Shown piece after piece: positions 1-64,000 of a stretch of 64,000 nucleotides of DNA (within the stretch, counting starts at the first letter, position 1; every line of letters begins with the position of its first letter). The notes beneath the pieces are model-generated. The model saw nothing but the letters and a program-made list of their open reading frames with translations. It was not told where the DNA came from and did no database searches. A program made the translations under genes and the position numbers. The stretch comes from Hyalangium ruber (GTDB lineage Bacteria > Myxococcota > Myxococcia > Myxococcales > Myxococcaceae), in contig NZ_JAXIVS010000003.1 in assembly GCF_034259325.1 (NCBI RefSeq), positions 124,001 to 188,000 of the forward strand, in the 5' to 3' direction.

Positions 1-271
1 TCTCCTCCAGGAGCGGGCCGGGGTGACGCTCGCCCCAGGCGCCCTCGGTCCAGGTCTGCTCGGCCAGGTCCTCGTTGCGCGTGGTGAGGGCGATGGCGCG
101 CGCGCCCGTCAGCTCCAACAGCTTCGGGAAGCAGCGATCGAAGGTCTGCGTGAGGCTCTCGCGCTGTTTGAGGCTCTCCTCGAGCAGCTCATCCAGGGCA
201 CGGTGGAGCTGGCGCAGCGACCGGAGCTCCTCCAGCGAGGGCTCCGCGGGCAGCGGGTACGACGCTTTCAT
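1..271 (-). CDS. Partial CDS, N-terminus of a GAF-like sensor protein
   Basis: Only the first 90 codons lie in the window; the gene runs off the left edge. The ATG at 271 opens an uninterrupted frame with G/C-rich third positions. Residues about 12-45 are Leu/Glu-rich and likely helical (many LEEL/LDELLEE heptads). From about residue 48 the pattern 'FPKLLELTGARAIAL' resembles the start of a GAF domain. GAF domains bind small ligands and usually sit N-terminal to a kinase, cyclase, HD-GYP or transcription-activation module, but the output domain is outside the window, so no function is assigned. It is transcribed in the same direction as the HTTM gene, 102 bp downstream of that gene's stop codon. 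Confidence 0.6.
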   Translation of the reverse strand, partial: MKASYPLPAEPSLEELRSLRQLHRALDELLEESLKQRESLTQTFDRCFPKLLELTGARAIALTTRNEDLAEQTWTEGAWGERHPGPLLEE

Positions 272-373
272 GGGTCGAGGATGGCCCCGAACCGCCCGAC
301 CGGTCCGTCGCCACCCGCCTCCTTGCCCCCATCTTACGGGCAACCGCGCCGGAGGCCACGTCCTGCCCCCCGC

Positions 374-1783
374 TCAAGGCCCCCGGGCCAGGGTGGGACG
401 CAGGCGCACGGGCAGTGAAGCCGGCGCGGGAAGGATCCACGCCTTCGCGGCCAGCCCGTCCCGCTCCCGCGCGAGGTCCACCGAGGGATCGATGAAGACC
501 TCCGCCGGGCGGCCGTTGAGGGACACGCGCGCGTCGGCGTACACCTCGACGGGGCCCCGGCCCTTCGCCTCGTAGTCACGGGCGATGCGGTGGGCGAGCT
601 GCAGGATGAGATCGGGCTGTACCGACATCTCCCGCTCCTGCAGCCGGGTGAGGTACTGGTTGGGCGGCACGTGCCACTCCCTGCCCGTGCCCGGCTCCCG
701 AACCACGAAGGTGACGCTCCCGTTCTTCTCCCGGGCCATCACCCGCCACGAGAAGCGCATGCCCTGCTCGTGCCAGAGGACGTTGCCCTCGTAGAAGTGG
801 GTCCTCAAGGGGAGCACGAGCTGGACGAGCCCATAGGCCACCGCCACGCCCAGCGCGAGCCGGGCCTTCGGGCCCACGGCCACCACGGCAGGCGCGGGCT
901 CAGGCGCGCGGGCCCCTCCCGCTGGCAGGAGGCGCAGGCGCTCGCCCAGCCACCGCGGCCAAGCGGGGTCGAAGAAGACCAGCGCCGCGGTGACCATGAT
1001 GACGGGGAACATCCCGATCGGAAACAGCGCCAGGGTGGCCGCGTGGAACCCCACGACCACCACATACGCCAGGGGCCGCAACCTCCGCGTGAGCAGGAAG
1101 GCGACGATCGTCGTGTCGAAGAGGAACCCGCCCCAGGCGGCGGCGAACGCGACCCAGCGCTGCTCCAGCAGTGGCCCCACCAGGGGCAGGCTGGTGCGCG
1201 CCGACAGCCAGATACCCAGGGGCTGAGCGTGGATCAACCAGTCGGTGGTGAGCTTGGCCAGCCCAGCGAACACGTAGACGACGGCGACCTGGAAGCGCAG
1301 CAGGTACGTACACCAGGCCGGCAGCGTGTCGCGGCGCAGCGCCGGCTTTCGCCACGCATCCACCGAGAAGGCCCGGTGCGCCGGCACGAAGCACAGCAGC
1401 CCCGCCAACAGGCTCACCAGATAGTAGTGGTTGAGGTAGTTGGTGACGTCCACCAGCTGGACGTAGCTGAACAGCACGAAGAGCAGCGCGATGGCCACGC
1501 GGTAGTAGAGGCCCACCGCCACGCACAGGCCCAACACCGCCAACGCCGCGAAGACGACGTGGATCCACGGGGCGGGCAGCGCCGGCACCCAGCCGAAGCC
1601 CCAGTAGGTGAAGTGAACCTTCGGTCGCGCGAAGAAGTCGTCGATCCAGCCGTAGGCGAGGAAGCGCACGGCCGATACCGTCACCATCAGCCCGAACGCC
1701 ACCCGGAAGGCCACCAGCGCCGCGATGTCCCGCGGCGCCAGCAGGCGCTCCCAGAGGCCGGCGCGCGCCCGCACCTCAGTCAT
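374..1783 (-). CDS. HTTM-domain (vitamin K-dependent gamma-carboxylase-like) membrane protein
   Basis: 469-residue polytopic inner-membrane protein. Residues about 15-285 form the HTTM domain shared with eukaryotic gamma-glutamyl carboxylase (GGCX). Two family hallmarks are visible: an 'NHYYL' segment near residue 118 and 'GLAKLTTDWL' at about 174-183, where Lys177 aligns by eye with the catalytic-base lysine of GGCX. The C-terminal ~150 residues are a soluble region carrying a CO-dehydrogenase-independent sequence I do not recognise, after one more hydrophobic stretch at about 310. The ATG at 1783 overlaps the end of the imelysin-like gene by 8 bp and has GGAAGGGGA upstream, so the two are translationally coupled. 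Bacterial HTTM proteins are largely uncharacterised; coupling to an imelysin gene in an apparently Fur-controlled unit suggests a role in metal acquisition or in modifying a secreted protein. The family call is confident; the activity is unknown. Confidence 0.85.
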   Translation of the reverse strand: MTEVRARAGLWERLLAPRDIAALVAFRVAFGLMVTVSAVRFLAYGWIDDFFARPKVHFTYWGFGWVPALPAPWIHVVFAALAVLGLCVAVGLYYRVAIALLFVLFSYVQLVDVTNYLNHYYLVSLLAGLLCFVPAHRAFSVDAWRKPALRRDTLPAWCTYLLRFQVAVVYVFAGLAKLTTDWLIHAQPLGIWLSARTSLPLVGPLLEQRWVAFAAAWGGFLFDTTIVAFLLTRRLRPLAYVVVVGFHAATLALFPIGMFPVIMVTAALVFFDPAWPRWLGERLRLLPAGGARAPEPAPAVVAVGPKARLALGVAVAYGLVQLVLPLRTHFYEGNVLWHEQGMRFSWRVMAREKNGSVTFVVREPGTGREWHVPPNQYLTRLQEREMSVQPDLILQLAHRIARDYEAKGRGPVEVYADARVSLNGRPAEVFIDPSVDLARERDGLAAKAWILPAPASLPVRLRPTLARGP

Positions 1784-3002
1784 TGTCCCCTTCCACCGTC
1801 TGGGGCAGCTCCAGGTCGAGCACGGTGACCAGCTCGGTCTTCAGCACGTCCGTCATGCCCTTGACCCCGTCATAGAGCGCGCGGACCGAGGCCTTGTCCT
1901 GGTCCAGGGCCTGCACGAGATCGGACTCGTTCACGGCCTCCAGCGCGGCCTGGGCCGCCGCCCCTCGCTCATGCAGCTTCGTCGCCAGTGCCTCGGAGCC
2001 CACCGCCACCAGCAGATCATCGAACGCCACCCCCGAGAAGTCCGGGCCGCACCCCTCCATCACCCGGCGGTAGCCCACCAGGTTGGAGCGCACGTTGGCC
2101 TTCGAGCGGGCCGCGAATTGCGACTCCAGGTACTCCGGACACGTGTCGCCGTCGCAGTCCCGGAGCCCCAGCGGCCGCGCGAGCTTCGTGTCCTTGACCG
2201 TCTGCTCCACGTAGAAGAGCGCGTCGCTCACCGAGTTCAGCCCCGCCTGGCTCGTCGCGTACACGGTGTTGCCCGGGCCGGCCGTCTCCAGCGTCTTCGC
2301 GAAGTCGCCCTTGCCCGGCTCCCACGCCTCCGTGAGCTGCACGGCGCGGCGGTGGACGTCCTCCGCCGCCGCCGCCGCATAGGCCCGCTTGCGCGCCTGC
2401 TTCTCCTCGGTGGAGAGCGCCGCCCAGGTGCCTCCCGACACGATGGGCGAAGTGGGCCCGCACGCGGTGTCCGTCCCCTCATAGAAGAGCAGGTACTCGA
2501 CGGCGTAGAGCCCTCGGCGGCTGATGAGCGAGTTGGGGAAGTCCTGCGACTCGTAGCTTCGCGAGACGAGCTGCTCCTCGATGGCGCAGCGGCTCACCAG
2601 GGGCCAGGAGTAGATGTTGTCACGCAGCTCCGCGCCGCCCGGCATGCTCCGCGGGGCCGCAGGCCCCACCTGCATCGTCTCGAGGATCTGCCACGCGTCC
2701 ATGGCGCGGTGGTACGCCGCGCGCGCCGCATTGCGCGTGCTGTCCCCAGGCTGAGCCGCCAGGGCCGCCGTGGCCGTCTCCAGCTCCGCGGCCACCTGCT
2801 GGAAGTCCCGCGCGCTCGTCACCACGCACGCTCCGAACGCGCCCAGCAGCGCCGTCCGCGTCGCCTGGACCTCGCCTCCTGGCTCCGGCGTGGGGGTCGG
2901 CTTCGTCTCCTTACAGCCCCCCAGCCCCGCCAGCGCCACGACAGCCCATACGCTCACACCGGAGCGCCAGCCCCGCTTCCAATCCAACCTCGAGCTTCTC
3001 AT
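1776..3002 (-). CDS. Imelysin-like (M75 family) lipoprotein
   Basis: 408 residues. Residues 1-30 form a lipoprotein signal peptide ending LAGLGGC (Cys30), followed by a Pro/Thr linker. The rest matches imelysin/IrpA-type helical-bundle proteins, which are iron-regulated surface or periplasmic proteins: 'DAWQILETMQVGP' (about 102-114), 'LRDNIYSWPL' (about 126-135) and 'GLYAVEYLLF' (164-173). The family motif GxHxxE is altered: Tyr166 replaces the His (G-L-Y-A-V-E). No Shine-Dalgarno sequence precedes the ATG; a candidate promoter places the transcript start at or next to the ATG, so translation may be leaderless. Its stop overlaps the HTTM start by 8 bp, making a two-gene operon divergent from the delta-60 lipoprotein/TonB receptor pair. 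The likely role is in iron uptake at the cell envelope; peptidase activity has not been shown for most of the family. Confidence 0.88.
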   Translation of the reverse strand: MRSSRLDWKRGWRSGVSVWAVVALAGLGGCKETKPTPTPEPGGEVQATRTALLGAFGACVVTSARDFQQVAAELETATAALAAQPGDSTRNAARAAYHRAMDAWQILETMQVGPAAPRSMPGGAELRDNIYSWPLVSRCAIEEQLVSRSYESQDFPNSLISRRGLYAVEYLLFYEGTDTACGPTSPIVSGGTWAALSTEEKQARKRAYAAAAAEDVHRRAVQLTEAWEPGKGDFAKTLETAGPGNTVYATSQAGLNSVSDALFYVEQTVKDTKLARPLGLRDCDGDTCPEYLESQFAARSKANVRSNLVGYRRVMEGCGPDFSGVAFDDLLVAVGSEALATKLHERGAAAQAALEAVNESDLVQALDQDKASVRALYDGVKGMTDVLKTELVTVLDLELPQTVEGDND

Positions 3003-3010
3003 GAGCCCGT

Positions 3011-3039
3011 TGAGTATCAGCCGACTTTGCGACTGACAA
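3011..3039 (-). promoter_or_regulatory. Candidate sigma-70 promoter of the imelysin-HTTM operon
   Basis: Reading the minus strand, TTGTCA (3039-3034), a 17-bp spacer and TACTCA (3016-3011) resemble -35 and -10 elements. Only 8 bp separate the -10 from the ATG at 3002, so transcription would begin at or within a base or two of the start codon. That fits the lack of a ribosome-binding site and predicts a leaderless mRNA. The Fur-like box overlaps the -35. Confidence 0.4.
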
Positions 3040-3049
3040 CCATTATCAA
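3033..3049. promoter_or_regulatory. Fur-like operator, imelysin side
   Basis: CTGACAACCATTATCAA contains the interrupted palindrome TGACAA-CCA-TTATCA. It matches the second box at 3128-3146 at most positions and resembles Fur boxes (GATAATGATAATCATTATC type). It overlaps the candidate -35 of the imelysin promoter, as expected for iron-dependent repression. Binding by Fur is inferred. Confidence 0.6.
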
Positions 3050-3127
3050 AACGTCTCAAAGGTCTCAGCCGGCCCCTGGCTGCCTTGACTATCCGAGCGT
3101 GGCGGGTTACCACGCGCCCGCCCTGAA

Positions 3128-3146
3128 ATTGACAATCGTTATCAAT
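3128..3146. promoter_or_regulatory. Fur-like operator, TonB-receptor side
   Basis: ATTGACAATCGTTATCAAT is a 19-bp interrupted palindrome (8-bp arms, one mismatched pair, 3-bp centre) closely resembling Fur-family boxes. It lies 31-49 bp upstream of the delta-60 lipoprotein start and overlaps the candidate -35 TTGACA (3129-3134). Together with the box at 3033-3049 it would let one iron-sensing repressor control both divergent operons. Confidence 0.68.
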
Positions 3147-3159
3147 TTCAGACTTTAAA
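3129..3159 (+). promoter_or_regulatory. Candidate promoter of the delta-60 lipoprotein-TonB receptor operon
   Basis: A perfect -35 hexamer TTGACA (3129-3134) is followed 18-19 bp later by the AT-rich CTTTAAA (3153-3159), a loose -10. The region is notably AT-rich compared with the rest of the window. The -35 sits inside the Fur-like palindrome. Confidence 0.45.
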
Positions 3160-3176
3160 TGAGGGGAAAGACAGTC

Positions 3177-4664
3177 ATGAAGAACGAGGCGGAGTATCGG
3201 GGTCTGCGGACCACCCTGGTGGGCGCGACGGTGTTGGCGCTCTCCCTGGCGCTCATGGGCGGCTGCGGCGATGACACGATCGTGGATCCGCCCGAGAAGC
3301 CGACGGAGAACGACGCGGGCACCCAGGTGCCGGACGCCGGCACGGGCGGCAACGACGGCGGTACGACGCCGGATGCTGGAACGGCGCCGCTGGACAGCGA
3401 GTTCGCCGTGGCCCGCCTCAACAGCGACGGCACCTCGGATACGACCTTCGGCTCCAACGGCGTGGCCCGCCTCGACCTGGGCCCGAGCACCACGGGCGTG
3501 CGTGAGGTCCTCTGGAGCATGGCGCGCGACTCCTCGGATCGCCTCGTGCTGTTCGGCTCGCGCAAGGGCACCGGCGAGCGCGTGGACGCCGACCGCGTCA
3601 CCGTGCGCCTGAGCAAGGATGGCGCCCTGGACACGGCCTTCGCCACCGACGGCGTGTTCACCCTCAACATCGCCAACCTGGCCGACAACCCCCGCCACGG
3701 CATCGTCCAGCCGGACGGGAAGATCGTCTCCTCGGGCTACACCGCCCAGCCCACGGGTGTGGGCAGCCAGACCGCCAATCGCATCGTCCTGGCCCGCCTG
3801 GGGGATGACGGCAAGCTGGACAACTCCTTCGGCTCCAAGGGCCTGGTGAACTCCAACCCGCTGCAGCCCGCCGACCCGGTCAACACCGAGTGGGGCTTCG
3901 CCGAGGCCTACTCCGTGGGGCTGCAGGACGACAAGTACGTCACCGCGGGCTACTGCCGCATCACGGCCACCAGCACGGGCGTGGACCTGTGCTCCTTCCG
4001 CTACACCTCCACGGGCCAGTTCGACACCACCTGGGGCACCAACGGCTTCGTCACGCTGGACCTGATCAGCGACAACGATCGGGCGCGCAACATGGCCGTC
4101 CTGCCGGACGGGCGCGTGTTCATCGCCGGCAGCGGCACCCCGGCGTCGCAGAACATCGACGCCCTGGCGATGCTGCTCCAGCGCGATGGCGCCCGGGACA
4201 CCACCTTCGCTCCGGAGGGCTACAAGCTCTACAGCTTCGGCCGTCCGGATGACGCCTTCTTCGGCGCGGCGGCCTCGGCCGATGGCAACTGGGTCGCCGC
4301 GGCGGGCCACCGGGCCGGCGGCACCGAGGACGAGGACTCCACCCTGCTGCTGATCCCCACGGGCGGCAGCGGCGCCGAGTTCGCCCAGCCCATGCCCAGC
4401 TCCGAGACGGCCAATGACCGCTTCCTGGCCGTCACCTTCGATGGCAACGGCAAGGTGGTCGCGTCGGGCTACGTCACGGAGAACGGGGACAACCGCATGG
4501 TGGTGGCGCGCTTCAACACGGACGGTACGCGCGACACGACCTTCGGAACCGGCGGCATCGTGACGCTCAACCTCGTGCCGGGCGGTACGGAAGAGTCCGC
4601 ACGCGCAGTGGTGGTCCAGTCCGACGGAAAGATCGTGGTGGCTGGCACCGTCGAGAAGAAGTAA
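3177..4664 (+). CDS. Delta-60-repeat surface lipoprotein
   Basis: 495 residues from the ATG at 3177, preferred over the in-frame ATG at 3159 because GAGGGG lies about 9 bp upstream. The signal peptide ends in a lipobox (ALMGGC) followed by an Asp/Ala/Thr/Gly-rich linker typical of myxobacterial surface lipoproteins. The rest is at least six repeats of the delta-60 type, each ending like 'DGTSDTTFGSNGV', 'DGALDTAFATDGV', 'DGKLDNSFGSKGL', 'TGQFDTTWGTNGF', 'DGARDTTFAPEGY' and 'DGTRDTTFGTGGI'; such repeats form beta-propeller-like folds. It lies 45 bp upstream of the TonB receptor and downstream of a Fur-like box. A surface partner for the receptor (ligand capture) is plausible, but no ligand can be read from the sequence. 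Confidence 0.88.
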   Translation: MKNEAEYRGLRTTLVGATVLALSLALMGGCGDDTIVDPPEKPTENDAGTQVPDAGTGGNDGGTTPDAGTAPLDSEFAVARLNSDGTSDTTFGSNGVARLDLGPSTTGVREVLWSMARDSSDRLVLFGSRKGTGERVDADRVTVRLSKDGALDTAFATDGVFTLNIANLADNPRHGIVQPDGKIVSSGYTAQPTGVGSQTANRIVLARLGDDGKLDNSFGSKGLVNSNPLQPADPVNTEWGFAEAYSVGLQDDKYVTAGYCRITATSTGVDLCSFRYTSTGQFDTTWGTNGFVTLDLISDNDRARNMAVLPDGRVFIAGSGTPASQNIDALAMLLQRDGARDTTFAPEGYKLYSFGRPDDAFFGAAASADGNWVAAAGHRAGGTEDEDSTLLLIPTGGSGAEFAQPMPSSETANDRFLAVTFDGNGKVVASGYVTENGDNRMVVARFNTDGTRDTTFGTGGIVTLNLVPGGTEESARAVVVQSDGKIVVAGTVEKK

Positions 4665-4709
4665 TCGAACCGCCCGCCGCCAAGGCGGGTGAAGCAGGGA
4701 GGAGCAGCT

Positions 4710-7127
4710 TTGTCGAACGACGCACGCAGGTGGGCGGCGGCCGCGGCGATGGTGTTCGCCATCGCGGTGGAGGCAGCCGCTCAGTCCCCAGAGCCCGCGG
4801 TGGGAGCGCCCCCTGCGGGCGCGGAAGCTCCTCCCTCCCCGCCGCTGGCGCCCGAGGCTGCCCCTCCTCCCACGGAGGGCAGCGTGCCACCGGCGGCCGA
4901 GCCCTCGGTCGCCGTGCCTCCGGCTCCCACGCCTCAGCCGCCCGAGACCGCGCTGCCCGCGCCGGCCTCGGAGCCGGTGAGTCCCACCCCAGCGCAGGAG
5001 CCCGCGAGCCCCGTGCCCGCGGCGCCCGAGGAGGCCCAGAAGAAGTTCGAGAGCGTGGTGGTGGGCACCTCGGAGACTCGCACCAGCGGCTCGGTCCACG
5101 TGCTCAAGTCGAGCAAGCTCGAGCGCTACGAGCTGGATGATCCCCAGGCCATCCTGCAGTCGGTGCCCGGCGTCTACGGGCGCGGCGAGGACGGCTTCGG
5201 TCTGCGGCCCAACGTGGGCCTGCGGGGCGTCAACCCCGATCGCAGCAAGAAGGTGACGCTCCTAGAGGACGGAGTCCTCTTCGGGCCCGCTCCCTACTCC
5301 GCGCCGGCGGCGTACTACTTCCCGCTGATGACGCGCATGCAGTCGGTGCGCGTGCTCAAGGGCCCCTCGGCCATCCAGCACGGCCCGCAGACCGTGGGCG
5401 GCTCGGTGGAGTTCATCACCCGGGACATCCCCGCCGAGGAGGAGTTCGGCGTGGACTTGAGCGGCGGCCAGTACCTGTCCGGCAAGTTCCACGGCCACTA
5501 CGGGGCGAGCACCGAGTCCTCCGGCTTCCTGCTGGAGGGGGTGCATCTGCGCAGCAACGGCTTCAAGGAGCTCGACGAGGGCGGCCATACGGGCTTCCGC
5601 CGCAACGAGTGGATGATGAAGGCCCGCCACCAGTTCGACTCCGAGGGCGAGTTCCGCCACGGCCTCCAGCTCAAGCTGGGCTACTCGGACGAGGCCTCCA
5701 ACGAGACGTACCTGGGCCTGAGCGACGCGGACTTCGCGCAGAACCCGCTGCGCCGCTATGGGGCCAGCCGAATGGACCACATGGCGTGGCACCGCACCCA
5801 GGTCGTCCTCAGCCACCAGCTCGACGCGGGCGCGCTGGCGGTGACGACCTCGGCCTACCGGCACGACTTCCACCGCATCTGGCGCAAGGTCAACCGCTTC
5901 GCCGGCGTGGACGTCGCCAGCGTGCTGGCCGACCCCACCAGCGCACGCAACTCCATCTACTACGGCGTGCTCACCGGGCAGATCGACGCCTCGACGCCGC
6001 AGGAGACGCTGCTGATCGGCCCCAACAACCGCACCTTCGTCTCGCAGGGGCTCCAGAGCATCGGGCGCTGGAGCACGAAGACGGGCGCCCTGAGCCACAA
6101 CCTGGAGTTCGGCGCGCGCTACCACTTCGACAGCATCGAGCGGCTCCACACGGAGGATGGCTTCCGGATGGTGGGCGGCAGGCTCGTGTCGGACGGCGAG
6201 CAGACGGCGACGACGGCCAACAACATGGACTCGACGCACGCGGTGGCGCTGCACGTCATCGACGCGGTGTCCTGGGGCCCGCTGGTGGTGACGCCGGGCG
6301 TGCGGCTCGAGGTGGTGCGCTCGCGCTCCGTGGACCGGCTCGCGGGCGTGGCGCAGGACGGCTCGCTCGAGGCCCTCATGCCCGGGCTCGGTGTCTATGG
6401 CGGCCTGACCCACTCCCTGGGCCTCTTCGCGGGAGTACACCGTGGCTTCTCGCCGCCCGCGCCGGGACAGTCCGGAGAGGTCGGCCCCGAGCGCAGCATC
6501 AACTACGAGGCGGGCGCCCGGTGGACGCGCAGCGGCGAGCGCGTCGAGGTGGTGGGCTTCCTCAACGACTATTCGAACCTGACGGACGTCTGCACCTTCT
6601 CCAACGGGTGCCTCAACGACAACCTGGACCGGCAGATTGACGCAGGCGAGGCCCGCATCCAGGGCCTGGAGGCCTTCGCGGAGAAGACCTTCCGCCCGGG
6701 CGGTGGGGTGACGTTCCCCCTGTCGGTGGCCTACACCTTCACCCAGACGGAGCTGCTGGAGAGCTTCCGCTCGGCGGACCCGCAGTACGGCACGGTGGAG
6801 GCGGGCGATGAGATGCCCTACGTGCCCCAGCACCAGCTCTTCGCCTCCGCGGGCGTGGAGTCCGCGTTCGGCGGCGTCTTCCTGACCGCCACCTTCCTCG
6901 ACACCATGCGCGAGGAGGCGGGCCAGGGCGAGGCGGCCGCCGGCGAGAAGACCGAGGCGCTGCTGACGTTCGACCTGAACGCGAGCTGGAGCTTCTCGAA
7001 GAACGCCCACCTCTACCTGAGCGCTCGCAACCTGCTCGACAACCAGGCCATCGTCTCCCGCCGGCCCTATGGCGCCCGGCCGAACGCGCCGCGCACCGTG
7101 CTGGTGGGGCTGAAGTACTCGCTCTAG
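4710..7127 (+). CDS. FecA-like TonB-dependent outer-membrane receptor
   Basis: 805 residues if translation starts at the TTG at 4710, which has GGAGGAG (4698-4704) just upstream; a GTG at 4689 is in frame but has no such site. Order: signal peptide (cleavage near 'EAAAQ-SPE'), a Pro/Ala-rich spacer of roughly 85 residues, then the plug domain starting near '[12 protein letters not shown]' with '[19 protein letters not shown]' and '[19 protein letters not shown]', then a 22-strand-type barrel ending at 'GLKYSL'. The plug is most like ferric-citrate receptor FecA, but the N-terminal signalling (STN) domain is absent and no FecI/FecR genes are adjacent, so regulation is probably only through the Fur-like site upstream. 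The substrate is likely a ferric complex, from the FecA resemblance and the operator. The stop codon overlaps the convergent phosphoesterase stop within CTAG. Confidence 0.9.
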
Positions 7128-7984
7128 GCCCGTGCCCCAGGCACGTGCTTCTGGCCACCCACCACCTGACCGCCCGCCACTTCGATGAGCCAGTAGCCCT
7201 CGCGGCCGGCCATGGTGGAGGAGCCCGCGCCGAAGATGTGCGGGCGCTCGTGGGTGGCCGGGTGGTGGTAGCGGTGGTGGATGTGGCCGTGGAGCACGGC
7301 GTAGCGCTCGCCCGGGATGAGCTTGAAGAGCGCCTCCGCGTCTCGCAGCCCGTGCAACTTGGAGTCGGGCCGCCCGCGATGCGTCAGGGGCGCGTGATGC
7401 ACCACCACCAGGAGCGCCCGGCCCGCGAGCCTTGGATCCCGGGTGATGGCCTCCAGCCCCTCGAGCTGCTTCGGGCCGATGAAGCCGCTGGCGATGCCTG
7501 GCACGACAGGCACCCGCGCCGAGAGCAGCCCTACCACCGCGGCCTCCTCACCCACCTTGCGGACGAAGGGGAAGGCACCCTCCCGGCAGTGCTCGGGGGT
7601 ATCGCTCGCCAGCAGGTGACCGAAGTAGCGCTCGAAGCGCCGGCTGCGTTGGCTGCCCGGCGTGTAGACGTCGTGGTTGCCCGGGATGACGGTGCAGCGG
7701 CGCGGGTCCTCCACCAGCTCTCCGAGCGCGTCGCGCGCGCCCTGGAATTCGCTCTCCAAGGCGTAGGCGGTGAGGTCTCCCGAGAGGATGAAGTGGTCCG
7801 CGGCGTGCTTCCGCGACTCGTGCGCGATGGTGGCGAGCGTCTGGGCGGCGTGTCGGTAGGCGCGGGCCCGGCCCCCCACGGTCAGCTCCGCCAGGGCGAC
7901 CCAGCGGCGCCAGCCCAGCCGCAGCAACGGCTGCGCGAAGTAGTCGGCGGTGATGTGGACGTCGGAGCAGTGGACGAAGCGCAT
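7124..7984 (-). CDS. Calcineurin-like metallophosphoesterase
   Basis: 286 residues from the ATG at 7984 (GAGAGA upstream). The longer open frame to 8482 is rejected because homology-like sequence begins at 'MRFVHCSDVH'. The metallophosphoesterase signature blocks are all present in order: D-x-H (SDVHI, residues 7-11), GDLT near 85, GNHDVY near 118 (GNHD/E), a His in 'VVHHAPLTHRG' near 207, and the C-terminal GHIHHRYHH near 249. These ligate a two-metal centre that hydrolyses phosphoesters; the substrate cannot be inferred. No signal peptide, so cytoplasmic. It is convergent with the TonB receptor, sharing the palindromic CTAG in which both stop codons lie. Confidence 0.9.
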   Translation of the reverse strand: MRFVHCSDVHITADYFAQPLLRLGWRRWVALAELTVGGRARAYRHAAQTLATIAHESRKHAADHFILSGDLTAYALESEFQGARDALGELVEDPRRCTVIPGNHDVYTPGSQRSRRFERYFGHLLASDTPEHCREGAFPFVRKVGEEAAVVGLLSARVPVVPGIASGFIGPKQLEGLEAITRDPRLAGRALLVVVHHAPLTHRGRPDSKLHGLRDAEALFKLIPGERYAVLHGHIHHRYHHPATHERPHIFGAGSSTMAGREGYWLIEVAGGQVVGGQKHVPGARA

Positions 7985-8093
7985 CGGATCTCTCGGTGGC
8001 GGCAGGCTCGTAATCCCTCCCCGCGAGCAGGGCAACAAGGACTTCGGGAAGACGGTGCCCTGATGCCAGCGCTCTCGGGCGGCGCTCCTGCTC

Positions 8094-8117
8094 AACCTGT
8101 CTGACGTCGGACAGGTT
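8094..8117. repeat. Palindromic element, copy 1 of a dispersed family
   Basis: Near-perfect 24-bp palindrome with outer arms AACCTGTC / GACAGGTT around a TGACGTCG centre (22 of 24 positions symmetrical). It lies 16 bp upstream of the PEGA protein start and between two divergent genes. The bases just before it (GGCGGCGCTCCTGC) are also found just before the related palindrome at 47857-47889, so the repeated unit is longer than the palindrome. Confidence 0.6.
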
Positions 8118-8132
8118 AGTGTGCGGTCCACC

Positions 8133-9332
8133 ATGAAGCGGATCGCGCTCCTGCTCAGCCTGCTGCTCGGCACCTCCCTGGGTGCGCAAGAGGCCCCCCG
8201 GCGCGTGGCCGTCCTGCCCATCCAGGCGCTCACGGGAGATGTTCCTTCACGGGCGGGGCCCCGGGTGACGTTGCGGCTCGCCACCGAGTTGCGCGCGGTG
8301 GAAGGGTGGGAGCTGGCCGAGCCGCCCCCCTCCGAGCCCCCGGAGGTGCTCGCCCAGGCCCGCGCCTTTATGAAGGATGCGGAAGCCCGGAGGCAGCAGC
8401 GCGACTTCGCCGGTGCGGAGGCCGCGCTCGGCAAGGCGATCGAGGCCTTCTCCACCGTGGCGGCGGAGCTTCCGTCCGGCAACGAGCTGGCCGATGCCCA
8501 TGCCCTGCGTGCGGCGGTGCGCTACGCCCAGGGACAGGATGAAGAGGCCGCGCGCAGCCTCTCCTCCGCGCTCTCGCTCTCTCCGGGACGCACGCTCCCG
8601 CTGACCGCCACCTCTCCCCTCTTCGCGCGTACGGTGGAGCGAGTCCACGCGGCCCTGCGTGAGCAACCGCGCGGCTCCGTGCGCTTCACGTCCGTGCCCC
8701 CGGGCGTCACGTTGACGATCGATGGCCAGCCGGTGGGCATCGCTCCCGTGCGCGTGGTGGAGGTGCCTCCGGGCGCCCACCTGTGGCGCGCGGTCCTGCC
8801 CTCGGGCGAGGCCACGGGCGGCATCGTGGAGGCGGTGAGCGGCAAAGAGGTAGAGGTGCGGGTGAAGCCTCCCGGCGAGGGCCCCGGCGCGGTGCTCGCC
8901 TCGGCGCTCGCGAGCAATCGGCTCGACACGGCTTCGGTGGAAGCGGCGGAAGCGCTCGCCCAGACACTGCGCGCGGACCTCGCCGTGCTGGGGACGATCT
9001 CCCGCTCGGGCTCGGGCCTCGCCCTGGATGCCTTCCTCTTCGTGCCCGGCTCCCGGACGCTTCGCCGCGTGCCGCGCATCGCGTTGGACATCGATCTGCT
9101 CGACGCGGGGCCCCCGCTGCGTGAGCTGACCGCCGTGCTCACCTCGCGTGGCGCCGAGGCGGGCTCGCCCGTCACGCTTCCGACCGCTCCGTCCTCGGTG
9201 GCGGTCGAAGCCTCCCGCCTCGCCCAGGTGAAGTACCCGCTGCAGGACAAGCCCGTGAGCGCTCCGAAGCCCACCGCTCCCACGCCGGACCGCGCGCCGC
9301 TCAATCCCCGCAAGCCCCTCGTCCGCCCATGA
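8133..9332 (+). CDS. Secreted PEGA-domain protein, function unknown
   Basis: 399 residues from the ATG at 8133 (an in-frame GTG at 8121 is less likely). A signal peptide ends near 'GTSLGAQ'. Residues about 75-170 are helical and TPR-like ('DAEARRQQRDFAGAEAALGKA'), and residues about 180-245 form a PEGA domain ('GSVRFTSVPPGVTLTIDGQ' then 'VRVVEVPPGAHLW'), a beta-sandwich common in myxobacterial envelope proteins. The C-terminal region ('ADLAVLGTISRSGSGLALDAFLF') resembles the lumenal part of outer-membrane assembly or peptidoglycan-associated factors, and the tail is Pro-rich. Its stop overlaps the gluQ start (ATGA), so the two are cotranscribed, though no functional link is evident. A palindromic repeat is directly upstream. 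Confidence 0.78.
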   Translation: MKRIALLLSLLLGTSLGAQEAPRRVAVLPIQALTGDVPSRAGPRVTLRLATELRAVEGWELAEPPPSEPPEVLAQARAFMKDAEARRQQRDFAGAEAALGKAIEAFSTVAAELPSGNELADAHALRAAVRYAQGQDEEAARSLSSALSLSPGRTLPLTATSPLFARTVERVHAALREQPRGSVRFTSVPPGVTLTIDGQPVGIAPVRVVEVPPGAHLWRAVLPSGEATGGIVEAVSGKEVEVRVKPPGEGPGAVLASALASNRLDTASVEAAEALAQTLRADLAVLGTISRSGSGLALDAFLFVPGSRTLRRVPRIALDIDLLDAGPPLRELTAVLTSRGAEAGSPVTLPTAPSSVAVEASRLAQVKYPLQDKPVSAPKPTAPTPDRAPLNPRKPLVRP

Positions 9333-10273
9333 GCTTCCGTGGCCGCTTCGCGCCCAGCCCCACCGGGCGCCTCCACCTTGGCAATGCTCGCAGCGCGCTG
9401 CTCGGCTGGCTCCAGGCCCGCGCCGCCGGAGGCCAGTTCCTGCTGCGCGTGGAGGATCTCGACCGCGCACGCTGCCGTCCCCAGTACCTCGATGACCTGA
9501 TGCGAGACCTGGAGTGGCTGGGGCTCACCTGGGACGAGCCGCTCCTCTTCCAGAGCGCCCGCGACGCGGTGTACCGGGACGCGCTGGCGCGCCTGGAGCG
9601 GGAAGACCGCGTCTACCCCTGCTTCTGCACCCGAGCGGAGATCGCCCGCGCGGCCAGCGCGCCCCATGGCCTGAGCGACGAGGGGCCACGCTATCCGGGC
9701 ACCTGTGCCCGTCTGTCCTCGGCGGAGATCTCCGAGCGCTCCCGCACGCGCACGCCCGCGTATCGCTTCCGGACGCAGCCCGGCGAGGTGTCCTTCGTGG
9801 ACGGGCTGCAGGGTCCCTATGCCCAGGACGTGGAGGCCGCGGTGGGGGACTTCGTGGTGCGCCGCAACGACGGCGTGGCCAGCTACCAGCTCGCGGTGGT
9901 CGTGGATGACGCCGCCACGGACATCACCCATGTGCTGCGGGGCGATGACCTGCTGAGCTCCACGCCCCGTCAGCTCCAGCTCTACGCCGCGCTGAAGCTG
10001 ACCGCGCCCGAGTTCTTCCACGTGCCCCTCGTGCTGGGCGAGGACGGCAAGCGGCTCGCCAAGCGCGAGGGGGCCTTCGCCCTGGCGGAGCTGCGAGAGC
10101 GCGGGCTTCCCGCCGAGCGGGTTCTGGGCCTGCTCGCCGCCTGGAGCGGACTGGGAGACGGAACTCCCGTCGCGCTGGCGGAGCTGGTGCGGCGCTTCCA
10201 TCCCGAGGCCCTGCCCCGAACGCCCGTGGTGGCGCGCGAGCAGACGCTCGTGACGGCGCTGGGGCTGGAGTGA
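9329..10273 (+). CDS. gluQ: Glutamyl-Q tRNA(Asp) synthetase
   Basis: 314 residues, about the usual length for GluQ (YadB) and far shorter than GltX because the anticodon-binding domain is absent. It charges glutamate onto the queuosine base of tRNA(Asp). Visible motifs: 'FAPSPTGRLHLGNARSALLG' with the HIGH-like HLGN at 16-19; a zinc site built from Cys98, Cys100, Tyr122 and Cys126 ('YPCFCTRAEI' and 'YPGTC'); and the KMSKS-like KRLAKR at 241-246. The start overlaps the PEGA protein stop by 4 bp. A paralogous-looking GltX is excluded by length. Confidence 0.94.
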   Translation: MSFRGRFAPSPTGRLHLGNARSALLGWLQARAAGGQFLLRVEDLDRARCRPQYLDDLMRDLEWLGLTWDEPLLFQSARDAVYRDALARLEREDRVYPCFCTRAEIARAASAPHGLSDEGPRYPGTCARLSSAEISERSRTRTPAYRFRTQPGEVSFVDGLQGPYAQDVEAAVGDFVVRRNDGVASYQLAVVVDDAATDITHVLRGDDLLSSTPRQLQLYAALKLTAPEFFHVPLVLGEDGKRLAKREGAFALAELRERGLPAERVLGLLAAWSGLGDGTPVALAELVRRFHPEALPRTPVVAREQTLVTALGLE

Positions 10274-10275
10274 AC

Positions 10276-10298
10276 GTCTCCTCGCTTCGAGAGGAGAC
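10276..10298 (+). terminator. Stem-loop downstream of gluQ
   Basis: GTCTCCTC (10276-10283) and GAGGAGAC (10291-10298) form a perfect 8-bp stem with a 7-nt loop, beginning 3 bp after the gluQ stop. No T-run follows, so it may be a Rho-assisted or weak terminator, or a 3'-end stabiliser. Confidence 0.45.
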
Positions 10299-10404
10299 AG
10301 GCAATCACGCTCGAATTCTCAGGAAGTGAACAGATGCCCACCTTTGCTCCGGATGCGAGCGTCTCGCGGCTCCGCGGAGCGCTCCCTTCGCAGGAGCGGC
10401 AGGC

Positions 10405-11361
10405 ATGGCTGAGATCGTGGAGAAGTCGCGCGTGGAGGCGATCCCAGGTGTCCCCTTCAAGCTGAGCTGGGGCGCCATCTTCGGGGGAACCTTCGTCGCG
10501 CTGGGGGTCTGGGTGCTGCTGTATTCGCTGGGGCTCGCCCTGGGGCTGTCCTCGGTGGATCCGGCGGATCCCGGAAGCGCCAGGGCGGCGGGCATCGGCA
10601 CCGGCATCTGGTCGCTCATTGCGCCGCTCATCGCCCTCTTCGCCGGTGGGCTGGTGGCCTCGCGCACCGCGGGGGTGCTGGACAAGACCGGCGGCGCGCT
10701 GCACGGCGCCGTGCTCTGGGGCCTCACCACGCTGGCGGGCGTCATCATCATGGGCATGGCGATCTCGTCGCTGCTGGGCACCGTGTTCAACGTGGGCAAG
10801 GCCGCGGTGGGCGCCACGGGCACGGCCGTCGTCGGGGCCGCCACGGGCATCGCCTCGCAGGGAGACCAGGCCCAGGGCCTCGCCCGGTCGTTCGGGCTCA
10901 ACGCGGAGGATGCGCTCGCCCCCATCAACCAGCGGTTGCAACAGGAGGGCAAGCCCACCATCACCGCGGCCCAGCTCCAGGCTGCCACCAAGGACGTAAT
11001 CAACACCTCCATCCAGCAGGGCCGCATGGACCGTGAGCTGCTCGTCAACGCCATCGCGCAGAACACCGCGCTCTCGCGTCAGGACGCACAGGAGATCGCC
11101 GGCCGCATCGAGACGCAGTGGAACCAGCAGTGGGGCCAGGTGCAGGCCAAGGCCGGGGAGATCAAGCAGGACGTCCAGCAGGGCGCGCTCCAGGCCGCGG
11201 ACACCACGGGCCGCGTCTTCTGGGGCGTGTTCTTCGCGCTCCTGCTGGGCCTCGTCTCGTCGATCCTCGGCGCCACCCTCGGCGTGAGCAGGCGCCAGCG
11301 CTACTACGCGGGGGGCACCGTGGTGCCGCCGGTGAGCCCTCGCCGCGAGGTGTACCCGTAG
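10405..11361 (+). CDS. Integral membrane protein with glycine-rich membrane segments
   Basis: 318 residues; AGGAG lies about 9 bp upstream of the ATG. Three or four N-terminal membrane segments (about 22-50, 70-92, 105-130) carry many small residues ('GAIFGGTFVALGVWVLLYSLG', 'LIAPLIALFAGGLVASR'). A soluble, Gln/Ala-rich helical region (about 150-270) follows and a last membrane helix at about 275-300 ends in a basic tail. The N-terminal part resembles the YrzE/'PhnA-like' membrane family of unknown function; the central segment looks like a coiled coil. It is a single-gene unit closed by a strong intrinsic terminator. No function is assigned. Confidence 0.75.
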   Translation: MAEIVEKSRVEAIPGVPFKLSWGAIFGGTFVALGVWVLLYSLGLALGLSSVDPADPGSARAAGIGTGIWSLIAPLIALFAGGLVASRTAGVLDKTGGALHGAVLWGLTTLAGVIIMGMAISSLLGTVFNVGKAAVGATGTAVVGAATGIASQGDQAQGLARSFGLNAEDALAPINQRLQQEGKPTITAAQLQAATKDVINTSIQQGRMDRELLVNAIAQNTALSRQDAQEIAGRIETQWNQQWGQVQAKAGEIKQDVQQGALQAADTTGRVFWGVFFALLLGLVSSILGATLGVSRRQRYYAGGTVVPPVSPRREVYP

Positions 11362-11387
11362 GCCGCGACTCCCTGTGGCGGACAGCC

Positions 11388-11422
11388 AGGCTCCTGGGGA
11401 CACGCCAGGAGCCTTCGCTTTT
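11388..11422 (+). terminator. Rho-independent terminator
   Basis: AGGCTCCTGG (11388-11397) pairs perfectly with CCAGGAGCCT (11405-11414) across a 7-nt loop and is followed by TCGCTTTT. It closes the membrane-protein gene and ends only 3 bp before the next start codon, so that gene needs its own promoter inside or after the terminator, or depends on read-through. Confidence 0.8.
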
Positions 11423-11424
11423 GT

Positions 11425-12081
11425 ATGCTCCCCGCCGTGTCGGGCCGCGCCCTCATCCTCTGGATCGTCCTGCCCTTCGTGGGCCTGTGCGCGCTGGCGC
11501 TCTGGCTCACCCGTCCCGAGCCCGACGTGCCGAGTGAACGGCAGGCCGTACCCACGCCTCCGCCCCCGCCTCCCACGCCGGCCCCGGCTCCCGCCGAGCC
11601 TCCTCCTCGCGCCGTCGCGCCCCCCGCCGCCCCGCCCGAAGCGCCCCAGGTGCCTCCGACTCCTGGGGGACAGCCTCCACGCCCGGGGGCTTCCCTCCCC
11701 TCCCGCTTCCTGCCACCCCCGGCCATCTCCATTCCCGAGGCCGAGCCCCGGGAAGAGTCCTCCGAGGGCACGGTGGACAAGGAGGACGTGCGCCGGGCCA
11801 TCCAGTCGGTGGTGCCGTTGATCCGCCAGTGCTTCCAGGACGTGGCCGAGCGCCACCCGGGCACCCATTCGGTCACGCTGCGCTTCACCGTCGAGGGCCA
11901 GGGGCTCACCGGCCACTTCCGGGACGGAGAGGTGGTGGACACCACCGTCCAGGACCCTTTCGCCCAGGCCTGCTTCCTGGACTCCCTCCTGGATGTCCGG
12001 TTTCCGGCACCGCGCGGGGGGGGCAGGGTCACCATCACCTACCCCTTCCGCTTCGTACCCAACCCGGACGCTGGCCGTTGA
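11425..12081 (+). CDS. AgmX/PglI-type C-terminal domain protein
   Basis: 218 residues. One N-terminal membrane helix (about 9-29) is followed by a long Pro/Ala-rich periplasmic linker (about 43-110) and a C-terminal domain (about 115-212) with the pattern 'VRRAIQSVVPLIRQCFQDV' ... 'CFLDSLLDVRFPAPRGGG' ... 'ITYPFRF'. This TonB-C-like fold is found in myxobacterial gliding/adventurous-motility proteins AgmX and PglI and in many lone periplasmic proteins; the two conserved Cys could form a disulfide. The layout is that of a TonB-like energy-coupling or periplasm-spanning protein. The ATG sits directly after a terminator; an in-frame GTG at 11437 is an alternative start. Confidence 0.72.
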   Translation: MLPAVSGRALILWIVLPFVGLCALALWLTRPEPDVPSERQAVPTPPPPPPTPAPAPAEPPPRAVAPPAAPPEAPQVPPTPGGQPPRPGASLPSRFLPPPAISIPEAEPREESSEGTVDKEDVRRAIQSVVPLIRQCFQDVAERHPGTHSVTLRFTVEGQGLTGHFRDGEVVDTTVQDPFAQACFLDSLLDVRFPAPRGGGRVTITYPFRFVPNPDAGR

Positions 12082-12147
12082 GGCTCCCTTCCCGTAAGGT
12101 GCGCCTCGGCTTGTCCGAACCTCACTGGTGCGCCTGACTCACCCCAG

Positions 12148-12993
12148 ATGCCCGCCACCATCGAACAGCTCGGTCCTCAGCACACCGATGCCTTGCGCTC
12201 GTTCCTGGCAAAGGACTCGACGCACAACATCTATCTGCTGGGCCTCTTCGAGGAGTTCGGCATCGTGCCGCGCGCCGGGCGAGCCCGCTTCGCCTTCCAC
12301 GGCCGCTTCGACGCCAGCAAGAACCTCACCGCCGCCCTCTTCGTGGGCGGAGAGGGTGGCCTGGTGGTGCCCTCCGCCAGCGACCCGGCCTTCATCACCG
12401 AGTTGGCCGAGCCCCTCGCGGCGCAGGTGCGGCTCAAGGCCACGCTGGGCGAGAAGCCGGCGGTGGACGCGCTGGTGCGCAGCCTGGGCGCGGGTGCCCG
12501 GCCCCGGCTGTCGCGTACCCACCGCCTGTTCGCCGTCTCCGCCGATGACCTGGGGCCCTTCACCAACCCCACCCTGCGGCTGGCCCGGGAGGAGGATGTG
12601 CCCCGGCTGATGCCGCTGGCGCAGGGCGCGGTGCGCGAGCTGATGGAGCGAGACCCGCTGGCCGAGGACCCGGATGGCTACGAGGCGCGCGTCATGCAGC
12701 GCGTGCGGGGCCGGCGCACCTACGTGCTGGAGGAGCACGGCGCGCTGGTCTTCAAGGTGGACATCGGCAGCCGCTCGCAGCACGGCGCGGAGCTGGAGGG
12801 GCTCTACACCGCGCCCCAGGAGCGCGGAAAGGGCCACGCGACGCTGTGCCTGGGGCAGATCTCCCGGCACCTGCTGTCCTCGCTGCCCCGGCTGGTGCTG
12901 CGGGTGGAAGAGAAGGACGAGAGCATGGCCCGCATCGCGCGCAAGGTGGGCTACCTGGCCCAGCGGGTCCACCGCCTGGTCCTCCTGGAATAG
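12148..12993 (+). CDS. GNAT-family N-acetyltransferase (two-lobed, DUF4081-like)
   Basis: 281 residues. The N-terminal half ('LRSFLAKDSTHNIYLLGLFEEFG', about 16-38) resembles the DUF4081-type lobe found before some GNAT domains. The C-terminal half is a GNAT acetyltransferase: 'LRLAREEDVPRLMPL' opens the fold, and 'GLYTAPQERGKGHATLCLG' (about 218-236) is the acetyl-CoA pyrophosphate-binding loop (Q/RxxGxG/A type). The substrate is unknown. No clear Shine-Dalgarno sequence precedes the ATG. It lies 6 bp upstream of the miaE-like gene, so the two probably share a transcript. Confidence 0.88.
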   Translation: MPATIEQLGPQHTDALRSFLAKDSTHNIYLLGLFEEFGIVPRAGRARFAFHGRFDASKNLTAALFVGGEGGLVVPSASDPAFITELAEPLAAQVRLKATLGEKPAVDALVRSLGAGARPRLSRTHRLFAVSADDLGPFTNPTLRLAREEDVPRLMPLAQGAVRELMERDPLAEDPDGYEARVMQRVRGRRTYVLEEHGALVFKVDIGSRSQHGAELEGLYTAPQERGKGHATLCLGQISRHLLSSLPRLVLRVEEKDESMARIARKVGYLAQRVHRLVLLE

Positions 12994-12999
12994 ATCGCC

Positions 13000-13620
13000 A
13001 TGTCCCGTCCCACGCCCAGCCGTCGTCCCCTCTCTGGAGAGGGGCCTGTCATCCTCCACGCGCCCACGGATGCGCGCTGGCTCCCGTTGGCCCTCGAGCG
13101 CTTCGATGAGGTGCTCGTCGACCACGCCCACTGCGAGAAGAAGGCGGCGGCCAACGCCTTGTCGATGCTGCAGGTGTACCCGGACCTGCCCGGGCTGCCA
13201 GCGCAGATGGCGCGGCTGGCACGCGAGGAGAGCGCCCACCTGGCCCGGGTGTTGGACTTGATGGCCGCGCGCGGGCTCACGCTCACGAAGGACGCGGGGG
13301 ACCCGTACGCGCAGGGGCTGCAGAAGTTCATCCGCAACCCCTCGGCCGAGCGCCGGGTGGACCGGCTGCTGGTGGCGGCGGTCATCGAGGCGCGCTCGTG
13401 CGAGCGGCTCTCCCTGCTCGCCGAGGGACTGGAGGACCCGGCGCTGCGCCGCTTCTATGGAGAGCTGGCGCAGTCGGAGGACGGGCACCAGTCGCTCTTC
13501 TACAAGCTGGCCGTCACGGCGAGCGGGGATGAGGCGGCGGTGCGGGAGCGGCTGGAGGTGCTGCTGGCCCGCGAGGCCGAGGTGCTGACCGCCATCGGGG
13601 TGCGCGCGGCGATCCACTGA
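13000..13620 (+). CDS. miaE: tRNA-(ms2io6A37) hydroxylase (MiaE-type diiron enzyme)
   Basis: 206 residues, the usual size for MiaE. It is a ferritin-like four-helix diiron monooxygenase that hydroxylates the isopentenyl group of ms2i6A at tRNA position 37. Family signatures are intact: 'DHAHCEKKAAANALSML' (about 40-56), 'AREESAHLARVLDLM' with an ExxH pair (about 74-88), 'IEARSCERLSLL' (about 128-139), and 'QSEDGHQSLFYKLA' with the last ExxH-like pair (about 157-170). It follows the GNAT gene by 6 bp. Assignment rests on the motif order and length. Confidence 0.9.
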   Translation: MSRPTPSRRPLSGEGPVILHAPTDARWLPLALERFDEVLVDHAHCEKKAAANALSMLQVYPDLPGLPAQMARLAREESAHLARVLDLMAARGLTLTKDAGDPYAQGLQKFIRNPSAERRVDRLLVAAVIEARSCERLSLLAEGLEDPALRRFYGELAQSEDGHQSLFYKLAVTASGDEAAVRERLEVLLAREAEVLTAIGVRAAIH

Positions 13621-13670
13621 GGGCAGTGCTAGGGTGAGCGGGCTGCTCCACCCGTCCCAGGAGGACGCTG

Positions 13671-14099
13671 ATGCGCCGTGTATGGATGATGGCCCTGGCT
13701 TTCACCGGACTGGTCGCCTGCGGAGAGAACGCCACCCTCGAGGTGCCCATTCAGGCGGTGGGAGACTCTGGAATCACCGGCTCGCTGACGGTGGAGGAGA
13801 TCCCCGGCAAGTCGGGCTTCGGTGAGGTGCGCTTCGGGTTCACGGTGAGCGACACGGGCACGCGGCAGGTGATCGGCTTCGTCCATGAAGGCCGGTGCGC
13901 CTCGCTGGGCATGCACGAGCACCGGGAGGGCTTCGAGCCAGATGGCTACCCCCGGCAGCGGGCGTACATCCGAGAGGGGCACAAGGGGCACGCGGAGCGC
14001 ATCGGCTCCTTCCAGGGCTCGCATGCCTTCGCCGTCCACGAGCGCATCACGGACATCGAGGACGCTAGCGGCGCGGTGCTCGCCTGCGGCGACATCTAG
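13671..14099 (+). CDS. Small secreted lipoprotein with a SOD/CHRD-like C-terminus
   Basis: 142 residues; a strong GGAGG precedes the ATG. The signal peptide ends in TGLVACGE (lipobox Cys about 17). The middle and end show a pattern seen in small Cu/Zn-SOD- or CHRD-like beta-sandwich proteins: 'FVHEGRCA' (about 70-77), several His ('GMHEHREG', 'HKGHAER'), then 'HAFAVHERITDIED' and the terminal 'ACGDI'. The paired Cys of 'GRC' and 'ACGDI' could form a disulfide. Copper binding or enzyme activity cannot be claimed from sequence alone. It is followed by about 285 bp without a recognisable gene before the convergent RADAR island. Confidence 0.7.
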   Translation: MRRVWMMALAFTGLVACGENATLEVPIQAVGDSGITGSLTVEEIPGKSGFGEVRFGFTVSDTGTRQVIGFVHEGRCASLGMHEHREGFEPDGYPRQRAYIREGHKGHAERIGSFQGSHAFAVHERITDIEDASGAVLACGDI

Positions 14100-14384
14100 A
14101 GCCAAGCCCCACAGGCAAGCACTGCAGAAACGGATCCGTGAGTTCCAGCAGCGGCGGGCTGCGACCTCCCTCGCGGCTGAAGCAAACCCAGGTGAACGGT
14201 GGAAGGCAGGTCGCCCTAAGCTAAAGGCCTGCCAAAGCTGCTTGTCTTGAAGATCTCCTCAAGCCAGACGCGGATTCCGCAACGCCAACGCAAGGATTCG
14301 GACCTGAGCCACAGCCCCCTCCCCCAGGCCTCGACTCTCACGGTACCGTGTCCGAGAAAGCGCGAGCAGCGCGTGACGCCTGCG

Positions 14385-17078
14385 CTACACCGGGGCACGC
14401 CCAGAGCGAGGCCGCCGTGAGCGCCGCTCCGGCATACGGGAATAGTTCGGAAGTGTGAAGCGCGCCCTCAATCCATTCTTACGGACTTGGTCCAGCCAGT
14501 TCATCGCGTCCTGGGCCCCTATGCCCTGACGAACGAGTTGATAATAAAGATAGGAAAACTCGTCAGGCAGACAGCTCGCGAAGGTGATCGGGTCATCGTC
14601 GCCAAGGCTCACGGGGACCGGGCCGCCTTCGGCCGCCTGCATGCCGGCTAGCGGTTGAAGCGCGAAGATGGGGTGAGCCTCGAAGGGGATATCCCCAATG
14701 AGTAGGTTGCTGGAGGGATTGGCCTCCACGGTCATACCCCGCTGGGCCACATGCTTGCGCAGGAAGTATTGCATACGGCGCAGCACCTGGACCTCTCCAT
14801 CTGTGGCCTGGACTTCGGTGGTGCGCTGTCCACGGTGATAGACGTCATAGTCCGTTAGATACCTCCACAGCAGCCAATCCTGGGGCTGCGCTGCGGCCGC
14901 AACAATACGTCGACGCGAGAGCGCGCCCATGTGGGGATAGCCAAGCCTCTTGAGCACTCCTGGAGAGTGTCGCTGCTTCCAAGCCTCAATCAATACATCG
15001 GCGGGAATGGGATTCTCGTAGATCTGCCGAGAGAGATTGGCAACCTCACCGCGTACCGCCTCGATGCGCGAGGAGTCCACTGGAATGCACTGCTCTCGAT
15101 ATAGGTGGAGTTCCCAGACGAGATCGTCGAGCCGCTCTTCAAGGGGCTGCCGCGTAATCGGTGTGGTTGCAGCCCATCGTCCTGGGTCCAGCCCGAGCGC
15201 CACGGCGTGCCCTAGCCGATCTCCTGGGCCTAGCATGTGGAACATCAGCGGCTCATGAATACGCCGCAGTCCTTCCACCAAGCGGCGAAAGTCCTCTCCC
15301 GCGTGGAGGGTAAACCGAAATGGAGGAACATGCCCGAGGTGAGCCAGTTTCTGGGAGACCTGCTCAGAATGGGCCCGCAGCCGCTGGAAGAGGGGAATGA
15401 AGACCCAAGAGGGGATTGCCAGTTCCAAGCTGCACACATCCAGGCCACGCAGGATGACGAGCAGTTCAGGGTGCCGCTGAAGCGCGGTCTCGATGGCTTG
15501 CGCCTCGCGTAGACGGTCAGAGAAGTACTGGCCAAACCGGCAGGCATGTCCAGCTGAGCGTGGGTCAGCGTAGGACATGCCCTTACCACCAGGGCGCTCT
15601 GCTAGCTTCACAAAGTGAAGGACGAGCCCACGCTCTGGATTGCACTCAGGGGGTGCATCCACGTCACGAGCAATGTCTCTGACTAGGGTTCGCACCTCGG
15701 CCCAGGAGCTTGGAGGCGAAGTTCGAACCTCCAAAGATGAGAGTGGAGCGGGACCTTTTCCCTCAAGATGAAGGGCAGCGCTCATCAGCGCCTGCTCCAT
15801 TCCTTTACGCAAGCTGCCGATGCGCCGGAAGTGTGTAGAGAACCAGTCGAGTCCAGCAGTTCCTGGTTCCTGAACGAGGTGCCGGTATGTCCGGTTTCGG
15901 ATGCGGACATACTGCCAGAACACCCTCTCGAAAAGATCCTCTCCCCGTGATGTCCACCGGCCCCCCGTAGCCTCGACCCGCTGGCGCTCCATGCGCACCT
16001 GTCTCAGCCAGCGCATGGCTTCGAACAAGAGGAGGGTTTCTGGCAAGCACCCGGGCTGGGTGACATGCGGCAGATGAAGACTCCTTCCTCCGAGCTTCCA
16101 TTTGTAGAGGGGATCCGCCTCCCGGATTTCTGGTAGCGAAGCAGGGAGCCGAGCGGGAGCGGGACCAGCTAGACGTCGCAGCTGCGACCTCGCACTCACG
16201 AATGGTACGGGTGCATTGCCACGCAGGAGCGCACTCACCACAGAGAGAAACTCGCGCGGCTCCTCGGTGCGCCCAGCCAGCCGGGGCATGTACCTTGCGA
16301 AGTTCGGCTCTTGCAATTGCCTCAGGAAGGAGGCGAGGCATAAACGCGCCACCCCGGCAGTCACCAACCACCCTAGGAACTCCTGCTCTCCACCAAACGG
16401 TGTCCCCGCAGCGCAGTGGAGCGGTCCGGGTTGAACCTCGTCGGTTGAGATCCGTGACATCAGATGAGTCCACAGGACGCCAAATGAGAGGGCCGCGCCT
16501 AAGTGGAGGTGGGTTTGCGCGATACCATCCTCGCAGAAGAACCGATCCAAGTGCTCGGCGCCTAGCGACACATGATCACAGGCTGGAGCACTGCTGGTCT
16601 CGGTGACACAGCAGAATGACGCGAGGAGTAGGTCCTGTGGCAATGCCAACGAAAGCCAGCGCCACGCGGCGATTCTGTCCTCGATGTTCTCGCTCCCTCT
16701 TGGAGCAGACGGGACCACTGAAGCGAGAGGCCCATCCCGGATGAAGAACTTGCCTCCGCTAGCTGTCAGCAAGCGGGAGGTGAACGAGCCGACATAATCC
16801 TCCAACGAGGCATTGTGGCCGGGGCGATCCAAAGACTTCTCCGCAGTGGAGAACCAAACGTGGTCTTGGAGCCTACGCAGGACTTCTAGGGAAGTTCCGC
16901 GCGAACGAGGGCGCAACCACTGAAGCAAGTCCTCTGAGAGTGCTTGTGTGGACTTTCCGAGAGCTCTCGTGGGGGTTTGCTCCAATCGCACAAAGCACCG
17001 CCGAAAGCCAGCCTCTGACCACAGAGGCCACGAGGCGATCTCAGCCTCTAGATGCCGGATATGAACGGGGTCAGTCAT
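14385..17078 (-). CDS. rdrB: RdrB, adenosine deaminase subunit of a RADAR anti-phage system
   Basis: 897 residues. All metal and catalytic motifs of the adenosine deaminase fold are present but widely spaced: HxH in 'THLHLGA' (His190, His192), 'LHAGED' (His592, Glu595), 'DRLGHAVALG' (His624), 'EANPSSNLLIG' (about 786-795) and 'LGDDDP' (825-830) holding the zinc Asp pair. A metabolic adenosine deaminase is only about 340 residues; the long insertions and the neighbouring large P-loop ATPase identify RdrB, which deaminates ATP/dATP and/or RNA adenosines during phage infection. The ATG is 20 bp after the rdrA stop, so the pair forms one operon; there is no good Shine-Dalgarno, which suggests coupling. 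Base composition is clearly less GC-rich and codon use less biased than in neighbours, consistent with horizontal acquisition. The call is confident from motifs plus context, without a database search. Confidence 0.9.
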   Translation of the reverse strand: MTDPVHIRHLEAEIASWPLWSEAGFRRCFVRLEQTPTRALGKSTQALSEDLLQWLRPRSRGTSLEVLRRLQDHVWFSTAEKSLDRPGHNASLEDYVGSFTSRLLTASGGKFFIRDGPLASVVPSAPRGSENIEDRIAAWRWLSLALPQDLLLASFCCVTETSSAPACDHVSLGAEHLDRFFCEDGIAQTHLHLGAALSFGVLWTHLMSRISTDEVQPGPLHCAAGTPFGGEQEFLGWLVTAGVARLCLASFLRQLQEPNFARYMPRLAGRTEEPREFLSVVSALLRGNAPVPFVSARSQLRRLAGPAPARLPASLPEIREADPLYKWKLGGRSLHLPHVTQPGCLPETLLLFEAMRWLRQVRMERQRVEATGGRWTSRGEDLFERVFWQYVRIRNRTYRHLVQEPGTAGLDWFSTHFRRIGSLRKGMEQALMSAALHLEGKGPAPLSSLEVRTSPPSSWAEVRTLVRDIARDVDAPPECNPERGLVLHFVKLAERPGGKGMSYADPRSAGHACRFGQYFSDRLREAQAIETALQRHPELLVILRGLDVCSLELAIPSWVFIPLFQRLRAHSEQVSQKLAHLGHVPPFRFTLHAGEDFRRLVEGLRRIHEPLMFHMLGPGDRLGHAVALGLDPGRWAATTPITRQPLEERLDDLVWELHLYREQCIPVDSSRIEAVRGEVANLSRQIYENPIPADVLIEAWKQRHSPGVLKRLGYPHMGALSRRRIVAAAAQPQDWLLWRYLTDYDVYHRGQRTTEVQATDGEVQVLRRMQYFLRKHVAQRGMTVEANPSSNLLIGDIPFEAHPIFALQPLAGMQAAEGGPVPVSLGDDDPITFASCLPDEFSYLYYQLVRQGIGAQDAMNWLDQVRKNGLRARFTLPNYSRMPERRSRRPRSGRAPV

Positions 17079-17098
17079 GGATGCTTGAGAATGAGGTT

Positions 17099-20000
17099 TT
17101 AAGACTGTCCATGGGTCTCATTAGCGAAGATCTTGAACCAAGGGTGCCCACCAGCAGCTTGATCGATCTCATTGAGAAACCGCTTGACGGTCCTCGTGTC
17201 GGCGGAAATTCCGGCCCGCACGAGCGCGACCTTGGCGCGGCTGCGGCGCACCTCCAGTATCTCCGCGACGCGCCCTGGCGAGGCATCTTTCCATGCGCTG
17301 AGGTAGGCCTCCGCCGCCCAAACTGGCATCCCGGACTCCGGTGCTCCATAGAGGGCCGCTGCTCCCTGGGCCCATTCGACAGCCCGGAGAAAACGTGCTC
17401 CCCCCACTTTCGAGGAAAAAGTCACCTCACGAATTCGCTTTCCCAACAAGGCAAGTTCTTCACTGCCAATATTGAGGTTGGGACTTTGAGGATCAACATT
17501 TCGCGTTAGGCACAACTTGCGCATGCCGTCCAAGAAGGCGTGAAACAAGGCAACAAGCGCGACCTCGCTCAAGCTGCTGCCAGTCTCCTGTAGAAGGGGG
17601 TCGATCCTCTTGAACATTAGCGTCCAGATCTGGTTTGTTTCCTTCCAATCCAGGAAAGTACCCCACCCTGGAACCAGCCAGTCAAACTCGAAAGAGCGCG
17701 AAGCCTGCCGAAGCACGGTTGTCGCTCGAGGGAGGACCGCCTTAGATGGAGAGATGGAGGGAGGGAGCAGATCTTCTAGAGAGCCCCGTCCGTCGTCTTC
17801 ATCAAATTGAACATCGTGAGCGACCTGCAAGAGCCCTTCCAGCGCGCTTGCGGGTTTCTCGAATCCGTCTCCCAAGGGGAAGATCCGCAATGCGTAGGCA
17901 AGTCCTGGTGTTGAATCCGCTTCCGCACGCGCAGCCACCTCTTTTTCAGGGCGTGCGCGTTGAGTGACGGGCTCCGTCAACCATTGGCGCATATTCTCAG
18001 GCAGGTGGAGTTTCAAGCGATTCTTCTTCTCCACGATCATCTGATCGAGGCTCCGCCGCTGAGACTCAGGGGCCGGGTTTACGACGAAGAAGCGCCAGAG
18101 CAGACGAAGGACAAGCGGCGCCGCGCCTTCGATGAGCACATACCGCTCCAAGCGATCCTGGAGTTCCTTGAGCCGTTGGGGATCCGAGAGAGACAGCAGG
18201 GGCTTGACATGCAATTCAGCGAGATACTCCTGAAGAGTGGGCGGAGTCTGAATGGAACTGGCTGGGGGATGCTGAACGATAACCTTTTCGAGCAAGTCTT
18301 TGATTTCCGTGGGGAGGCCAATGACAGGCTCTGCTCTGTCTTCGATCGCGCGTCCCCAGACAAACCGATCATGAGCATTGTCTATCTCGGCCAGAATGCT
18401 CTCCTCCCCTCCTCCCTTGCCCTTGGCTTCTCGAATAGCATACCGAACCTTTGCTCGGCGAGCATGCCGAGCGGCATCCAAGGCCTGCTCCCGGAACCAC
18501 TTGTCCTGGGTCTTCAGTGCTGCCAGCCATTGGAGCAACAGGCTGTTGGCTAATTCCTCGGGGAGGCCATACTCCGGGGCGGCGAGTAGAATCGCCTCCC
18601 CCAGCAACCAGTTGTAGAAACCCAGCGTTCGCAGCGTCTTGTTCTCGCTCGTATGCAACCGAGCCGCTTCGCGCACAATGCGTTGGATGAGCGGGCCCCA
18701 GCTAGAAGACTCCCGAGGAGCTTCCTGGGAGGTCAAGACAGGAACATCAGGTAGGGTACGCCGCAGCCCTACCTCGACAATTCCCCAGAGGTACAAGTAA
18801 ACCATCTCGCCGTACCACACGTTGGCGGCGGCTTTGTCCTCTTTCAAGCGAAGCAGGTGCCTTGCCCAAGCCTTGTCAAAGACACTGAAATCAATGGGCG
18901 CTGCCCATTCGGGAATTGGCCAGGTAAAGGCCAACTGGCTGGAGAGTTTCCCCAGGGGCTGGAGATGACTTACGACCAGCGGGTAGTCGATATGCCGAGG
19001 CGCCGGGGCAGTTCGTGGAAAGCTGCCGCTGACTATGTCCGCTGCCACGTTCATCGCCAGCATGAGTAGGCTGGTAAGATAGTCCTCAAGCTCTCGAAGC
19101 TGAGACCTCTGCTCTCCAGTTTGAGGAGACCTTTCAACGATGGGCCCCTTGAACGTAAAGCCCGTGATGATGTTGACGTTCAGGGAGAGCTTCTCACTCG
19201 GCTTCAATCGATTGATGCGCCGTGCGAGGGGCTCCAGCTTCTGCTCAACATCCACACGCAGCTCGCCGTCCTGATTGACCTGAACCAACTGCTTGAGCAG
19301 CGCCTGCTCATCCGTGGTCCATTGCCCATTCTCGATAGTGTCCGTCCAGAGCCGGCTGATCCGCATCATCGCATGGGGGTCTCGCTCCAGGCGTTGGCGA
19401 ACGTTCTGGATCTGACGCAGCCGGTGGGGCAAGCCCTGCTGAAGCGCTGGGGAGAGTTCGAAGTAGCCAGCAAGCGTCGGCGGAGCGAAATCTTCGTCCC
19501 CTTCCTTCTGGATGGACACGGTCAACATGTCCTTCAAGAGAAGGAACCTCTCTGTCCCACTGAGCTTCGCTAGCTTGAACCGATGTCCTGCGGGTATCAC
19601 CTTGTCATAGGCTTGAAGCCCGAGTTGGCGCGCGTTGGGCTTCGCCTCTACATAGTCGAACTCGCGGTCCGTCAGGGCGCCATTACCGAGCGGTTGGCGC
19701 ATCATCTTGAGGTAGTGCAGGTGCAGTGTCTTCTGGAATAGCGGGCTGTGGCCGGTGAGGATGAAGAACACCCGGGGAGCCCAAAGCGAACGCATGAGCT
19801 CTAGCAGGTCCACGCACCGGTGAGGATTCATGTCCGCATCATCGATCGGGATGATGAGCCGCGCGTTCTCATCCACAAGATGGGGATAGAGGCGATGGGC
19901 GTCGGCGATCACTGCATCTAGGAAATAGCGCCACTGGTCGAAGACCGTGAGCCTTGCTCGCTCCGCCTGCTTGAGTTCCTCGGCATAACTGTCTGGGTCG

Positions 20001-20719
20001 AGAGAGCCCTGGCGAGCAGGTAGGTTGCTGGCCCAGCCGAGGGCAGCACACTGCAACAGATTGCGCCACTGCCGGCGTGATGCGAGTTCTTTCTCCCACT
20101 CCGGTTCCCAGCTCGCGATGGGTGCCGTATTCTCCCGAATCTCCCGTCCCCCCGAGGGATCCTCCAGGTGGTCCACCAGTTCCAGGAGCCGGCCAGCAAT
20201 CCATGGGAGCAAGGACGTCGATGGCGGGAGCGGCTGGAGGTCTAGCGGTCGAATTGGAACAAGCTTGCGAGCCAGCGGCCCCTGTAGCCGAGCGATGAGT
20301 TCCAAGGGGGCTCCATGCTCCTCGTTTCGGGCGGTCGAGCCGCCACCCTCAAGGACGGAAGGACCGAACAAGTCCGAGCGAAGCTGCGCTCCATCCCCCG
20401 CAGCGGCGCGCCTCCAGAGCCGGAGCGCAGTGAGAAGGACGCTCGTCTTCCCGCTTCCACGTCCTCCGTCGATGAGGATGACGTTGGAGGGGCGATGCTC
20501 ATGGATCTCTTGATAGTCGAAGGGACTCCGCGTCATCCCTGTGCGGAGCCCTTTGTCCAAGGGAGACTTGATGAAGTCTTCGAGCCACTGGTGAATCTCC
20601 ACGACGACCTTGCGTTGGTCCTCCGTCAGATCTGCCCAGTACAGAGGGCGGGCTTCGGGACGGACCACGGAGGACTCGGCGGACTTCCGCTCCTGCGCAA
20701 TACCATCGTTCGTAGGCAT
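17099..20719 (-). CDS. rdrA: RdrA, ATPase subunit of a RADAR anti-phage system
   Basis: 1206 residues from the ATG at 20719, chosen over an in-frame ATG at 20773 because GGGGGGAG lies just upstream. A KAP/STAND-like P-loop ATPase: Walker A 'GGRGSGKTS' (85-93), a long insertion, Walker B 'LIIPIDDADMN' (288-298) and a sensor-like 'VFFILTGH' (317-324). The remaining ~880 residues are mostly helical and unlike any enzyme I recognise. In studied RADAR systems RdrA is a ring-forming ATPase that associates with the RdrB deaminase to give abortive-type phage defence. This one is longer than the roughly 900-950 residues I recall for characterised RdrA proteins. Lower GC and frequent A/T third positions mark it, with rdrB, as a foreign island. 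No RdrC/RdrD-type accessory gene is visible. Confidence 0.85.
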   Translation of the reverse strand: MPTNDGIAQERKSAESSVVRPEARPLYWADLTEDQRKVVVEIHQWLEDFIKSPLDKGLRTGMTRSPFDYQEIHEHRPSNVILIDGGRGSGKTSVLLTALRLWRRAAAGDGAQLRSDLFGPSVLEGGGSTARNEEHGAPLELIARLQGPLARKLVPIRPLDLQPLPPSTSLLPWIAGRLLELVDHLEDPSGGREIRENTAPIASWEPEWEKELASRRQWRNLLQCAALGWASNLPARQGSLDPDSYAEELKQAERARLTVFDQWRYFLDAVIADAHRLYPHLVDENARLIIPIDDADMNPHRCVDLLELMRSLWAPRVFFILTGHSPLFQKTLHLHYLKMMRQPLGNGALTDREFDYVEAKPNARQLGLQAYDKVIPAGHRFKLAKLSGTERFLLLKDMLTVSIQKEGDEDFAPPTLAGYFELSPALQQGLPHRLRQIQNVRQRLERDPHAMMRISRLWTDTIENGQWTTDEQALLKQLVQVNQDGELRVDVEQKLEPLARRINRLKPSEKLSLNVNIITGFTFKGPIVERSPQTGEQRSQLRELEDYLTSLLMLAMNVAADIVSGSFPRTAPAPRHIDYPLVVSHLQPLGKLSSQLAFTWPIPEWAAPIDFSVFDKAWARHLLRLKEDKAAANVWYGEMVYLYLWGIVEVGLRRTLPDVPVLTSQEAPRESSSWGPLIQRIVREAARLHTSENKTLRTLGFYNWLLGEAILLAAPEYGLPEELANSLLLQWLAALKTQDKWFREQALDAARHARRAKVRYAIREAKGKGGGEESILAEIDNAHDRFVWGRAIEDRAEPVIGLPTEIKDLLEKVIVQHPPASSIQTPPTLQEYLAELHVKPLLSLSDPQRLKELQDRLERYVLIEGAAPLVLRLLWRFFVVNPAPESQRRSLDQMIVEKKNRLKLHLPENMRQWLTEPVTQRARPEKEVAARAEADSTPGLAYALRIFPLGDGFEKPASALEGLLQVAHDVQFDEDDGRGSLEDLLPPSISPSKAVLPRATTVLRQASRSFEFDWLVPGWGTFLDWKETNQIWTLMFKRIDPLLQETGSSLSEVALVALFHAFLDGMRKLCLTRNVDPQSPNLNIGSEELALLGKRIREVTFSSKVGGARFLRAVEWAQGAAALYGAPESGMPVWAAEAYLSAWKDASPGRVAEILEVRRSRAKVALVRAGISADTRTVKRFLNEIDQAAGGHPWFKIFANETHGQS

Positions 20720-21048
20720 GGACTCCCCCCAAGTGAGCCTCCACGGCAAGCCGCACCGGCTTGCCAGGATCATCCACTCATCATGCCAGCCAGAAACAGG
20801 GGGTCCAAGTACCGAGTTGTTGCGAGAACACCTCGATTGTGTTCGAGGGTTGTGTAGCCTACGAGGCCATCTCGATAGACCCCCACCCCTGACAACATGA
20901 CCCTCGGGAGAGGAATTGGCAGAACGCTCTCCCGAACTGGCTGTTGAGGGCCTGCTTGAAGTGCATCCAGACCCGTACAGCTCTGGATGTAAAGACAGCG
21001 CTTGGCCCCGCCTGTAACGTCAGCAGCGTACTTCCTTCAGAAACCTAG
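20720..21048. other. Gene-free spacer: rdrA leader/promoter region and SLC13 3' flank
   Basis: No coding frame was supported here. The part next to rdrA holds two inverted repeats: the hairpin at 20745-20765 and CCTCGA-N6-TCGAGG at 20831-20848, a possible operator. It also contains the in-frame ATG at 20773. The part nearer 21049 is the 3' flank of the SLC13 gene; no T-rich terminator was seen. No tRNA or attachment-site repeat was recognised at this island edge. Confidence 0.5.
20745..20765 (-). promoter_or_regulatory. rdrA: Perfect hairpin in the rdrA leader
   Basis: GGCAAGCCG (20745-20753) and CGGCTTGCC (20757-20765) are perfectly complementary over 9 bp with a 3-nt loop. The stem ends 25 bp before the rdrA ATG, just above its GGGGGGAG ribosome-binding site. 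It would form in the mRNA leader if transcription starts upstream, and could limit translation of the toxic-when-active system. The function is inferred. Confidence 0.5.
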
Positions 21049-22911
21049 CTAGGGCGAGGGCGAGGGCGCGCTGAGGCTCACCGGCACCCCGGCCTTCGAC
21101 TCCTGGGAGCCCTGGGTCTGGAAGGGCCACACCGTTGGCACCATGAACACCAGGAACGCCACCAGCAGCGCCGTCAGCGGCGTGCCCAGCCGGAAGAAGT
21201 CCGTGAACCGGTAGTGCCCCGGGCCGTAGACGAGCACACAACTGGGCTCCAAGGGCGTGATGAACGAGCAGCTCGCCGCCAGCGTGATTCCGATGGCGAA
21301 CGGCCGCGCGTCCACCCCGAGCTGCGCCGCCGCGCTGATCCCCACCGGCAACACCACCAGCGCCGCCGCCTGGTTGCTCATGGGCGCCGACAACAGGATG
21401 GTCAGCACCATCAACACCGCCAGCACCATGCGCGGCCCTCCATATGCCCCCATCCCCGCCGCCAGGTTGCCCAGGTACCTGCCCGCCCCGCTCACCTCCA
21501 TCGCCACGCCCAGCGCCATCATCGAGCCGATGAGCAGCACCACCCGCCAGTCCACCCGGAAGGCGATGCGCGCGTCCACGCAGCCGGTGACGATCATCGC
21601 CAGCATCCCCGCCAATCCCGCCACCGACAGGGGCACCACCTCCAGCGTTCCCATGGCCAGCGCGCCCAGGAAGAGGCACACCGCCAAGAGCGCCTTGCCG
21701 TAGCGCGGCGGCTGGTACTCGTAGTCGCTGAGCACCAGCAGCGTCGTGCCGTCGGCCAGCTCCGCCACGCGCGAGCGCGGCCCGCGCAGCAGCAGCACAT
21801 CTCCCACCGACAGTGGCATGGCCGACAGCGACTGCTCCCCGAAGATGCGCCCCAGCATCTGCAGCTTGGTGAGCCGCTGGATGGCCGGCTTGCGGTGCAG
21901 CGCCAGCGCCACCAGCCCGTAGCGCTCCACGAAGAGCACCTCCTTCAGGCTCCGCCCCACCAGCGGGCTCCCCGGCGGCACGCTCGCCTCCACCAGCACC
22001 GCATCCCGGCTGCTCAGCTCCGCATCGCCCAGCTTCACGTCCGGGCGGATGTCGATGCCCTTCAGGTCCTTCACCCGGAGGATGTCCTCGCGCTTGCCCT
22101 CGACGATGAGCCGCTCATCTCCCACCAATTGGTACGTCGGCAGCGCCGGGATGGACTGCCCTCCCCGGATCAGCCCGATGACACGCAACCCCAGGCCCTC
22201 GGTGATCTCCGCCAGCTCCTTGCCCAGGTAGCGCGAGTCCCTCGGAAGCACCGCCTCGGTGAGGTAGTCGCGCAGCGACCACTCGCTCACCCCCGCCCCG
22301 TCCGCCCGCGAGGGCAGCAGCAGCGGCCCCAGCAGCACCACCACCAGGATACCGATGACCGCGATGGGCAGCCCCACCGGCGCCAGCTCCGCCACGCCGA
22401 TGCCCCTCATCCCCATCTTCTCCATGGCCGCCGAGGCCACGAGGTTGGTGGAGGTACCGAACAGGAAGATCGTCCCCCCCAGCATCGACGCGTACGCCAG
22501 CGGCAGGAGCACCTTGCTCTTGGGCACCTTGGCCCGGTGCGCCGCGCCGATCGCCACCGGCAGGAACGCCGCCGTCGTCACCGTGTTGGAGATGATCGAC
22601 GAGAAGGCCGCCACCGCCCCCATCATCGCCAGCACGAACACCTGGTGGCCGTAGCGCGCGAAGAAGGCGAGCCGTTGCCCCACCAGCTGCACCACGCCCG
22701 TGGAGGCAAGCCCCTGCGTCATCGCCAGCAGGGTGAAGATGAAGATGACCGTGTCGTTGCTGAACCCCTCGAAGGCCTGCTGCGGCGTGAGCACCCCCGT
22801 AATGGCCAGCAGGCACACGATGGTGAGCGAGCTCACCTCGATCGGAATGGTGTCGAGCGCGAAGAGCACCAGCGCGATGACGACGATGCCCAAGACGATG
22901 GCGATAGTCAT
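21049..22911 (-). CDS. SLC13/DASS-type anion transporter with two internal RCK_C domains
   Basis: 620 residues. Five or six N-terminal membrane helices (about 1-200) are followed by a cytoplasmic insert of about 180 residues and then a second membrane half (about 400-600). The insert contains two TrkA-C/RCK_C-like segments ('GKELAEITEGLGLRVIGLIRGG' at about 225-246 and 'GRSLKEVLFVERYGLVALALHR' at about 315-336). The helical-hairpin motifs of the family are present: 'IISNTVTTAAFLPVAIG' and 'LSAPMSNQAAALVVLPVG', the N-T/N-Q signature of DASS transporters. Members move dicarboxylates, sulfate or other anions with Na+ or H+; the RCK-bearing subgroup is often annotated as sulfate or sulfur-compound permease. 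No sulfur-assimilation gene is nearby, so the substrate is open. Confidence 0.88.
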   Translation of the reverse strand: MTIAIVLGIVVIALVLFALDTIPIEVSSLTIVCLLAITGVLTPQQAFEGFSNDTVIFIFTLLAMTQGLASTGVVQLVGQRLAFFARYGHQVFVLAMMGAVAAFSSIISNTVTTAAFLPVAIGAAHRAKVPKSKVLLPLAYASMLGGTIFLFGTSTNLVASAAMEKMGMRGIGVAELAPVGLPIAVIGILVVVLLGPLLLPSRADGAGVSEWSLRDYLTEAVLPRDSRYLGKELAEITEGLGLRVIGLIRGGQSIPALPTYQLVGDERLIVEGKREDILRVKDLKGIDIRPDVKLGDAELSSRDAVLVEASVPPGSPLVGRSLKEVLFVERYGLVALALHRKPAIQRLTKLQMLGRIFGEQSLSAMPLSVGDVLLLRGPRSRVAELADGTTLLVLSDYEYQPPRYGKALLAVCLFLGALAMGTLEVVPLSVAGLAGMLAMIVTGCVDARIAFRVDWRVVLLIGSMMALGVAMEVSGAGRYLGNLAAGMGAYGGPRMVLAVLMVLTILLSAPMSNQAAALVVLPVGISAAAQLGVDARPFAIGITLAASCSFITPLEPSCVLVYGPGHYRFTDFFRLGTPLTALLVAFLVFMVPTVWPFQTQGSQESKAGVPVSLSAPSPSP

Positions 22912-23173
22912 ATGGAGGCGCCCTCAAGATGGGGGCCCATGTACCCGGAGGTGAGCCCCCCGACGCACTGCGTCGTTAACTACTAAAAGGAGGAGCACGA
23001 ATTAGTGGAACTTAGAGGTGCCCTGTTCAGCAGACGGGTTCAGCAGGCAACGGGTGTTGCTTTTGAGAGGGGCCTTCCCGAAGGTTGGCGCCTTCCCGGC
23101 TGCTAGGTTCCGCGCCTTCGGCGGGAACCCAACACGGGGGGTACTTCACTTGAGACGACACGAGGAAACTTCC

Positions 23174-24961
23174 ATGGCTTCGACGCAGCTGACGGTCGCG
23201 AGCAACGCGCCGACGAAGAATGCCGACCTTCTGGCCTGGGTCGCCCGTTGTGCGCAGATGACTCAGCCCGACCGCATCGTCTGGTGCGATGGCTCCGAGG
23301 ACGAGAAGAAACGACTGACCGAGCAGGCGGTGCAGGAGAAGATCCTCATCCCGCTCAACCAGGAGAAGCGTCCCGGGTGCTACCTGCACCGCTCCAACCC
23401 CAACGACGTGGCGCGCGTCGAGCACCTCACGTTCATCTGCACGCCGAACAAGACGGACGCCGGCCCCACCAACAACTGGATGGACCCCGACGAGGCCTAC
23501 ACCAAGCTGAGCCAGCTCTTCGAGGGCTCCATGAAGGGCCGCACCCTGTACGTGGTGCCCTACGTCATGGGCCCGCTGGGCAGCCCCTACGCGAAGATCG
23601 GCGTGGAGCTGACCGACAGCATCTACGTGGCCCTCAACATGCGGATCATGACCCGCATGGGAAAGGCCGCCCTCGACATGCTGGGCGATTCGGATGACTT
23701 CAACCGCGGCCTGCACAGCACGGGCGATGTGAACCCGGACCGCCGCTACATCTGCCACTTCCCCCAGGACAACACCATCTGGAGCTTCGGCTCGGGCTAC
23801 GGCGGCAACGTGCTGCTGGGCAAGAAGTGCCTGGCGCTGCGCATCGGCAGCTACCTGGGCCGCGAGGAGGGCTGGCTCGCCGAGCACATGCTCATCCTCG
23901 GCGTGACGGACCCCAAGGGGCAGACCACCTACGTGGCCGCCGCCTTCCCGTCGGCCTGCGGCAAGACGAACTTCGCGATGATGATTCCGCCCGGCGAGTA
24001 CAAGGGCTGGAAGGTGGAGACCGTCGGCGACGACATCGCCTGGATGCGGGTGGGTCCGGACGGGCGCCTGTACGCCATCAACCCGGAGGCCGGCTACTTC
24101 GGCGTGGTGCCGGGCACCAACAACAAGACCAACCCCAACGCGATGGCCACCATCGCCAAGGACACCCTGTTCACCAACGTGGCGATGACCGCGGACGGGG
24201 ACGTGTGGTGGGAGGGCAAGGACGGCGAGGTGCCGGAGGAGCTCACCGACTGGCAGGGCCGCCCCTGGAAGAAGGGCAGCGCGGAGAAGGCGGCGCACCC
24301 CAACAGCCGCTTCACCGCGCCGATGAACAACAACCCGGTGCTCAGCCCCAAGGCGAATGATCCGCAGGGCGTGCCCATCAGCGCCATCATCTTCGGCGGC
24401 CGCCGCTCCAACACGGTGCCGCTGGTGCTCCAGGCGTTCAACTGGACGCACGGCGTGTTCCTGGGCGCCACCATGGGCAGCGAGACGACGGCCGCGGCCA
24501 CCGGCAAGGTGGGCGTGGTGCGCCGCGACCCGATGGCCATGCTGCCCTTCTGCGGCTACCACATGGGCGACTACCTCCAGCACTGGCTGGACATGCAGAA
24601 GTCCATCACCCACCTGCCGAAGATCTTCCAGGTGAACTGGTTCCGCCAGGACAAGAACGGCAAGTACCTGTGGCCGGGCTACGGCGACAACATGCGCGTG
24701 CTGGAGTGGATCGTGAACCGCGTCCACGGCCGCGTGCCCACCCAGGAGACGCTGCTGGGTTGGGTGCCGCGCCAGGGTGACATCAACACCAGCGGCCTGG
24801 ACGTCTCGCCGGAGGCGGTGGCCGAGTCCACCTCCATCAAGGCCGACGAGTGGAAGAGCGAGCTCAAGAGCCAGGAGGTCTTCTTCGAGCAGCTGGGCAC
24901 CAAGGCCCCCGAGGCCCTCATGCTCCAGCGCAAGCTCCTCATCTCGCGCCTGGGCAACTAG
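23174..24961 (+). CDS. pckG: GTP-dependent phosphoenolpyruvate carboxykinase
   Basis: 595 residues, the usual length of PckG. It converts oxaloacetate plus GTP to PEP plus CO2, the entry to gluconeogenesis, which suits an amino-acid-consuming predator. The ATG at 23174 is preceded by GAGGAAAC. Diagnostic blocks: '[13 protein letters not shown]' (about 259-271), the kinase-1/P-loop with the reactive Cys; '[11 protein letters not shown]' (kinase-2); '[10 protein letters not shown]'; and '[13 protein letters not shown]', the GTP-enzyme signature that separates it from the ATP-dependent PckA family. It is a single transcription unit, closed by a strong terminator. The 260-bp region upstream is non-coding, apart from a doubtful mini-ORF. 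Confidence 0.96.
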
Positions 24962-24984
24962 CCCTCGCGCCGCTCGGAAGTCCC

Positions 24985-25027
24985 GGGGCCGTCCCGCCGT
25001 AAGGCGCGGGGCGGCCCCTTTCATTTC
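24985..25027 (+). terminator. Rho-independent terminator of pckG
   Basis: GGGGCCGTCCCGC (24985-24997) pairs with GCGGGGCGGCCCC (25006-25018) over 13 bp with one G-U pair and an 8-nt loop, followed by TTTCATTT. It lies 23 bp after the pckG stop. Confidence 0.85.
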
Positions 25028-25060
25028 CAGGCTCACGGTTCAGCGGTAGGCTTGGGGCCT

Positions 25061-25885
25061 ATGAGACTGGCTTTCGTGTTGACGTTGGTCCTGCTGCTCT
25101 TGCCCACGGGGGCTTGGGCGCAGAAGGGAGCGAAGAATCCGGCCGCGCTGGTGAAGGAGGGCGAGCGGCTCTTCGGCGCGCGCAAGTACCGCGAGTCGGC
25201 CGAGGTGCTGAAGAAGGCCTATGACGCCCAGCCCGACGCGCGCCTGCTCTACAACATCGCCCGGGCGTACGAGCAGGCCGGAGACCTGCGCGAGGCGCTG
25301 AGCTACTACGACCAGTTCATCAAGAACTCGGACAGTGACATGGACCCGCTGCTCATGAAGCGCGCCCACTCGGCCGCGGAGCGCGCGCGGGTGCTCATCG
25401 AGAAGGAAGAGCAGGCCAGCGCCACCGCCGAGGCGGAGCGCAAGCGCCTGCAGGAGGAGGCGGATACCGCCAAGCGCAAGGCCGAGGAGGAGCAGGCGGC
25501 CGCCCGGCGTGCCGAGGAGCTCGCCCGGCAGCAGCAGCAGGCCGAGCAGGACCGGGCCATGGCCTCCTACCGCCGCTCGCGGGTGGCGGCCTTCGCCCTG
25601 GGCGGGGTGTCCGTGGCCAGCGTGGGCGCGGGCATCTTCTTCGGGCTCCAGGCGAGCGACGCGCGCAAGACGTTCGACGAGGCCAGCAGCCTGGAGGCCA
25701 AGGAGACGGCGGCCGATGACACGCGCGGCAAGGCGCTGCTGGCCGACGTGGGCTTCGGCGTGGGCCTGGCCGCCGCCATCGGCGCCATCATCATCTTCCC
25801 CAAGGAAGGGCCCCCCGTGGAGGGCGAGGTGCGGATGACGCTCGCGCCCAAGGGCCTGGGCGCCGGGATGGAGGTGAGCTTCTGA
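25061..25885 (+). CDS. Secreted TPR protein with a C-terminal membrane hairpin
   Basis: 274 residues from the ATG at 25061. A signal peptide ends at 'PTGAWAQ'. Residues about 30-105 form two to three TPR units ('GERLFGARKYRESAEVLKKAYDA', 'LLYNIARAYEQAGDLREALSYY'), and about 110-170 is a charged, Ala/Glu/Gln-rich coiled coil. Two glycine-rich hydrophobic stretches (about 178-196 and 229-247) follow. This layout is common among myxobacterial envelope proteins of unknown function. The stop overlaps the next start (TGATG), so it is translated with the substrate-binding lipoprotein and may be its structural partner. Confidence 0.78.
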   Translation: MRLAFVLTLVLLLLPTGAWAQKGAKNPAALVKEGERLFGARKYRESAEVLKKAYDAQPDARLLYNIARAYEQAGDLREALSYYDQFIKNSDSDMDPLLMKRAHSAAERARVLIEKEEQASATAEAERKRLQEEADTAKRKAEEEQAAARRAEELARQQQQAEQDRAMASYRRSRVAAFALGGVSVASVGAGIFFGLQASDARKTFDEASSLEAKETAADDTRGKALLADVGFGVGLAAAIGAIIIFPKEGPPVEGEVRMTLAPKGLGAGMEVSF

Positions 25886-27270
25886 TGCGCGCGCTGGCCA
25901 TGCTGAGCCTTTCCACCGTGCTGCTCTCGGGGTGCAGCCTCACCACCGCGAGCGGCCTCACCGAGTGCGAGACCAGCGCCGACTGCGGCGACAACCAGGT
26001 CTGCGCGAGCAACTTCTGCCTGCCCCAGCCGGCCGGCTGCGGCGAGCGCTACGGCGACCTGTCCGCGGACGCGGTGCAGCTGGGCGCGGCGCTGCCCCTG
26101 AGCCTCTCGGCCACCAACCCCGGCCTGGGCAAGGACGAGTCCGAGGTCCAGGGACTCAACGCCATCCTGCTGGCGCTGGGCGAGCTCAACGAGCGCGGCG
26201 TGGCGGGAAAGAAGATCACCCTGCACCTGTGCGATACCGCCTTCGATCCGGTCCGCACGGAGCAGCAGACCCAGTGGCTGGTGAGCGAGAAGAAGATCGC
26301 CGCGCTGCTGACGGCCGGCAGCAGCCAGACGCTGGCCGCCGCCAACGTCACCCTGGCCCAGGGCGTGCTGACGATGAGCGCCAGCGGCACCTCGCCGGAG
26401 CTGACCACCCGTGAGGACAACTCCAAGCTGGGCCTGCTGTGGCGCACCGCGCCCTCGGACGCCATCCAGGGCAACGTCATCGCCGACCTGCTGCTCAATG
26501 ACGCGGAGTTCACCACCGTGCAGCGCGTGGGCATCCTCTACCTGGACGACCCGTACGGGCAGGGCCTCTTCAACGTCATCACCGCGCGGCTGGGCACGCG
26601 CAAGAACGTGCAGGCCGTGCCCTACACGCGCAGGACGGAGAACATCGCCACGCCCCTGTCGCAGATCGACACCTTCGACCCGGACCTCACCGTGGTGGTG
26701 GGCTTCGAGGACGATGTGACCAACATCATCAAGCGCGCGGCCAACTCGACGAACCTGAAGCTCGGCACGGGCCACCGGTGGTTCTTCACCGACAGCGCCA
26801 AGGACGCGGCGCTGCTGACGGACGCCACGGTGCGCGGCATGGTCGATGGCGCCTATGGCACCGCGCCGGCGCAGGGCGCCGGGCAGGCGTTCAGCTCCTT
26901 CCGCTCCCGCTTCATCTCCAAGTACAACGGCGTGGACCCCTCCAACTTCTCCTTCACCTCGCACAGCTACGACGCGATGTACCTGTTCGGGCTGGCGGTG
27001 GCCTACAGCCAGGGCACCTCCAACGCGGTGACGGGCGCGAAGATGGCCGAGGGGCTCACCAAGGTGTCCAGCGGCACCTCCATCCAGCTCACCTCCAGCA
27101 ACATCACCCAGGCGGCCAACGAGCTGGCGGCGGGACGCTCCATCAACGTGGAGGGCGCCAGCGGCAGCCTCCAGTTCGACGCGGCGGGCGAGGCGCCCTC
27201 CCCCATCGAGCTGTGGCAGGTGGAAGGCACCACCTTCCAGACCGTGCGCACCGTGCCCCCTCCTCCGTAA
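25885..27270 (+). CDS. Periplasmic-binding-protein type 1 (LivJ-like) lipoprotein
   Basis: 461 residues. A short signal peptide ends in LLSGC (Cys about 16). A Cys-rich segment of about 40 residues with five Cys ('CETSADCGDNQVC...C...C') follows; this is the EGF-like 'CxxxxDCxxxxxC' pattern common on myxobacterial lipoproteins. The bulk (about 60-450) is a type 1 periplasmic-binding fold: 'VQLGAALPLSLS', 'GLNAILLALGELNERGVAGKKI', 'VGILYLDDPYGQGL' and 'DAMYLFGLAVAYSQG', as in branched-chain amino-acid/urea receptors. No ABC permease or ATPase genes are adjacent, so it may be a sensor or orphan receptor rather than a transporter part. It is coupled to the TPR gene by a 1-bp overlap. Confidence 0.87.
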   Translation: MRALAMLSLSTVLLSGCSLTTASGLTECETSADCGDNQVCASNFCLPQPAGCGERYGDLSADAVQLGAALPLSLSATNPGLGKDESEVQGLNAILLALGELNERGVAGKKITLHLCDTAFDPVRTEQQTQWLVSEKKIAALLTAGSSQTLAAANVTLAQGVLTMSASGTSPELTTREDNSKLGLLWRTAPSDAIQGNVIADLLLNDAEFTTVQRVGILYLDDPYGQGLFNVITARLGTRKNVQAVPYTRRTENIATPLSQIDTFDPDLTVVVGFEDDVTNIIKRAANSTNLKLGTGHRWFFTDSAKDAALLTDATVRGMVDGAYGTAPAQGAGQAFSSFRSRFISKYNGVDPSNFSFTSHSYDAMYLFGLAVAYSQGTSNAVTGAKMAEGLTKVSSGTSIQLTSSNITQAANELAAGRSINVEGASGSLQFDAAGEAPSPIELWQVEGTTFQTVRTVPPPP

Positions 27271-27278
27271 GCGGGGGC

Positions 27279-28445
27279 CTACCCCTCCAGCACGCGGACG
27301 AGGACGCCCAGCGCGGCCTCGAAGGCGGCTGGAGGGGGCAGCAGCGACAGCACGAGGAACGCTCCGCCCGTGAAGTCGTAGAAGTACCCGGGCTGCACCA
27401 GCACGCCCGCCTCGAGGAGCGCCAGGCATGTGGCCTCCTCTCCCGGCTCGCGGGGGATGCGCAGCACCGCGCTCCACCCGCCGTGCGCGTGGACTACGTC
27501 CCAGAGGGCCTGGGCGGGCCTCGCCGCCAGCAGCCGCTGACGGTTGTCCTTCACCCGCTGGAGGAGCGCGGCCTGGAACCGGGGCGCATGCGCCAGCAGC
27601 GCGGGGAGCGCCTGCTGCACGGACGTGCCCACCGAGAGGAAGGTGTCCGCCACCAGCTCCAGTCGCGCCAGCGCCTCGTCTCGCACCGCTGGAGGCCCGC
27701 CCACGTGCGTCCAGCCCAGCTTGAGGCCGGGCAGCCCCGCCACCTTGGAGAGGCCCGAGAGCGCGAAGGTGGGCATCGGCAGCGCGCGCCCGGCCACCGT
27801 GGGGACCCGATCCGGCTCCGGGGCCCAGGCAAAGTCGGAGAACACCTCGTCGGAGATGAGCGCCAGCCGTGCGTCCGCGCACAGCGTGGCCAGCGCCGCC
27901 AGCTCGCCCTCGTGGAGGTAGTGGCCCGTGGGGTTGCCCGGGTTGACGACGAGCACCGCGCGGCTGCGCGCATCCCGGGCCTCGGCCACCGCTTCCACGT
28001 CCAGCCCGAAGCCATGCGCTCGGGGCAGGCGGTAGGGCCGTATCTCCACGCTCTCCAGGCGCGTGAGGTACTCGAAGAGCGGGTAGCTGGGCGCCGGCAC
28101 GAGCACGTTGTCCCCTGGCTCGCACAGCAGCTTGAAGAGCCAGGCGTACGCCTCGCTGGTGCTCGCCGAGAGGATCAGGTGCTCGGGGGAGACGGGCGCC
28201 CCGCGCGCCGCGAGGTAGCCCGCCACGGCCTCTCGCGCGGACAACAACCCCTGGGGCTCGGGCGCGTAGGTGAAGGCCTCGGGGGTGGCCAGCAGCGCGG
28301 GCTCCGGCGCGGGCAGCCCCACACGGGTGGGGTTGGACTCGGTGAGGTCCACCAGGGGCAGCCCTCGCTCCCGGCGCTCCGCCAGGGCCCGGGCCAGGGC
28401 GTTCCACGCGCGGGGGAAGTCGGTGCGCGCGGAGAAGCCGCTCAC
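27279..28445 (-). CDS. Class I/II PLP-dependent aminotransferase
   Basis: 388 residues from the GTG at 28445, which overlaps the stop of the small upstream gene (GTGA). Fold-type I aminotransferase: 'LTESNPTRVGLP' (about 33-44), 'LSASTSEAYAWLF' for cofactor phosphate contacts, 'NPGNPTG' (about 168-174), 'SDEVFSDF', and the PLP lysine in 'LSGLSKVAGLPGLKLGW'. It lies downstream of bioF-bioD in the same direction, but BioA is a class III enzyme, so this is not a disguised BioA; an aspartate/alanine-type or aromatic aminotransferase is more likely. Substrate unknown. It is convergent with the binding-protein lipoprotein, with 8 bp between stops. Confidence 0.9.
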   Translation of the reverse strand: MSGFSARTDFPRAWNALARALAERRERGLPLVDLTESNPTRVGLPAPEPALLATPEAFTYAPEPQGLLSAREAVAGYLAARGAPVSPEHLILSASTSEAYAWLFKLLCEPGDNVLVPAPSYPLFEYLTRLESVEIRPYRLPRAHGFGLDVEAVAEARDARSRAVLVVNPGNPTGHYLHEGELAALATLCADARLALISDEVFSDFAWAPEPDRVPTVAGRALPMPTFALSGLSKVAGLPGLKLGWTHVGGPPAVRDEALARLELVADTFLSVGTSVQQALPALLAHAPRFQAALLQRVKDNRQRLLAARPAQALWDVVHAHGGWSAVLRIPREPGEEATCLALLEAGVLVQPGYFYDFTGGAFLVLSLLPPPAAFEAALGVLVRVLEG

Positions 28446-28720
28446 AAGCCCGTCTGCAGCATCGCGCTGGCGACGCGGCGGATCAGCTCCCGGCGAATCT
28501 CGGTGCGGCAGTGGTCCACCGCCTGCTCCGGCGGCCGAGGCGCTCCAGCAGGGCGCATTCGCAGCGCCGTCCGGATGACGAGCTCGACCTTGGAGGGCTC
28601 GATGTGGAAGAGCCGGTTCCCCTCCTTCTGCAGGAAGTAGGTGAGCCCGCGCGCATCGAGGAGCTTCTGGAAGTAGCGCCTGGCGTCCGCCAGGAGCGTG
28701 AGGTCGATGATGTCGGCCAT
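28442..28720 (-). CDS. Small conserved-looking protein, unknown function
   Basis: 92 residues beginning MADIIDLTLLADARRYFQ. Mostly helical and basic toward the C-terminus ('CRTEIRRELIRRVASAM'), with no signal peptide and no recognised motif. Good G/C third-position bias, a 4-bp overlap with the downstream aminotransferase, and matching direction argue that it is real. Upstream lies the bioD stop hairpin and a short AT-rich stretch (28770-28800) that could be a promoter for this gene pair. Confidence 0.7.
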   Translation of the reverse strand: MADIIDLTLLADARRYFQKLLDARGLTYFLQKEGNRLFHIEPSKVELVIRTALRMRPAGAPRPPEQAVDHCRTEIRRELIRRVASAMLQTGL

Positions 28721-28816
28721 TCGCGATCGGGGTTCTCGCGCAGATCAAAACACGCGTCCATTTCGCGACCGCGAGGCACAAAAATTTGCGCGACCTGTAG
28801 CACTCCGAACGCGCCG

Positions 28817-28836
28817 GAGGCCGATTTATCGGCCTC
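28817..28836 (-). terminator. Hairpin over the bioD stop codon
   Basis: GAGGCCGA (28817-28824) and TCGGCCTC (28829-28836) form a perfect 8-bp stem whose 4-nt loop contains the bioD TAA. There is no T-run, so this may be a weak or Rho-assisted terminator, or a processing site separating bioFD from the two downstream genes. Confidence 0.45.
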
Positions 28837-29524
28837 GCGCGCGATGTGGGAGCAGCGGACGCAGCGCCTCTCGGAACGCCGCGTGACGACGGCGCGCATC
28901 CCGCAGGTAAGTAACTGGACCCAGCACCGGAACGCGGTAGCGCTCGGCGATCAGCGCGGCGTTGTCGCGCTCGGAAGGATCGCGCGTGGGCGTGCTCCGG
29001 CTGAGCAGCACGGCGCTCACGGTGAGCCCGCGATCGGCCAGGGCCCGCAGTGACAGGCCTGTATGGTTGAGGGTGCCCAGGCCCGCTCGCGCCACCAGCA
29101 GCACGGGGAGCTGGAGCGCGGCGATCAAGTCGATGATGTCGCGCTGGGAGTCGATCGGCACGAGCAGGCCGCCCGCCCCTTCCGCCACCACGGGGCCGTG
29201 TCGCAGGCGCTCCCAGGCGTCGAGCGTGGTCTTCCAGTCCGGCTCGCGGCCCAGGCGGCGTGCGGCCACTCCCGGGGCCAGGGGCGCTCGGAAGCGGTGG
29301 GGGCAGAGCTGCTCCACGGGCAGCGTGCTTCGGGCCGCAGCGCGCATCGCGAGGGTGTCCGAGGGGGCGGACAGGGAGGCACAGCCGCTCTCGTAGGGCT
29401 TGAAGCCCTGGGGACTGAGCCCGGCGTCCGCCAGCAGGGACAGCAGGGCGCAGGAGGCCTGCGTCTTGCCCACTCCGGTGTCGGTGCCGGTGACGAAGAT
29501 CTGGAACGGCCCCTTACTCGGCAT
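28826..29524 (-). CDS. bioD: Dethiobiotin synthetase
   Basis: 232 residues. It closes the ureido ring of dethiobiotin from DAPA, CO2 and ATP, the penultimate step of biotin synthesis. The P-loop '[12 protein letters not shown]' is at 12-23, 'KPYESGC' near 42-48, and the '[10 protein letters not shown]' catalytic loop near 116-125; these are the defining BioD blocks. The ATG overlaps the bioF stop by 11 bp, so both are translated from one message. Confidence 0.95.
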
Positions 29525-30719
29525 GACGCACTCCCATCTTGCGCAGCACCTCCAGCGCGAGATCGATATGGCCCTCGGTGTGAGCGGCGGAGAGACAGAA
29601 GCGCAGGCGGCTGGTGCCCTCGGGCACGGTAGGAGGACGAATGGCCTTCACCAGCAGGCCGCGATCCCGGCAGCGGCGCGCGGCGTCCAGGGCCCGCTCG
29701 GGCTCCCCGAGGATGACGGGGAAGATGGCGCTGCGCGGCTCGGCGGGCAGGCCGAGGGCCCGGAGGCCCTGGGCGAAGCGGCGGATGTTGCGCCACAGCC
29801 GCTCGCGCAGATGTACGTCACTCTCCACGGCATCCACGGCGGCCTCGGCCGCGGCGCACAGGGCCGCGGGCAGCGCGGTGGAGAAGATGAAGGGGCGAGC
29901 CCGGCTGATGAGCAGATCCACCACGGCGCGCGAGGTGGCGACATAGGCGCCCATGCCCCCGAACGCCTTGCTCAGCGTGCCCATGCGCAGGTCCACCTGG
30001 GACTCGAGCCCCAGTTCCTCGCACAGGCCGGCCCCCCGAGCGCCGAGCACGCCGGTGGCGTGGGCCTCGTCCACCATCAGCGCGGCGCCATGCTCGCGGC
30101 AGGCGGCGAGGAGCTCTCGCAGCGGGGCATGGTCTCCATCCATGGAGAAGACGGTGTCGGTGACGACGAGCTTGCGGCGCGCGGGCGTCTCCGCGAGGAC
30201 CTGGGCGAGGGCCTCGGGGTCGGCGTGGGGGTAGACGACGGTGCGCGCTCGGGACAGGCGACAGCCGTCGATGATCGAGGCGTGGTTGAGGGCATCGGAG
30301 AACACGGCATCCCCCGAGCCCACGAGCGCGGGGATGATGCCGGTGTTGGCGGCGAAGCCGGTGTTGAAGAGCAGCACCGCCTCGGCGCGCTCGAATGCGG
30401 CCAGCCGTGCCTCCAGGCTTTGGTGGGCGGGGGTGTCGCCGGTGACGACGCGGCTGGCGCCGGTGCCGACACCATAGTGTTCCAGAGCGGCCTGGGCGGC
30501 GGCGCGCACGGTGGGAGAGGAGGCCAACCCCAGGTAGTCATTGGAGGAGAAGTTGATGAACGTCTCTCCGCCAATGCGCACCAGGGCGCCCTGAGCGGGG
30601 TCCAGGGGCTCCAGGAAGCGGCGCAGGCCCCGCGAGGCCAGCTCCGCCAGGTCTTCTCGGGCCCACGCGGTGGCCACGCCCTCGGCCTCGGCGAGAGGGT
30701 CTTTCGCATCCACGGTCAC
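29514..30719 (-). CDS. bioF: 8-amino-7-oxononanoate synthase
   Basis: 401 residues from the GTG at 30719, chosen because AGGGGA lies 6-7 bp upstream and homology-like sequence begins shortly after; the open frame continues to 30884. A PLP enzyme of the alpha-oxoamine synthase family that condenses pimeloyl-thioester with L-alanine. Visible: '[16 protein letters not shown]' (about 55-70), '[19 protein letters not shown]' (about 86-104), '[11 protein letters not shown]' (about 213-223) and the PLP lysine in '[13 protein letters not shown]' (about 249-261). It starts the bioF-bioD operon, 65 bp from the divergent glycosyltransferase. No BirA-type box was seen in front of it. Confidence 0.94.
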
Positions 30720-30784
30720 GTGAAGTCCCCTAGCAAGGCCCCCCCTGCTCGACAAGCCCACTCCAGCCGGCCAGAGTCGCGGCC

Positions 30785-32023
30785 GTGTCCGCTTCGCCCT
30801 CCCCTTCCGCGCCGCGCCTGAGCCTCCCCCACTGGCTCGCACTCGCCGCGAGCGTGGTCCCCCTGGCGGTCTACGCGTTCTCACCCCGGCTCGGAGATCT
30901 GCCGCTGTACCACGGGTGGGCGCGCTCCTTTCTGGGCGGCGCCGTCCCCTACCTGGACTTCCGCTTCGAGTATCCGCCCTACGCGCTGCCGTGGTTCATC
31001 CCCGCGGCCTGGCTGGGTGGGACGCTGCCGCGCTTCGTGACGCTCTTCGGCCTGCAGCTCACGCTGCTCGATGGCTTCATCAAGTGGATGCTGCTGTCCG
31101 AGGGCGTGCGGCGCTGGGGCCGAGCCCCTCGGGCGTGGGTGCCCTTCGCCGTGTACAGCGTCGTGAGCCTGATGCAGAGCATCCACTACCTGAAGCGCTA
31201 TGACGTCATCCCCGCGACCCTGGCGCTGGCGGCCCTCGTGGCCCTGGCGCGCAGGCGCGAGGGGTGGGCGGGGGCGGCGCTCGCGGTGGGCACGGTGACC
31301 AAGCTGTACCCCGCGGTGCTGGTGCCGCTGGCGCTGGCGCTGTGCTGGAAGCGAGGCAGGACGCGGCAGCTCGTGCGGGGAATGGTCGCGGGCGTGCTGC
31401 CGCTGGTGCCGCTCAGCTTCTTCTGGCCCTGGTGGCGCTTTGCCTCCTTCCACGTCGAGCGGGGCCTGCAGGTGGAGTCGCTCGGCGCCTCCTTGCTGTG
31501 GGCCGCGCACCTGCTGGGGCTCGCCCAGGCCGAGTGGGTACACGCCACGGCCGCGTACGAGCTTCATGGCGCCGACGCCGAGGCGGTGAAGGCGGTAACG
31601 CGGTGGCTGTGGGTGGCGGGCTCGCTGGGGGCGGCGGCGGTGGGCGTGCGGGCGGTGCTGCACCGGCTGCCCGAGCGCATGGAGGACGTGGCACGCCTGG
31701 CGCTGGTGCCGCTGGTGGCCTTCGTCGTCCTCAACCCGGTGCTCAGCCCGCAGTTCCTCATCTGGCTGACGGGCGCGGCCGCGCTGGCGCTGCTGTCCGG
31801 TTCTCCGTGGGCCCCGGCCGCCATCCTCGTGGCCGCCGCCATCACCCGAGGCATCTTCGCCGGCAGCACCTACAACACGGGCATCAACGCCGGGTACACG
31901 CTGCTGCTGCTCGCGCGCAACGGCCTGCTGCTGGGCGCCGGCGTGGCGCTCACCCGCGAGGTGTGGCGCGCCGCGAGCACCCGTACACCTGAGTCCCAGG
32001 GGCAGGTGGACCTGGGGGCCTGA
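30785..32023 (+). CDS. GT-C family polyprenol-phosphate mannosyl/glycosyltransferase (GT87-like)
   Basis: 412 residues, GTG start. About 9-10 membrane helices. The first extracytoplasmic loop holds '[18 protein letters not shown]' and '[17 protein letters not shown]' (about 50-66), the acidic/aromatic loop typical of DUF2029/GT87 enzymes, which use polyprenyl-phosphate sugars on the outer face of the membrane. '[19 protein letters not shown]' is a second soluble loop. It separates bioF from bioB but has no apparent link to biotin. Its stop is immediately adjacent to the bioB stop (convergent, 0 bp). Acceptor unknown. Confidence 0.82.
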
Positions 32024-33046
32024 TCAGCGCGACAGGTCCGGCTCGAGCGGACGGATGCCCGCCTTCTCCAGCAGGGCCATGTCCTGGGTGTACTCGGGGT
32101 TGCCCGTGGTCAGCAGCTTCTCGCCGAAGAAGAGCGAGTTGGCGCCCGCCATCATGCAGAGCAGCTGCGCCTCCTCGTTCATCTGCTGGCGCCCGGCCGA
32201 CAGCCGCACCATCGCCAGCGGCATCAGCAGGCGCGCCACGGCAATGGTCCGCACCATCTCCACCGTCTCCACCCGCTTCTGGTTCGCCAGCGGCGTGCCC
32301 TCCACCGGCACCAGCGCGTTGATGGGCACCGACTCGGGGTGGACCTCCTGGTTGGCCAGCGTCAGCAGCATCTTGCAGCGATCATCCACCGACTCGCCCA
32401 TGCCGATGATGCCGCCCGAGCACACGGAGATACCCGCCTGGCGCACCCGCTCCAGCGTGTTCAACCGGTCCTCGTAGGTGCGCGTGGAGATGATGTCCCC
32501 GTAGTGCTCCTCGGAGGTGTCCAGGTTGTGGTTGTAGGCGGACAGCCCCGCCTCCCGCAGCCGCTTCGCCTGGCTCTCGGTGAGCATGCCCAGCGTGGCG
32601 CACGCCTCCATGCCCAGGGCGCGCACGCCCTTGACCATCTCCAGGATGCTGTCGAACTGAGGCCCGTCCTTCACCTCGCGCCAGGCCGCGCCCATGCAGA
32701 AGCGGGTGGCTCCGGCGGAGCGGGCCTTCTGGGCGGCGCCCAGCACCTCCGGCACCGCCATGAGCTTCTCGGCCTTCACGCCTGTCTTGTAGCGCGCCGC
32801 CTGCGGGCAGTACGCGCAGTCCTCGGAGCAGCCGCCCGTCTTGATGGACAGCAGCGAGCACAGCTGCACCTTGTTGTCCTGGAAGATGGCTCGATGCACC
32901 GTCTGCGCCTTGTGGACGAGCTCCAGCAGCGGCAGCTCGTACAGGGCGCGAACCTCGGGCAGCGTCCAGTCATGGCGGACGGTGACACCCGGCGGCGGCG
33001 CGGCGAAGTGGGCGTGGCCGTGGAAGGACTCGGAGGCGTCGGACAT
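32024..33046 (-). CDS. bioB: Biotin synthase
   Basis: 340 residues. A radical-SAM enzyme that inserts sulfur into dethiobiotin to form biotin. The SAM-cluster motif is '[12 protein letters not shown]' (Cys73, Cys77, Cys80); further BioB signatures are 'ACATLGML', '[12 protein letters not shown]', 'GGIIGMGES', '[11 protein letters not shown]' and '[18 protein letters not shown]', which includes the Arg/Cys residues of the second [2Fe-2S] cluster. It is transcribed alone and preceded by a BirA-type operator at 33098-33129. Together with bioF and bioD, only bioA and pimeloyl-chain genes are missing from this window. Confidence 0.97.
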
Positions 33047-33097
33047 GGGCTCCTCGGGAGGCAGGCGAGGTGCGCAAACTGCGTGGACGCCGGGACC

Positions 33098-33129
33098 TTG
33101 TCAACGCTGTGACGCCGGAAGGTTGACGA
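33098..33129 (-). promoter_or_regulatory. BirA-type biotin operator upstream of bioB
   Basis: TTGTCAACG (33098-33106), 14 bp, GGTTGACGA (33121-33129): the half-sites are inverted repeats matching at 7 of 9 positions. Architecture and sequence follow the known BirA operator (TTGTAAACC, 14-15 bp, GGTTTACAA). It lies 52-83 bp before the bioB ATG, a good position for repression by biotinoyl-AMP-bound BirA. No birA gene is in the window. Confidence 0.72.
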
Positions 33130-33174
33130 GTTGGGGGCGGATGTAGGTGTTCCCTCTGGGGCCCAGATACACGA

Positions 33175-33207
33175 GGACCGGCGCCCCATCTGGTGGAGCA
33201 CCGGTCC
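33175..33207 (-). terminator. Stem-loop downstream of the GlsB-like gene
   Basis: On the minus-strand transcript GGACCGGTGCTCC pairs with GGGGCGCCGGTCC over 13 bp, two pairs being G-U, around a 7-nt loop. The wobble pairs would be A-C mismatches on the plus strand, so the structure is specific for transcripts leaving the gene at 33237-33506. A 16-bp perfect palindrome (33216-33231) precedes it. No T-run follows. Confidence 0.55.
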
Positions 33208-33236
33208 CCGAACCCCCTCCTTATAAGGAGGCTGCT

Positions 33237-33506
33237 CTAGATTCGGACGCGCCTGCTGCGGCCCGCCATGCCGACCAGCAAGAGCACCAGCATCGCGCCA
33301 ATCACCGAGAAGATGAGCCCGGAGGGGTGCAGGTCGAGAATTCGACCGTCGCTGCGGAAGAACGAGCCGATGAAGCCGCCCACGAAGGAGCCGGCAACTC
33401 CGAGCAGCGTGGTGGCGATGAGCCCCATGGACTGGTTGCCGGGCATCAGGGCACGCGCGAGCAGGCCGGCCAGCAGACCAATCACCAGGAACGCGATGAT
33501 ACTCAT
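33237..33506 (-). CDS. GlsB/YeaQ/YmgE-family small membrane protein
   Basis: 89 residues from the ATG at 33506, which has a strong AAGGAGG 6 bp upstream; the longer frame to 33587 is unlikely. Three membrane helices with the family pattern: 'IAFLVIGLLAGLLARALMPG' (about 3-22), 'GLIATTLLGVAGSFVGGFIG' (about 28-47) and 'GLIFSVIGAMLVLLLVGM' (about 63-80), then a basic tail. The transglycosylase-associated protein family is often stress-induced; its biochemical role is unsettled. Monocistronic, with its own stem-loop. Confidence 0.9.
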   Translation of the reverse strand: MSIIAFLVIGLLAGLLARALMPGNQSMGLIATTLLGVAGSFVGGFIGSFFRSDGRILDLHPSGLIFSVIGAMLVLLLVGMAGRSRRVRI

Positions 33507-33720
33507 GACTGCCTCCTTGATTTGAGGAGCACCGCCTCGTGCGGCGCTGTTGTTGCCAAGGTTGGGTCGCTTGCCCCCGGGGGACAACTTGACAGCGGGC
33601 CCTTGCGCCGCGAGCGCCCGGCTGCCCGCTCGCCCTCCTTCCCGGCACGGCCCGAGGGGAGCGCGGAGGGCCGCGAAAAGAGGGGGAAACGTCGGAGGGA
33701 CGGGCTAGAGAACCCAACCC

Positions 33721-35082
33721 ATGGCGAAGGCAAAAACGCACTACTCCTGCCAGGCGTGCGGGTACCAGACGGCGAAGTGGCTCGGGAAGTGCCCCGACTG
33801 CGGCGCCTGGAGCTCGCTGCTGGAGGAGACCGAGAGCAAGGTGGACGAGAAGCGCCCGGCGTGGGGCGCCTCGGGAGGGGCCTCCAAGCCGGTGCTGCTC
33901 AAGGAGGTGAGCGGCGAGGTGGAGGTGCGACGGCGCACGGGCATCGCCGAGTTCGATCGGGTGCTGGGCGGCGGAGTGGTGGACGGCTCGCTGGTGCTCC
34001 TCGGGGGTGACCCGGGCATCGGCAAGTCCACGTTGCTGTTGGCGGCGTTGGATCGGCTGGCGCGGCACGGGCCGGTGCTCTACGTGTCGGGCGAGGAGAG
34101 CCTGCGGCAGACGAAGATGCGCGCCGAGCGGCTGCGGGTGGAGAGCGCGGCGATCCACCTGTTCGCGGAGACGGACGCGGACCGGGTGCTGGCGGCGGCC
34201 GAGGCGCTCAAGCCCACGGCGCTGGTGGTGGACTCGATTCAGACGATGTACCTGCCGGAGCTGGGCAACGCGCCGGGCAGCATTACCCAGGTGCGCGAGG
34301 TGGCCGGGAGGCTGATGGCGTTCGCCAAGCGCTCGGGGGTGCCCACCTTCATCGTGGGCCACGTGACGAAGGAGGGCGCCATCGCGGGCCCGCGCGTGCT
34401 GGAGCACATGGTGGACACGGTCCTCTACTTCGAGGGCGAGCGGGGCCACCCGTTCCGGATTCTGCGGGCGCACAAGAACCGGTTCGGCTCGACGAACGAG
34501 ATTGGCGTGTTCGAGATGAAGGGGCTGGGGCTGGTGGAGGTGGCCGACCCCTCGGCGCTCTTCCTGGCGGAGCGCCCGGTGGGCAAGTCGGGCAGCGTGG
34601 TGACGTCCACGCTGAATGGCACGCGGCCGCTGCTGGTGGAGGTGCAGGCGCTGGTGGCGCCCACCGGCTACGGCACGGCGCGGCGCACGGCGATCGGCGT
34701 GGATGGCAACCGCGTGGCGCTACTGGCGGCGGTGCTGGAGAAGAAGGAGGACATCCCGCTGGTGGGCTGCGACTTGTTCGTCAACGTGGCGGGCGGGATG
34801 CAGCTGTCGGAGCCGGCGTGTGATTTGGCGGTGTGCGCGGCGCTGGTGTCGAGCCTGCAGAACCGGCCGATGGATCCGCACACGCTGGTGCTGGGCGAGG
34901 TGGGGCTCGCGGGCGAGGTGCGCGCGGTGGGCCAGGTGGAGCCCCGGCTGGCGGAGGCGGCGAAGATGGGCTTCCAGCGCGTGGTGCTGCCGAGCGGCAG
35001 CGCGCGGCGGCTGGAGGACACGAAGCTCAAGGTCGTGGGCGTGGAGACGCTCAGCGAGGCCTTGAGCGCCATGTTCGACTGA
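33721..35082 (+). CDS. radA: DNA repair protein RadA (branch-migration helicase)
   Basis: 453 residues, the usual RadA length. It works with RecA in recombination intermediate processing. Domain order: N-terminal zinc finger (Cys10, Cys13, Cys24, Cys27), RecA-like ATPase with Walker A 'GDPGIGKST' (about 97-105), Walker B 'ALVVDSIQTMY', the RadA-specific 'KNRFGSTNE' motif (about 250-258), and a C-terminal Lon-protease-like domain ('TGYGTARRTAIGVDGNRVALL' onward) lacking the protease Ser/Lys dyad context. It stands alone, with 6 bp to the next convergent gene. Confidence 0.97.
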   Translation: MAKAKTHYSCQACGYQTAKWLGKCPDCGAWSSLLEETESKVDEKRPAWGASGGASKPVLLKEVSGEVEVRRRTGIAEFDRVLGGGVVDGSLVLLGGDPGIGKSTLLLAALDRLARHGPVLYVSGEESLRQTKMRAERLRVESAAIHLFAETDADRVLAAAEALKPTALVVDSIQTMYLPELGNAPGSITQVREVAGRLMAFAKRSGVPTFIVGHVTKEGAIAGPRVLEHMVDTVLYFEGERGHPFRILRAHKNRFGSTNEIGVFEMKGLGLVEVADPSALFLAERPVGKSGSVVTSTLNGTRPLLVEVQALVAPTGYGTARRTAIGVDGNRVALLAAVLEKKEDIPLVGCDLFVNVAGGMQLSEPACDLAVCAALVSSLQNRPMDPHTLVLGEVGLAGEVRAVGQVEPRLAEAAKMGFQRVVLPSGSARRLEDTKLKVVGVETLSEALSAMFD

Positions 35083-35087
35083 GGCGG

Positions 35088-35462
35088 CTAATTGATGCCG
35101 GGGCCCGAGATCTGGATGATGTGGAGCTGGGGCTGCTCCTTGCAGGTCAGATGGTAGCTCTTGCGCTTGATCCACAGGGTGATGTGCAGGTTCCAGTCCA
35201 CCCCTCGCGTCGCATCGCCCTTGCCCCCCTCGTGCGGCCCAGCCGTAATGATCCACTCCTTCACTCGCATGTCCTCGATCAGCCGCCGGGCGATGAAGTT
35301 GGTGGTCATGACGCTCGAGCCTGGAGTGGGACGCGACATGGCTTCGATGAGCAGCTCCGCCAGGCGCTCGCCGGAGATCTTCACCCACTCGGACTGGAAC
35401 TGATCGTTGCGCTTGCCAATGAAGTTGCGCAGGACTTCCGCCTTCAGCACATGGTTGATCAT
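35088..35462 (-). CDS. Hypothetical protein, 124 residues
   Basis: The ATG at 35462 has GGGGAGAG just upstream, so it is preferred to the longer frame to 35501. Residues 1-75 look helical ('AEVLRNFIGKRNDQFQSEWVKISGERLAELLIEAM') and 75-124 look like beta strands ('KEWIITAG', 'VDWNLHITLWIKRKSYHLTC', 'QLHIIQISG'). No signal peptide or known motif; two Cys-free halves apart from one Cys near 108. Function unknown. Confidence 0.7.
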   Translation of the reverse strand: MINHVLKAEVLRNFIGKRNDQFQSEWVKISGERLAELLIEAMSRPTPGSSVMTTNFIARRLIEDMRVKEWIITAGPHEGGKGDATRGVDWNLHITLWIKRKSYHLTCKEQPQLHIIQISGPGIN

Positions 35463-35565
35463 GGTCTCTCCCCTGGATGCTCGGTGCTCGTGACCGAGCA
35501 ATGTGCGCCAGGGTAGAGAAGAGGCCAGGCTGCGGCTGTACCACCAAACCGGAGTAGCGCCCGGC

Positions 35566-36357
35566 TCAGCTCCGCTGCGGGCGCTGGGACTGGCGCTGCA
35601 ACCAGCTGTGGAGGAACGCCTTCACCGCCGGGTGCTCCGAGCGCCGGATCTCCTCGGGCTTACCCGTCGCGACGACGCGCCCCTCGTGCATGAGCGCCAG
35701 CTTGTCCGCCACCCGGAAGGCCGAGGCCACATCCGGGGTGATGACCAGCGAGGTGGCCCCCAGCTGCTGCTTGCCCGTGAAGATGACCTCGTTCACCGAG
35801 GCCGTGGTCAGCGGGTCCAATCCCGCCGTCGGGTCGTCATAGAGGAGGATCTTCGGCTGGAGGATGGCCGCCCGCGCGAACCCCACGCGCTTCTGCATGC
35901 CGCCCGACAGCTCGCCCGGAAAGCGCTGGGCCGCATGCGTCAGCCCCACCACCCCCAGGGACTTCCGCACCGCCTCCTGAATCTCCGCCTCCGACATCTT
36001 CGTGCGCTGGCGCAGCGGAAAGGCCACGTTGTCGAACACCGTGAGCGAGTCGAACAGCGCGTTGGCCTGGAAGAGGATGCCCTGCTTGCGGCGCAGCGCG
36101 TCCAGCCCTGCCTCATCCAGCGTCGCCAGGTCCGCTCCGTCCACCCGCACCGTGCCGCGATCCGGTTCCAGCAGCCCCACCAGGTGCTTCATCAGCACCG
36201 TCTTGCCCGAGCCGGACACGCCCATCAGCACGCACGTGGTGCCCTCCTCGACCACCAGGTCCACGCCCCGAAGGATCTCTTGCTCCCCGAAGGACTTGTG
36301 GAGCCCCTGCACCTCGATCATCGGCCGGCGCGCCGACTCACCGCTCGTATCGCTCAT
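35566..36357 (-). CDS. Orphan MlaF-like ABC transporter ATPase
   Basis: 263 residues from the ATG at 36357 (MSDTSGES); an in-frame ATG at 36321 is an alternative. ABC ATPase of the MlaF/Ttg2A group, which powers phospholipid transport between membranes: Walker A 'GVSGSGKT' (46-53), Q-loop 'ILFQANALFDSLTVFDNVAFPL', signature 'LSGGMQKR', Walker B 'ILLYDDPTAGLDP'. The usual catalytic Glu after the Walker B Asp is Asp here (DDP), which also occurs in some MlaF-like proteins. MlaE permease and MlaD genes are not adjacent, so partners must be elsewhere. It is divergent from the DUF2652 gene. Confidence 0.85.
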   Translation of the reverse strand: MSDTSGESARRPMIEVQGLHKSFGEQEILRGVDLVVEEGTTCVLMGVSGSGKTVLMKHLVGLLEPDRGTVRVDGADLATLDEAGLDALRRKQGILFQANALFDSLTVFDNVAFPLRQRTKMSEAEIQEAVRKSLGVVGLTHAAQRFPGELSGGMQKRVGFARAAILQPKILLYDDPTAGLDPLTTASVNEVIFTGKQQLGATSLVITPDVASAFRVADKLALMHEGRVVATGKPEEIRRSEHPAVKAFLHSWLQRQSQRPQRS

Positions 36358-36461
36358 CGCGGCGGCAGCATGACATGCCCAGGCGTCTCCCGGCAGCACC
36401 GAGCGGTGCCCGCGTGCGCTCCTCTATGGCCTCCCCCACTCCCTGCGCTAGGCTCCCCCAC

Positions 36462-37202
36462 ATGGCGATCGAGAAGGCCACGCTGCTCATCGCGGACATC
36501 GGCGGGTACACCCGCTTCATGAAGCATCACCGCTACAGCCTCGTGCATGCCCAGGACACGGTGGCCCAGTTGCTCGAGGCCATCATTGACGCCTCCGGCC
36601 GCTTCAAGCTCGCCAAGCTCGAGGGTGACGCCGCCTTCTTCTATGCCCTCGGCGATGAGTCCGCCTTCGGCCGGCAGGTTACCCACATCCGCCGGGCGTT
36701 CCTCGCCAAGCGCCAGCAGCTCGTGCTCGACCGCATGTGCAGCTGCAATGGGTGTCTGAACGTCGGTGAGCTGAAGCTCAAGTTCGTCGTCCACTCCGGC
36801 GAGGTGGCCTTCCAGCGGGTGAAGCGCCTCACCGAGCTGGCGGGCGTCGACGTCATCCTCGTACACCGCATGCTGAAGAACGACGTGCCCGTGTCCGAGT
36901 ACGTCCTGATGACTGACGCAGTGCGCGAGCGGCTCGACCCGGAGCTGCACCCGTTCGCCCGAGGCATCGAGCATGAGTTCGAGGGCCTCGGTCGCACGGC
37001 GACGCACTACATCGACCTGAACGAGTTCGCCGCGCAAAAGCCCGAGGAGCTGGCGCCCAACCTGCTCCGCAAGCTGTGGAACAAGGTGATGATGGAGGTG
37101 CGCTCTCTCCCGTACGCGCTCGGCTTCAAGAAGCCTTGCCAGGACTTCCGCAACGTCGAGGTCATCGACGAGCAGGCGGCTTCCCCGCAGAAGCCGAGCT
37201 GA
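36462..37202 (+). CDS. DUF2652 protein (nucleotidyl-cyclase-like fold)
   Basis: 246 residues. Starts 'MAIEKATLLIADIGGYTRFM', where the ADIGGYTRF block is the first beta strand of the class III adenylate/guanylate cyclase fold and carries one metal-binding Asp. 'KLEGDAAFFYAL' (about 49-60) matches the second metal Asp (GDA). 'NVGELKLKFVVHSGEVAF' resembles the cyclase 'rigih.G' strand. The substrate-specifying and transition-state residues of true cyclases are not recognisable, so it may be inactive or bind nucleotide only. The last 41 bp overlap the convergent oxidoreductase gene. Confidence 0.78.
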   Translation: MAIEKATLLIADIGGYTRFMKHHRYSLVHAQDTVAQLLEAIIDASGRFKLAKLEGDAAFFYALGDESAFGRQVTHIRRAFLAKRQQLVLDRMCSCNGCLNVGELKLKFVVHSGEVAFQRVKRLTELAGVDVILVHRMLKNDVPVSEYVLMTDAVRERLDPELHPFARGIEHEFEGLGRTATHYIDLNEFAAQKPEELAPNLLRKLWNKVMMEVRSLPYALGFKKPCQDFRNVEVIDEQAASPQKPS

Positions 37203-39369
37203 GCGTCACTCGCACCGGCACTCCGCTGAACGCGGCGTTCCCACACAGCGCATCCAACCGCTGGTCATCCGTCAGGTCATTGAGGCTGGCGCCCGCATGT
37301 TCCTGCGCCACCGAGAGCCGCACCCCGCCGCGGCGGTGGCCGTAGCCATGCGGCAGGCTCACCACGCCCCGCATCACCTCATCCGTCACGCTCACCGGCA
37401 CGGAGACCTCGCCCACTCGGGAGGTGACAACGGCCTCGTCTCCCTCCGCCAGCCCGAGCGCCCGCGCATCCTCCGGGTGCATCATCAGCGTGCAGCGCGG
37501 CTTGCCCTTCATCAACATGGGGACGTTGTGCATCCACGAGTTGTTGTCGCGCAGGTGCCGCCGACCGATCAGCAGCAGCTCGCCTTCCGCGGGTGGCGCC
37601 GCGTCCTCCGGGAAGGCCGCACGCAGCCGCGCCACGTCCTCCACGAGGGGCTCGGGTGCCAGGTGGATGCGCCGCTCCTTGTTCGCCAGCCTCCCCGGCA
37701 GGCACGGTTGGAGCGGCCCCAGGTCCACCCCGTGGGGCGCTCGTCTCAGCGCCGAGAGGCCCAGGCCCTTGCGAAGCCCTCGCGCCCGCAGGCCGTAGGG
37801 CCCTGCCCTCAGTCCCACGTCGAGGATGCCCTCGGGCCCCATCCGCTTCAGCGCCTCGTACTTCAACGTGCCGCGCACGCTCCGGCCATGCCGCAGCACC
37901 TCCACCCGGTGCTGGAGTTCCATGAGGATGCGCCAGTCGTGCATCGCCCCAGGCCCCGGCTCGAACAGCGCGGGCGCGTATTTCGCCGTGTTCCGGATCG
38001 CCAGCGCGTGGAACGCCACGTCGTAGTGCCCTCGCTCCAGCGGAGAGGGCGGCGGCAGGATGAGGTGCGCGTGCCGCGTCGTCTCGTTGAGGTACGGGTC
38101 CACGGACACCATGAAGTCCAGCTTCCCCAGCGCCCGCTCCAATTGCTTCCCGTTGGGCGTGGAGAGCACCGGGTTGCCCGCGAACGTGAGCAGCCCGCGC
38201 ACCTGCCCCGCTCCCTCCGTGAGGATCTCTTCCGCGAGCGCCGCCACGGGCAGCTCTCCCGCGAACTCCGGGAGCTGCCGCACCCGGCTCCGCCAGCGCG
38301 CGAAGCCTCCCCGGCTGCCGCTCAGCGCCCGAGGGCCGCCCACCAGGTCGAACGCCGGGAGCGTGAACATCGCCCCGCCCTCGCGATCGAGGTTGCCACT
38401 CACCACGTTGATGACATTGATGAGCCACTGGCACAGCGCTCCGAACGCCTGGGTGGAGGTGCCCACCCGCCCGTAGCACACCCCCGCCGGGGCCTCGGCG
38501 AACTCGCGGGCGATGCGGCGGATGCTCTCCGCGGGCACTCCCGTGGGGCCCGACGCCCGCTCTGGCGTGAAGGCCCTCGCCAGCTCCCGCACCCGCTCCA
38601 GGCCTTCCGTGAAAGGGGCCAACCGCTCCAGCCGAGGCCGCTCGAGCAGCTCGTGGAGCAGCGCGAAGAGGAAGAGCGCGTCGGTGCCCGGCCGGATGAA
38701 GAGGTGCTCGTCCGCGATACCCGCCGTCTCCGTGCGGCGCGGATCCACCACCACCACCCGCCCTCCCCGCTTCTGGATGGCGCGCAGCCGTTCCCGCACG
38801 TCCGGCGCCGTCATCATGCTCCCGTTGGAAGCCAGCGGGTTCGCCCCCAGCGCCAACAGGTACCCCGTGCGGTCCAGGTCCGGAATGGGCACCAGGAGCT
38901 GGTGGCCGAACATCAGATACGAGGCCAGCAGGTGCGGCAACTGGTCCACCGAGGTGGCGCTGTAGCTGTTGCGCGTGCGCAGCGTGCGCAGGAGCTGCGG
39001 GATGAAGAGCAGCGCCCCGTGGTTGTGGACCGTGGGGTTGCCCAGGTAGGTGGCCACCGCGTCACGGCCGTGCGTGTGCTGGAGCTCGTGGAGCCGCCCC
39101 GCCGCCTCGTCCAGCGCCGCCTCCCAGGAGATGGGCTCCCAGCCACTGGCCGTGCGCCGCATGGGCTGGCGCAGGCGGTCCGGGTCCTCGTGGAGGTCCT
39201 TCAGCGCCACCGCCTTGGGGCAGATGTGCCCTCGGCTGAAGGGGTCCTGCTCGTCACCTCGGATGGAGGTGATGCGGCCCTCCGCCACCTCGATGCGCAC
39301 CCCGCACATGGCCTCGCAGAGGTTGCAGGTGCGGAAGTGCGTCTGGGTTCCGGGGGCTGGAGTCGCCAT
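37162..39369 (-). CDS. Molybdopterin-dependent oxidoreductase (BisC/formate dehydrogenase-like)
   Basis: 735 residues. N-terminal [4Fe-4S] site Cys15-x2-Cys18-x3-Cys22-x27-Cys50 ('CNLCEAMCG' and 'GHICPKA'), followed by the molybdopterin domains ('LGANPLASNGSMM', 'VVVVDPRRTETA', 'LFIRPGTDALFL', 'GNPVLSTPNGKQ') and the C-terminal dinucleotide-binding barrel ('NNSWMHNVPMLMKG', 'MHPEDARALGLAEGD', 'HGYGH'). There is no Tat signal, so it is cytoplasmic. No Fe-S or membrane-anchor subunit is adjacent. The substrate is unknown; the family includes formate dehydrogenases and S-/N-oxide reductases. It overlaps the convergent DUF2652 gene by 41 bp. Confidence 0.92.
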   Translation of the reverse strand: MATPAPGTQTHFRTCNLCEAMCGVRIEVAEGRITSIRGDEQDPFSRGHICPKAVALKDLHEDPDRLRQPMRRTASGWEPISWEAALDEAAGRLHELQHTHGRDAVATYLGNPTVHNHGALLFIPQLLRTLRTRNSYSATSVDQLPHLLASYLMFGHQLLVPIPDLDRTGYLLALGANPLASNGSMMTAPDVRERLRAIQKRGGRVVVVDPRRTETAGIADEHLFIRPGTDALFLFALLHELLERPRLERLAPFTEGLERVRELARAFTPERASGPTGVPAESIRRIAREFAEAPAGVCYGRVGTSTQAFGALCQWLINVINVVSGNLDREGGAMFTLPAFDLVGGPRALSGSRGGFARWRSRVRQLPEFAGELPVAALAEEILTEGAGQVRGLLTFAGNPVLSTPNGKQLERALGKLDFMVSVDPYLNETTRHAHLILPPPSPLERGHYDVAFHALAIRNTAKYAPALFEPGPGAMHDWRILMELQHRVEVLRHGRSVRGTLKYEALKRMGPEGILDVGLRAGPYGLRARGLRKGLGLSALRRAPHGVDLGPLQPCLPGRLANKERRIHLAPEPLVEDVARLRAAFPEDAAPPAEGELLLIGRRHLRDNNSWMHNVPMLMKGKPRCTLMMHPEDARALGLAEGDEAVVTSRVGEVSVPVSVTDEVMRGVVSLPHGYGHRRGGVRLSVAQEHAGASLNDLTDDQRLDALCGNAAFSGVPVRVTLSSASAGKPPARR

Positions 39370-39393
39370 GGCCGCTCACTCTACCCGACCGGC

Positions 39394-41226
39394 TCAGGTG
39401 GCAGGCAGGCTTGGCGCCCCCTCCTCAGGCAGCGGCTTCTTGAGCACCGCCACGCCCACCGCCGTCACCACCGTCCCCACGACGACGGCCAGGGCAAAGG
39501 GCAGCAGCGGAGACACGGCTCCGGGGATGGCCATGACGAATACCCCTCCATGGGGCGCTCGCAGTCCCACGGCGAACAGCATCGACAGGGCCCCGGCCAC
39601 CGCCGACCCGAGCACCAGGGCGGGGATGACGCGCAGCGGGTCCTTGGCGGCGAAGGGAATGGCCCCCTCGGTGATGAAGGCCAGCCCGAGCACGGCGGCG
39701 GCTTTTCCTGCCTCGCGCTCCTGCAGGGTGAAGCGGCTCCGCGCCATCACCGTCGCCAGCGCCAACCCCAGCGGTGGAGTCATCCCCGCCGCCATCACCG
39801 CCGCCATGGGCGTGAGCACGTTGCTGGCCAGCAGCCCCACCGAGAAGGCATAGGCGGCCTTGTTGAGCGGCCCTCCCATGTCCAGCGCCATCATGCCTCC
39901 CAGGAGCGCTCCCAGCAGCACCGCGTTGGTCCCGCTGAGGCCCTGGAGGAAGCGCGTCAACGAGGCCATGAGGAACGCCACCGGCGTGCCCACCACGTAG
40001 ACCATCAGCACGCCGACCACGAGCGTCGACAAGAGCGGGAGGATCAGGATGGGCTTCAGGCCCTCCAGGTTCCGCGGCAGCTTGATGGCGTCCCGCAGCC
40101 AGCGGGCAAGGTAGCCGGCCAGGAAACCCGCGAGGATTCCTCCCAGGAAGCCCGTCTCCAGTTGCACCGCCAGCATGCCTCCCACCAGGCCCGGCGTCAG
40201 GCCCGGCCGGTCGGCGATGGAGAAGGCGATGTAGCCCGCCAGCACCGGCACCATGAGGGCGAAGGCCGCCTTGCCGCCAATCTGCATCAGCGCGGCGGCC
40301 AGCGTCCCCTGCTCCTGGGCCGCGTTGATGCCGAACACGAACGAGAGCGCGATGATGAGCCCGCCCGCCACCACCATGGGCAGCATGAAGGACACGCCCG
40401 TGAGCAGGTGCTTGTAGGGACCCGTCTCCTTGCGCTCTCGCGAAGCCCCAGTGGCGGCGGCCTGCTCGGCATGTGTCGGGCCTCCTTGCGGCAGCGGCAG
40501 GGCCAGCGCCTCGTCGATGACCGCGCGGGGCCGCTTGAGCGCGTCGCCCACCGAGGTGCGCAGCAGGCGCTTGCCGCCGAAGCGCTCCAGCGACACACCC
40601 GTGTCGGCGCCGATGATGACGGCGTCCGCCTCGGCGATCTCCGCTTCCGTCAGCGTGTTCTTGGCGCCGACGGAGCCCTGGGTCTCGACCTTGATGGTGT
40701 AGCCAGCCTCCGTCGCAGCCCGCTTCAGCGCCTCGGCCGCCATGAAGGTATGTGCGATTCCGGTTGGACAGGCGGTGACAGCCACCAACTTGCCGCTCTT
40801 GCCCGGAGGCGCCGCAACGGGCGCCCCGACCGGGGTCGCAATGACCGGAGTCTCGACCGGGGGCACCGGAGCGGCGACGGTTGCCAGCGTCGAGGGCCCG
40901 GCGGCATCGGCTCGTGACAGGCCGGCCGCATCCAGGGCCGCGGCGAGGACAGCGTCGGTCTCCCGGATGGCGGTGGCGGTCGAGATCCGATGCACCGGCT
41001 TTCCGGCGAAGCGGCTTTCATCCACCTGGACATCGGCGGCGATGATGACGGCGTCCGCCTCGGCCAGCGCCTGGCTCGGCAGCGGCGTCTTCACGCCCTC
41101 CGAGCCCTGCGTCTCGACCGTGACGGAGTGGCCACGCAACGTGGCGACCTTCCTCAGTGCCTCGGCCGCCATGAGGGTATGCGCGATGCTTGCAGGACTG
41201 GCGGTGACCGCGACGAGCCTGGCCAT
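39394..41226 (-). CDS. fruA: Fructose-specific PTS transporter EIIB'BC
   Basis: 610 residues from the ATG at 41226 (AAAGGAGAT upstream). Order: EIIB' (about 1-105), Ala/Pro linker, EIIB (about 145-245), then an eight- to ten-helix EIIC (about 270-600) with 'GVSFMLPMVVAGGLIIAL' and 'FITEGAIPFAAKDP', typical of the fructose-mannitol family. The second EIIB has the phosphorylatable Cys153 in 'VTACPTGIAHT'; in EIIB' the same position is Ser10 ('VTASPASIAHT'), so only one domain can carry phosphate. It takes up fructose as fructose-1-phosphate. Last gene of the fruB-fruK-fruA operon, 29 bp after fruK. Confidence 0.95.
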   Translation of the reverse strand: MARLVAVTASPASIAHTLMAAEALRKVATLRGHSVTVETQGSEGVKTPLPSQALAEADAVIIAADVQVDESRFAGKPVHRISTATAIRETDAVLAAALDAAGLSRADAAGPSTLATVAAPVPPVETPVIATPVGAPVAAPPGKSGKLVAVTACPTGIAHTFMAAEALKRAATEAGYTIKVETQGSVGAKNTLTEAEIAEADAVIIGADTGVSLERFGGKRLLRTSVGDALKRPRAVIDEALALPLPQGGPTHAEQAAATGASRERKETGPYKHLLTGVSFMLPMVVAGGLIIALSFVFGINAAQEQGTLAAALMQIGGKAAFALMVPVLAGYIAFSIADRPGLTPGLVGGMLAVQLETGFLGGILAGFLAGYLARWLRDAIKLPRNLEGLKPILILPLLSTLVVGVLMVYVVGTPVAFLMASLTRFLQGLSGTNAVLLGALLGGMMALDMGGPLNKAAYAFSVGLLASNVLTPMAAVMAAGMTPPLGLALATVMARSRFTLQEREAGKAAAVLGLAFITEGAIPFAAKDPLRVIPALVLGSAVAGALSMLFAVGLRAPHGGVFVMAIPGAVSPLLPFALAVVVGTVVTAVGVAVLKKPLPEEGAPSLPAT

Positions 41227-41255
41227 GACTGCATCTCCTTTCCTGGAGCCGACCG

Positions 41256-42200
41256 TCAGCCGGCCTCTTCCACCTGCACCCGCGCCATGAGTTCCTCCAC
41301 CTCGGCGCGTGGCGGCAGGACCGGGCCTGGCCGCGTCAGCGTGCCGACGGCGAAGGCCGTACCCCACCGCGCACAGGCCTCCAGCGCCTCGCCCCGAATC
41401 CATCCACCGAGCACGCCCGAGAGCATGGCGTCCCCCGCCCCCACCGTGCTCACCACCCGCGTGGGCGGAGGCCGGGCGAACACCGCCCGCGTGCGCTCCA
41501 CCAGCAGCGCGCCCTCGCCTCCCATCGAGACGACGACCCGCCCGATGCCCCGCGCGACCAGTCCTCGCGCTGCCTCCAGCACGTCCTCGCGCCGAGGGAG
41601 CTGCCGGCCCACCAGCTCCTCCAGCTCGCGGAGGTTGGGCTTGATGAGGTCCGGCCCCTCCGCCACGCCCAGCCGCATGGCCGGTCCGCTGGCATCGAGC
41701 GCGACGAGGCACCCGGCCCCGCGCAGCAGCCGCACCAGCTCCGCGTAGGCGCTCTCCGGCAGCCCTGCCGGCAGGCTCCCGGCCAGCACGAACCACCGGC
41801 GCTGGCGGGCCAACGCCTCCAGGTCCTTCTTGAGCGCCGCCCAGTCCTCGTCGCCGATTCGCACTCCGGGCAGGTTGATGTCGGTCACCTGCCCCGCTTG
41901 CGCATCCAGCACCTTGAGGTTCATGCGCGTCTCGCCGGCCACCCGGCGGCAGCGGTCCTCGATGCCCCTCGCGCGGAACAGCGCCTCGAAGGGCTGGGCA
42001 TTGTCCCGTCCCAGGAAGCCGGCCGCGGTGACCGGACGCACCCAGTCCGCGAGGAAGGCCGCGACGTTGATGCCCTTGCCCCCAGGGTCCACTCGGTGCG
42101 AGGTGACGCGGTTGACCTCGCCGGCCCGGAACCCTGGGCAGTCCAGCGAATGGTCGAGCGCGGCATTCAGCGTCACCGTGGCGACACCCTCGGCCTCCAT
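41256..42200 (-). CDS. fruK: 1-phosphofructokinase
   Basis: 314 residues. PfkB-family kinase that converts fructose-1-phosphate to fructose-1,6-bisphosphate. Start at the ATG at 42200, 14 bp after the fruB stop, with GGGAGG 7 bp upstream. Motifs: 'TLNAALDHSLDCPGF' (N-terminal family block), 'RVDPGGKGINVA' (about 37-48), 'KPNLRELEELVG' (about 181-192) and 'VVSTVGAGDAMLSGVLGGW' with the GAGD anion hole and catalytic Asp (about 247-265). Its place between the PTS phosphotransfer fusion and fruA confirms the specificity. Confidence 0.94.
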   Translation of the reverse strand: MEAEGVATVTLNAALDHSLDCPGFRAGEVNRVTSHRVDPGGKGINVAAFLADWVRPVTAAGFLGRDNAQPFEALFRARGIEDRCRRVAGETRMNLKVLDAQAGQVTDINLPGVRIGDEDWAALKKDLEALARQRRWFVLAGSLPAGLPESAYAELVRLLRGAGCLVALDASGPAMRLGVAEGPDLIKPNLRELEELVGRQLPRREDVLEAARGLVARGIGRVVVSMGGEGALLVERTRAVFARPPPTRVVSTVGAGDAMLSGVLGGWIRGEALEACARWGTAFAVGTLTRPGPVLPPRAEVEELMARVQVEEAG

Positions 42201-42214
42201 GGCAGTGCCTCCCA

Positions 42215-44692
42215 TCAGCCGGCGACCGCCAGCGCTCGAACCTCGGCGGCGCTCTGGCAATCGAGCGCGCGGCGGGCCATCTCCTCCAGCCGCGCCATGG
42301 ACAGGCCCCGCATGCGCGCCTTGATGGCGGCGATGCTGGGAATCCCCACGCTCAGCTCGGCCACCCCCAGCCCCGCCAGCATCATCGCCCCCGCAGGGTC
42401 TCCGGCGATGCCTCCGCAGGCGCCCACCCAGATGCCGTTGCGTTTGGCCGCCTCCACCGTCTGGCGCACCATGCGCAGCACCGCCGGGTGCAGCCCGTCG
42501 GCCTGCGGCGCCAGCACCGGGTGCAGCCGGTCCATGGCCAGCACGTACTGCGTCAAGTCGTTGGTCCCGATGGAGAAGAAGTCCACCTCGCGGGCGAACT
42601 GATCGGCCATCACCACCGCCGCCGGCACCTCGATCATGATGCCCACCTCCACGGGCTTCGCCCCCACGTCGCGGCGCACCTCCTCGGCGATGGCCTTGGC
42701 CTGCGTCAGCTCGGAGGGCGTGGTCACCATGGGGAACATCAGCCGCACCGCCCCCAGGCGCGAGGCGCGGAAGATGGCGCGCAGCTGCGTGCGGAACAGG
42801 TCCGGCCGCTGCAAACACAAGCGCAGGCCCCGCACCCCGAGGAAGGGGTTCTCCTCGGCCGGCATCGACAGGTACGGCACCTCCTTGTCCCCGCCGATGT
42901 CCAGCGTGCGCAGAATCACCGGCAGGCCGTTCATGGCCCGCAGGATGGCCTCGTACACCTCGAGCTGCTCCTCCTCGCTGGGAGGCGTGTCCCGCTGTAG
43001 GAACAGGAACTCCGTGCGCATCAGCCCGACACCCTCGGCCCCGCCGTTCACCGCGGCCGCGGCCTCCTTGGGGGAGCTGATGTTGGCGGCGACTTCCACC
43101 CGCACACCGTCGGTGGTGACGGCGGGCAGGTAGCACGCGCGCCGCTCCTCCTCGCGCCGGAGCAGCGACTGGCGCTGGCGTTCGGCGGCGAGCGCGCGGT
43201 CGGCGGGAGTCGGCTCGGCGATGATGACCCCGTTGTCGCCGTCGATGATGCACTCCTGCCCGTCGGTGAGATCGATCACCGCCGGCCCCGCCGCGACCAC
43301 GGCCGGCAGGTCCAGCGAGCGCGCGATGATGGCGGTGTGCGAGGTGGCTCCGCCCCCGGCGGTACACAAGCCCAGCACGGTGCGTGGATCGAGCTTGGCC
43401 GTGTCCGAGGGGGACAGGTCCTCGGCCAGGATGATCACCGGGTGGTCGGGCGCCGAGGTCTCGCTGCCCTGGATTTCATCGGCCAGCAGGCGCAGCACGC
43501 GGCGGCCGACGTCCCGCAAGTCGCCGGCACGGGCCGCCAGCAGCGCATCCTTGATTCCACCCAGGAGCGTCGCGCGCTCCTCGTAGGTTTCCCGCCAGGC
43601 CCAGCCGGCGCTCGCGCCTCTTTCGATTCGGCGGTGGGCCTCGGCCACCAGCTCCGGATCCTCCAGGAGCTCGAGGTGCGCCTTGAAGATGGCCGCCTTG
43701 GCCGCTCCCGCCTTCTTCCAGAACTCCTCGTAGAGGTTGTGCAGCTCGGCGGTAGCCGACGCCAGTGCCTTGTCCAGGCGGTCGCGCTGGACCAGCGGAT
43801 CCGGCGCGGTCGGGTGGACCACCAGTCGCTCGCGCTGGAAGTGCCACACGGGCGCGGTGGCGATGCCCGGCGAGGCCGAGACTCCCGCCAGCATGCGGCC
43901 ACCGTAGGCCAGGGCGGGCCGCACGGGCGCCGGTGCGGCCTCGGCGGCAGGCGCCTCGGGTTGGCCCTCCCCGAGCCCTCGCGCGAAGGCGGCGGCGATG
44001 GCGGACAGAGCCGCCCCGGCATCCGGCCCCTCGGCGAGGACCGTCAGCTCCGTCCCCCCGCTGGCGCCCAGACCCAACAGGGAGATGAGGCTCTTGGCGT
44101 TGGCGCTCTTGTCCCCCCGGCGCACGGCGATGTTCGACGTGAAACGCTTGGCGGTCTCGACGAGCTCCGTGGCCGGGCGGGCGTGCAGCCCATGCGGCGA
44201 CGGCGCGACCACGGTGATGGAGGCGCCGCGCACGGCCACCGTCTCGGGCGTAGCGACGGCGGCCCTCTTGCCGTTCAGGTGGGCGGCGATCTCCTCGCGG
44301 TCCGTGGTGACGGCCAGCCGGGCCGCGGTGGCCGCGTCGCCCAGCACGCCCGTGAGGTTGGCGAGCACCTGGATGTGCTCGTCGGACCTGGCGGCGATGC
44401 CGACGGCGAGGTGCGCCAGCCCGCTGTCGCCCCAGGGGACACCGGCGGGGAACTGCACCACCACGATGCCGGTGCGGAGCACCTGCTCCCGCGCCTCGGG
44501 CAGACCGTGGGGGATGGCGATTCCGTTGCCGAGGAAGGTGCTGGCCAGCTGCTCCCGGCCACGCATCGCGTCAATATATGCGGGGGAGATGAAGCCGCTC
44601 TCCACCATGGCTCGGCCCACGAGCGTGATGGCCTCATCCTTGTCTCTGGCGGTACTGCCGAGGCGGATGTTGTCCGGGCCAAGCTCGAGCAT
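42215..44692 (-). CDS. fruB: Fructose PTS multiphosphoryl transfer protein (EIIA-HPr-EI fusion)
   Basis: 825 residues starting at the ATG at 44692 (CAGGAGAGG upstream). It passes phosphate from PEP to the FruA EIIB domain through three fused modules: EIIA-Fru (about 1-145) with phosphorylated His62 in 'AIPHGLP'; HPr (about 155-245) with His170 in 'GLHARPAT' and a regulatory-serine-like 'AKSLISLLGLG'; and EI (about 265-825) with His452 in 'GGGATSHTAIIAR' and catalytic Cys in 'GACGGIAGDP'. All phosphorylation sites are intact, so the operon needs no separate EI or HPr. Nothing resembling a FruR repressor gene lies next to it. The order EIIA-HPr-EI is seen in several proteobacterial FruB proteins. 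Confidence 0.95.
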   Translation of the reverse strand: MLELGPDNIRLGSTARDKDEAITLVGRAMVESGFISPAYIDAMRGREQLASTFLGNGIAIPHGLPEAREQVLRTGIVVVQFPAGVPWGDSGLAHLAVGIAARSDEHIQVLANLTGVLGDAATAARLAVTTDREEIAAHLNGKRAAVATPETVAVRGASITVVAPSPHGLHARPATELVETAKRFTSNIAVRRGDKSANAKSLISLLGLGASGGTELTVLAEGPDAGAALSAIAAAFARGLGEGQPEAPAAEAAPAPVRPALAYGGRMLAGVSASPGIATAPVWHFQRERLVVHPTAPDPLVQRDRLDKALASATAELHNLYEEFWKKAGAAKAAIFKAHLELLEDPELVAEAHRRIERGASAGWAWRETYEERATLLGGIKDALLAARAGDLRDVGRRVLRLLADEIQGSETSAPDHPVIILAEDLSPSDTAKLDPRTVLGLCTAGGGATSHTAIIARSLDLPAVVAAGPAVIDLTDGQECIIDGDNGVIIAEPTPADRALAAERQRQSLLRREEERRACYLPAVTTDGVRVEVAANISSPKEAAAAVNGGAEGVGLMRTEFLFLQRDTPPSEEEQLEVYEAILRAMNGLPVILRTLDIGGDKEVPYLSMPAEENPFLGVRGLRLCLQRPDLFRTQLRAIFRASRLGAVRLMFPMVTTPSELTQAKAIAEEVRRDVGAKPVEVGIMIEVPAAVVMADQFAREVDFFSIGTNDLTQYVLAMDRLHPVLAPQADGLHPAVLRMVRQTVEAAKRNGIWVGACGGIAGDPAGAMMLAGLGVAELSVGIPSIAAIKARMRGLSMARLEEMARRALDCQSAAEVRALAVAG

Positions 44693-45110
44693 GTCCTCTC
44701 CTGTCCAGCACCGCCTGCATCCGTTGCGTGAAGGGTGGCGCGCGACCGGATCTGAGAACGACCGGGCGGTCCATCCGAGCTTCGGAGAGGGCAAGCGGTC
44801 GCGGCCAGCGGAAGGTAGGGGCCTGTAGCCACCGTCGCAAGGGACTCGGGGGCGGCCTTGGGCGGCAGCGTCAACAGCGGACACATTCCGGCGCGCGGCG
44901 CCAGGCCATGCCTCGAACTGAGGAGCCAATTCGAGGGCCCTCCGGCGGCGCTCCCGCCAAAGCTGTCTGGTTGTCAGACAGGTTTGCCGAAAGCGGGTCC
45001 TCCCTACCCTGAAGGGAGGGTGTCATCGGTGAGACGTCCTGTGTCAGACCGGAACGCTATGCCTTCACCGCATGGATATGATGGCGGGCGTTGGGGAGCA
45101 TGGGGACGGA
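44693..45110. other. Gene-free region between the fru operon and the Uma2 gene
   Basis: Divergent spacer of about 420 bp with no supported coding frame. The left part is the fru promoter region; no recognisable FruR/Cra operator was found. From 44929 the sequence belongs to the duplicated module that recurs at 47832, and includes the palindromic element 44956-44988 and conserved non-coding sequence up to the Uma2 start. Confidence 0.5.
44956..44988. repeat. Palindromic element, copy 2 of a dispersed family
   Basis: Arms of 14 bp around a 5-nt centre, with 12 of 14 positions symmetrical; the inner CTGTCTG-GTTGT-CAGACAG (44963-44981) is perfect. Related to the elements at 8094-8117 and 47857-47889, sharing CTGTCTG ... 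GACAGGTT and a preceding GGCGGCGCTCC(C/T)GC. Confidence 0.7.
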
Positions 45111-45665
45111 ATGGAACGGAAATCGGCCACCTACGCGGATCTGGAGGCGCTGCCCGACAATGTCATCGGGGAGCTCGTCGCTGGAGCGCTGTATGCCAGT
45201 CCACGGCCGGCGGGGCCGCACACGCATGCGGCCTCCAAGTTGGGAACTGCTTTGGGAGGACCGTTCGACCAAGGACGGGGTGGCCCTGGAGGCTGGCACG
45301 TCCTCTTCGAGCCGGAGCTACACCTGGGTGAGGATGTGCTGGTACCGGATCTGGCCGGCTGGCGACGCGAGCGGATGCCTCGGTCTCCCAGCGCCGCTGC
45401 TTACACGCTCGCGCCAGATTGGGTGTGCGAGGTGCTCTCGCCATCCACCATGGCCTTGGATCGAGCGGTCAAGCTGCCGGTATATGCGCGCGAGCGCGTG
45501 CGGCACGTCTGGCTGGTAGACCCGGTGGCGCGCACGCTGGAGGTGTTCCGGCTCGAGGGGGAGCGCTATACGCTGCTCGTGACCCACACAGGCGCGACTC
45601 GGGTGCGTGCCGAGCCCTTTGATGCCATCGAGCTGGCGCTGGCCTTCCTCTGGGGCGAGGATTAG
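45111..45665 (+). CDS. Uma2-family protein (PD-(D/E)XK nuclease-like), copy A
   Basis: 184 residues from 'MERKSATYADLEALP', with the ATG at 45111 preceded by GGGGACGGA; the frame opens further upstream at 45072. Uma2 (DUF820) proteins have a restriction-endonuclease-like fold. Family blocks: 'GELVAGALYASPRPAGPH' (about 20-37), the active-site Asp in 'DVLVPDLAGWRR' (about 74-85), 'PDWVCEVLSPST' with the acidic E-x-hydrophobic strand (about 101-112) and 'YARERVRHVWLVDP' (about 126-139). No function has been established for most of the family, which is hugely amplified in some myxobacteria and cyanobacteria. Near-identical to the gene at 48011-48565. Confidence 0.85.
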   Translation: MERKSATYADLEALPDNVIGELVAGALYASPRPAGPHTHAASKLGTALGGPFDQGRGGPGGWHVLFEPELHLGEDVLVPDLAGWRRERMPRSPSAAAYTLAPDWVCEVLSPSTMALDRAVKLPVYARERVRHVWLVDPVARTLEVFRLEGERYTLLVTHTGATRVRAEPFDAIELALAFLWGED

Positions 45666-45667
45666 CG

Positions 45668-47269
45668 CTACCGGGGTTCCCCCGTCGCAGGTGCAGAGGC
45701 TGGCTCGCGGTCCGGCGGGAAGATGGGAGCGTAACAGCCGCCCCGATGCACGAAGCCGTTCCCGGGACAGTCCTCGAGCTCGACGTCCACCTTCAACCAG
45801 CAGCCTCCGTTGATTGCACTCTGTCCCTTGTGACAGCGCCCCTTCGAATCGGGCCTGAGCTGCCCTGGTAGCGGCTGCTTTGGCATCTCCAAGGCTATCC
45901 CTCTCCCTGTGGGAGCTTTGAGAACAGCGGAAGCGCTCAGTGTTGTGTCTCCAAGAGCGACAGCCTCCTCCGCGTCGGATGCACTCCTCGCCACGGTGGA
46001 ATCCTCGCCGGCACGCCCAGGCTCTGACCTCCCTGGCAGGAGTGCCAAGGTGCCCACTGCCATGAGCCAGGGCAGCCATCGCCGGGACCGCGTGCGGGGA
46101 ATGCGTCGCACGGCGGGTGCCGCGGCACGGGGGAGCTGCTGAGCTTCCCGCGGCTCCGCTCGAACTCGCAGAGCCGCATCCGATTGCTCGGCCTCGCGGA
46201 CTTCCTCCCGATCCCGGCGGCGCGGGCGGTGGCCCAGCAGCTCGGCTTCAGCCACATCTCCTTCTGGCCACTGCGAGCGCTCGAGCGTCTCCCACTCGAA
46301 CAGGGGCACGTCCGCCATGGGTCCGGCATTCGCTACGCCCTGCTCCATCGCCTCGGCCAGCTCGCCCGGGTGACCACGCTCCTCGGGCCGCCGCGACAGC
46401 ATGCGCAGGATGAGCGCGTTGAGCTGCGGGTCCATCCGAGGGTTGAGCTGCCTCGGAGGCCGTGGGCCTCCTCCCTCCGGCCGCCAGCACCGCCCCTCCT
46501 CCAGGCTGGGGTTCGTGAAGGGTGGGTACTCGTCCGTCACCAACCGGTAGGCCATGACACCCAAGGCGAACACATCATCGGCAGGCCGGGCCACATAGGG
46601 CTCCGTCGAGGATGGACCGAGACGCTGGAGGTACTCCCAGGCTTCAGGGCTGCGGTAGGCCGGAGTGCCTGGAAGCATGGGCAAGGGCGTCAGCCGCACC
46701 GCGCCCGAGTAGTGCCCTGCCCCGAAGTCCGTGAGGAACAGGCAGCCATCCGCCGACCGAACCAACGTGTTGTCGCCCTTGACGTCCCGATGCACTCCGC
46801 TCACCGTGTGGGTGGCTTGAAGCGCGCGGGCGGCCTGGGCAAGCAAACGCAGGACCTGGCGCGACGAGGGGTTGCGGCGCGCGGCCCACGCATACAGCGG
46901 CCCTCCTTCCACCCATTCCATGACAAGGAAGGGATGGGCGCGGCCGGAAGGGTGCCGCCACACTCCCGCGTCGAGCAGGCTCGGTACGCTGGGATGATGG
47001 ATGCGCGAGAGCAACTCCGCTTCACGCGCGAAGCGCGGATCTCTGGGGTAGAGGGACAGCTTGAGGGCTACGGACTCGGCTTCTGCCTGACCCTCTCGCA
47101 CCGCCCGGTATACCGCGCCATAGGTGCCTCGGCCGCGAAGGCTGACGACCTGCCATCGCCCAAGGCGGGTGCCCCTCGGCAAGGCCTCCGGGCCAGTTTC
47201 CTGCGCCATCGGCAGCGCATCCACGAGTTCCTTCCAGGTAGGAGTACCCACGCGTTCACCTGGAGCCAT
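45668..47269 (-). CDS. Eukaryote-like Ser/Thr protein kinase with Cys-rich C-terminal domain
   Basis: 533 residues, with GAGGTAGG upstream of the ATG. Kinase domain about 38-320: glycine loop 'GRGTYGAVY' (46-54), ATP Lys70 in 'VALK', 'HRDVKGDN' (160-167; catalytic Asp162), 'DFG' (181-183), and an activation segment with 'GTPAYRSPEAW'. All catalytic residues are present. A basic linker leads to one membrane helix (about 395-412). The extracytoplasmic tail (about 430-533) ends in a Cys-containing module, 'GRCHKGQSAINGGCW' ... 'GNGFVHRGGCYAP', that recurs on myxobacterial kinases and may sense an external signal. It sits between the two Uma2 copies in the opposite direction. Confidence 0.9.
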   Translation of the reverse strand: MAPGERVGTPTWKELVDALPMAQETGPEALPRGTRLGRWQVVSLRGRGTYGAVYRAVREGQAEAESVALKLSLYPRDPRFAREAELLSRIHHPSVPSLLDAGVWRHPSGRAHPFLVMEWVEGGPLYAWAARRNPSSRQVLRLLAQAARALQATHTVSGVHRDVKGDNTLVRSADGCLFLTDFGAGHYSGAVRLTPLPMLPGTPAYRSPEAWEYLQRLGPSSTEPYVARPADDVFALGVMAYRLVTDEYPPFTNPSLEEGRCWRPEGGGPRPPRQLNPRMDPQLNALILRMLSRRPEERGHPGELAEAMEQGVANAGPMADVPLFEWETLERSQWPEGDVAEAELLGHRPRRRDREEVREAEQSDAALRVRAEPREAQQLPRAAAPAVRRIPRTRSRRWLPWLMAVGTLALLPGRSEPGRAGEDSTVARSASDAEEAVALGDTTLSASAVLKAPTGRGIALEMPKQPLPGQLRPDSKGRCHKGQSAINGGCWLKVDVELEDCPGNGFVHRGGCYAPIFPPDREPASAPATGEPR

Positions 47270-47429
47270 CCTACCTCAAGGGTTGCCAGGAAACATCCTT
47301 CCTCAGGCCAACCAAAGTCCCGACTGCACCTCCGAGATGCTGATACATCTGGAGCAGCACCGCGCGCGGGGGCACCAGGTGACAGACGAGATGCGGACAT
47401 TGCAGCATCGGCTGGAGTGAAGGTGGGCA

Positions 47430-47711
47430 ATGAAGACCCGAATCACCATTGAATTGGAACTCAACGCGTCGGGCATTCCCTTTGTCGAGCGCCCTCCGGA
47501 GGCACTCCTCGAATGCCGCTGCGCTCCCGTCGAGCCAGGCCGTCCTGCCTCCATCGAGATCCAGGGCAATGAAGCAGGGCTCCGGTGGCTGGCCGAAAAG
47601 GCCCTCGCCGTCGCGAATGCCCGCCCCGACGGCTACCACGTCCACCTCGGCAAGGACGAAGGTCTGCTGGGCGGTGAACTCATCATCGCGCGAAGGAGTC
47701 GCCAGCACTGA
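47430..47711 (+). CDS. Small protein resembling Imm32-type immunity proteins
   Basis: 93 residues, beginning MKTRITIELELNASG. The pattern 'IEIQGNEAGLRWLAEKALAVA' followed by 'GYHVHLGKDEGLLGGELII' resembles small immunity-like proteins of the Imm32 type (a 'GN..GL..LA' helix and an 'H.HL' strand). There is no toxin gene next to it, and the resemblance is by eye only. The first strand is Thr/Ile/Glu-rich and the C-terminus basic. It lies between the kinase and the second Uma2 copy, within the segment bracketed by the duplication. Confidence 0.6.
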   Translation: MKTRITIELELNASGIPFVERPPEALLECRCAPVEPGRPASIEIQGNEAGLRWLAEKALAVANARPDGYHVHLGKDEGLLGGELIIARRSRQH

Positions 47712-47856
47712 TGCCGCGGGAGAGCTGCGTCAGCGCGTCGGACAGGGTACTGCCTCGCGCACACCCTCTTCCGTGCGGCCGGCAAGCAGCGCCAGAGCGT
47801 GCCACGGCATGGCTTTCGAGGTGCAGCCCCGATTCGAGGCCCCCGGCGGCGCTCCT

Positions 47857-47889
47857 GCCAAAGCTGTCTGGTTGTCAGACAGGTTTGCC
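47857..47889. repeat. Palindromic element, copy 3 of a dispersed family
   Basis: Same 33-bp imperfect palindrome as at 44956-44988; inner CTGTCTG-GTTGT-CAGACAG at 47864-47882. It is preceded by GGCGGCGCTCCTGC, identical to the bases before the element at 8094-8117. Confidence 0.7.
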
Positions 47890-48010
47890 CAGTGCTGCTC
47901 GACCCTACCCAGGAGAGGGGGTGTCATCCGCGCGACGTCCTGTGTCAGACCGGAGCGCTATGCCTCCACTGCATGGATATGATGGCGGGCGTTGGGAGTA
48001 TGGGGATGGA

Positions 48011-48565
48011 ATGGAACGGAAACCGGCCACCTACGCGGATCTGGAGGCGCTGCCCGACAATGTCATCGGGGAGCTCGTTGCTGGAACGCTGTATGCCAGT
48101 CCACGGCCAGCGGCTCGGCACACGTTCGCCACCTCGCGGCTGGGCATTGCATTGGGCGGCCCCTTCGACCAGGGGCGTGGAGGGCCCGGTGGCTGGGTCG
48201 TGCTCTTTAAGCCGGAACTGCACCTGGGCGAGGACGTACTGGTGCCAGATGTGGCCGGCTGGCGGCGCGAACGGATGCCAAGACCGCCCCACACAGCAGC
48301 CTTCACGCTCGCGCCAGACTGGGTGTGCGAGGTGCTCTCGCCCTCGACCATGGCCCTGGATCGAGCGGTCAAGCTGCCGGTGTATGCGCGCGAGCGAGTG
48401 CGGCACGTCTGGCTGGTAGACCCGGTGGCCCGCACGCTGGAGGTGTTCCGGCTCGACGGTGAGCGCTACACCCTGCTCGTGACCCACGCAGGCTCGGCTC
48501 GCGTGCGCGCCGAGCCCTTTGATGCCATCGAGCTGGCGCTGGCCTTCCTCTGGGATGAGGAGTAG
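48011..48565 (+). CDS. Uma2-family protein (PD-(D/E)XK nuclease-like), copy B
   Basis: 184 residues from 'MERKPATYADLEALP' (ATG at 48011, GGGGATGGA upstream; the open frame extends left to 47711 but that part is the non-coding half of the duplication). Same length as copy A with about 21 substitutions, most of them before residue 100; the nuclease-like core ('DVLVPDVAGWRR', 'PDWVCEVLSPST', 'RERVRHVWLVDP') is unchanged. The conserved core and absence of frameshifts suggest both copies are maintained. Function unknown. Confidence 0.85.
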   Translation: MERKPATYADLEALPDNVIGELVAGTLYASPRPAARHTFATSRLGIALGGPFDQGRGGPGGWVVLFKPELHLGEDVLVPDVAGWRRERMPRPPHTAAFTLAPDWVCEVLSPSTMALDRAVKLPVYARERVRHVWLVDPVARTLEVFRLDGERYTLLVTHAGSARVRAEPFDAIELALAFLWDEE

Positions 48566-48610
48566 CCCCGAACGCCGCTGCCCTGGGCCGCCGCGTCAGC
48601 GCTTCAAGGG

Positions 48611-50845
48611 TCACGGCAGCACGCCCGGCAACCGGAGGATCACCACGTGCGGCGCCGCGCCATTGGTGACGTTGATGGTGATGTTCGCGTTGCCGCCCGT
48701 GCCCCGGCCTACCAGGTAGGACATGGAGCGCGCCCGGCCGCTCGTGCCGCTCTGTAGCCCGACCGCTCCCAGCCGCCCCCAGCTCCCATCCCGCAGGTTG
48801 AAGGAGTCGTAGTCGTAGCCCGTGGCGTAGTTGGCGTGGTCCAGCGCCAGCGTGGCCGCCCAGTCCATCATCAGCTCGGAGAAGGGCGTGCCCGTGTGCG
48901 CCTCCAGGTTGGCGATGCCCGAGCCCGGCCCCATGACCCAGTTCTTCCAGAAGTTCGCGTGGCCCTTCTTCTGCGCCGCGCGCCACACCAGCAGGAAGTT
49001 GTAGCCGTAGATGCACTGGCCCTCGAGCGCCCCGCTCGGGCGGCTCTCGTACACCACGCGCACGCTCTGCGGCGAGCTCAGGCACGGCTCCGCGTAGCCT
49101 TGAATCTCGTCCACCTGGCTGCCCAGCCCCGCGAGCTGCTGGGCCGCCATCGCGCTGCCCTCTTCGATCCACAGCTCCTCCGGGAACTGGTCGGACGTCA
49201 GCCGCCGCCCCGTGGCGATCAGGTGCTTGAGCTCATGCACCATCGTCGCCGGCATCACCACGCTGAAGTAGCTGGTGCGCGGAATCTGCCCGCCGAAGCT
49301 GCCCGGCGTGGCCGCGTAGAAGATGTCGCCCTCGTTGCTGTGGACCCCCGTCTCCGGGAACGCCACGGCGTCATCGAACAGATCCAGCGGCTTCACGTAG
49401 CCCAGCAGCCCCTGTGGCGCCAGCAGCCGGCTGAACACGATGAGGATCTTCTGGTTGCCGTCCACGTCGGCGAAGTTGCCGAAGTACTGCCGGTCCGGAG
49501 GCACGACGCGCGTCTCGAAGTCGTTGGCCAGGCTCTGCAGCTCGGCGCTGCTGAAGTCACTCAGGTCCTCGTTCTGCACGAACCAGTAGGCGTTGGTGCT
49601 CACGCGCTTGAGCGTGGCAGTGATCTGCGTCTGCCCCGTGCTGGTGTCGATCCAGAACCGGCACGTCTTCGTGTCCACCGTGTACGGCCCCGCGCAGTTG
49701 TCGATCGCCAGCGAGCTCACCGTCCCCGGCGCTCCCAGCGTCGCCGCGCCGGCCTGGCGCAGCGCCCGCACGTCTCTCAGGTCCTTCTCCATCTTCGCCA
49801 GGTGGGCCTCCTGGTGGGCCCGCATTCCCGTCCGCGCCTGGAGCGCCAGCGGGGCCAGCGGCACGGGGGAAAACGCCTCGGCCTCGGGCGAGGACACGTC
49901 CTGCGCCAGCACGCCCGTGGTGTTGACGGTGTAGTTCAGCCCGTCCACCGTCAGCGACTGGCTGGCATGCACGGGGATGACCGCCACCCGCTCGGTGGCC
50001 GACAGCCCCTGCAGCGTCACCGTGGCCGAGCCGCCCGTGAAGTCCGTGGGGCGCAGGTACTGCACGTTGGACGGCAGGGGCACGGTGTTGCCCTTCACCC
50101 TCAAGAGGATGCCGAGGTTCTGCATGGGAGGAATGACGGGCGTCGGGTCCACGCCCCCCGTGGTGTAGGCGCCCTCGTAGTCTCCCGAGTCGGCCAGGCT
50201 GTTGCCGTTGACGTCCTTGGTCGCGGTGACGGCGTACTGCCCCGGCGGCAACGAGAAGGAGAAGCTCGCCGAGGCGCCGCTGCCGCTCACCGTCATCTTC
50301 CGGGTGTTGGCGTGGGTGGAGACGCACTGGCCTGCGCTGATGAAGCACGCCGTCACCTGGGTGCCAGCGACGTCGCCGTTCGCGGGCGCCGTGACCGTGC
50401 CGCGAATCGTCTGGTTGGAGCTCACCGCCATGGTGATGTTGATGTTACGGGCGGGCGGAGTCACCGCGACCGCGCCCTGGCCGTTGCCGTAGACACCCTC
50501 GTAGTCGCCGCTGTCCAGCTCGTCGTTCGTGTTGGTGTCCTTGGCGGCCACCACGAGGTACTGACCGCTGGCCAGGTTCGCGACGCTATACGGAGCGCTC
50601 ACGCCCGTGCCCTGCAGCGTGAGTGACTTGGTGTTGGGCGAGGCGGTGTCGCACCGGCCACCGACGACGAAGCAGACCAGCACCTGCGTGCCGGCGATGG
50701 TGCCTCCGTTGGGCGCCGTGACCGCGCCGCTGAGGGTGCCCGGAATCAGCGTGTCCTCGTCGCCCTCGCCCGGCTCCTCTCCCGGACAGCCAGCCAGGCA
50801 CAGCGCCACCACCCCGCTCGTCACGAGCCGCATCAGTCTCCGCAT
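48611..50845 (-). CDS. M30-like metallopeptidase lipoprotein with duplicated N-terminal domain
   Basis: 744 residues from the ATG at 50845; a second in-frame ATG at 50833 has GGAG closer upstream. Signal peptide ends ALCLAGC (lipobox). Residues about 36-135 and 145-240 are tandem repeats of one beta domain: compare 'GAVTAPNGGTIAGTQVLVCF' with 'GTVTAPANGDVAGTQVTACF', each ending 'DSGDYEGVYG' / 'DSGDYEGAYT'. The catalytic part has HEXXH as 'HELKH' (537-541) followed 20 residues later by 'WIEEGSA', the pattern of hyicolysin-type (M30) zinc peptidases. An extracellular or surface protease suits a predatory lifestyle. The gap to the antiporter gene is 46 bp. Confidence 0.85.
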   Translation of the reverse strand: MRRLMRLVTSGVVALCLAGCPGEEPGEGDEDTLIPGTLSGAVTAPNGGTIAGTQVLVCFVVGGRCDTASPNTKSLTLQGTGVSAPYSVANLASGQYLVVAAKDTNTNDELDSGDYEGVYGNGQGAVAVTPPARNINITMAVSSNQTIRGTVTAPANGDVAGTQVTACFISAGQCVSTHANTRKMTVSGSGASASFSFSLPPGQYAVTATKDVNGNSLADSGDYEGAYTTGGVDPTPVIPPMQNLGILLRVKGNTVPLPSNVQYLRPTDFTGGSATVTLQGLSATERVAVIPVHASQSLTVDGLNYTVNTTGVLAQDVSSPEAEAFSPVPLAPLALQARTGMRAHQEAHLAKMEKDLRDVRALRQAGAATLGAPGTVSSLAIDNCAGPYTVDTKTCRFWIDTSTGQTQITATLKRVSTNAYWFVQNEDLSDFSSAELQSLANDFETRVVPPDRQYFGNFADVDGNQKILIVFSRLLAPQGLLGYVKPLDLFDDAVAFPETGVHSNEGDIFYAATPGSFGGQIPRTSYFSVVMPATMVHELKHLIATGRRLTSDQFPEELWIEEGSAMAAQQLAGLGSQVDEIQGYAEPCLSSPQSVRVVYESRPSGALEGQCIYGYNFLLVWRAAQKKGHANFWKNWVMGPGSGIANLEAHTGTPFSELMMDWAATLALDHANYATGYDYDSFNLRDGSWGRLGAVGLQSGTSGRARSMSYLVGRGTGGNANITINVTNGAAPHVVILRLPGVLP

Positions 50846-50891
50846 GTCCCGGAATGTTACCCCCGAGACAATTGGAGCCGCCACGGGCCCC

Positions 50892-52955
50892 CTACCCCGG
50901 CGCGGGCAGCAGCAGGCTCCGAGCCGCCTCCACCGCCTCGTGTGTCCCCGCCAGTGCCAGGACGTCGCCCTCCTGGAGCGCTTCCCGGGCCGTGGGGAAG
51001 GAGATGCCCTCCTCGCCTCGGTGGATGGCCAGCACCGTGGCCCCCGTCAGCCCGCGCAGGTTCAGCTCCGCCAGCGTCCGGCCCACGGCAGGGCTCCTGG
51101 CCTCCAGCCGAACAGGCGTGGGAGCGCCCAGGCCGGGCAGCATCCCCTGCACCTGCTCCAGGTCCATCTCCTCCGAGCCCGGCTCCTTCGCGCGGGACTG
51201 CGCGGCGAGCGCGTCCACGATGACCTGGGCTCCCGCGCGCACGTGCCCCTCCAGGTTCATGGCGCTGCGCCAGAAGGCGACCGCCAGCACCCCCAGCAGC
51301 AGCAGCACCAGCAGCGCGCTGGTGAAGCCCTGCACGAACGGCTGGGTGATGGCGATGAGCGGCGCCGCCACCAGCAGGACGATGACGCCCTGCAACGTCA
51401 CCAGCAGCGCGCGTCGAGGAGCCGCCGCGAGATCCACCTTCCCGCCCGGCCGGGGCGGCAGCGCCACCTCCGCCAGCACCGTCCCCAGCCGCCGCGCGAC
51501 CTGGACCACGCCCGCCAGGAACGGGAGGCTGATCAGCACGGCGCCTGCCACCACGAGCCGCTCGGCCCACACCCGGCCCATGCCGGTCTTCTCCTCGATG
51601 ACGAGGGCCATGCTCTCCAACGCCAGCGAGGTACCGATGATCAGCCCCACCAGCAGCGCCGCATCCAGCAACAGCAGGCCCACCAGCCTCCGGACGTTCG
51701 CTCCCCGCGTCTGCCGGGGCGAGGCCTCTCGCAGCCCTTCGAGCCAGGTGCCGTAGAGCGCCACGAACGTCTGCAGCGGCTTGGGCAGCTTACGGTCCAC
51801 GTAGTTGGCCACCGGCCCCGCGGTGCGGATCAACATCGGCGTGGTGAGCGTGGTGATGGCCGAGACCGCCACCGCCACCGGGTAGAGGAACTGCCCGGTC
51901 GCCTTCAGCGACAGCCCCAGCCCCGCGATGATGAACGAGAACTCGCCGATCTGCGCCAGGCTCATGCCCGCCTGGACGGAGGTGCGCGTGCCATTGCCGG
52001 TGAGGAAGGCCCCCAGCGAGACGCTGACCACCTTGCCCACCACCACCACCACCGTCAGCACCGCGATGGCCACCCAGTGCTCGGCGATGAGCGCCGGGTC
52101 GATGAGCATGCCCACCGACACGAAGAAGATGGCGGCGAACATGTCCCGCACCGGCTGCACGAGGTGCTCCACCTGCTTCTCCTCGCCCGACTCGGCCACC
52201 AGCGAGCCGGCCAGGAAGGCGCCCAGCGCCACCGAGTAACCAAACGTCTGCGCCAGCAGCGCCACCGCGAAGCAGATGCCCACGCTGGCCACCAGCGTCG
52301 TCTCCGGGCGGTTGAGCCGGATGACCGCGCGCACCGCCCGGGGGATGACCAGCAGGCCCACCACCACCAACCCCACCAGGAACGCCACGAGCCGGCCCGT
52401 GGTGAGCGCCAGCTCTCCCGCCGACAGCCCCGTGCCCGTGGACACCGCCGTGAGCGTCGCCATCAGCAGCACCGCGATGAGGTCCTCGACGATGAGCACG
52501 CCGACGACGAGTTCCCGCAGCCGGCCGCGGATGTTCTGCTCGTCGAACGCCTTGGCGATGATGGTGGTGCTCGAGATGGCGATGAGCGCGCCGGTGAAGA
52601 GGCCCTCGATGGGCGTCCACCCGAACGCGCGGCCCACCACGAAGCCCAGCCACACCATGATGCTGCATTGGATGACGGCCGTAAGCCCCGCCGTCGGCCC
52701 CACCGAGAACAGCTTGCGCAGGCTGAACTCCAGCCCCAGCGAGAACATGAGGAGGATGACGCCCACTTCCGAGAGCGTCTGGACCACACCCATGTCCGCG
52801 AACAGGGGGATGGCGATATAGGGACCGACGATGAGCCCGGCGATGATGTAGCCCAGCACCACCGGCTGGCGCAGCCGCTGGAACAACACCGTCGTCACCG
52901 CCGCCACGCACAGGACCAGCGTCAGGGCCTTCAGGAACTCGTGTGCGCCGTGCAT
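50892..52955 (-). CDS. CPA2-family cation/proton antiporter with C-terminal RCK_C domain
   Basis: 687 residues. Residues about 5-385 form the Kef-type antiporter core of 12-13 helices ('GYIIAGLIVGPYIAIPLF', 'LLMFSLGLEFSLRKLF', 'AISSTTIIAKAF', 'VVGVLIVEDLIAVLLM', 'LAQIGEFSFIIAGLG'). Two or three further helices (about 425-555) follow and a TrkA-C/RCK_C domain (about 600-680, 'RTLAELNLRGLTGATVLAIHRG'). The Rossmann RCK_N domain of true KefB/C is missing. Likely K+ or Na+/H+ exchange regulated through the RCK_C domain. First of three antiporter genes within 6.1 kb. Confidence 0.9.
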   Translation of the reverse strand: MHGAHEFLKALTLVLCVAAVTTVLFQRLRQPVVLGYIIAGLIVGPYIAIPLFADMGVVQTLSEVGVILLMFSLGLEFSLRKLFSVGPTAGLTAVIQCSIMVWLGFVVGRAFGWTPIEGLFTGALIAISSTTIIAKAFDEQNIRGRLRELVVGVLIVEDLIAVLLMATLTAVSTGTGLSAGELALTTGRLVAFLVGLVVVGLLVIPRAVRAVIRLNRPETTLVASVGICFAVALLAQTFGYSVALGAFLAGSLVAESGEEKQVEHLVQPVRDMFAAIFFVSVGMLIDPALIAEHWVAIAVLTVVVVVGKVVSVSLGAFLTGNGTRTSVQAGMSLAQIGEFSFIIAGLGLSLKATGQFLYPVAVAVSAITTLTTPMLIRTAGPVANYVDRKLPKPLQTFVALYGTWLEGLREASPRQTRGANVRRLVGLLLLDAALLVGLIIGTSLALESMALVIEEKTGMGRVWAERLVVAGAVLISLPFLAGVVQVARRLGTVLAEVALPPRPGGKVDLAAAPRRALLVTLQGVIVLLVAAPLIAITQPFVQGFTSALLVLLLLGVLAVAFWRSAMNLEGHVRAGAQVIVDALAAQSRAKEPGSEEMDLEQVQGMLPGLGAPTPVRLEARSPAVGRTLAELNLRGLTGATVLAIHRGEEGISFPTAREALQEGDVLALAGTHEAVEAARSLLLPAPG

Positions 52956-53120
52956 CTCTTCACCTCAGCAAGATGGATTTTCGAGGGCGCTCCGGACCCG
53001 TGCCCGGTGCGAGCCGTGGGCTCGAACGCGCCCGCCATCGCGATGCACCCGGCGGGTTCACGCCAGGACTTCGCGGTACACACGGAGCAGAGGAGCTGCC
53101 CGTGCGCTGTCTGGACGGCA

Positions 53121-53618
53121 TCAACCCCGGAGGGGAGGTCCTCGCAGCGGCCGCGTGACGATGGTCGGGCGATCCGCCCCATAGCCATCTGTGACAGGCA
53201 CCGCCAGGCGCCGTATCCGCCGCACCAGGGCCGCGATGATGGCGTCCTGCCGAGCGCGCAGCGCGCGTTGCCCGGCTTGGACATCCGACGAGAAGCCCGC
53301 TCGCCCCCGCGCCGAGCCCAGCGGGCGGTGGAGCTGCAGCGCGCTCGCATCCCACGCGCCCGCGCTCAGCTCGCCCTGGGAAGTGGCGCGGTCCTGCGTG
53401 AGCGGCTGTCCCAGCTCGACGCTCCCGCCAAGGCCCCACGCGCCCTGCTCGAACCGGGCGTCCGCCAAGGACACCCGCTCACGCTCCCGGGACGCCTTGG
53501 CCCCCTCCTCCAGGCCACTGGCGAGCGACGCCAGCACGAGCGCCGCCACGGCGGCGAGCACCAGCAGCACCCCACGCCCGAGGCCAGCGTTGCAATCTGT
53601 CGAGCCGGGCGAGCGCAC
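53121..53618 (-). CDS. Probable small secreted or membrane-anchored protein, unknown
   Basis: 165 residues, GTG start. One hydrophobic helix (about 15-35, 'GVLLVLAAVAALVLASLASG'), then a soluble region rich in Arg, Ala and Glu ('EGAKASRERERVSLADARFEQGAWG'). No motif recognised. Third positions are strongly G/C on this strand, as expected for coding DNA in this genome, while overlapping frames on the other strand look like shadows. No clear Shine-Dalgarno sequence, so the exact start is uncertain. Confidence 0.5.
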   Translation of the reverse strand: MRSPGSTDCNAGLGRGVLLVLAAVAALVLASLASGLEEGAKASRERERVSLADARFEQGAWGLGGSVELGQPLTQDRATSQGELSAGAWDASALQLHRPLGSARGRAGFSSDVQAGQRALRARQDAIIAALVRRIRRLAVPVTDGYGADRPTIVTRPLRGPPLRG

Positions 53619-53669
53619 GAGGATGCGAGTACTACGCGGGTGTTGGACAAGTAAAGCGTTGCCCGCGCC

Positions 53670-55151
53670 CTACTCGTCCTCTTGCTGGCCGAACATGAGC
53701 CGCAGGAAGGGCAGGTCCTCCGAATGCGAGAAGACATACACATGGTCCCCCGCCTGGAGGAGGGTGTCGCCCTTGGGAGCCACCAGCTCCAGGCCTCGGA
53801 CGATGAGCATGGCGGCCGACCCGGGGGGAAAGGGCAGCTCCGAGATGCGGGCGCCCACCGAGGCCGAGGCCGTGTTGATGTAGAAGGCGCTCAGCTCGCC
53901 GTTGAGCAACTGGGTGGAGGCGATCTCCAGCACCGCCGGCGGCGCGGCGGGCACGTTGGCCGCCAGCCCCAGCTTGCGCGTCACCCAGGGCACCGTGGCT
54001 CCGGGGATGAGGCCGTTCACCACCACGATGAAGAAGACGATGTTGAAGAGGTTCTTGGCCCCGGGCGCCCCCGCCAGCACCGGGAAGGTGGCGAGGATGA
54101 TGGGCACCGCGCCGCGCAGCCCCACCCAGCCGGTATAGACGATCTCCCCCGCCGGGAAGCGGAACGGCAGCAGGCACAACATGACGGCCAGGGGCCGGGC
54201 GATGAAGGCCAGGAAGAGGCTCAGGACCAGCCCCACCCCCGCGACCCCGAGCAGCTCCCCGGGGAAGACCAGCAGCCCCAGCACCAGGAACATGGCCACC
54301 TGGGACAGCCACGCCAGCGCGTCATGCACCCGCAGCAGGCCGGTGCGGTAGCGCAGCGTCTCGTTGCCCAGCAGCACCCCCACCGCGTAGACGGACAGGA
54401 AGCCGCTGCCATGGAAGAGCGTCGGTAGCCCGAAGGCGATGAAGGCCAGCGCCAGCGTCAGCACCGGGTAGAGGCCCGCCGCCTGGAGCCGCAGGCGCTT
54501 GACGAGCAGGCGGCCCGCCCAGCCGATGGCCAGCCCCATGCCTCCGCCCACCACCATCTGGACCACGGCCTCCAGCGCCAGCTCCCAGCCTGGGTTCTCG
54601 CCCTTCGCGAGGCTGTGGGTAAGGGCCACGGTGAGGATGACGGCCATCGGGTCGTTGAGGCCGGACTCCAGCTCCAGCGTGGTGCCCACCCGACGCTTGA
54701 GGTGCAGCCCGCTGCCGCGCAGCACCGAGAAGACGGCCGCCGCGTCCGTGGAGGAGACGATGGCTCCCAGCAGCAGGGACTCCGTCCAGGGAAAGCGGAA
54801 CAGCAGGTGCGCGGCCACACCCACCAACACCGCCGTGGCCACCACCCCCAGCGTGGCGAGCACGGCCGCCGGGCGGATGGCGGAGCGCACCGCGGACAAG
54901 GGCGTGTTGAGGCCGCCGTCGAAGAGGATGAGCACGAGCGCCACCGTGCCCAGGCGGAAGGAAAAGCCGTAATCCTCGAAGGCAATGCCCCCCGGCCCAT
55001 CCGAGCCGGCCACCATGCCGATGACCAGGAAGAGCAGCGCCACCGGAATCCCGAAGCGTCCCGAGGCGCGACTGAACAGCACGCTGAGCGCCAACAACAC
55101 GCCGGAGAGCAGCAGCAGGAAGGCGGTAGGCAGCGGCTCCGTCGAAGGCAT
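53670..55151 (-). CDS. CPA1-family K+/H+ antiporter, NhaP2/CvrA-type
   Basis: 493 residues from the ATG at 55151; an in-frame GTG at 55163 is possible. Twelve to thirteen helices with the CPA1 signatures 'FDGGLNTPLSAVRSAIRPA' (about 78-96), 'LGAIVSSTDAAAVFSVLRG' (about 129-147), 'LESGLNDPMAVILTVALT' with the ND motif (about 158-175) and 'GWVGLRGAVPIILATFPV' (about 340-357). The C-terminus has an RCK_C-like segment ('GARISELPFPPGSAAMLIVRG' through 'LQAGDHVYVFSH'), as in NhaP2-type K+/H+ antiporters. It likely expels K+ or other monovalent cations in alkaline or high-K+ conditions. Divergent from the Kef-type gene at 55223. Confidence 0.9.
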   Translation of the reverse strand: MPSTEPLPTAFLLLLSGVLLALSVLFSRASGRFGIPVALLFLVIGMVAGSDGPGGIAFEDYGFSFRLGTVALVLILFDGGLNTPLSAVRSAIRPAAVLATLGVVATAVLVGVAAHLLFRFPWTESLLLGAIVSSTDAAAVFSVLRGSGLHLKRRVGTTLELESGLNDPMAVILTVALTHSLAKGENPGWELALEAVVQMVVGGGMGLAIGWAGRLLVKRLRLQAAGLYPVLTLALAFIAFGLPTLFHGSGFLSVYAVGVLLGNETLRYRTGLLRVHDALAWLSQVAMFLVLGLLVFPGELLGVAGVGLVLSLFLAFIARPLAVMLCLLPFRFPAGEIVYTGWVGLRGAVPIILATFPVLAGAPGAKNLFNIVFFIVVVNGLIPGATVPWVTRKLGLAANVPAAPPAVLEIASTQLLNGELSAFYINTASASVGARISELPFPPGSAAMLIVRGLELVAPKGDTLLQAGDHVYVFSHSEDLPFLRLMFGQQEDE

Positions 55152-55222
55152 GGGCGCGGCCACTCTACCCGAGCGATGGGGGGAGATTGTTCCCCGACGC
55201 GGGGCTGTGCAATGAGGAGGAC

Positions 55223-56998
55223 ATGTCCCTCCTCCACCAGGCCCTCGTCTTCCTGGCGGCCACCGTCGTGGCTGTTCCCCTCTTCAAACGGCTCGGGCTG
55301 GGCTCCGTCCTGGGCTACCTGGCCGCGGGCATGGTCATCGGTCCCTGGGGGGTCGGCGCCGTCTCGGACGTCGAGAGCATCCTCCACTTCGCCGAGTTCG
55401 GCGTGGTGCTCCTGCTGTTCCTCATCGGCCTGGAATTGCAGCCCTCGCGCCTGTGGGAGCTGCGCAAGACGGTGTTCGGCCTGGGCGGCCTCCAGGTGGT
55501 GGGCTCCGGCGCGCTCCTGGCGGGGGTGGGCATATTGTTGGGGCTCAAGCCAACCACCGCCCTCATCGCCGGCATGGGCCTGTCCCTGTCCTCCACCGCC
55601 TTTGCCTTGCAATTGCTCGCCGAGAAGAACGAGCTGACGTCCGACCACGGGCGCGTCGCCTTCGGCGTCCTCCTGTTCCAGGACCTGGCCGTCATTCCCC
55701 TGCTGGCGCTGCTGCCGCTGCTGGGCACCTCCGACATGCCCTCCACCGAGCCCGGGTGGCTCTCGACGCTCAAGGCGGTGGGCGTGCTGATCGGAGTCGT
55801 CCTCGCCGGCCGCTATGTCATGCGCCCGGTGTTCAAGGCGGTGGCCTCCTTCCACAGCCAGGAGCTGTTCACCGCCACCGCCCTGCTGCTCGTCGTCGGC
55901 ACCGCGGCGCTGGTGAGCGCGGTGGGCCTCTCCATGGCCCTGGGCGCCTTCCTGGCCGGCGTGCTCCTGGCCGAGTCCGAGTTCCGCCACGAGCTGGAGG
56001 CCGACATCGAGCCCTTCAAGGGCCTGCTGCTGGGCCTGTTCTTCATCGCCGTGGGCATGTCGGTGAACATCGGCCTGGTGCGGACCAGCCCCCTGCTGGT
56101 GCTGGCCCTGGTGCTCGCGCTGGTGGCCATCAAGGCCGCGGTGCTGTTCGCCATCGGCAAGTGGAGCCTGCGCGGCACCGAGTCCGCCCTCAGCCTGGGC
56201 ATCGTCATCTCCCAGGGCGGCGAGTTCGCCTTCGTGCTGTTCGGGCTCGCGGTGCAGTTCCACGTGATGGACAAGCCGCTGTCGGAGCTGCTCGTGGTGG
56301 TGGTGAGCCTCTCCATGGTCACCACGCCGCTGCTGTTCACCGCCTACACGCGGTGGGGCCGCCCCCGCTTCAACAAGAAGGCGAAGCGCGAGTTCGACGT
56401 GGCTCCCTCGGAGGACAACCCCGTCATCATCGCCGGCATGGGGCGCGTGGGGCAGGTCATCGCCCGCCTGCTGCGCGCCAAGCGCATCGGCTTTACCGCC
56501 CTGGACTCCAGCCCGGAGAACATCGACTTCCTCAAGCGCTTCGGCAACATGATCTACTACGGCGACGCCTCGCGGCTGGACCTGCTGCGGGCCGCGCGCG
56601 CGGAGAAGGCGCAATTCTTCGTGCTCGCCATCGATGACGTGGCGGCCTCCGTCCGCACGGCGGAGACGGTGCTCCAGCACTTCCCCCACCTCACCATCTT
56701 CGCCCGGGCCCGCAACCGCCAGCACGCCTACCAACTGCTGAACCTGGGCATCAAACACGTGACGCGCGAGACGTGGAGCTCCAGCCTGGAGATGGCCGGC
56801 GAGCTGCTCGAGGAGATGGGGCTGACGTACTCCGAGAGCCACAAGACGATCGAGCGCTTCCGGGAGCACGACGAGAAGCTGCTGCAGTCCGTCTACCCCT
56901 TCCACAAGGACGAGAAGAAGCTGACCGAGATGGCGGCCAAGGCCCGCCAGGAGCTGGAGAGCCTCTTCGAGAAGGACGCCGAGCAGAAGGCCTCGTAA
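55223..56998 (+). CDS. kefC: Kef-type K+ efflux antiporter with RCK_N domain
   Basis: 591 residues from the ATG at 55223, with GAGGAGG immediately upstream. CPA2 antiporter core (about 1-380): 'LGYLAAGMVIGPWGVG', 'LLFLIGLELQPSRLWEL', 'GMGLSLSSTAFALQLL', 'LLFQDLAVIPLLALLPL', 'SQGGEFAFVLFGLA'. Then a Rossmann RCK_N/TrkA-N domain starting 'VIIAGMGRVGQVIARLL' (about 403-419) with 'YGDASRLDLLRAA'. This is the KefB/KefC layout: K+ efflux gated by nucleotide or glutathione binding. No KefF/KefG ancillary subunit is adjacent. A charged helical tail ends the protein. It is 10 bp upstream of the histidine kinase, likely cotranscribed. The symbol is by architecture only. Confidence 0.9.
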   Translation: MSLLHQALVFLAATVVAVPLFKRLGLGSVLGYLAAGMVIGPWGVGAVSDVESILHFAEFGVVLLLFLIGLELQPSRLWELRKTVFGLGGLQVVGSGALLAGVGILLGLKPTTALIAGMGLSLSSTAFALQLLAEKNELTSDHGRVAFGVLLFQDLAVIPLLALLPLLGTSDMPSTEPGWLSTLKAVGVLIGVVLAGRYVMRPVFKAVASFHSQELFTATALLLVVGTAALVSAVGLSMALGAFLAGVLLAESEFRHELEADIEPFKGLLLGLFFIAVGMSVNIGLVRTSPLLVLALVLALVAIKAAVLFAIGKWSLRGTESALSLGIVISQGGEFAFVLFGLAVQFHVMDKPLSELLVVVVSLSMVTTPLLFTAYTRWGRPRFNKKAKREFDVAPSEDNPVIIAGMGRVGQVIARLLRAKRIGFTALDSSPENIDFLKRFGNMIYYGDASRLDLLRAARAEKAQFFVLAIDDVAASVRTAETVLQHFPHLTIFARARNRQHAYQLLNLGIKHVTRETWSSSLEMAGELLEEMGLTYSESHKTIERFREHDEKLLQSVYPFHKDEKKLTEMAAKARQELESLFEKDAEQKAS

Positions 56999-57008
56999 GG
57001 ACTCCGCC

Positions 57009-58442
57009 ATGAGGCTCAACTCGCTCTCGGCGCGGTTGCTGCTCGCGTTCCTGCTGCCCACGCTCGGCTTCTTCGGGCTCATCGGCACGGTGGGCTACGC
57101 CCTGGCGCGCTCCATCCTCGAGGACGAGCTGGGGCAGAGCCTGTCGGCCATCGCCGCCGCCACCGCCAGCCAGGTGAGCGGCGAGCGCATGCTCACCATC
57201 GAGCCGGGGGACGACGTGCAGGGCACGCGCACCTGGCGCAACCTCACCCGGCTCCTGGAGGAGGTGCGGCAGGCCAGCGGCATGCGCCGCGTGTACGTGG
57301 TGGATGTGCAGGGACGGGTGCGAGCGGACGTGGGCGGCTCGCTGCCCGTGGGCGCCGAGGTGCCGGAGCTGGCCCGGGACCGGCGCGAGCTCTCCTTGGT
57401 CTTCGCCGGGGAGCGCGCCGCCAGCCAGGTGCTCTTCACCGGCTCGGACGGGCGGCTCTACAAGACGGGCTATGCGCCGGTGCGCCAGGAGGGCGCGGTG
57501 GTGGGCGCGGTGGCCGTGGAGGGCAGCGCCGTCTTCTTCGGCCCGCTGGCCCGGCTCTCGCGCACCTTCACCGTGGCCAGCGTCCTGGCCCTGGCGGTAC
57601 TCGCGGCGGTGGCGGTGCTCACCGCGCGAGGGCTCGCCCGACCGCTGCGGCGGTTGATGGACTCGGCGCTGCGCATCGGCCGGGGAGACCTGACGACGCC
57701 CGTGCCGCCCGAGCCCACCCAGGAGATTGGCGTGCTCGCCCGCGAATTGGAGGAGATGCGCGGGGCGCTGGAGAGCCGGGACCGGCAGCTCAAGCTGATG
57801 CTCGCGGGCGTGGCCCACGAGGTGCGCAACCCCCTGGGCGGGATTGAATTGTTCTCCGGCCTGCTCGCCGAGGACTTGAAGGAGGGCAGCACCACCGAGG
57901 CCGCCAGCCACGTGGGGCGCATCCAGCGCGAGGTGGGCTACCTGCAGCGCATCGTCGAGGACTTCCTGGCCTTCGCGCGGGAGCAGCCGCTGCACCGCGC
58001 CCCTGTGGAGGCCCCTGCCCTGCTCTCCAGCGCGTGCGAATTGCTCGCCGTGGAAGCAGAAGCCAAGGGCATCCAAGTCCAGGTGGAGGCGGCGCCCGCC
58101 CTGCTGGAGGCGGACGGGAGCCTGCTGACCGCGGCGCTGGTGAACCTGGTGAAGAACGCCGTGCAGGCCTCGCCCTCGGGGCAGCCGGTGCGCGTCGTGG
58201 GCCGGGTGGAGGCCGGGCGCTACGCCATCCAGGTGAAGGACTCCGGACCCGGAGTGCCCGAGCCGGAGCGCGAGCGCATCTTCGAGCCCTTCTTCACCAC
58301 CCGGGAGAAGGGCACCGGCCTGGGGCTGCCGCTGGCGCGAAAGATCGTCCGGGCCCACGGCGGGGAGCTGGCCTTCACCTCCACGCCCGGGGACACCACC
58401 TTCACCCTGACGCTGCCGCTCCAACAGGGGAGCCCCTCGTAG
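57009..58442 (+). CDS. Membrane-bound HAMP sensor histidine kinase
   Basis: 477 residues. TM1 (about 8-33), an extracytoplasmic sensor of about 150 residues ('GMRRVYVVDVQGRVRADVGG' resembles a Cache/PAS-like strand pattern), TM2 (about 183-206), HAMP (about 207-258), dimerisation/phosphoacceptor domain with His270 in 'AGVAHEVRNPLGGIE', and an HATPase_c domain with N-box 'LVNLVKNAVQA', G1 'VKDSGPGVP', F-box 'FEPFFTTREKGTGLGL'. A complete kinase without receiver domain. It follows the Kef-type gene by 10 bp, and the NtrC-type regulator at 62215 is the nearest possible partner. Confidence 0.92.
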   Translation: MRLNSLSARLLLAFLLPTLGFFGLIGTVGYALARSILEDELGQSLSAIAAATASQVSGERMLTIEPGDDVQGTRTWRNLTRLLEEVRQASGMRRVYVVDVQGRVRADVGGSLPVGAEVPELARDRRELSLVFAGERAASQVLFTGSDGRLYKTGYAPVRQEGAVVGAVAVEGSAVFFGPLARLSRTFTVASVLALAVLAAVAVLTARGLARPLRRLMDSALRIGRGDLTTPVPPEPTQEIGVLARELEEMRGALESRDRQLKLMLAGVAHEVRNPLGGIELFSGLLAEDLKEGSTTEAASHVGRIQREVGYLQRIVEDFLAFAREQPLHRAPVEAPALLSSACELLAVEAEAKGIQVQVEAAPALLEADGSLLTAALVNLVKNAVQASPSGQPVRVVGRVEAGRYAIQVKDSGPGVPEPERERIFEPFFTTREKGTGLGLPLARKIVRAHGGELAFTSTPGDTTFTLTLPLQQGSPS

Positions 58443-58461
58443 GGCCCCCCAAACCTCGGCC

Positions 58462-60258
58462 TCAGTTCACGGTGAACTGGCTGGCCATCTGGCCCACTTC
58501 CGTGGACACCGCCTGCAGCGTCTCGGTCGCCTGCTGCGTCGACTCGAGCCGGCGCAGCGTCGCGTCCATGATCTGCGACAGGTCCGCGATGGCGCTGAAG
58601 ATCTGCGAGATACCGGCGTTCTGCTGGTTCACCGCCGCGACGATCTGCCGCATCGCCGCCGAGTTCTCCTGCGACAGCCGCGACAGCTCACGCAGGCTGT
58701 CGGACGAGGCGCGCATGCGCTCCAGACCGCCGGCGATGTCGCGCGAGCCCTGCTCCACCATGGTGGCCGCCGCCCGGATGGCGCCGATGACTTCGCCGAG
58801 GATGCCGCGGATGCGCGTGGTGCTCTTCACCGACTGGTCGGCCAGGGCGCGAATCTCGCGCGCCAGCACCGCGAAGCCCTTGCCGTTCTCGCCCGCGCGC
58901 GCCGCCTCGATGGCGGCGTTGACGGCCAGCAGGTTCGACTGGTCCGCCATGTCCTTCACGGCCTCGGTGATTTCGCCGATCTGCGTGGCGCTCTCGGCCA
59001 GGCGGTTGAGCTTCACCTGCATGGCGTCCACGAACTGCTGAATCGTGGAGAGGCCCTGCATGCTCTGCTCGATGGCGGCCTCGCCCTCGTGGCCCAGGTC
59101 CTCGGCGCGACGCGCCACCCGGAGCATCGCCTCGGCGCGCTCGGCCGTCATCTGCGAGGTCTGCTTGATCTCCTGCGACGTCACCTGCGTCTGCTGGATG
59201 GCAGCCGCCTGCTGGTTGAGGCTCTGCTGCTGCTCGTTGTTCGCCTCGCCCAGGTCATTGCCCGCCGTCACCAGCCGGCTGGCCGACGAGGCCAGCGTCT
59301 CGGGGATCTGCCGCAGCTTGGAGAGCACCGCGTTCAGCGCGGACGCCAGGTCCCCAATCTCGTCCGTGGACACCCACTCCGGCGAGGAGATGCGCCCGGA
59401 GGCCAGGCCGGTAATCGCGCTGCCCACCGCCGTGGCGCCCAGCGCCTGGCGGCGCGCCAGCAGGTACGTGGTGATGGTCGGCAGGACGATGACGAGCACC
59501 GCCACCCAGGGCAGCGCGTAGGCCAGGTCCACGAACAGCGAGGCGCTCAGCTTGGCCACCTCTTCGGCGGACTTCGGGTCGCCTGCCTTGATCATCCCCT
59601 GGACCTGGTCGAGGCCGCCGCGCACGCCAATCAACTTCACCACCACCACGCAGCTGCTGAGCACCAGCGTGGCGATGATGGAGGCGACGAACGTGTAGGG
59701 CAGGAACCAGGACTGGCGCGGCCAGAAGATGCCGCTGCCCTTGAGCTCGATGGTGGGGTGCGCCTTGCGCTCCTCCATCGCGTGCGGCAGGCAGAGCTTC
59801 TCCAGGCTGATGCCGAAGGGGAAGGACACCACCACGCCGAAGCAGAAGGCCACCGCCGTGCCCAGGAAGATGCGGATCGGCTCCTTGCCGTACGCCAGGC
59901 ACACCGGCAGGGCGAAGCTGAAGCCGCCCAGCGTCCACGCCACATAGGTGGTGAAGAGGCTGGCGCGCCACGGCAGCCGGAGGATTCGGGCCAGGCGCTC
60001 TCCCGGCGCGTCTCCGGGCCGGTGGCGCAGCGCGCGCGAGCTCAGCGTCCGGATGGCCACGTACGGATACACGAAGCCGTACACGCCGATGATGATCGGC
60101 ATGATGACCACCACCATCTGCGTGGCGTCGTCGCTCGCCAGGCCCACCACCATCGCGATGAGGTAGGCGCAGATGAGCGCGGGGGCGAACACCCACTTCA
60201 GGAACAGCGTGCTCCCGCGGCGGGCAAAATCTTTGATGAGCTGATCGTCGTTGGTCAT
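58462..60258 (-). CDS. Methyl-accepting chemotaxis protein with a multi-helix membrane sensor
   Basis: 598 residues. Unlike classical receptors with two membrane helices, the N-terminal ~265 residues hold about six ('[21 protein letters not shown]', '[20 protein letters not shown]', '[20 protein letters not shown]', '[19 protein letters not shown]', '[23 protein letters not shown]', '[19 protein letters not shown]'). A HAMP-like stretch (about 270-325) leads to the MCP signalling domain (about 330-590) with the hairpin tip '[45 protein letters not shown]' (centre). A membrane-embedded or energy-sensing input is likely. No che genes are nearby. Convergent with the histidine kinase. Confidence 0.93.
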
Positions 60259-60391
60259 GGCGGCTGCCCCCCCCGTTCCGGGCTCACGCTGAAGGACGTG
60301 AGGCAGCGGGTGGTGTGCTCACCACACGCTTGGACGTGAGAAGGGTTGGATCCACGGGCCGCATTCAACCCGAGAATCCTGCCGCTGTGAA

Positions 60392-61222
60392 CTACCCCGC
60401 TTCGGGAATCTCGGCGGCGTAGCAGGCCTCCCACACCTTGGCCAGCAGCTCGAGGGACTTGCGAGCAGCCTCGGTCACCCGGGCCGGCTCCTCGCTCAGC
60501 GGGTTGGTGGCCGCCTTGATGATCTCCAGCGCCTCGTGCGGGTGCGCATCGTCATAGCGGGCGTGCGCCTTGAGCCACATCATCGACACGCCGTCGATGC
60601 GGGCGCCCTCGGCCGCGTACTCGCGGAAGTGCTTCTCGACGCCGTGCGTCCATACGCCCGTCACGCCCTCGACGGCCCAGTTGGAAGCCGCCACGCCCTC
60701 GGCCAGGGTGCCCTTGGCGCACAGCTCCATGAGGTAGGTGTGCAGCTCCATCACCTCCGGCATCGGCGTGTGGTTGAAGAGCTGCTCCGGATCAATCCCC
60801 GTACCGGCCGCCCAGTCCAGCCACCACTCGGAGTGCTTGGCCTCCACCGCCATGTTCTGCAGCAGCCAGCGGCGGGCGCTGGAGTCACCCGGGCGCTTGC
60901 CGTAGGTGGTCTTCGCCAGGGACAGCCCCATGTACTTGGGGAAGTTCTCCACGATGAAGAAGCACTCGGTCAGCATCCGCTGCCACACGCGCAGGGGGGG
61001 GCGCTTGCCCTCGGCCGTCTCCTTGAACAGGCGCGGCCAGCACGCCGCCTCCCACTCGGTCTTCACCGTCTCCACCATCGCCGTAATCCACTCCGGGTGC
61101 GGGGTGGTGGCCAGCGCCGGCGGGTTGTAACGCCGCGCGGGGGCCTCGGTGGCAGAGCGCTTCGCCAGGGGCAGGGGCTGGGTCTTCTGGGGGGCCGCAG
61201 TGTCCAGGGCGACGGTCGACAT
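60392..61222 (-). CDS. Haem-oxygenase-fold metal-dependent oxidase/oxygenase (CADD/TenA-like)
   Basis: 276 residues. After an Ala/Pro-rich N-terminal 40 residues the protein is all helical. Candidate metal ligands appear in family order: Glu92 ('FIVENFP') or Glu127, His130 ('VEAKHSEWW'), Glu185 ('NWAVEGVTG') and the hallmark H-x3-D-x2-H His220-Asp224-His227 ('HARYDDAHPH'). This is the dinuclear (Fe/Fe or Mn/Fe) site of haem-oxygenase-like diiron oxidases such as chlamydial CADD and UndA. TenA and PqqC share the fold but lack this set. The chemistry and substrate are unknown. AGGAG lies upstream of the ATG at 61222, and it is a single-gene unit with its own promoter. Confidence 0.8.
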   Translation of the reverse strand: MSTVALDTAAPQKTQPLPLAKRSATEAPARRYNPPALATTPHPEWITAMVETVKTEWEAACWPRLFKETAEGKRPPLRVWQRMLTECFFIVENFPKYMGLSLAKTTYGKRPGDSSARRWLLQNMAVEAKHSEWWLDWAAGTGIDPEQLFNHTPMPEVMELHTYLMELCAKGTLAEGVAASNWAVEGVTGVWTHGVEKHFREYAAEGARIDGVSMMWLKAHARYDDAHPHEALEIIKAATNPLSEEPARVTEAARKSLELLAKVWEACYAAEIPEAG

Positions 61223-61530
61223 AGTGAACTCCTGAGTTTCTATGTGAGACGGAATCTTACCCGCTTAGGGGGGAGGAAAGCAAGCTGACGGGAATTTTTC
61301 TGGGACTCTGGAAAAAAAGAGTCGAATTACGTTCTATTTTTCTAGCCGAACCGGAAAAAGTTGCGTGCCAGCTTGCTCCAAACGGAGCCGAACCGGCCTA
61401 CCTGTAGGTTGTGCAGCGCCCGGCTTCCGTCCAAGCCCTCTTCTCACAGGCACGTTGGCAACTGAACAGCCTAAGGCTCCGGTTCATGAGAGCTGTGTTC
61501 ACTGCTAGAGAAGGTGGGTTAATACGCACC
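61223..61530 (-). other. Gene-free, AT-rich promoter region of the haem-oxygenase-fold gene
   Basis: No coding frame supported. It contains AT-rich runs (GGGAATTTTTCT, GGAAAAAAAGAGTC, CTATTTTTCTAG) rare in this genome and an inverted repeat GACTCT ... AGAGTC at about 61305-61325. A candidate promoter is listed separately. The regulator is unknown. Confidence 0.5.
61254..61283 (-). promoter_or_regulatory. Candidate sigma-70 promoter of the haem-oxygenase-fold gene
   Basis: On the minus strand TTGCTT (61283-61278), 18 bp and TAAGAT (61259-61254) resemble -35 and -10 elements 32 bp before the ATG, with AGGAG between them and the start codon. Confidence 0.4.
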
Positions 61531-62130
61531 TCAACGGCTCGTCGGGTGGAAAGCAGAACGCGCTTTTTCTAGCAACCTGCGCAGGGGCGGTTCATCGGCA
61601 CGTTCCAGCGCCGCGCCCCACTCCAGCCACTGCGCCCCAAAGGACTCGGCCGGGTCATGCGCCAGGGCCTCCGGGTCCTCGGCGACGACGAGGTAGCGCA
61701 CATCCAGGTGGAGGTGCTCGGGCTCGTCCTTGCGCGCCGGAATGGTGTGAATGTCGACATCCAGCGGGCGAGGTGCGGAAGGGTGGAGCTTCACCCGACA
61801 CCCCGTCTCCTCCTGGGCCTCGCGCAGGGCGGTGGCCTCCATGCTGCCGGCGTCCGCCTCGTCCGCGTGGCCTCCGGGCTGGAGCCACCGCTTGAGCTTT
61901 CCATGGTGGAGCAGCACCACGCGGTTGCCCGTGGGGTCCACCACCACGGCGCTGCCGGTGAAGTGGGCCTCGGGCTGGGCGCGGGAGAAGGGGCGCGAGA
62001 GCCGGGCGGCGAAGGCGCGCATGCGCTCCAGGTCCTCGCGCTCCTTGGCATCCGTGGGCACGTGGCGGGCCAGCAGCCCGGCCAGGGAGGAGTCCGACTC
62101 CGTCATGGGCATGGAAAGGGTAAATCGCAT
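61531..62130 (-). CDS. Nudix hydrolase
   Basis: 199 residues from the ATG at 62130; in-frame ATGs at 62112 and 62106 are alternatives and none has a clear ribosome-binding site. Nudix fold about 55-190 with the Nudix box '[25 protein letters not shown]' centre at about 86-110: REAQEETG carries the metal-binding Glu residues, while the first Glu of the consensus is Gly, a variant common in the 'QPGGH' subgroup. Cleaves a nucleoside-diphosphate-linked substrate (X); identity unknown. The N-terminal ~50 residues are helical and Arg/Leu-rich. It is divergent from the sigma-54 activator. Confidence 0.88.
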
Positions 62131-62214
62131 GTGGCCCCGCGATGCCAGTCCACTTTGGTGGGCTTGTGGCGGCTAGTGACACCCGCCCCCTTATTGGAGG
62201 AGAAGGCTCCCCTC

Positions 62215-63627
<1,413 letters not shown>

Positions 63628-63772
63628 TCCCCTCGAAAATCCACCACCCCCTGGCCGCCCTGCCGTGACTTTCCACCACTCCCCGGCCCGCCTCCGGTGT
63701 CCCCCAGGCGCCGAACCCCCTGGAAATCCTCGATTTTTGTCGTGAACAAAAGCGCGGGGGGCGCGTTCGGGC

Positions 63773-63788
63773 TGGCATCGCCCTTGCT
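63773..63788 (+). promoter_or_regulatory. Sigma-54-like promoter
   Basis: TGGCATC-GCCC-TTGCT matches the -24/-12 consensus TGGCAC-N5-TTGCW, with the invariant GG and GC spaced correctly (12 bp apart). It is 146 bp after the NtrC-family gene and points to the gene at 63804. The predicted start is only about 5 bp before that ATG, an unusually short leader. Confidence 0.5.
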
Positions 63789-63803
63789 CTAAGGTAGGAC
63801 GTC

Positions 63804-64000
63804 ATGAAGCGCCACCTCCCCTCCTTGCTGCTGTGCCTGCTGCTCGGCGCCCCCGCGTGGGCGGCCTCCGAGCTGGAGGCGGTGCGCGCCAAGGCCCAGG
63901 TGGCACGCAGCCAGGTTCGCACCCTGCGCGAGCGCCAGCAGGCGTTGCGGCTGGAGCTCAACGGGGTGGCCGGGCGGATTGAAACCCTCAAGGCGGAGCG
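63804..64000 (+). CDS. Partial CDS, secreted coiled-coil protein (EnvC-like N-terminus)
   Basis: Only the first 65 codons are in the window; the gene runs off the right edge. ATG at 63804 with AAGGTAGGA upstream. Signal peptide 'MKRHLPSLLLCLLLGAPAWA' followed by a heptad-rich coiled coil ('LEAVRAKAQVARSQVRTLRERQ'). This is the start expected of EnvC-type murein-hydrolase activators (often with a C-terminal M23 domain) or similar envelope proteins, but the decisive part is outside the window. Confidence 0.7.
   Translation, partial: MKRHLPSLLLCLLLGAPAWAASELEAVRAKAQVARSQVRTLRERQQALRLELNGVAGRIETLKAE

What the first reader, a model, noticed from the sequence alone, without database searches (positions are those of the whole stretch)
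14385..20719. A RADAR (rdrA-rdrB) anti-phage island in a myxobacterial chromosome
Two adjacent minus-strand genes 20 bp apart encode a 1206-residue KAP/STAND-like ATPase and an 897-residue protein with every adenosine deaminase metal motif (HxH, HAGED, RLGH, NPSSN, DDP) spread by long insertions. This is the RADAR architecture. The island is visibly less GC-rich than its flanks, supporting horizontal transfer. RdrA appears longer than the proteins I recall from enterobacteria, so this may be a divergent subtype, possibly with an extra C-terminal module. RADAR itself is described; a divergent long-RdrA, two-gene form in Myxococcota is the potentially new part.
Basis: partly seen in the sequence, partly recalled or inferred. 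Interest (0 to 1): 0.85.

Follow-up and report, generated by a model that had tools for sequence, protein, structure and literature searches.

The report
Long RADAR variant with doubled sensor
Two neighbouring genes in a myxobacterium encode a genuine but very divergent form of RADAR, a giant anti-phage machine that spoils the cell's ATP during infection; its motor protein is unusually long because the part thought to sense the phage has been duplicated end to end.

Summary
RdrB (14385-17078, 897 aa) keeps the whole adenosine-deaminase metal site. Its model matches E. coli RdrB over 691 residues (Z 34.5), against Z about 22 over about 310 residues for ordinary deaminases. RdrA (17099-20719, 1206 aa) has too weak a sequence match for curated models to call it, but a profile of its relatives finds E. 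coli RdrA first (E 4e-10), and its seven best structural matches are all RdrA.

The extra length is now explained. The whole region after the AAA+ motor (aa 410-797) is repeated as aa 823-1202 (profile-profile E 5e-31; controls negative). E. coli and S. suis RdrA align with only one copy. Two copies occur in 11 of 17 members of a Myxococcota/Planctomycetota clade; the window's closest relatives have one.

The pair, at 58-62% GC, sits in an insert between miaE and a CitMHS transporter that are almost adjacent in related genomes, which fits horizontal gain. The genome carries two further RADAR pairs, one with a doubled RdrA.

Verdict: a true RADAR and a new structural variant (RdrA with a tandem C-terminal lobe). 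(d)ATP to (d)ITP conversion is inferred by homology; what the second lobe does is untested.

The parts
17099..20719 (-). rdrA, 1206-aa AAA+ ATPase with two C-terminal domains
   Evidence: ORF; NCBIfam RdrA E=1.3e-11 but 43.7 bits against a 600-bit cut-off; profile of relatives finds EcRdrA in PDB at E=4e-10; model best match 8hr8 Z=22.0
19493..20719 (-). RdrA aa 1-409: AAA+ region
   Evidence: invariant Walker A and Walker B; aligns with Ec and S. suis RdrA
20444..20467 (-). Walker A GGRGSGKT, aa 85-92 (K91)
19832..19855 (-). Walker B IIPIDDAD, aa 289-296
18329..19492 (-). RdrA C-terminal domain copy 1 (CTD1), aa 410-797
   Evidence: hhalign against CTD2 prob 99.9, E=5.2e-31; the model aligns with EcRdrA up to Ec residue 909
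17114..18253 (-). RdrA C-terminal domain copy 2 (CTD2), aa 823-1202: the extra module
   Evidence: tandem repeat of CTD1; absent in close relatives L048-L051
14385..17078 (-). rdrB, 897-aa (d)ATP-deaminase-like subunit
   Evidence: PADLOC RdrB E=1.2e-30; PDB 8fnw E=1.2e-31; model against EcRdrB Z=34.5 over 691 residues
16503..16511 (-). RdrB H190-L-H192 metal motif
   Evidence: invariant
15291..15305 (-). RdrB HAGED, H592 and catalytic E595
   Evidence: invariant H592/G594/E595
15207..15218 (-). RdrB R621-L-G-H624
   Evidence: invariant R621/G623/H624
14706..14720 (-). RdrB NPSSN, aa 787-791
14589..14597 (-). RdrB D828-D829-P830
   Evidence: D828 and P830 invariant, D829 nearly so
13621..21048 (.). 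insert relative to relatives, between miaE (13000-13620 +) and the CitMHS/TrkA_C transporter (21049-22911 -); RADAR occupies the low-GC part, about 14106-21045
   Evidence: the same two flanking genes lie about 5 to 60 bp apart in many Myxococcaceae genomes, e.g. 6 bp in G100:C201

Best explanation
This is a horizontally acquired RADAR anti-phage operon (rdrA-rdrB) of a divergent clade in which RdrA carries two tandem copies of the post-AAA+ C-terminal domain. Shown here by computation: both proteins belong to the RdrA and RdrB families, all catalytic residues are intact, the gene order is the conserved one, and the C-terminal region of RdrA is duplicated. Inferred from the E. coli, Citrobacter rodentium and S. 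suis systems: RdrA forms an ATP-driven ring whose crown docks on an RdrB shell; on phage infection RdrB converts ATP/dATP into ITP/dITP and so blocks phage replication. Inferred and specific to this variant: because the crown side of the ring faces RdrB and the C-terminal lobe flares away from it, CTD2 should extend the outer, free end of the ring as a further layer, so the duplication most likely enlarges or diversifies the part thought to detect the phage signal rather than changing the chemistry.
For: RdrB: curated-family hits, PDB sequence hit, invariant active site, full-length structural match well above ordinary deaminases. RdrA: profile hit to EcRdrA, annotated Aliivibrio RdrA found at E=4.3e-12 by a five-sequence profile with no decoy match, seven top structural matches all RdrA, Walker A and B intact. 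Pairing: nearly every intact RdrB relative has an RdrA-size gene directly upstream, gap -58 to +93 bp. Duplication: hhalign E=5.2e-31 against control prob 5.6; two HMM hits per protein in 11 RdrAs; predicted secondary structure agrees at 73% of aligned residues, against 39-49% when the register is shifted. Acquisition: GC drop and near-empty junctions in relatives. Mechanism and geometry: PMC9994260.
Against: No experiment on this clade. RdrA scores far below curated cut-offs (43.7 of 600 bits). EcRdrA sensor-1 D253 aligns with His in the window and varies among relatives. The E. coli insertion-3 glutamates E595-597 line up with S-R-Q in the phmmer alignment, although that stretch is poorly aligned. 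The CTD2 part of the model has moderate confidence (pLDDT about 50-90), and no oligomer was modelled. No target-site repeats or mobility genes mark the insert.
Confidence: 0.82

Rival explanations
1. A RADAR homologue with a different output, for example RNA editing or another adenine-nucleotide substrate, or a different trigger, so that it works unlike the E. coli system.
For: RNA editing was the originally reported activity of C. rodentium RADAR (as described in PMC9994260). The long RdrA and the low identity (about 20% RdrB identity to EcRdrB in structural alignment) leave room for change.
Against: The active site and the insertions that build the RdrB shell are retained over the full length. 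The E. coli enzyme did not edit RNA under conditions that deaminated ATP.
Confidence: 0.12
2. A metabolic nucleoside deaminase operon unrelated to defence.
For: General adenosine deaminase models match weakly.
Against: Ordinary deaminases align over only about 310 residues at Z about 22, against 691 residues at Z 34.5 for RdrB; the gene is paired with RdrA; patchy presence and an alien base composition.
Confidence: 0.02
3. An inactive, decaying RADAR copy left in the genome.
For: The genome holds two other RADAR pairs, so this one could be redundant; atypical composition.
Against: Both long frames are uninterrupted (6.3 kb) and all catalytic residues are kept.
Confidence: 0.04

Closest known systems
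E. coli RADAR (RdrA 8FNT/8HR8, RdrB 8FNV/8HR7; PMC9994260)
   Same: Two-gene rdrA-rdrB order, AAA+ ring protein plus deaminase with the same inserted elements, all zinc and catalytic residues.
   Different: About 20% identity. The EcRdrA chain is 947 aa with one C-terminal lobe; here 1206 aa with two. Sensor-1 Asp and the interface-3 Glu run are not clearly kept.
S. suis RADAR (RdrA 8FNU)
   Same: Predicted RdrA fold matches at Z 17.9.
   Different: 907 aa; aligns with model residues 23-675 only, so nothing matches CTD2.
Myxococcota clade-1 RADAR with short RdrA (L048-L051, e.g. Pyxidicoccus caerfyrddinensis)
   Same: Closest RdrB relatives, 48-49% identity, sister in the RdrB tree.
   Different: RdrA 830-872 aa, single CTD.
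Planctomycetota L069 and other long-RdrA relatives (L046, L052, L055, L056, L058, L060, L061, L073, weakly L109)
   Same: RdrA 1108-1197 aa with two CTDs, rdrA-rdrB order.
   Different: RdrB identity to the window only 32-42%; other hosts and other chromosomal sites.
Cad1 (CARF-adenosine deaminase of type III CRISPR)
   Same: Deaminase domain fold; ATP-to-ITP chemistry in defence (PMC11645235 title and abstract).
   Different: CARF-gated, no RdrA; aligns over the deaminase core only, Z 22.6 over 280 residues.

Membership tests
RADAR: RdrB | ADA-fold deaminase with His tetrad and catalytic Glu (EcRdrB H152, H154, H498, H530, E501) | tested here: met
   H190, H192, H592, H624, E595 invariant in 39 relatives; phmmer to 8fnw E=1.2e-31
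RADAR: RdrB | RdrB-specific insertions that build the dodecameric shell, absent from ordinary ADA | tested here: met
   Model aligns to EcRdrB over 691 residues, 14-877 against 1-798, Z 34.5; ordinary ADAs over about 310 residues only. Assembly itself not tested.
RADAR: RdrB | Conserved glutamates of interface 3 (EcRdrB E595-597) | tested here: inconclusive
   phmmer places S-R-Q opposite EEE in a gappy stretch
RADAR: RdrA | AAA+ ATPase with Walker A K and Walker B DD (EcRdrA K82, D221/D222) | tested here: met
   GGRGSGKT (K91) and IIPIDDAD
RADAR: RdrA | Sensor 1 Asp (D253) and sensor 2 Arg (R377) of EcRdrA | tested here: inconclusive
   R435 is invariant and is a candidate sensor 2; the sensor-1 position is His here and varies among relatives, so it is not treated as a defining feature
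RADAR: RdrA | RdrA fold including a C-terminal helical lobe | tested here: met
   Seven best structural matches are Ec and S. suis RdrA, Z 22.0-17.9, next 12.8; profile hit to EcRdrA E=4e-10
RADAR | rdrA and rdrB encoded in tandem | tested here: met
   20-bp gap; the same order in nearly all relatives
RADAR | RdrA heptamer docked on RdrB dodecamer | not testable with these tools
   Only monomers could be modelled
RADAR | (d)ATP to (d)ITP conversion and phage protection | not testable with these tools
   Needs biochemistry and plaque assays
NCBIfam equivalogs NF041743/NF041744 | Curated score cut-off (600 / 800 bits) | tested here: not met
   43.7 and 132.1 bits; these models describe a narrower group, so the miss lowers the automatic call, not the RADAR assignment supported above

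The most novel reading that the evidence does not exclude
A RADAR subtype in which RdrA has a second complete C-terminal sensor lobe, giving a three-layered ring whose extra layer widens or changes phage recognition, gained once in a mainly myxobacterial clade and lost again in some lineages, and deployed alongside one- and two-lobe RADARs in the same cell.
Probability: 0.4. Interest if true: 0.7.

Novelty: new variant of a known kind. Interest (0 to 1): 0.55.

Why it matters
How RADAR senses phage is unknown, and the RdrA C-terminal lobe is the proposed sensor (PMC9994260). A natural duplication of that lobe, with close single-copy relatives for comparison, makes the proposal testable by deleting or swapping lobes. 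The clade also lies far below curated model cut-offs, so RADAR in Myxococcota is probably undercounted: 31 of 195 Myxococcota genomes carry an RdrB relative, against under 1% of genomes in the published survey.

Tried and rejected
Single-sequence search of genome contigs found no relatives; an alignment query found 51. Viral contigs and phage records gave no RdrB relative, so there is no sign of phage carriage. phmmer with RdrA alone found no PDB match. A target-site duplication or mobility gene at the insert edges was looked for and not found. Rfam and tRNA scans of the window were empty, so this is not a tRNA-borne island. The idea that the miaE-CitMHS junction is a defence hotspot was checked in part: its cargo differs between genomes but was not shown to be defensive. 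Accessory RADAR genes next to the pair: none found. Whether CTD2 was lost in L048-L051 and L054 or gained several times could not be settled by a tree of the domain copies (weak support); single copies score higher with the CTD1 profile than with the CTD2 profile.

Full report
**What is there.** Two minus-strand ORFs, 14385-17078 (897 aa) and 17099-20719 (1206 aa; an upstream ATG would give 1224), are separated by 20 bp. They lie in a stretch of 58-62% GC inside a 70% GC chromosome, with GC3 of 0.66-0.69 against 0.83-0.97 in their neighbours. The genome (G000, 10.8 Mb, 43 contigs) belongs to the same family as Pyxidicoccus, Corallococcus and Myxococcus.

**The 897-aa protein is RdrB.** PADLOC RdrB models match at E=1.2e-30, and the NCBIfam RdrB model at E=2.6e-38 but with 132 of the 800 bits required. 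E. coli RdrB is the only PDB family found by phmmer (E=1.2e-31). The zinc and catalytic residues H190, H192, H592, E595 and H624, which correspond to EcRdrB H152, H154, H498, E501 and H530, are invariant in 39 relatives. The AlphaFold model (pLDDT 87.7) aligns with EcRdrB over 691 residues at Z 34.5; ordinary deaminases reach about Z 22 over about 310 residues. The elements that distinguish RdrB from metabolic deaminases are therefore present.

**The 1206-aa protein is RdrA.** Its own sequence scores weakly against curated models and has no phmmer match in the PDB. A profile made from it and four close relatives finds the annotated Aliivibrio RdrA at E=4.3e-12 with no decoy among neighbouring genes (annotation). 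A profile of 37 relatives finds EcRdrA as its best PDB match (E=4e-10). The model (pLDDT 78.3; model residue 1 is RdrA aa 7) has seven RdrA entries as its best matches, from 8HR8 at Z 22.0 (496 residues) to S. suis 8FNU at Z 17.9; the next entry, BrxC, reaches 12.8. Walker A (K91) and Walker B (DD) are intact. The sensor-1 aspartate of EcRdrA is His here and is variable among relatives.

**Why it is long.** In an alignment of the clade, aa 800-1206 is absent from the closest relatives. This part repeats the preceding one: hhalign of aa 410-797 against 823-1202 gives probability 99.9 and E=5.2e-31 (21% identity), while the AAA+ region against the same target gives 5.6% (first seen). A profile of the more conserved half of the unit hits twice in 11 RdrAs (the second hit in L109 is weak) and at most once in every other. 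In the model, secondary structure agrees at 73% of the aligned residues, against 39-49% when the register is shifted. EcRdrA aligns with model residues 13-792, so the second copy has no counterpart there. The duplicated region corresponds to the C-terminal lobe that Duncan-Lowey et al. suggest as the pathogen-sensing part (PMC9994260).

**Relatives.** 31 of 195 Myxococcota genomes have an RdrB relative. A scan of representative genomes gave 51 loci in Myxococcota, Planctomycetota, Acidobacteriota, Pseudomonadota and others. Apart from contig-edge fragments and one unresolved locus (L110), each has an RdrA-size gene just upstream, gap -58 to +93 bp, and all 62 upstream proteins tested, which include five plasmid references, are RdrA by profile. 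The RdrB tree (quick method, SH-aLRT support, midpoint root) puts the window in a 17-row clade (98) with L048-L051 as sister (97) and a Planctomycetota sequence with a 1197-aa RdrA next (95). Eleven of the 17 have two C-terminal copies, five have one (L048-L051, L054), and one (L104) is unresolved. Since single-copy lineages nest among double-copy ones, loss of the second copy is the simpler reading, but the tree of the copies themselves is unresolved.

**Detection gap.** All 39 RdrBs match the NCBIfam RdrB model, and 28 of 37 RdrAs match the RdrA model, but the best E-values (6e-53 and 9.7e-16) correspond to scores far below the cut-offs of 800 and 600 bits. PADLOC's two RdrA models match only 12 and 8 of the 37 RdrAs at E<=0.001. 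Automatic annotation would therefore tend to miss this clade (inference).

**Origin.** miaE (13000-13620) and the CitMHS transporter (21049-22911) are neighbours in many Myxococcaceae genomes, 6 bp apart in G100 and about 5-60 bp in others, and are separated by other cargo in some. Here about 7.4 kb intervene, of which RADAR is the low-GC part. These two flanking proteins are 87-91% identical to those of the nearest genus, while the closest RdrB is 48-49%. Together this fits horizontal gain. No repeats or mobility genes mark the ends, so the route is unknown.

**Three RADARs in one genome.** Besides the window pair, G000 has one at C2 (RdrA 1159 aa, two C-terminal copies, same clade; a protein kinase resembling PD-T4-6-type models lies nearby) and one at C10 (RdrA 954 aa, the second clade). 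Myxococcus sp. RHSTA-1-4 (G126) also has three.

**How it probably works.** By homology, RdrA forms a ring that docks on an RdrB shell through its crown, and infection triggers deamination of ATP and dATP to ITP and dITP (PMC9994260). That chemistry needs the residues that are conserved here. The second C-terminal domain should sit at the end of the ring away from RdrB and so most likely adds to sensing; this step is inference.

**Limits.** No oligomer was modelled, no experiment exists for this clade as far as I could find, CTD2 is modelled with moderate confidence, and the literature check covered only the open-licence library, in which no paper on RADAR in Myxococcota appeared.

Noticed in passing
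L047:10859-13723 (own genome C10), L036-L045, L053, L059, L062, L063, L065 and L080-L108 RdrAs of the same subclade: In one large RADAR subclade (Corallococcus and other myxobacteria plus Methylococcaceae and Burkholderiales) the second Walker B Asp of RdrA is Asn (PIDN[VI]D or PVDNVD) in all 26 sequences where the motif was found, while the window clade and the annotated Aliivibrio RADAR have DD. A natural Asp-to-Asn at this position would be expected to weaken ATP hydrolysis.
   Followed up: partly
G075-G090 (Corallococcus genus g6), e.g. L036, L039, L041, L042, L063: 15 of 16 sampled genomes of this genus carry an RdrB relative, in several between the same two genes (about 385-403 aa and 680 aa) and with host-like GC3: RADAR looks close to a core gene there although it is reported as rare.
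   Followed up: partly
window 13621-21048 and L122-L141: The junction between miaE and the CitMHS transporter is variable in Myxococcaceae: nearly empty in many genomes, with 0.6-21 kb of differing cargo in others.
   Followed up: partly
L057 (Archangium lansinium), RdrA at 3705-7487: A second-clade RADAR lies directly beside the miaE-acetyltransferase pair of that genome, on the other side from the window's site.
   Followed up: no
window 13671-14099 (+): A 142-aa ORF with high GC3, a lipoprotein-like N terminus and no Pfam or PADLOC match, between miaE and RADAR; probably a host gene, not part of RADAR.
   Followed up: no
L046:1-3800 and 10325-15892 (own genome C2): Around the second RADAR: a protein kinase resembling PD-T4-6 models, a SUKH-3 immunity-like protein, and a 1855-aa protein without any family match.
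   Followed up: no
G000:C18:34234-34428: A short fourth match to the RdrB profile (E=3.8e-8, profile positions 762-834), probably an ordinary adenosine deaminase.
   Followed up: no

Follow-up and report, generated by a model that had tools for sequence, protein, structure and literature searches.

A predicted UndA-branch dimetal oxidase encoded beside a chemoreceptor gene in Hyalangium ruber and other Myxococcaceae

Introduction

Haem-oxygenase-like dimetal oxidases and oxygenases (HDOs) activate O2 at a bound diiron or Fe/Mn cluster and are defined by three histidine and three carboxylate ligands carried on core helices, the 3H/3C definition given in the available part of a review of the superfamily (PMC13108848). 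Among its members, UndA of Pseudomonas (PDB 4wwj, 4wx0, and 6p5q) is a medium-chain fatty-acid oxidative decarboxylase that converts C10-C14 fatty acids to 1-alkenes (PMC12344977, excerpted text), and mutation of its W190 abolishes the radical seen in the enzyme (PMC13108848, in part). 1-Undecene from Pseudomonas has been reported as an airborne communication molecule (PMC10614000, in part). It is in Pseudomonas that the alkene chemistry of UndA-type enzymes was established, and the myxobacterial pair of genes described here hints at a private greasy signal that could be both made and sensed. Among the matches listed in the open-access literature on UndA and 1-undecene, no title concerned a myxobacterial UndA.

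On the receptor side, 13 of the 21 chemoreceptors of Myxococcus xanthus are orphans with respect to che operons, and the sections of PMC3945109 available to us assign no ligand to them. According to these sections, at least 13 receptor mutants are impaired in fruiting; five mutants are named as free of defects, McpD not being among the five, and the text gives no phenotype for McpD. McpD (MXAN_1248) is listed there (Table 1 of that paper) with 599 aa, five transmembrane segments, and no annotated HAMP domain, and the same sections mention no adjacent oxygenase. The locus tags MXAN_1246-1249 gave no match in the open-access literature, in which, going by titles or the start of abstracts of the matches listed, no pairs of a chemoreceptor with a terpene, P450, or other gene cluster are described; six relevant terms are absent from PMC12766979, and the available part of PMC6997564 likewise describes no receptor-enzyme pair. 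A receptor gene tied to a UndA-like enzyme would provide a concrete ligand candidate for an orphan chemoreceptor in social, predatory bacteria, and if the wider pattern considered below were to hold, the ligand class of a whole set of receptors could be read from gene order alone.

The HDO Gene and Its Kinship With UndA

The DNA analyzed, here called the window, is a stretch of 64,000 nucleotides from Hyalangium ruber (assembly GCF_034259325.1, contig NZ_JAXIVS010000003.1, positions 124,001 to 188,000), and its relevant features are collected in Table 1. A preliminary description had taken the product of the HDO gene for an uncharacterised haem-oxygenase-fold dinuclear metal enzyme. The class has held up well, with the protein scoring 65.3 bits against PF14518 Haem_oxygenas_2 (E 8.3e-18, cut-off 28.9) and 31.5 bits against TENA_THI-4 (PF03070), which passes the cut-off of 22 but is the weaker match, and the proposed ligand numbering (E127, H130, E185, H220, D224, and H227) agrees with the translated reading frame. 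These six residues, together with W216, are invariant in all 43 sequences of an alignment that spans Myxococcaceae, Sorangium, Actinomycetota, and Pseudomonas, so the ligand pattern is not due to chance. With three histidines and three carboxylates on a predicted all-helical, haem-oxygenase-like fold, the protein is very likely a 3H/3C dimetal HDO.

Table 1. Positions in the window of the HDO gene, its predicted metal ligands, and the surrounding features.
Feature	Position	Strand	Basis
Sensor histidine kinase, conserved other border	57009..58442	+	domain match, locus comparison
Partner chemoreceptor gene, 5-6 TM N-terminal sensor	58462..60258	-	MCPsignal and weak HAMP; hydropathy
HDO-to-receptor gap, 133 bp	60259..60391	-	terminator scan
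HDO gene, predicted UndA-branch haem-oxygenase-like dimetal oxidase/oxygenase	60392..61222	-	276 aa ORF; Pfam, PDB search, model
His227, predicted metal ligand	60542..60544	-	alignment, 43/43
Asp224, predicted metal ligand	60551..60553	-	alignment, 43/43
His220, predicted metal ligand	60563..60565	-	alignment, 43/43
Trp216, aligns with UndA Trp190 (radical site in UndA)	60575..60577	-	alignment, 43/43; PMC13108848 (in part)
Glu185, predicted metal ligand	60668..60670	-	alignment, 43/43
His130, predicted metal ligand	60833..60835	-	alignment, 43/43
Glu127, predicted metal ligand	60842..60844	-	alignment, 43/43
AT-rich region upstream of the HDO gene	61223..61530	-	base composition, site scans
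NUDIX gene, conserved border of the variable slot	61531..62130	-	domain match, locus comparison
Sigma-54-dependent response regulator, conserved border	62215..63627	+	domain match, locus comparison

The term uncharacterised was too pessimistic, as UndA, whose chemistry is known, is clearly related over the full length. The best PDB sequence matches are the UndA homologue PSPTO1738 (3oql, E 2.4e-36) and UndA itself (4wwj, 1.1e-33; 6p5q, 1.6e-33), in alignments spanning residues 35-269, with CADD far weaker (7e-4) and BesC marginal (0.58). Structure prediction and fold overlay, which had been suggested as a check, again put UndA first. An initial model built on 11 sequences was of mediocre quality (pLDDT 73.3), but with 43 sequences a confident one was obtained (pLDDT 90.5, pTM 0.85), and Foldseek placed UndA and 3oql at the top (E about 1e-12), followed by CADD (1e-7) and then TenA. 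A second structure aligner returned Z scores of 29.2 for UndA, 25.4 for CADD, 23.2 for a TenA homologue, and 22.0 for PqqC. UndA is thus the nearest solved relative, at about 32% identity over its full length, and the two share the fold, the six ligands in the spacing E-x2-H ... E ... H-x3-D-x2-H, and the equivalent of Trp190. BesC, HrmI, FlcD, and other HDOs belong to the same fold class of dimetal proteins but have 10-17% identity over the fold.

The kinship has its limits, however. In a tree of 47 rows, the Myxococcaceae HDOs form one clade (98/100), the window's protein with them, and the Pseudomonas proteins form another (100/100) on a long branch; Sorangium, the actinomycetes, and two distant homologues from family f2 of the same order fall outside both; the tree does not fix the order of its deep forks, and its bootstrap had not settled. 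Twenty-eight positions are fixed differently in the Myxococcaceae and Pseudomonas clades. Near the ligand E185, the residues G176, W182, and V190 are particular to Myxococcaceae, the other groups having A, Y, and mostly E in their place. With a separate clade, these clade-fixed differences, and a chemoreceptor gene as partner, all unlike UndA, the protein is a new subfamily inside a known kind, namely a distinct HDO of the UndA branch.

Within the order, homologues at E up to 1e-20 were found in 38 of 145 genomes, comprising 36 Myxococcaceae (the window's genome included, the others at 57-66% identity) and two members of family f2 (32-34%). Among the best 80 of 464 relatives from a named collection were Myxococcus, Corallococcus, and Citreicoccus (57-65%), Sorangium (43-46%), Actinoallomurus and its relatives (41-45%), Streptomyces sp. 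AV19 (38%), and Pseudomonas (30-34%, together with a small number of records under the name Pantoea). A Myxococcaceae-type HDO (62%) is also found on a contig labelled Comamonas sp. KCTC 72670, a label that looks wrong.

The gene had also been credited with an unusual AT-rich promoter. The AT-richness stands, with a GC content of 0.47 in the last 150 bp upstream vs. 0.69 in the gene; it is not unusual, as the corresponding regions of orthologues range from 0.49 to 0.71 (n = 15) and this value lies at the low end of the ordinary range. No sigma-70-like promoter was found in the HDO region of the window and no sigma-54-like site upstream of the gene, and control of the AT-rich region by either factor was rejected. 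The upstream regions of 16 sequences align poorly. A loose TGAAACA-like element lies upstream of the HDO gene at nine other loci (L042, L043, L044, L046, L047, L050, L053, L054, and L055) and was not seen in the window.

A Chemoreceptor Gene as Constant Neighbour

The HDO gene does not stand alone, as had been thought, since a chemoreceptor gene on the same strand begins 133 bp downstream, with no terminator-like site found in the gap. All 36 Myxococcaceae genomes that bear the HDO (36 of 36) have a receptor gene in this place, directly downstream and in the same orientation, at 87-259 bp between matched ends. Among the first 20 long loci, the receptor is present in 20, a response regulator on one side in 20, and a histidine kinase on the other in 17. 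The receptor carries an MCP signalling domain and a sub-threshold HAMP match, and a simple hydropathy scan found five to six hydrophobic segments within the first 275 residues of it and its paralogues. Its length and lack of a HAMP annotation suggest that it corresponds to McpD of M. xanthus, as does the receptor of a related genome, whose relative position on the chromosome matches that of McpD. Next to the locus, at 53670-56998, lie two adjacent genes of the Na+/H+ exchanger family, one with a TrkA_N and the other with a TrkA_C domain.

Between its conserved borders, the place of the HDO gene is a variable slot that was found in four states. The HDO and receptor occur together in 36 genomes judged by adjacency (with borders checked in 20), and the receptor occurs alone, about 200 bp from the NUDIX gene, in 3/3 genomes (G081, G082, and G083). 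In six of six genomes of genus g19, which otherwise bears the HDO (G094, G097, G104, G108, G109, and G114), a P450 gene takes the HDO's place and strand beside the receptor, together with a divergent cassette encoding ACP-like, enoyl-CoA-hydratase-like, and FabG-like proteins and a fatty-acyl-AMP ligase. Both HDO and receptor are absent from the slot in seven of seven HDO-less genomes of genus g6 examined there (G058, G063, G064, G066, G069, G071, and G072), a count that leaves out G068. By its motifs the slot P450 reads as an ordinary monooxygenase, and its score against the CYP152 peroxygenase model is far below cut-off.

The receptors of g19 differ according to the enzyme beside them. HDO-type receptors compared among themselves are 74% identical in the sensor half and 79% in the signalling half (45 pairs), whereas between HDO-type and P450-type receptors the sensor half drops to 48% with the signalling half still at 79% (60 pairs); the neighbouring response regulator is at 91% in both comparisons (one of the 28 loci has no regulator). 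Trees of the two halves agree with this. In the signalling-half tree the P450-type receptors group with the HDO-type g19 receptor L043 (92/94), whereas in the sensor-half tree all ten HDO-type g19 receptors form one clade (99/99) with the P450-type receptors outside. In this one genus, then, enzyme and sensor change together. It is this exchange for a P450 and a fatty-acid-type cassette with a changed sensor, in addition to the strict receptor pairing, that lifts the HDO above the routine.

A functional link between the HDO and the adjacent receptor may be entertained, with rather less than an even chance in its favor. The main competing explanation, that the linkage is merely positional, has about an even chance: the HDO would carry out its own lipid chemistry, the receptor would sense something unrelated, and the slot would simply be prone to recombination. 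Microsynteny is to be expected in close relatives, and the receptor is kept without the enzyme in the three genomes mentioned above. Furthermore, the sensor half varies even among HDO-paired receptors. The sensors of the window and g6, though paired with an HDO, are placed in the sensor tree with the P450/none type (92/90) and not with most HDO-paired sensors, and the nearest to the window's sensor are receptors without an enzyme (63%). Against a merely positional linkage stand the joint absence of both genes from the locus in all seven g6 genomes examined, the switch of enzyme and sensor together in g19, and the tendency of receptor paralogues to adjoin lipid, terpene, or polyketide enzymes when other receptors adjoin chemotaxis genes. 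The positional explanation opposes the pairing and not the assignment of the enzyme. Four HDO residues (C87, W134, L260, and V263) are common to the window and g6, in parallel with their shared sensor side, but were not used as evidence because the search was post hoc and the same count gave six residues shared only with g8 (none were shared only with g5 or g19).

Receptor Paralogues and Their Neighbours

The neighbourhoods of the receptor subfamily were compared with those of other receptors. The first panel of enzymes was biased, having been picked from the subfamily's own neighbours (4/22 control loci of G047 and 4/26 of the window's genome, G000, had a panel enzyme within about 5 kb), and the comparison was then based on Pfam matches in the immediately neighbouring genes. 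At 24 subfamily loci, the 50 neighbouring proteins included five P450s, four short-chain dehydrogenases, three terpene synthases, two UbiA proteins, two phosphopantetheinyl transferases, two HDOs, and one AMP-ligase. By comparison, the 98 proteins beside all other receptors of G047 and G000 (48 loci) were mostly of chemotaxis (CheW 17, response regulator 12, histidine-kinase ATPase 10, Hpt 9, and CheR 4), with one AMP-ligase and at most one P450, the latter bound being taken from list order, with 25 of the 114 control families listed. For the same reason the Fisher tests assumed one or two control matches, and since orthologous loci are counted more than once their p-values are not independent evidence and were not leaned on. 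Grouping by eye divides the subfamily loci into about fourteen contexts, and in at least nine of them an enzyme of this sort adjoins the receptor; contexts without one include L193/L199/L203, L181-L183, and L186. Given the rough GC3 gene calling, recurring orthologous loci, and hand-chosen genomes, the wider pattern is a lead and not a survey.

Individual loci illustrate the range of neighbours. Receptor paralogues at L187, L188, L198, and L207 lie beside a run of ACP, KS-III-like, and fatty-acyl-AMP-ligase genes, with an SDR gene on the other side of the receptor in the first three. At L194 and L200, and at L196 and L204, paralogues immediately adjoin genes for terpene synthases, and for P450 and UbiA prenyltransferases. 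At L210, L211, and L212, a paralogue that resembles McpL of M. xanthus by length and position adjoins a phytoene-desaturase-like FAD enzyme or lies close to it; the McpL-like paralogue was not found in the window's genome, where the desaturase-like gene lies near a different receptor.

The broadest reading of these neighbourhoods is that Myxococcaceae have a family of multi-transmembrane chemoreceptors hard-wired to lipophile-making enzymes. Each receptor would have its own ligand-making gene beside it (an UndA-like HDO, a P450 with a fatty-acyl-AMP ligase, a terpene synthase, KS/ACP/FAAL genes, or a PKS), a swap of enzyme would be accompanied by a swap of the sensor half, and the window's HDO and McpD-like receptor would be a private pair of fatty-acid-derived signal and receptor. 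We regard this generalization as rather unlikely.

Proposed Chemistry and Alternatives

By analogy with UndA, the window's protein would be a diiron (or dimetal) enzyme that oxidatively cleaves a C-C bond of a fatty acid or similar lipid, a proposal that we consider evenly balanced. As described for UndA in the available part of PMC13108848, the HDO would bind two Fe(II), the carboxylate head group of the substrate would sit on Fe1, and the substrate would trigger O2 binding to give a peroxo-diferric intermediate; loss of CO2 to leave a terminal alkene would be the simplest outcome. As many positions differ from UndA, the chain (e.g., an iso-branched myxobacterial acid) or the exact outcome is probably not that of UndA. 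More speculatively, the adjacent receptor might monitor the hydrophobic product or its precursor, a step that is possible though short of probable.

A lipid setting is suggested by the actinomycete relatives L072 and L083, which adjoin wax-ester synthase/DGAT genes, one of them also near a PlsC-type acyltransferase, and in the Streptomyces relative a P450 frame comes next. Counting against it, another actinomycete relative (L077) is followed by a gene for a YkuD transpeptidase, which is unrelated. Neither a reductase partner nor an acyl-ACP thioesterase was seen beside the window's HDO gene, and the low identity, the separate clade, and the 28 fixed differences all speak against the proposed UndA-like chemistry.

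The foremost alternative keeps the assignment to a diiron HDO of this branch but supposes an amino acid or some other polar compound as substrate, as for BesC, AetD, PolF, and HrmI; kinship to UndA would then predict the chemistry and not the substrate. Amino-acid substrates are common among characterised HDOs (PMC13108848, in part) and the positions unlike UndA would fit such a shift, but UndA is far closer than BesC or HrmI in both sequence and fold, and lipid genes lie near two actinomycete relatives and in the alternative P450 cassette, which makes a polar substrate rather improbable. A role in peroxide protection is very unlikely; the protein can be likened by description to DtpC of Acinetobacter baumannii, which has an HDO domain, ligand residues that are essential, and a peroxide phenotype (PMC13232832, in part), but no catalase or oxidative-stress gene was identified beside the HDO gene. 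A metal-free protein of the TenA/PqqC type shares the fold and PF03070 passes its cut-off, yet the PF14518 score is twice as high, the six-ligand set is invariant, and the fold scores favor UndA, so this reading was rejected as highly improbable and the metal-dependent class retained.

The suggestion that the gene belongs to a p-aminobenzoate route, as a self-sacrificing synthase like CADD of Chlamydia, shares with the UndA-branch reading the superfamily, ligand types, and fold (CADD being the second-best fold match), but has a negligible chance and was rejected, because the protein reaches 40 bits with the NCBIfam CADD model TIGR04305, whose cut-off is 200, and pab-like genes are present in the genome. 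In addition, the first Glu and His of CADD are separated by extra residues that the window's HDO lacks, and a TIGR04305 scan of the whole genome found five places below the cut-off and none above. The preliminary description had asked whether pabC is missing, and a pabC-like gene is in fact present. Of the two class-IV aminotransferases in the genome, one is clearly a branched-chain transaminase (404 bits vs. 279), and the other has the aminodeoxychorismate lyase model as its best match, below the cut-off of that model. The gene for the latter comes immediately after one that is pabB-like (318 bits vs. a cut-off of 328), both proteins thus falling below their equivalog cut-offs, and between the two is a glutamine-amidotransferase-like frame that reads as pabA-like. 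With this run of pabB-, pabA-, and pabC-like genes at about 250.8-253.6 kb of contig C7, the usual p-aminobenzoate route is very probably present.

The window's genome holds seven PF14518 matches over cut-off (L001-L007, on contigs C1, C2, C3, and C10). Two of these appear by eye to be fusions, one joining a ketoacyl-synthase-III-like protein to an HDO-like domain (L006) and the other with a cupin-like stretch after an HDO-like domain (L007).
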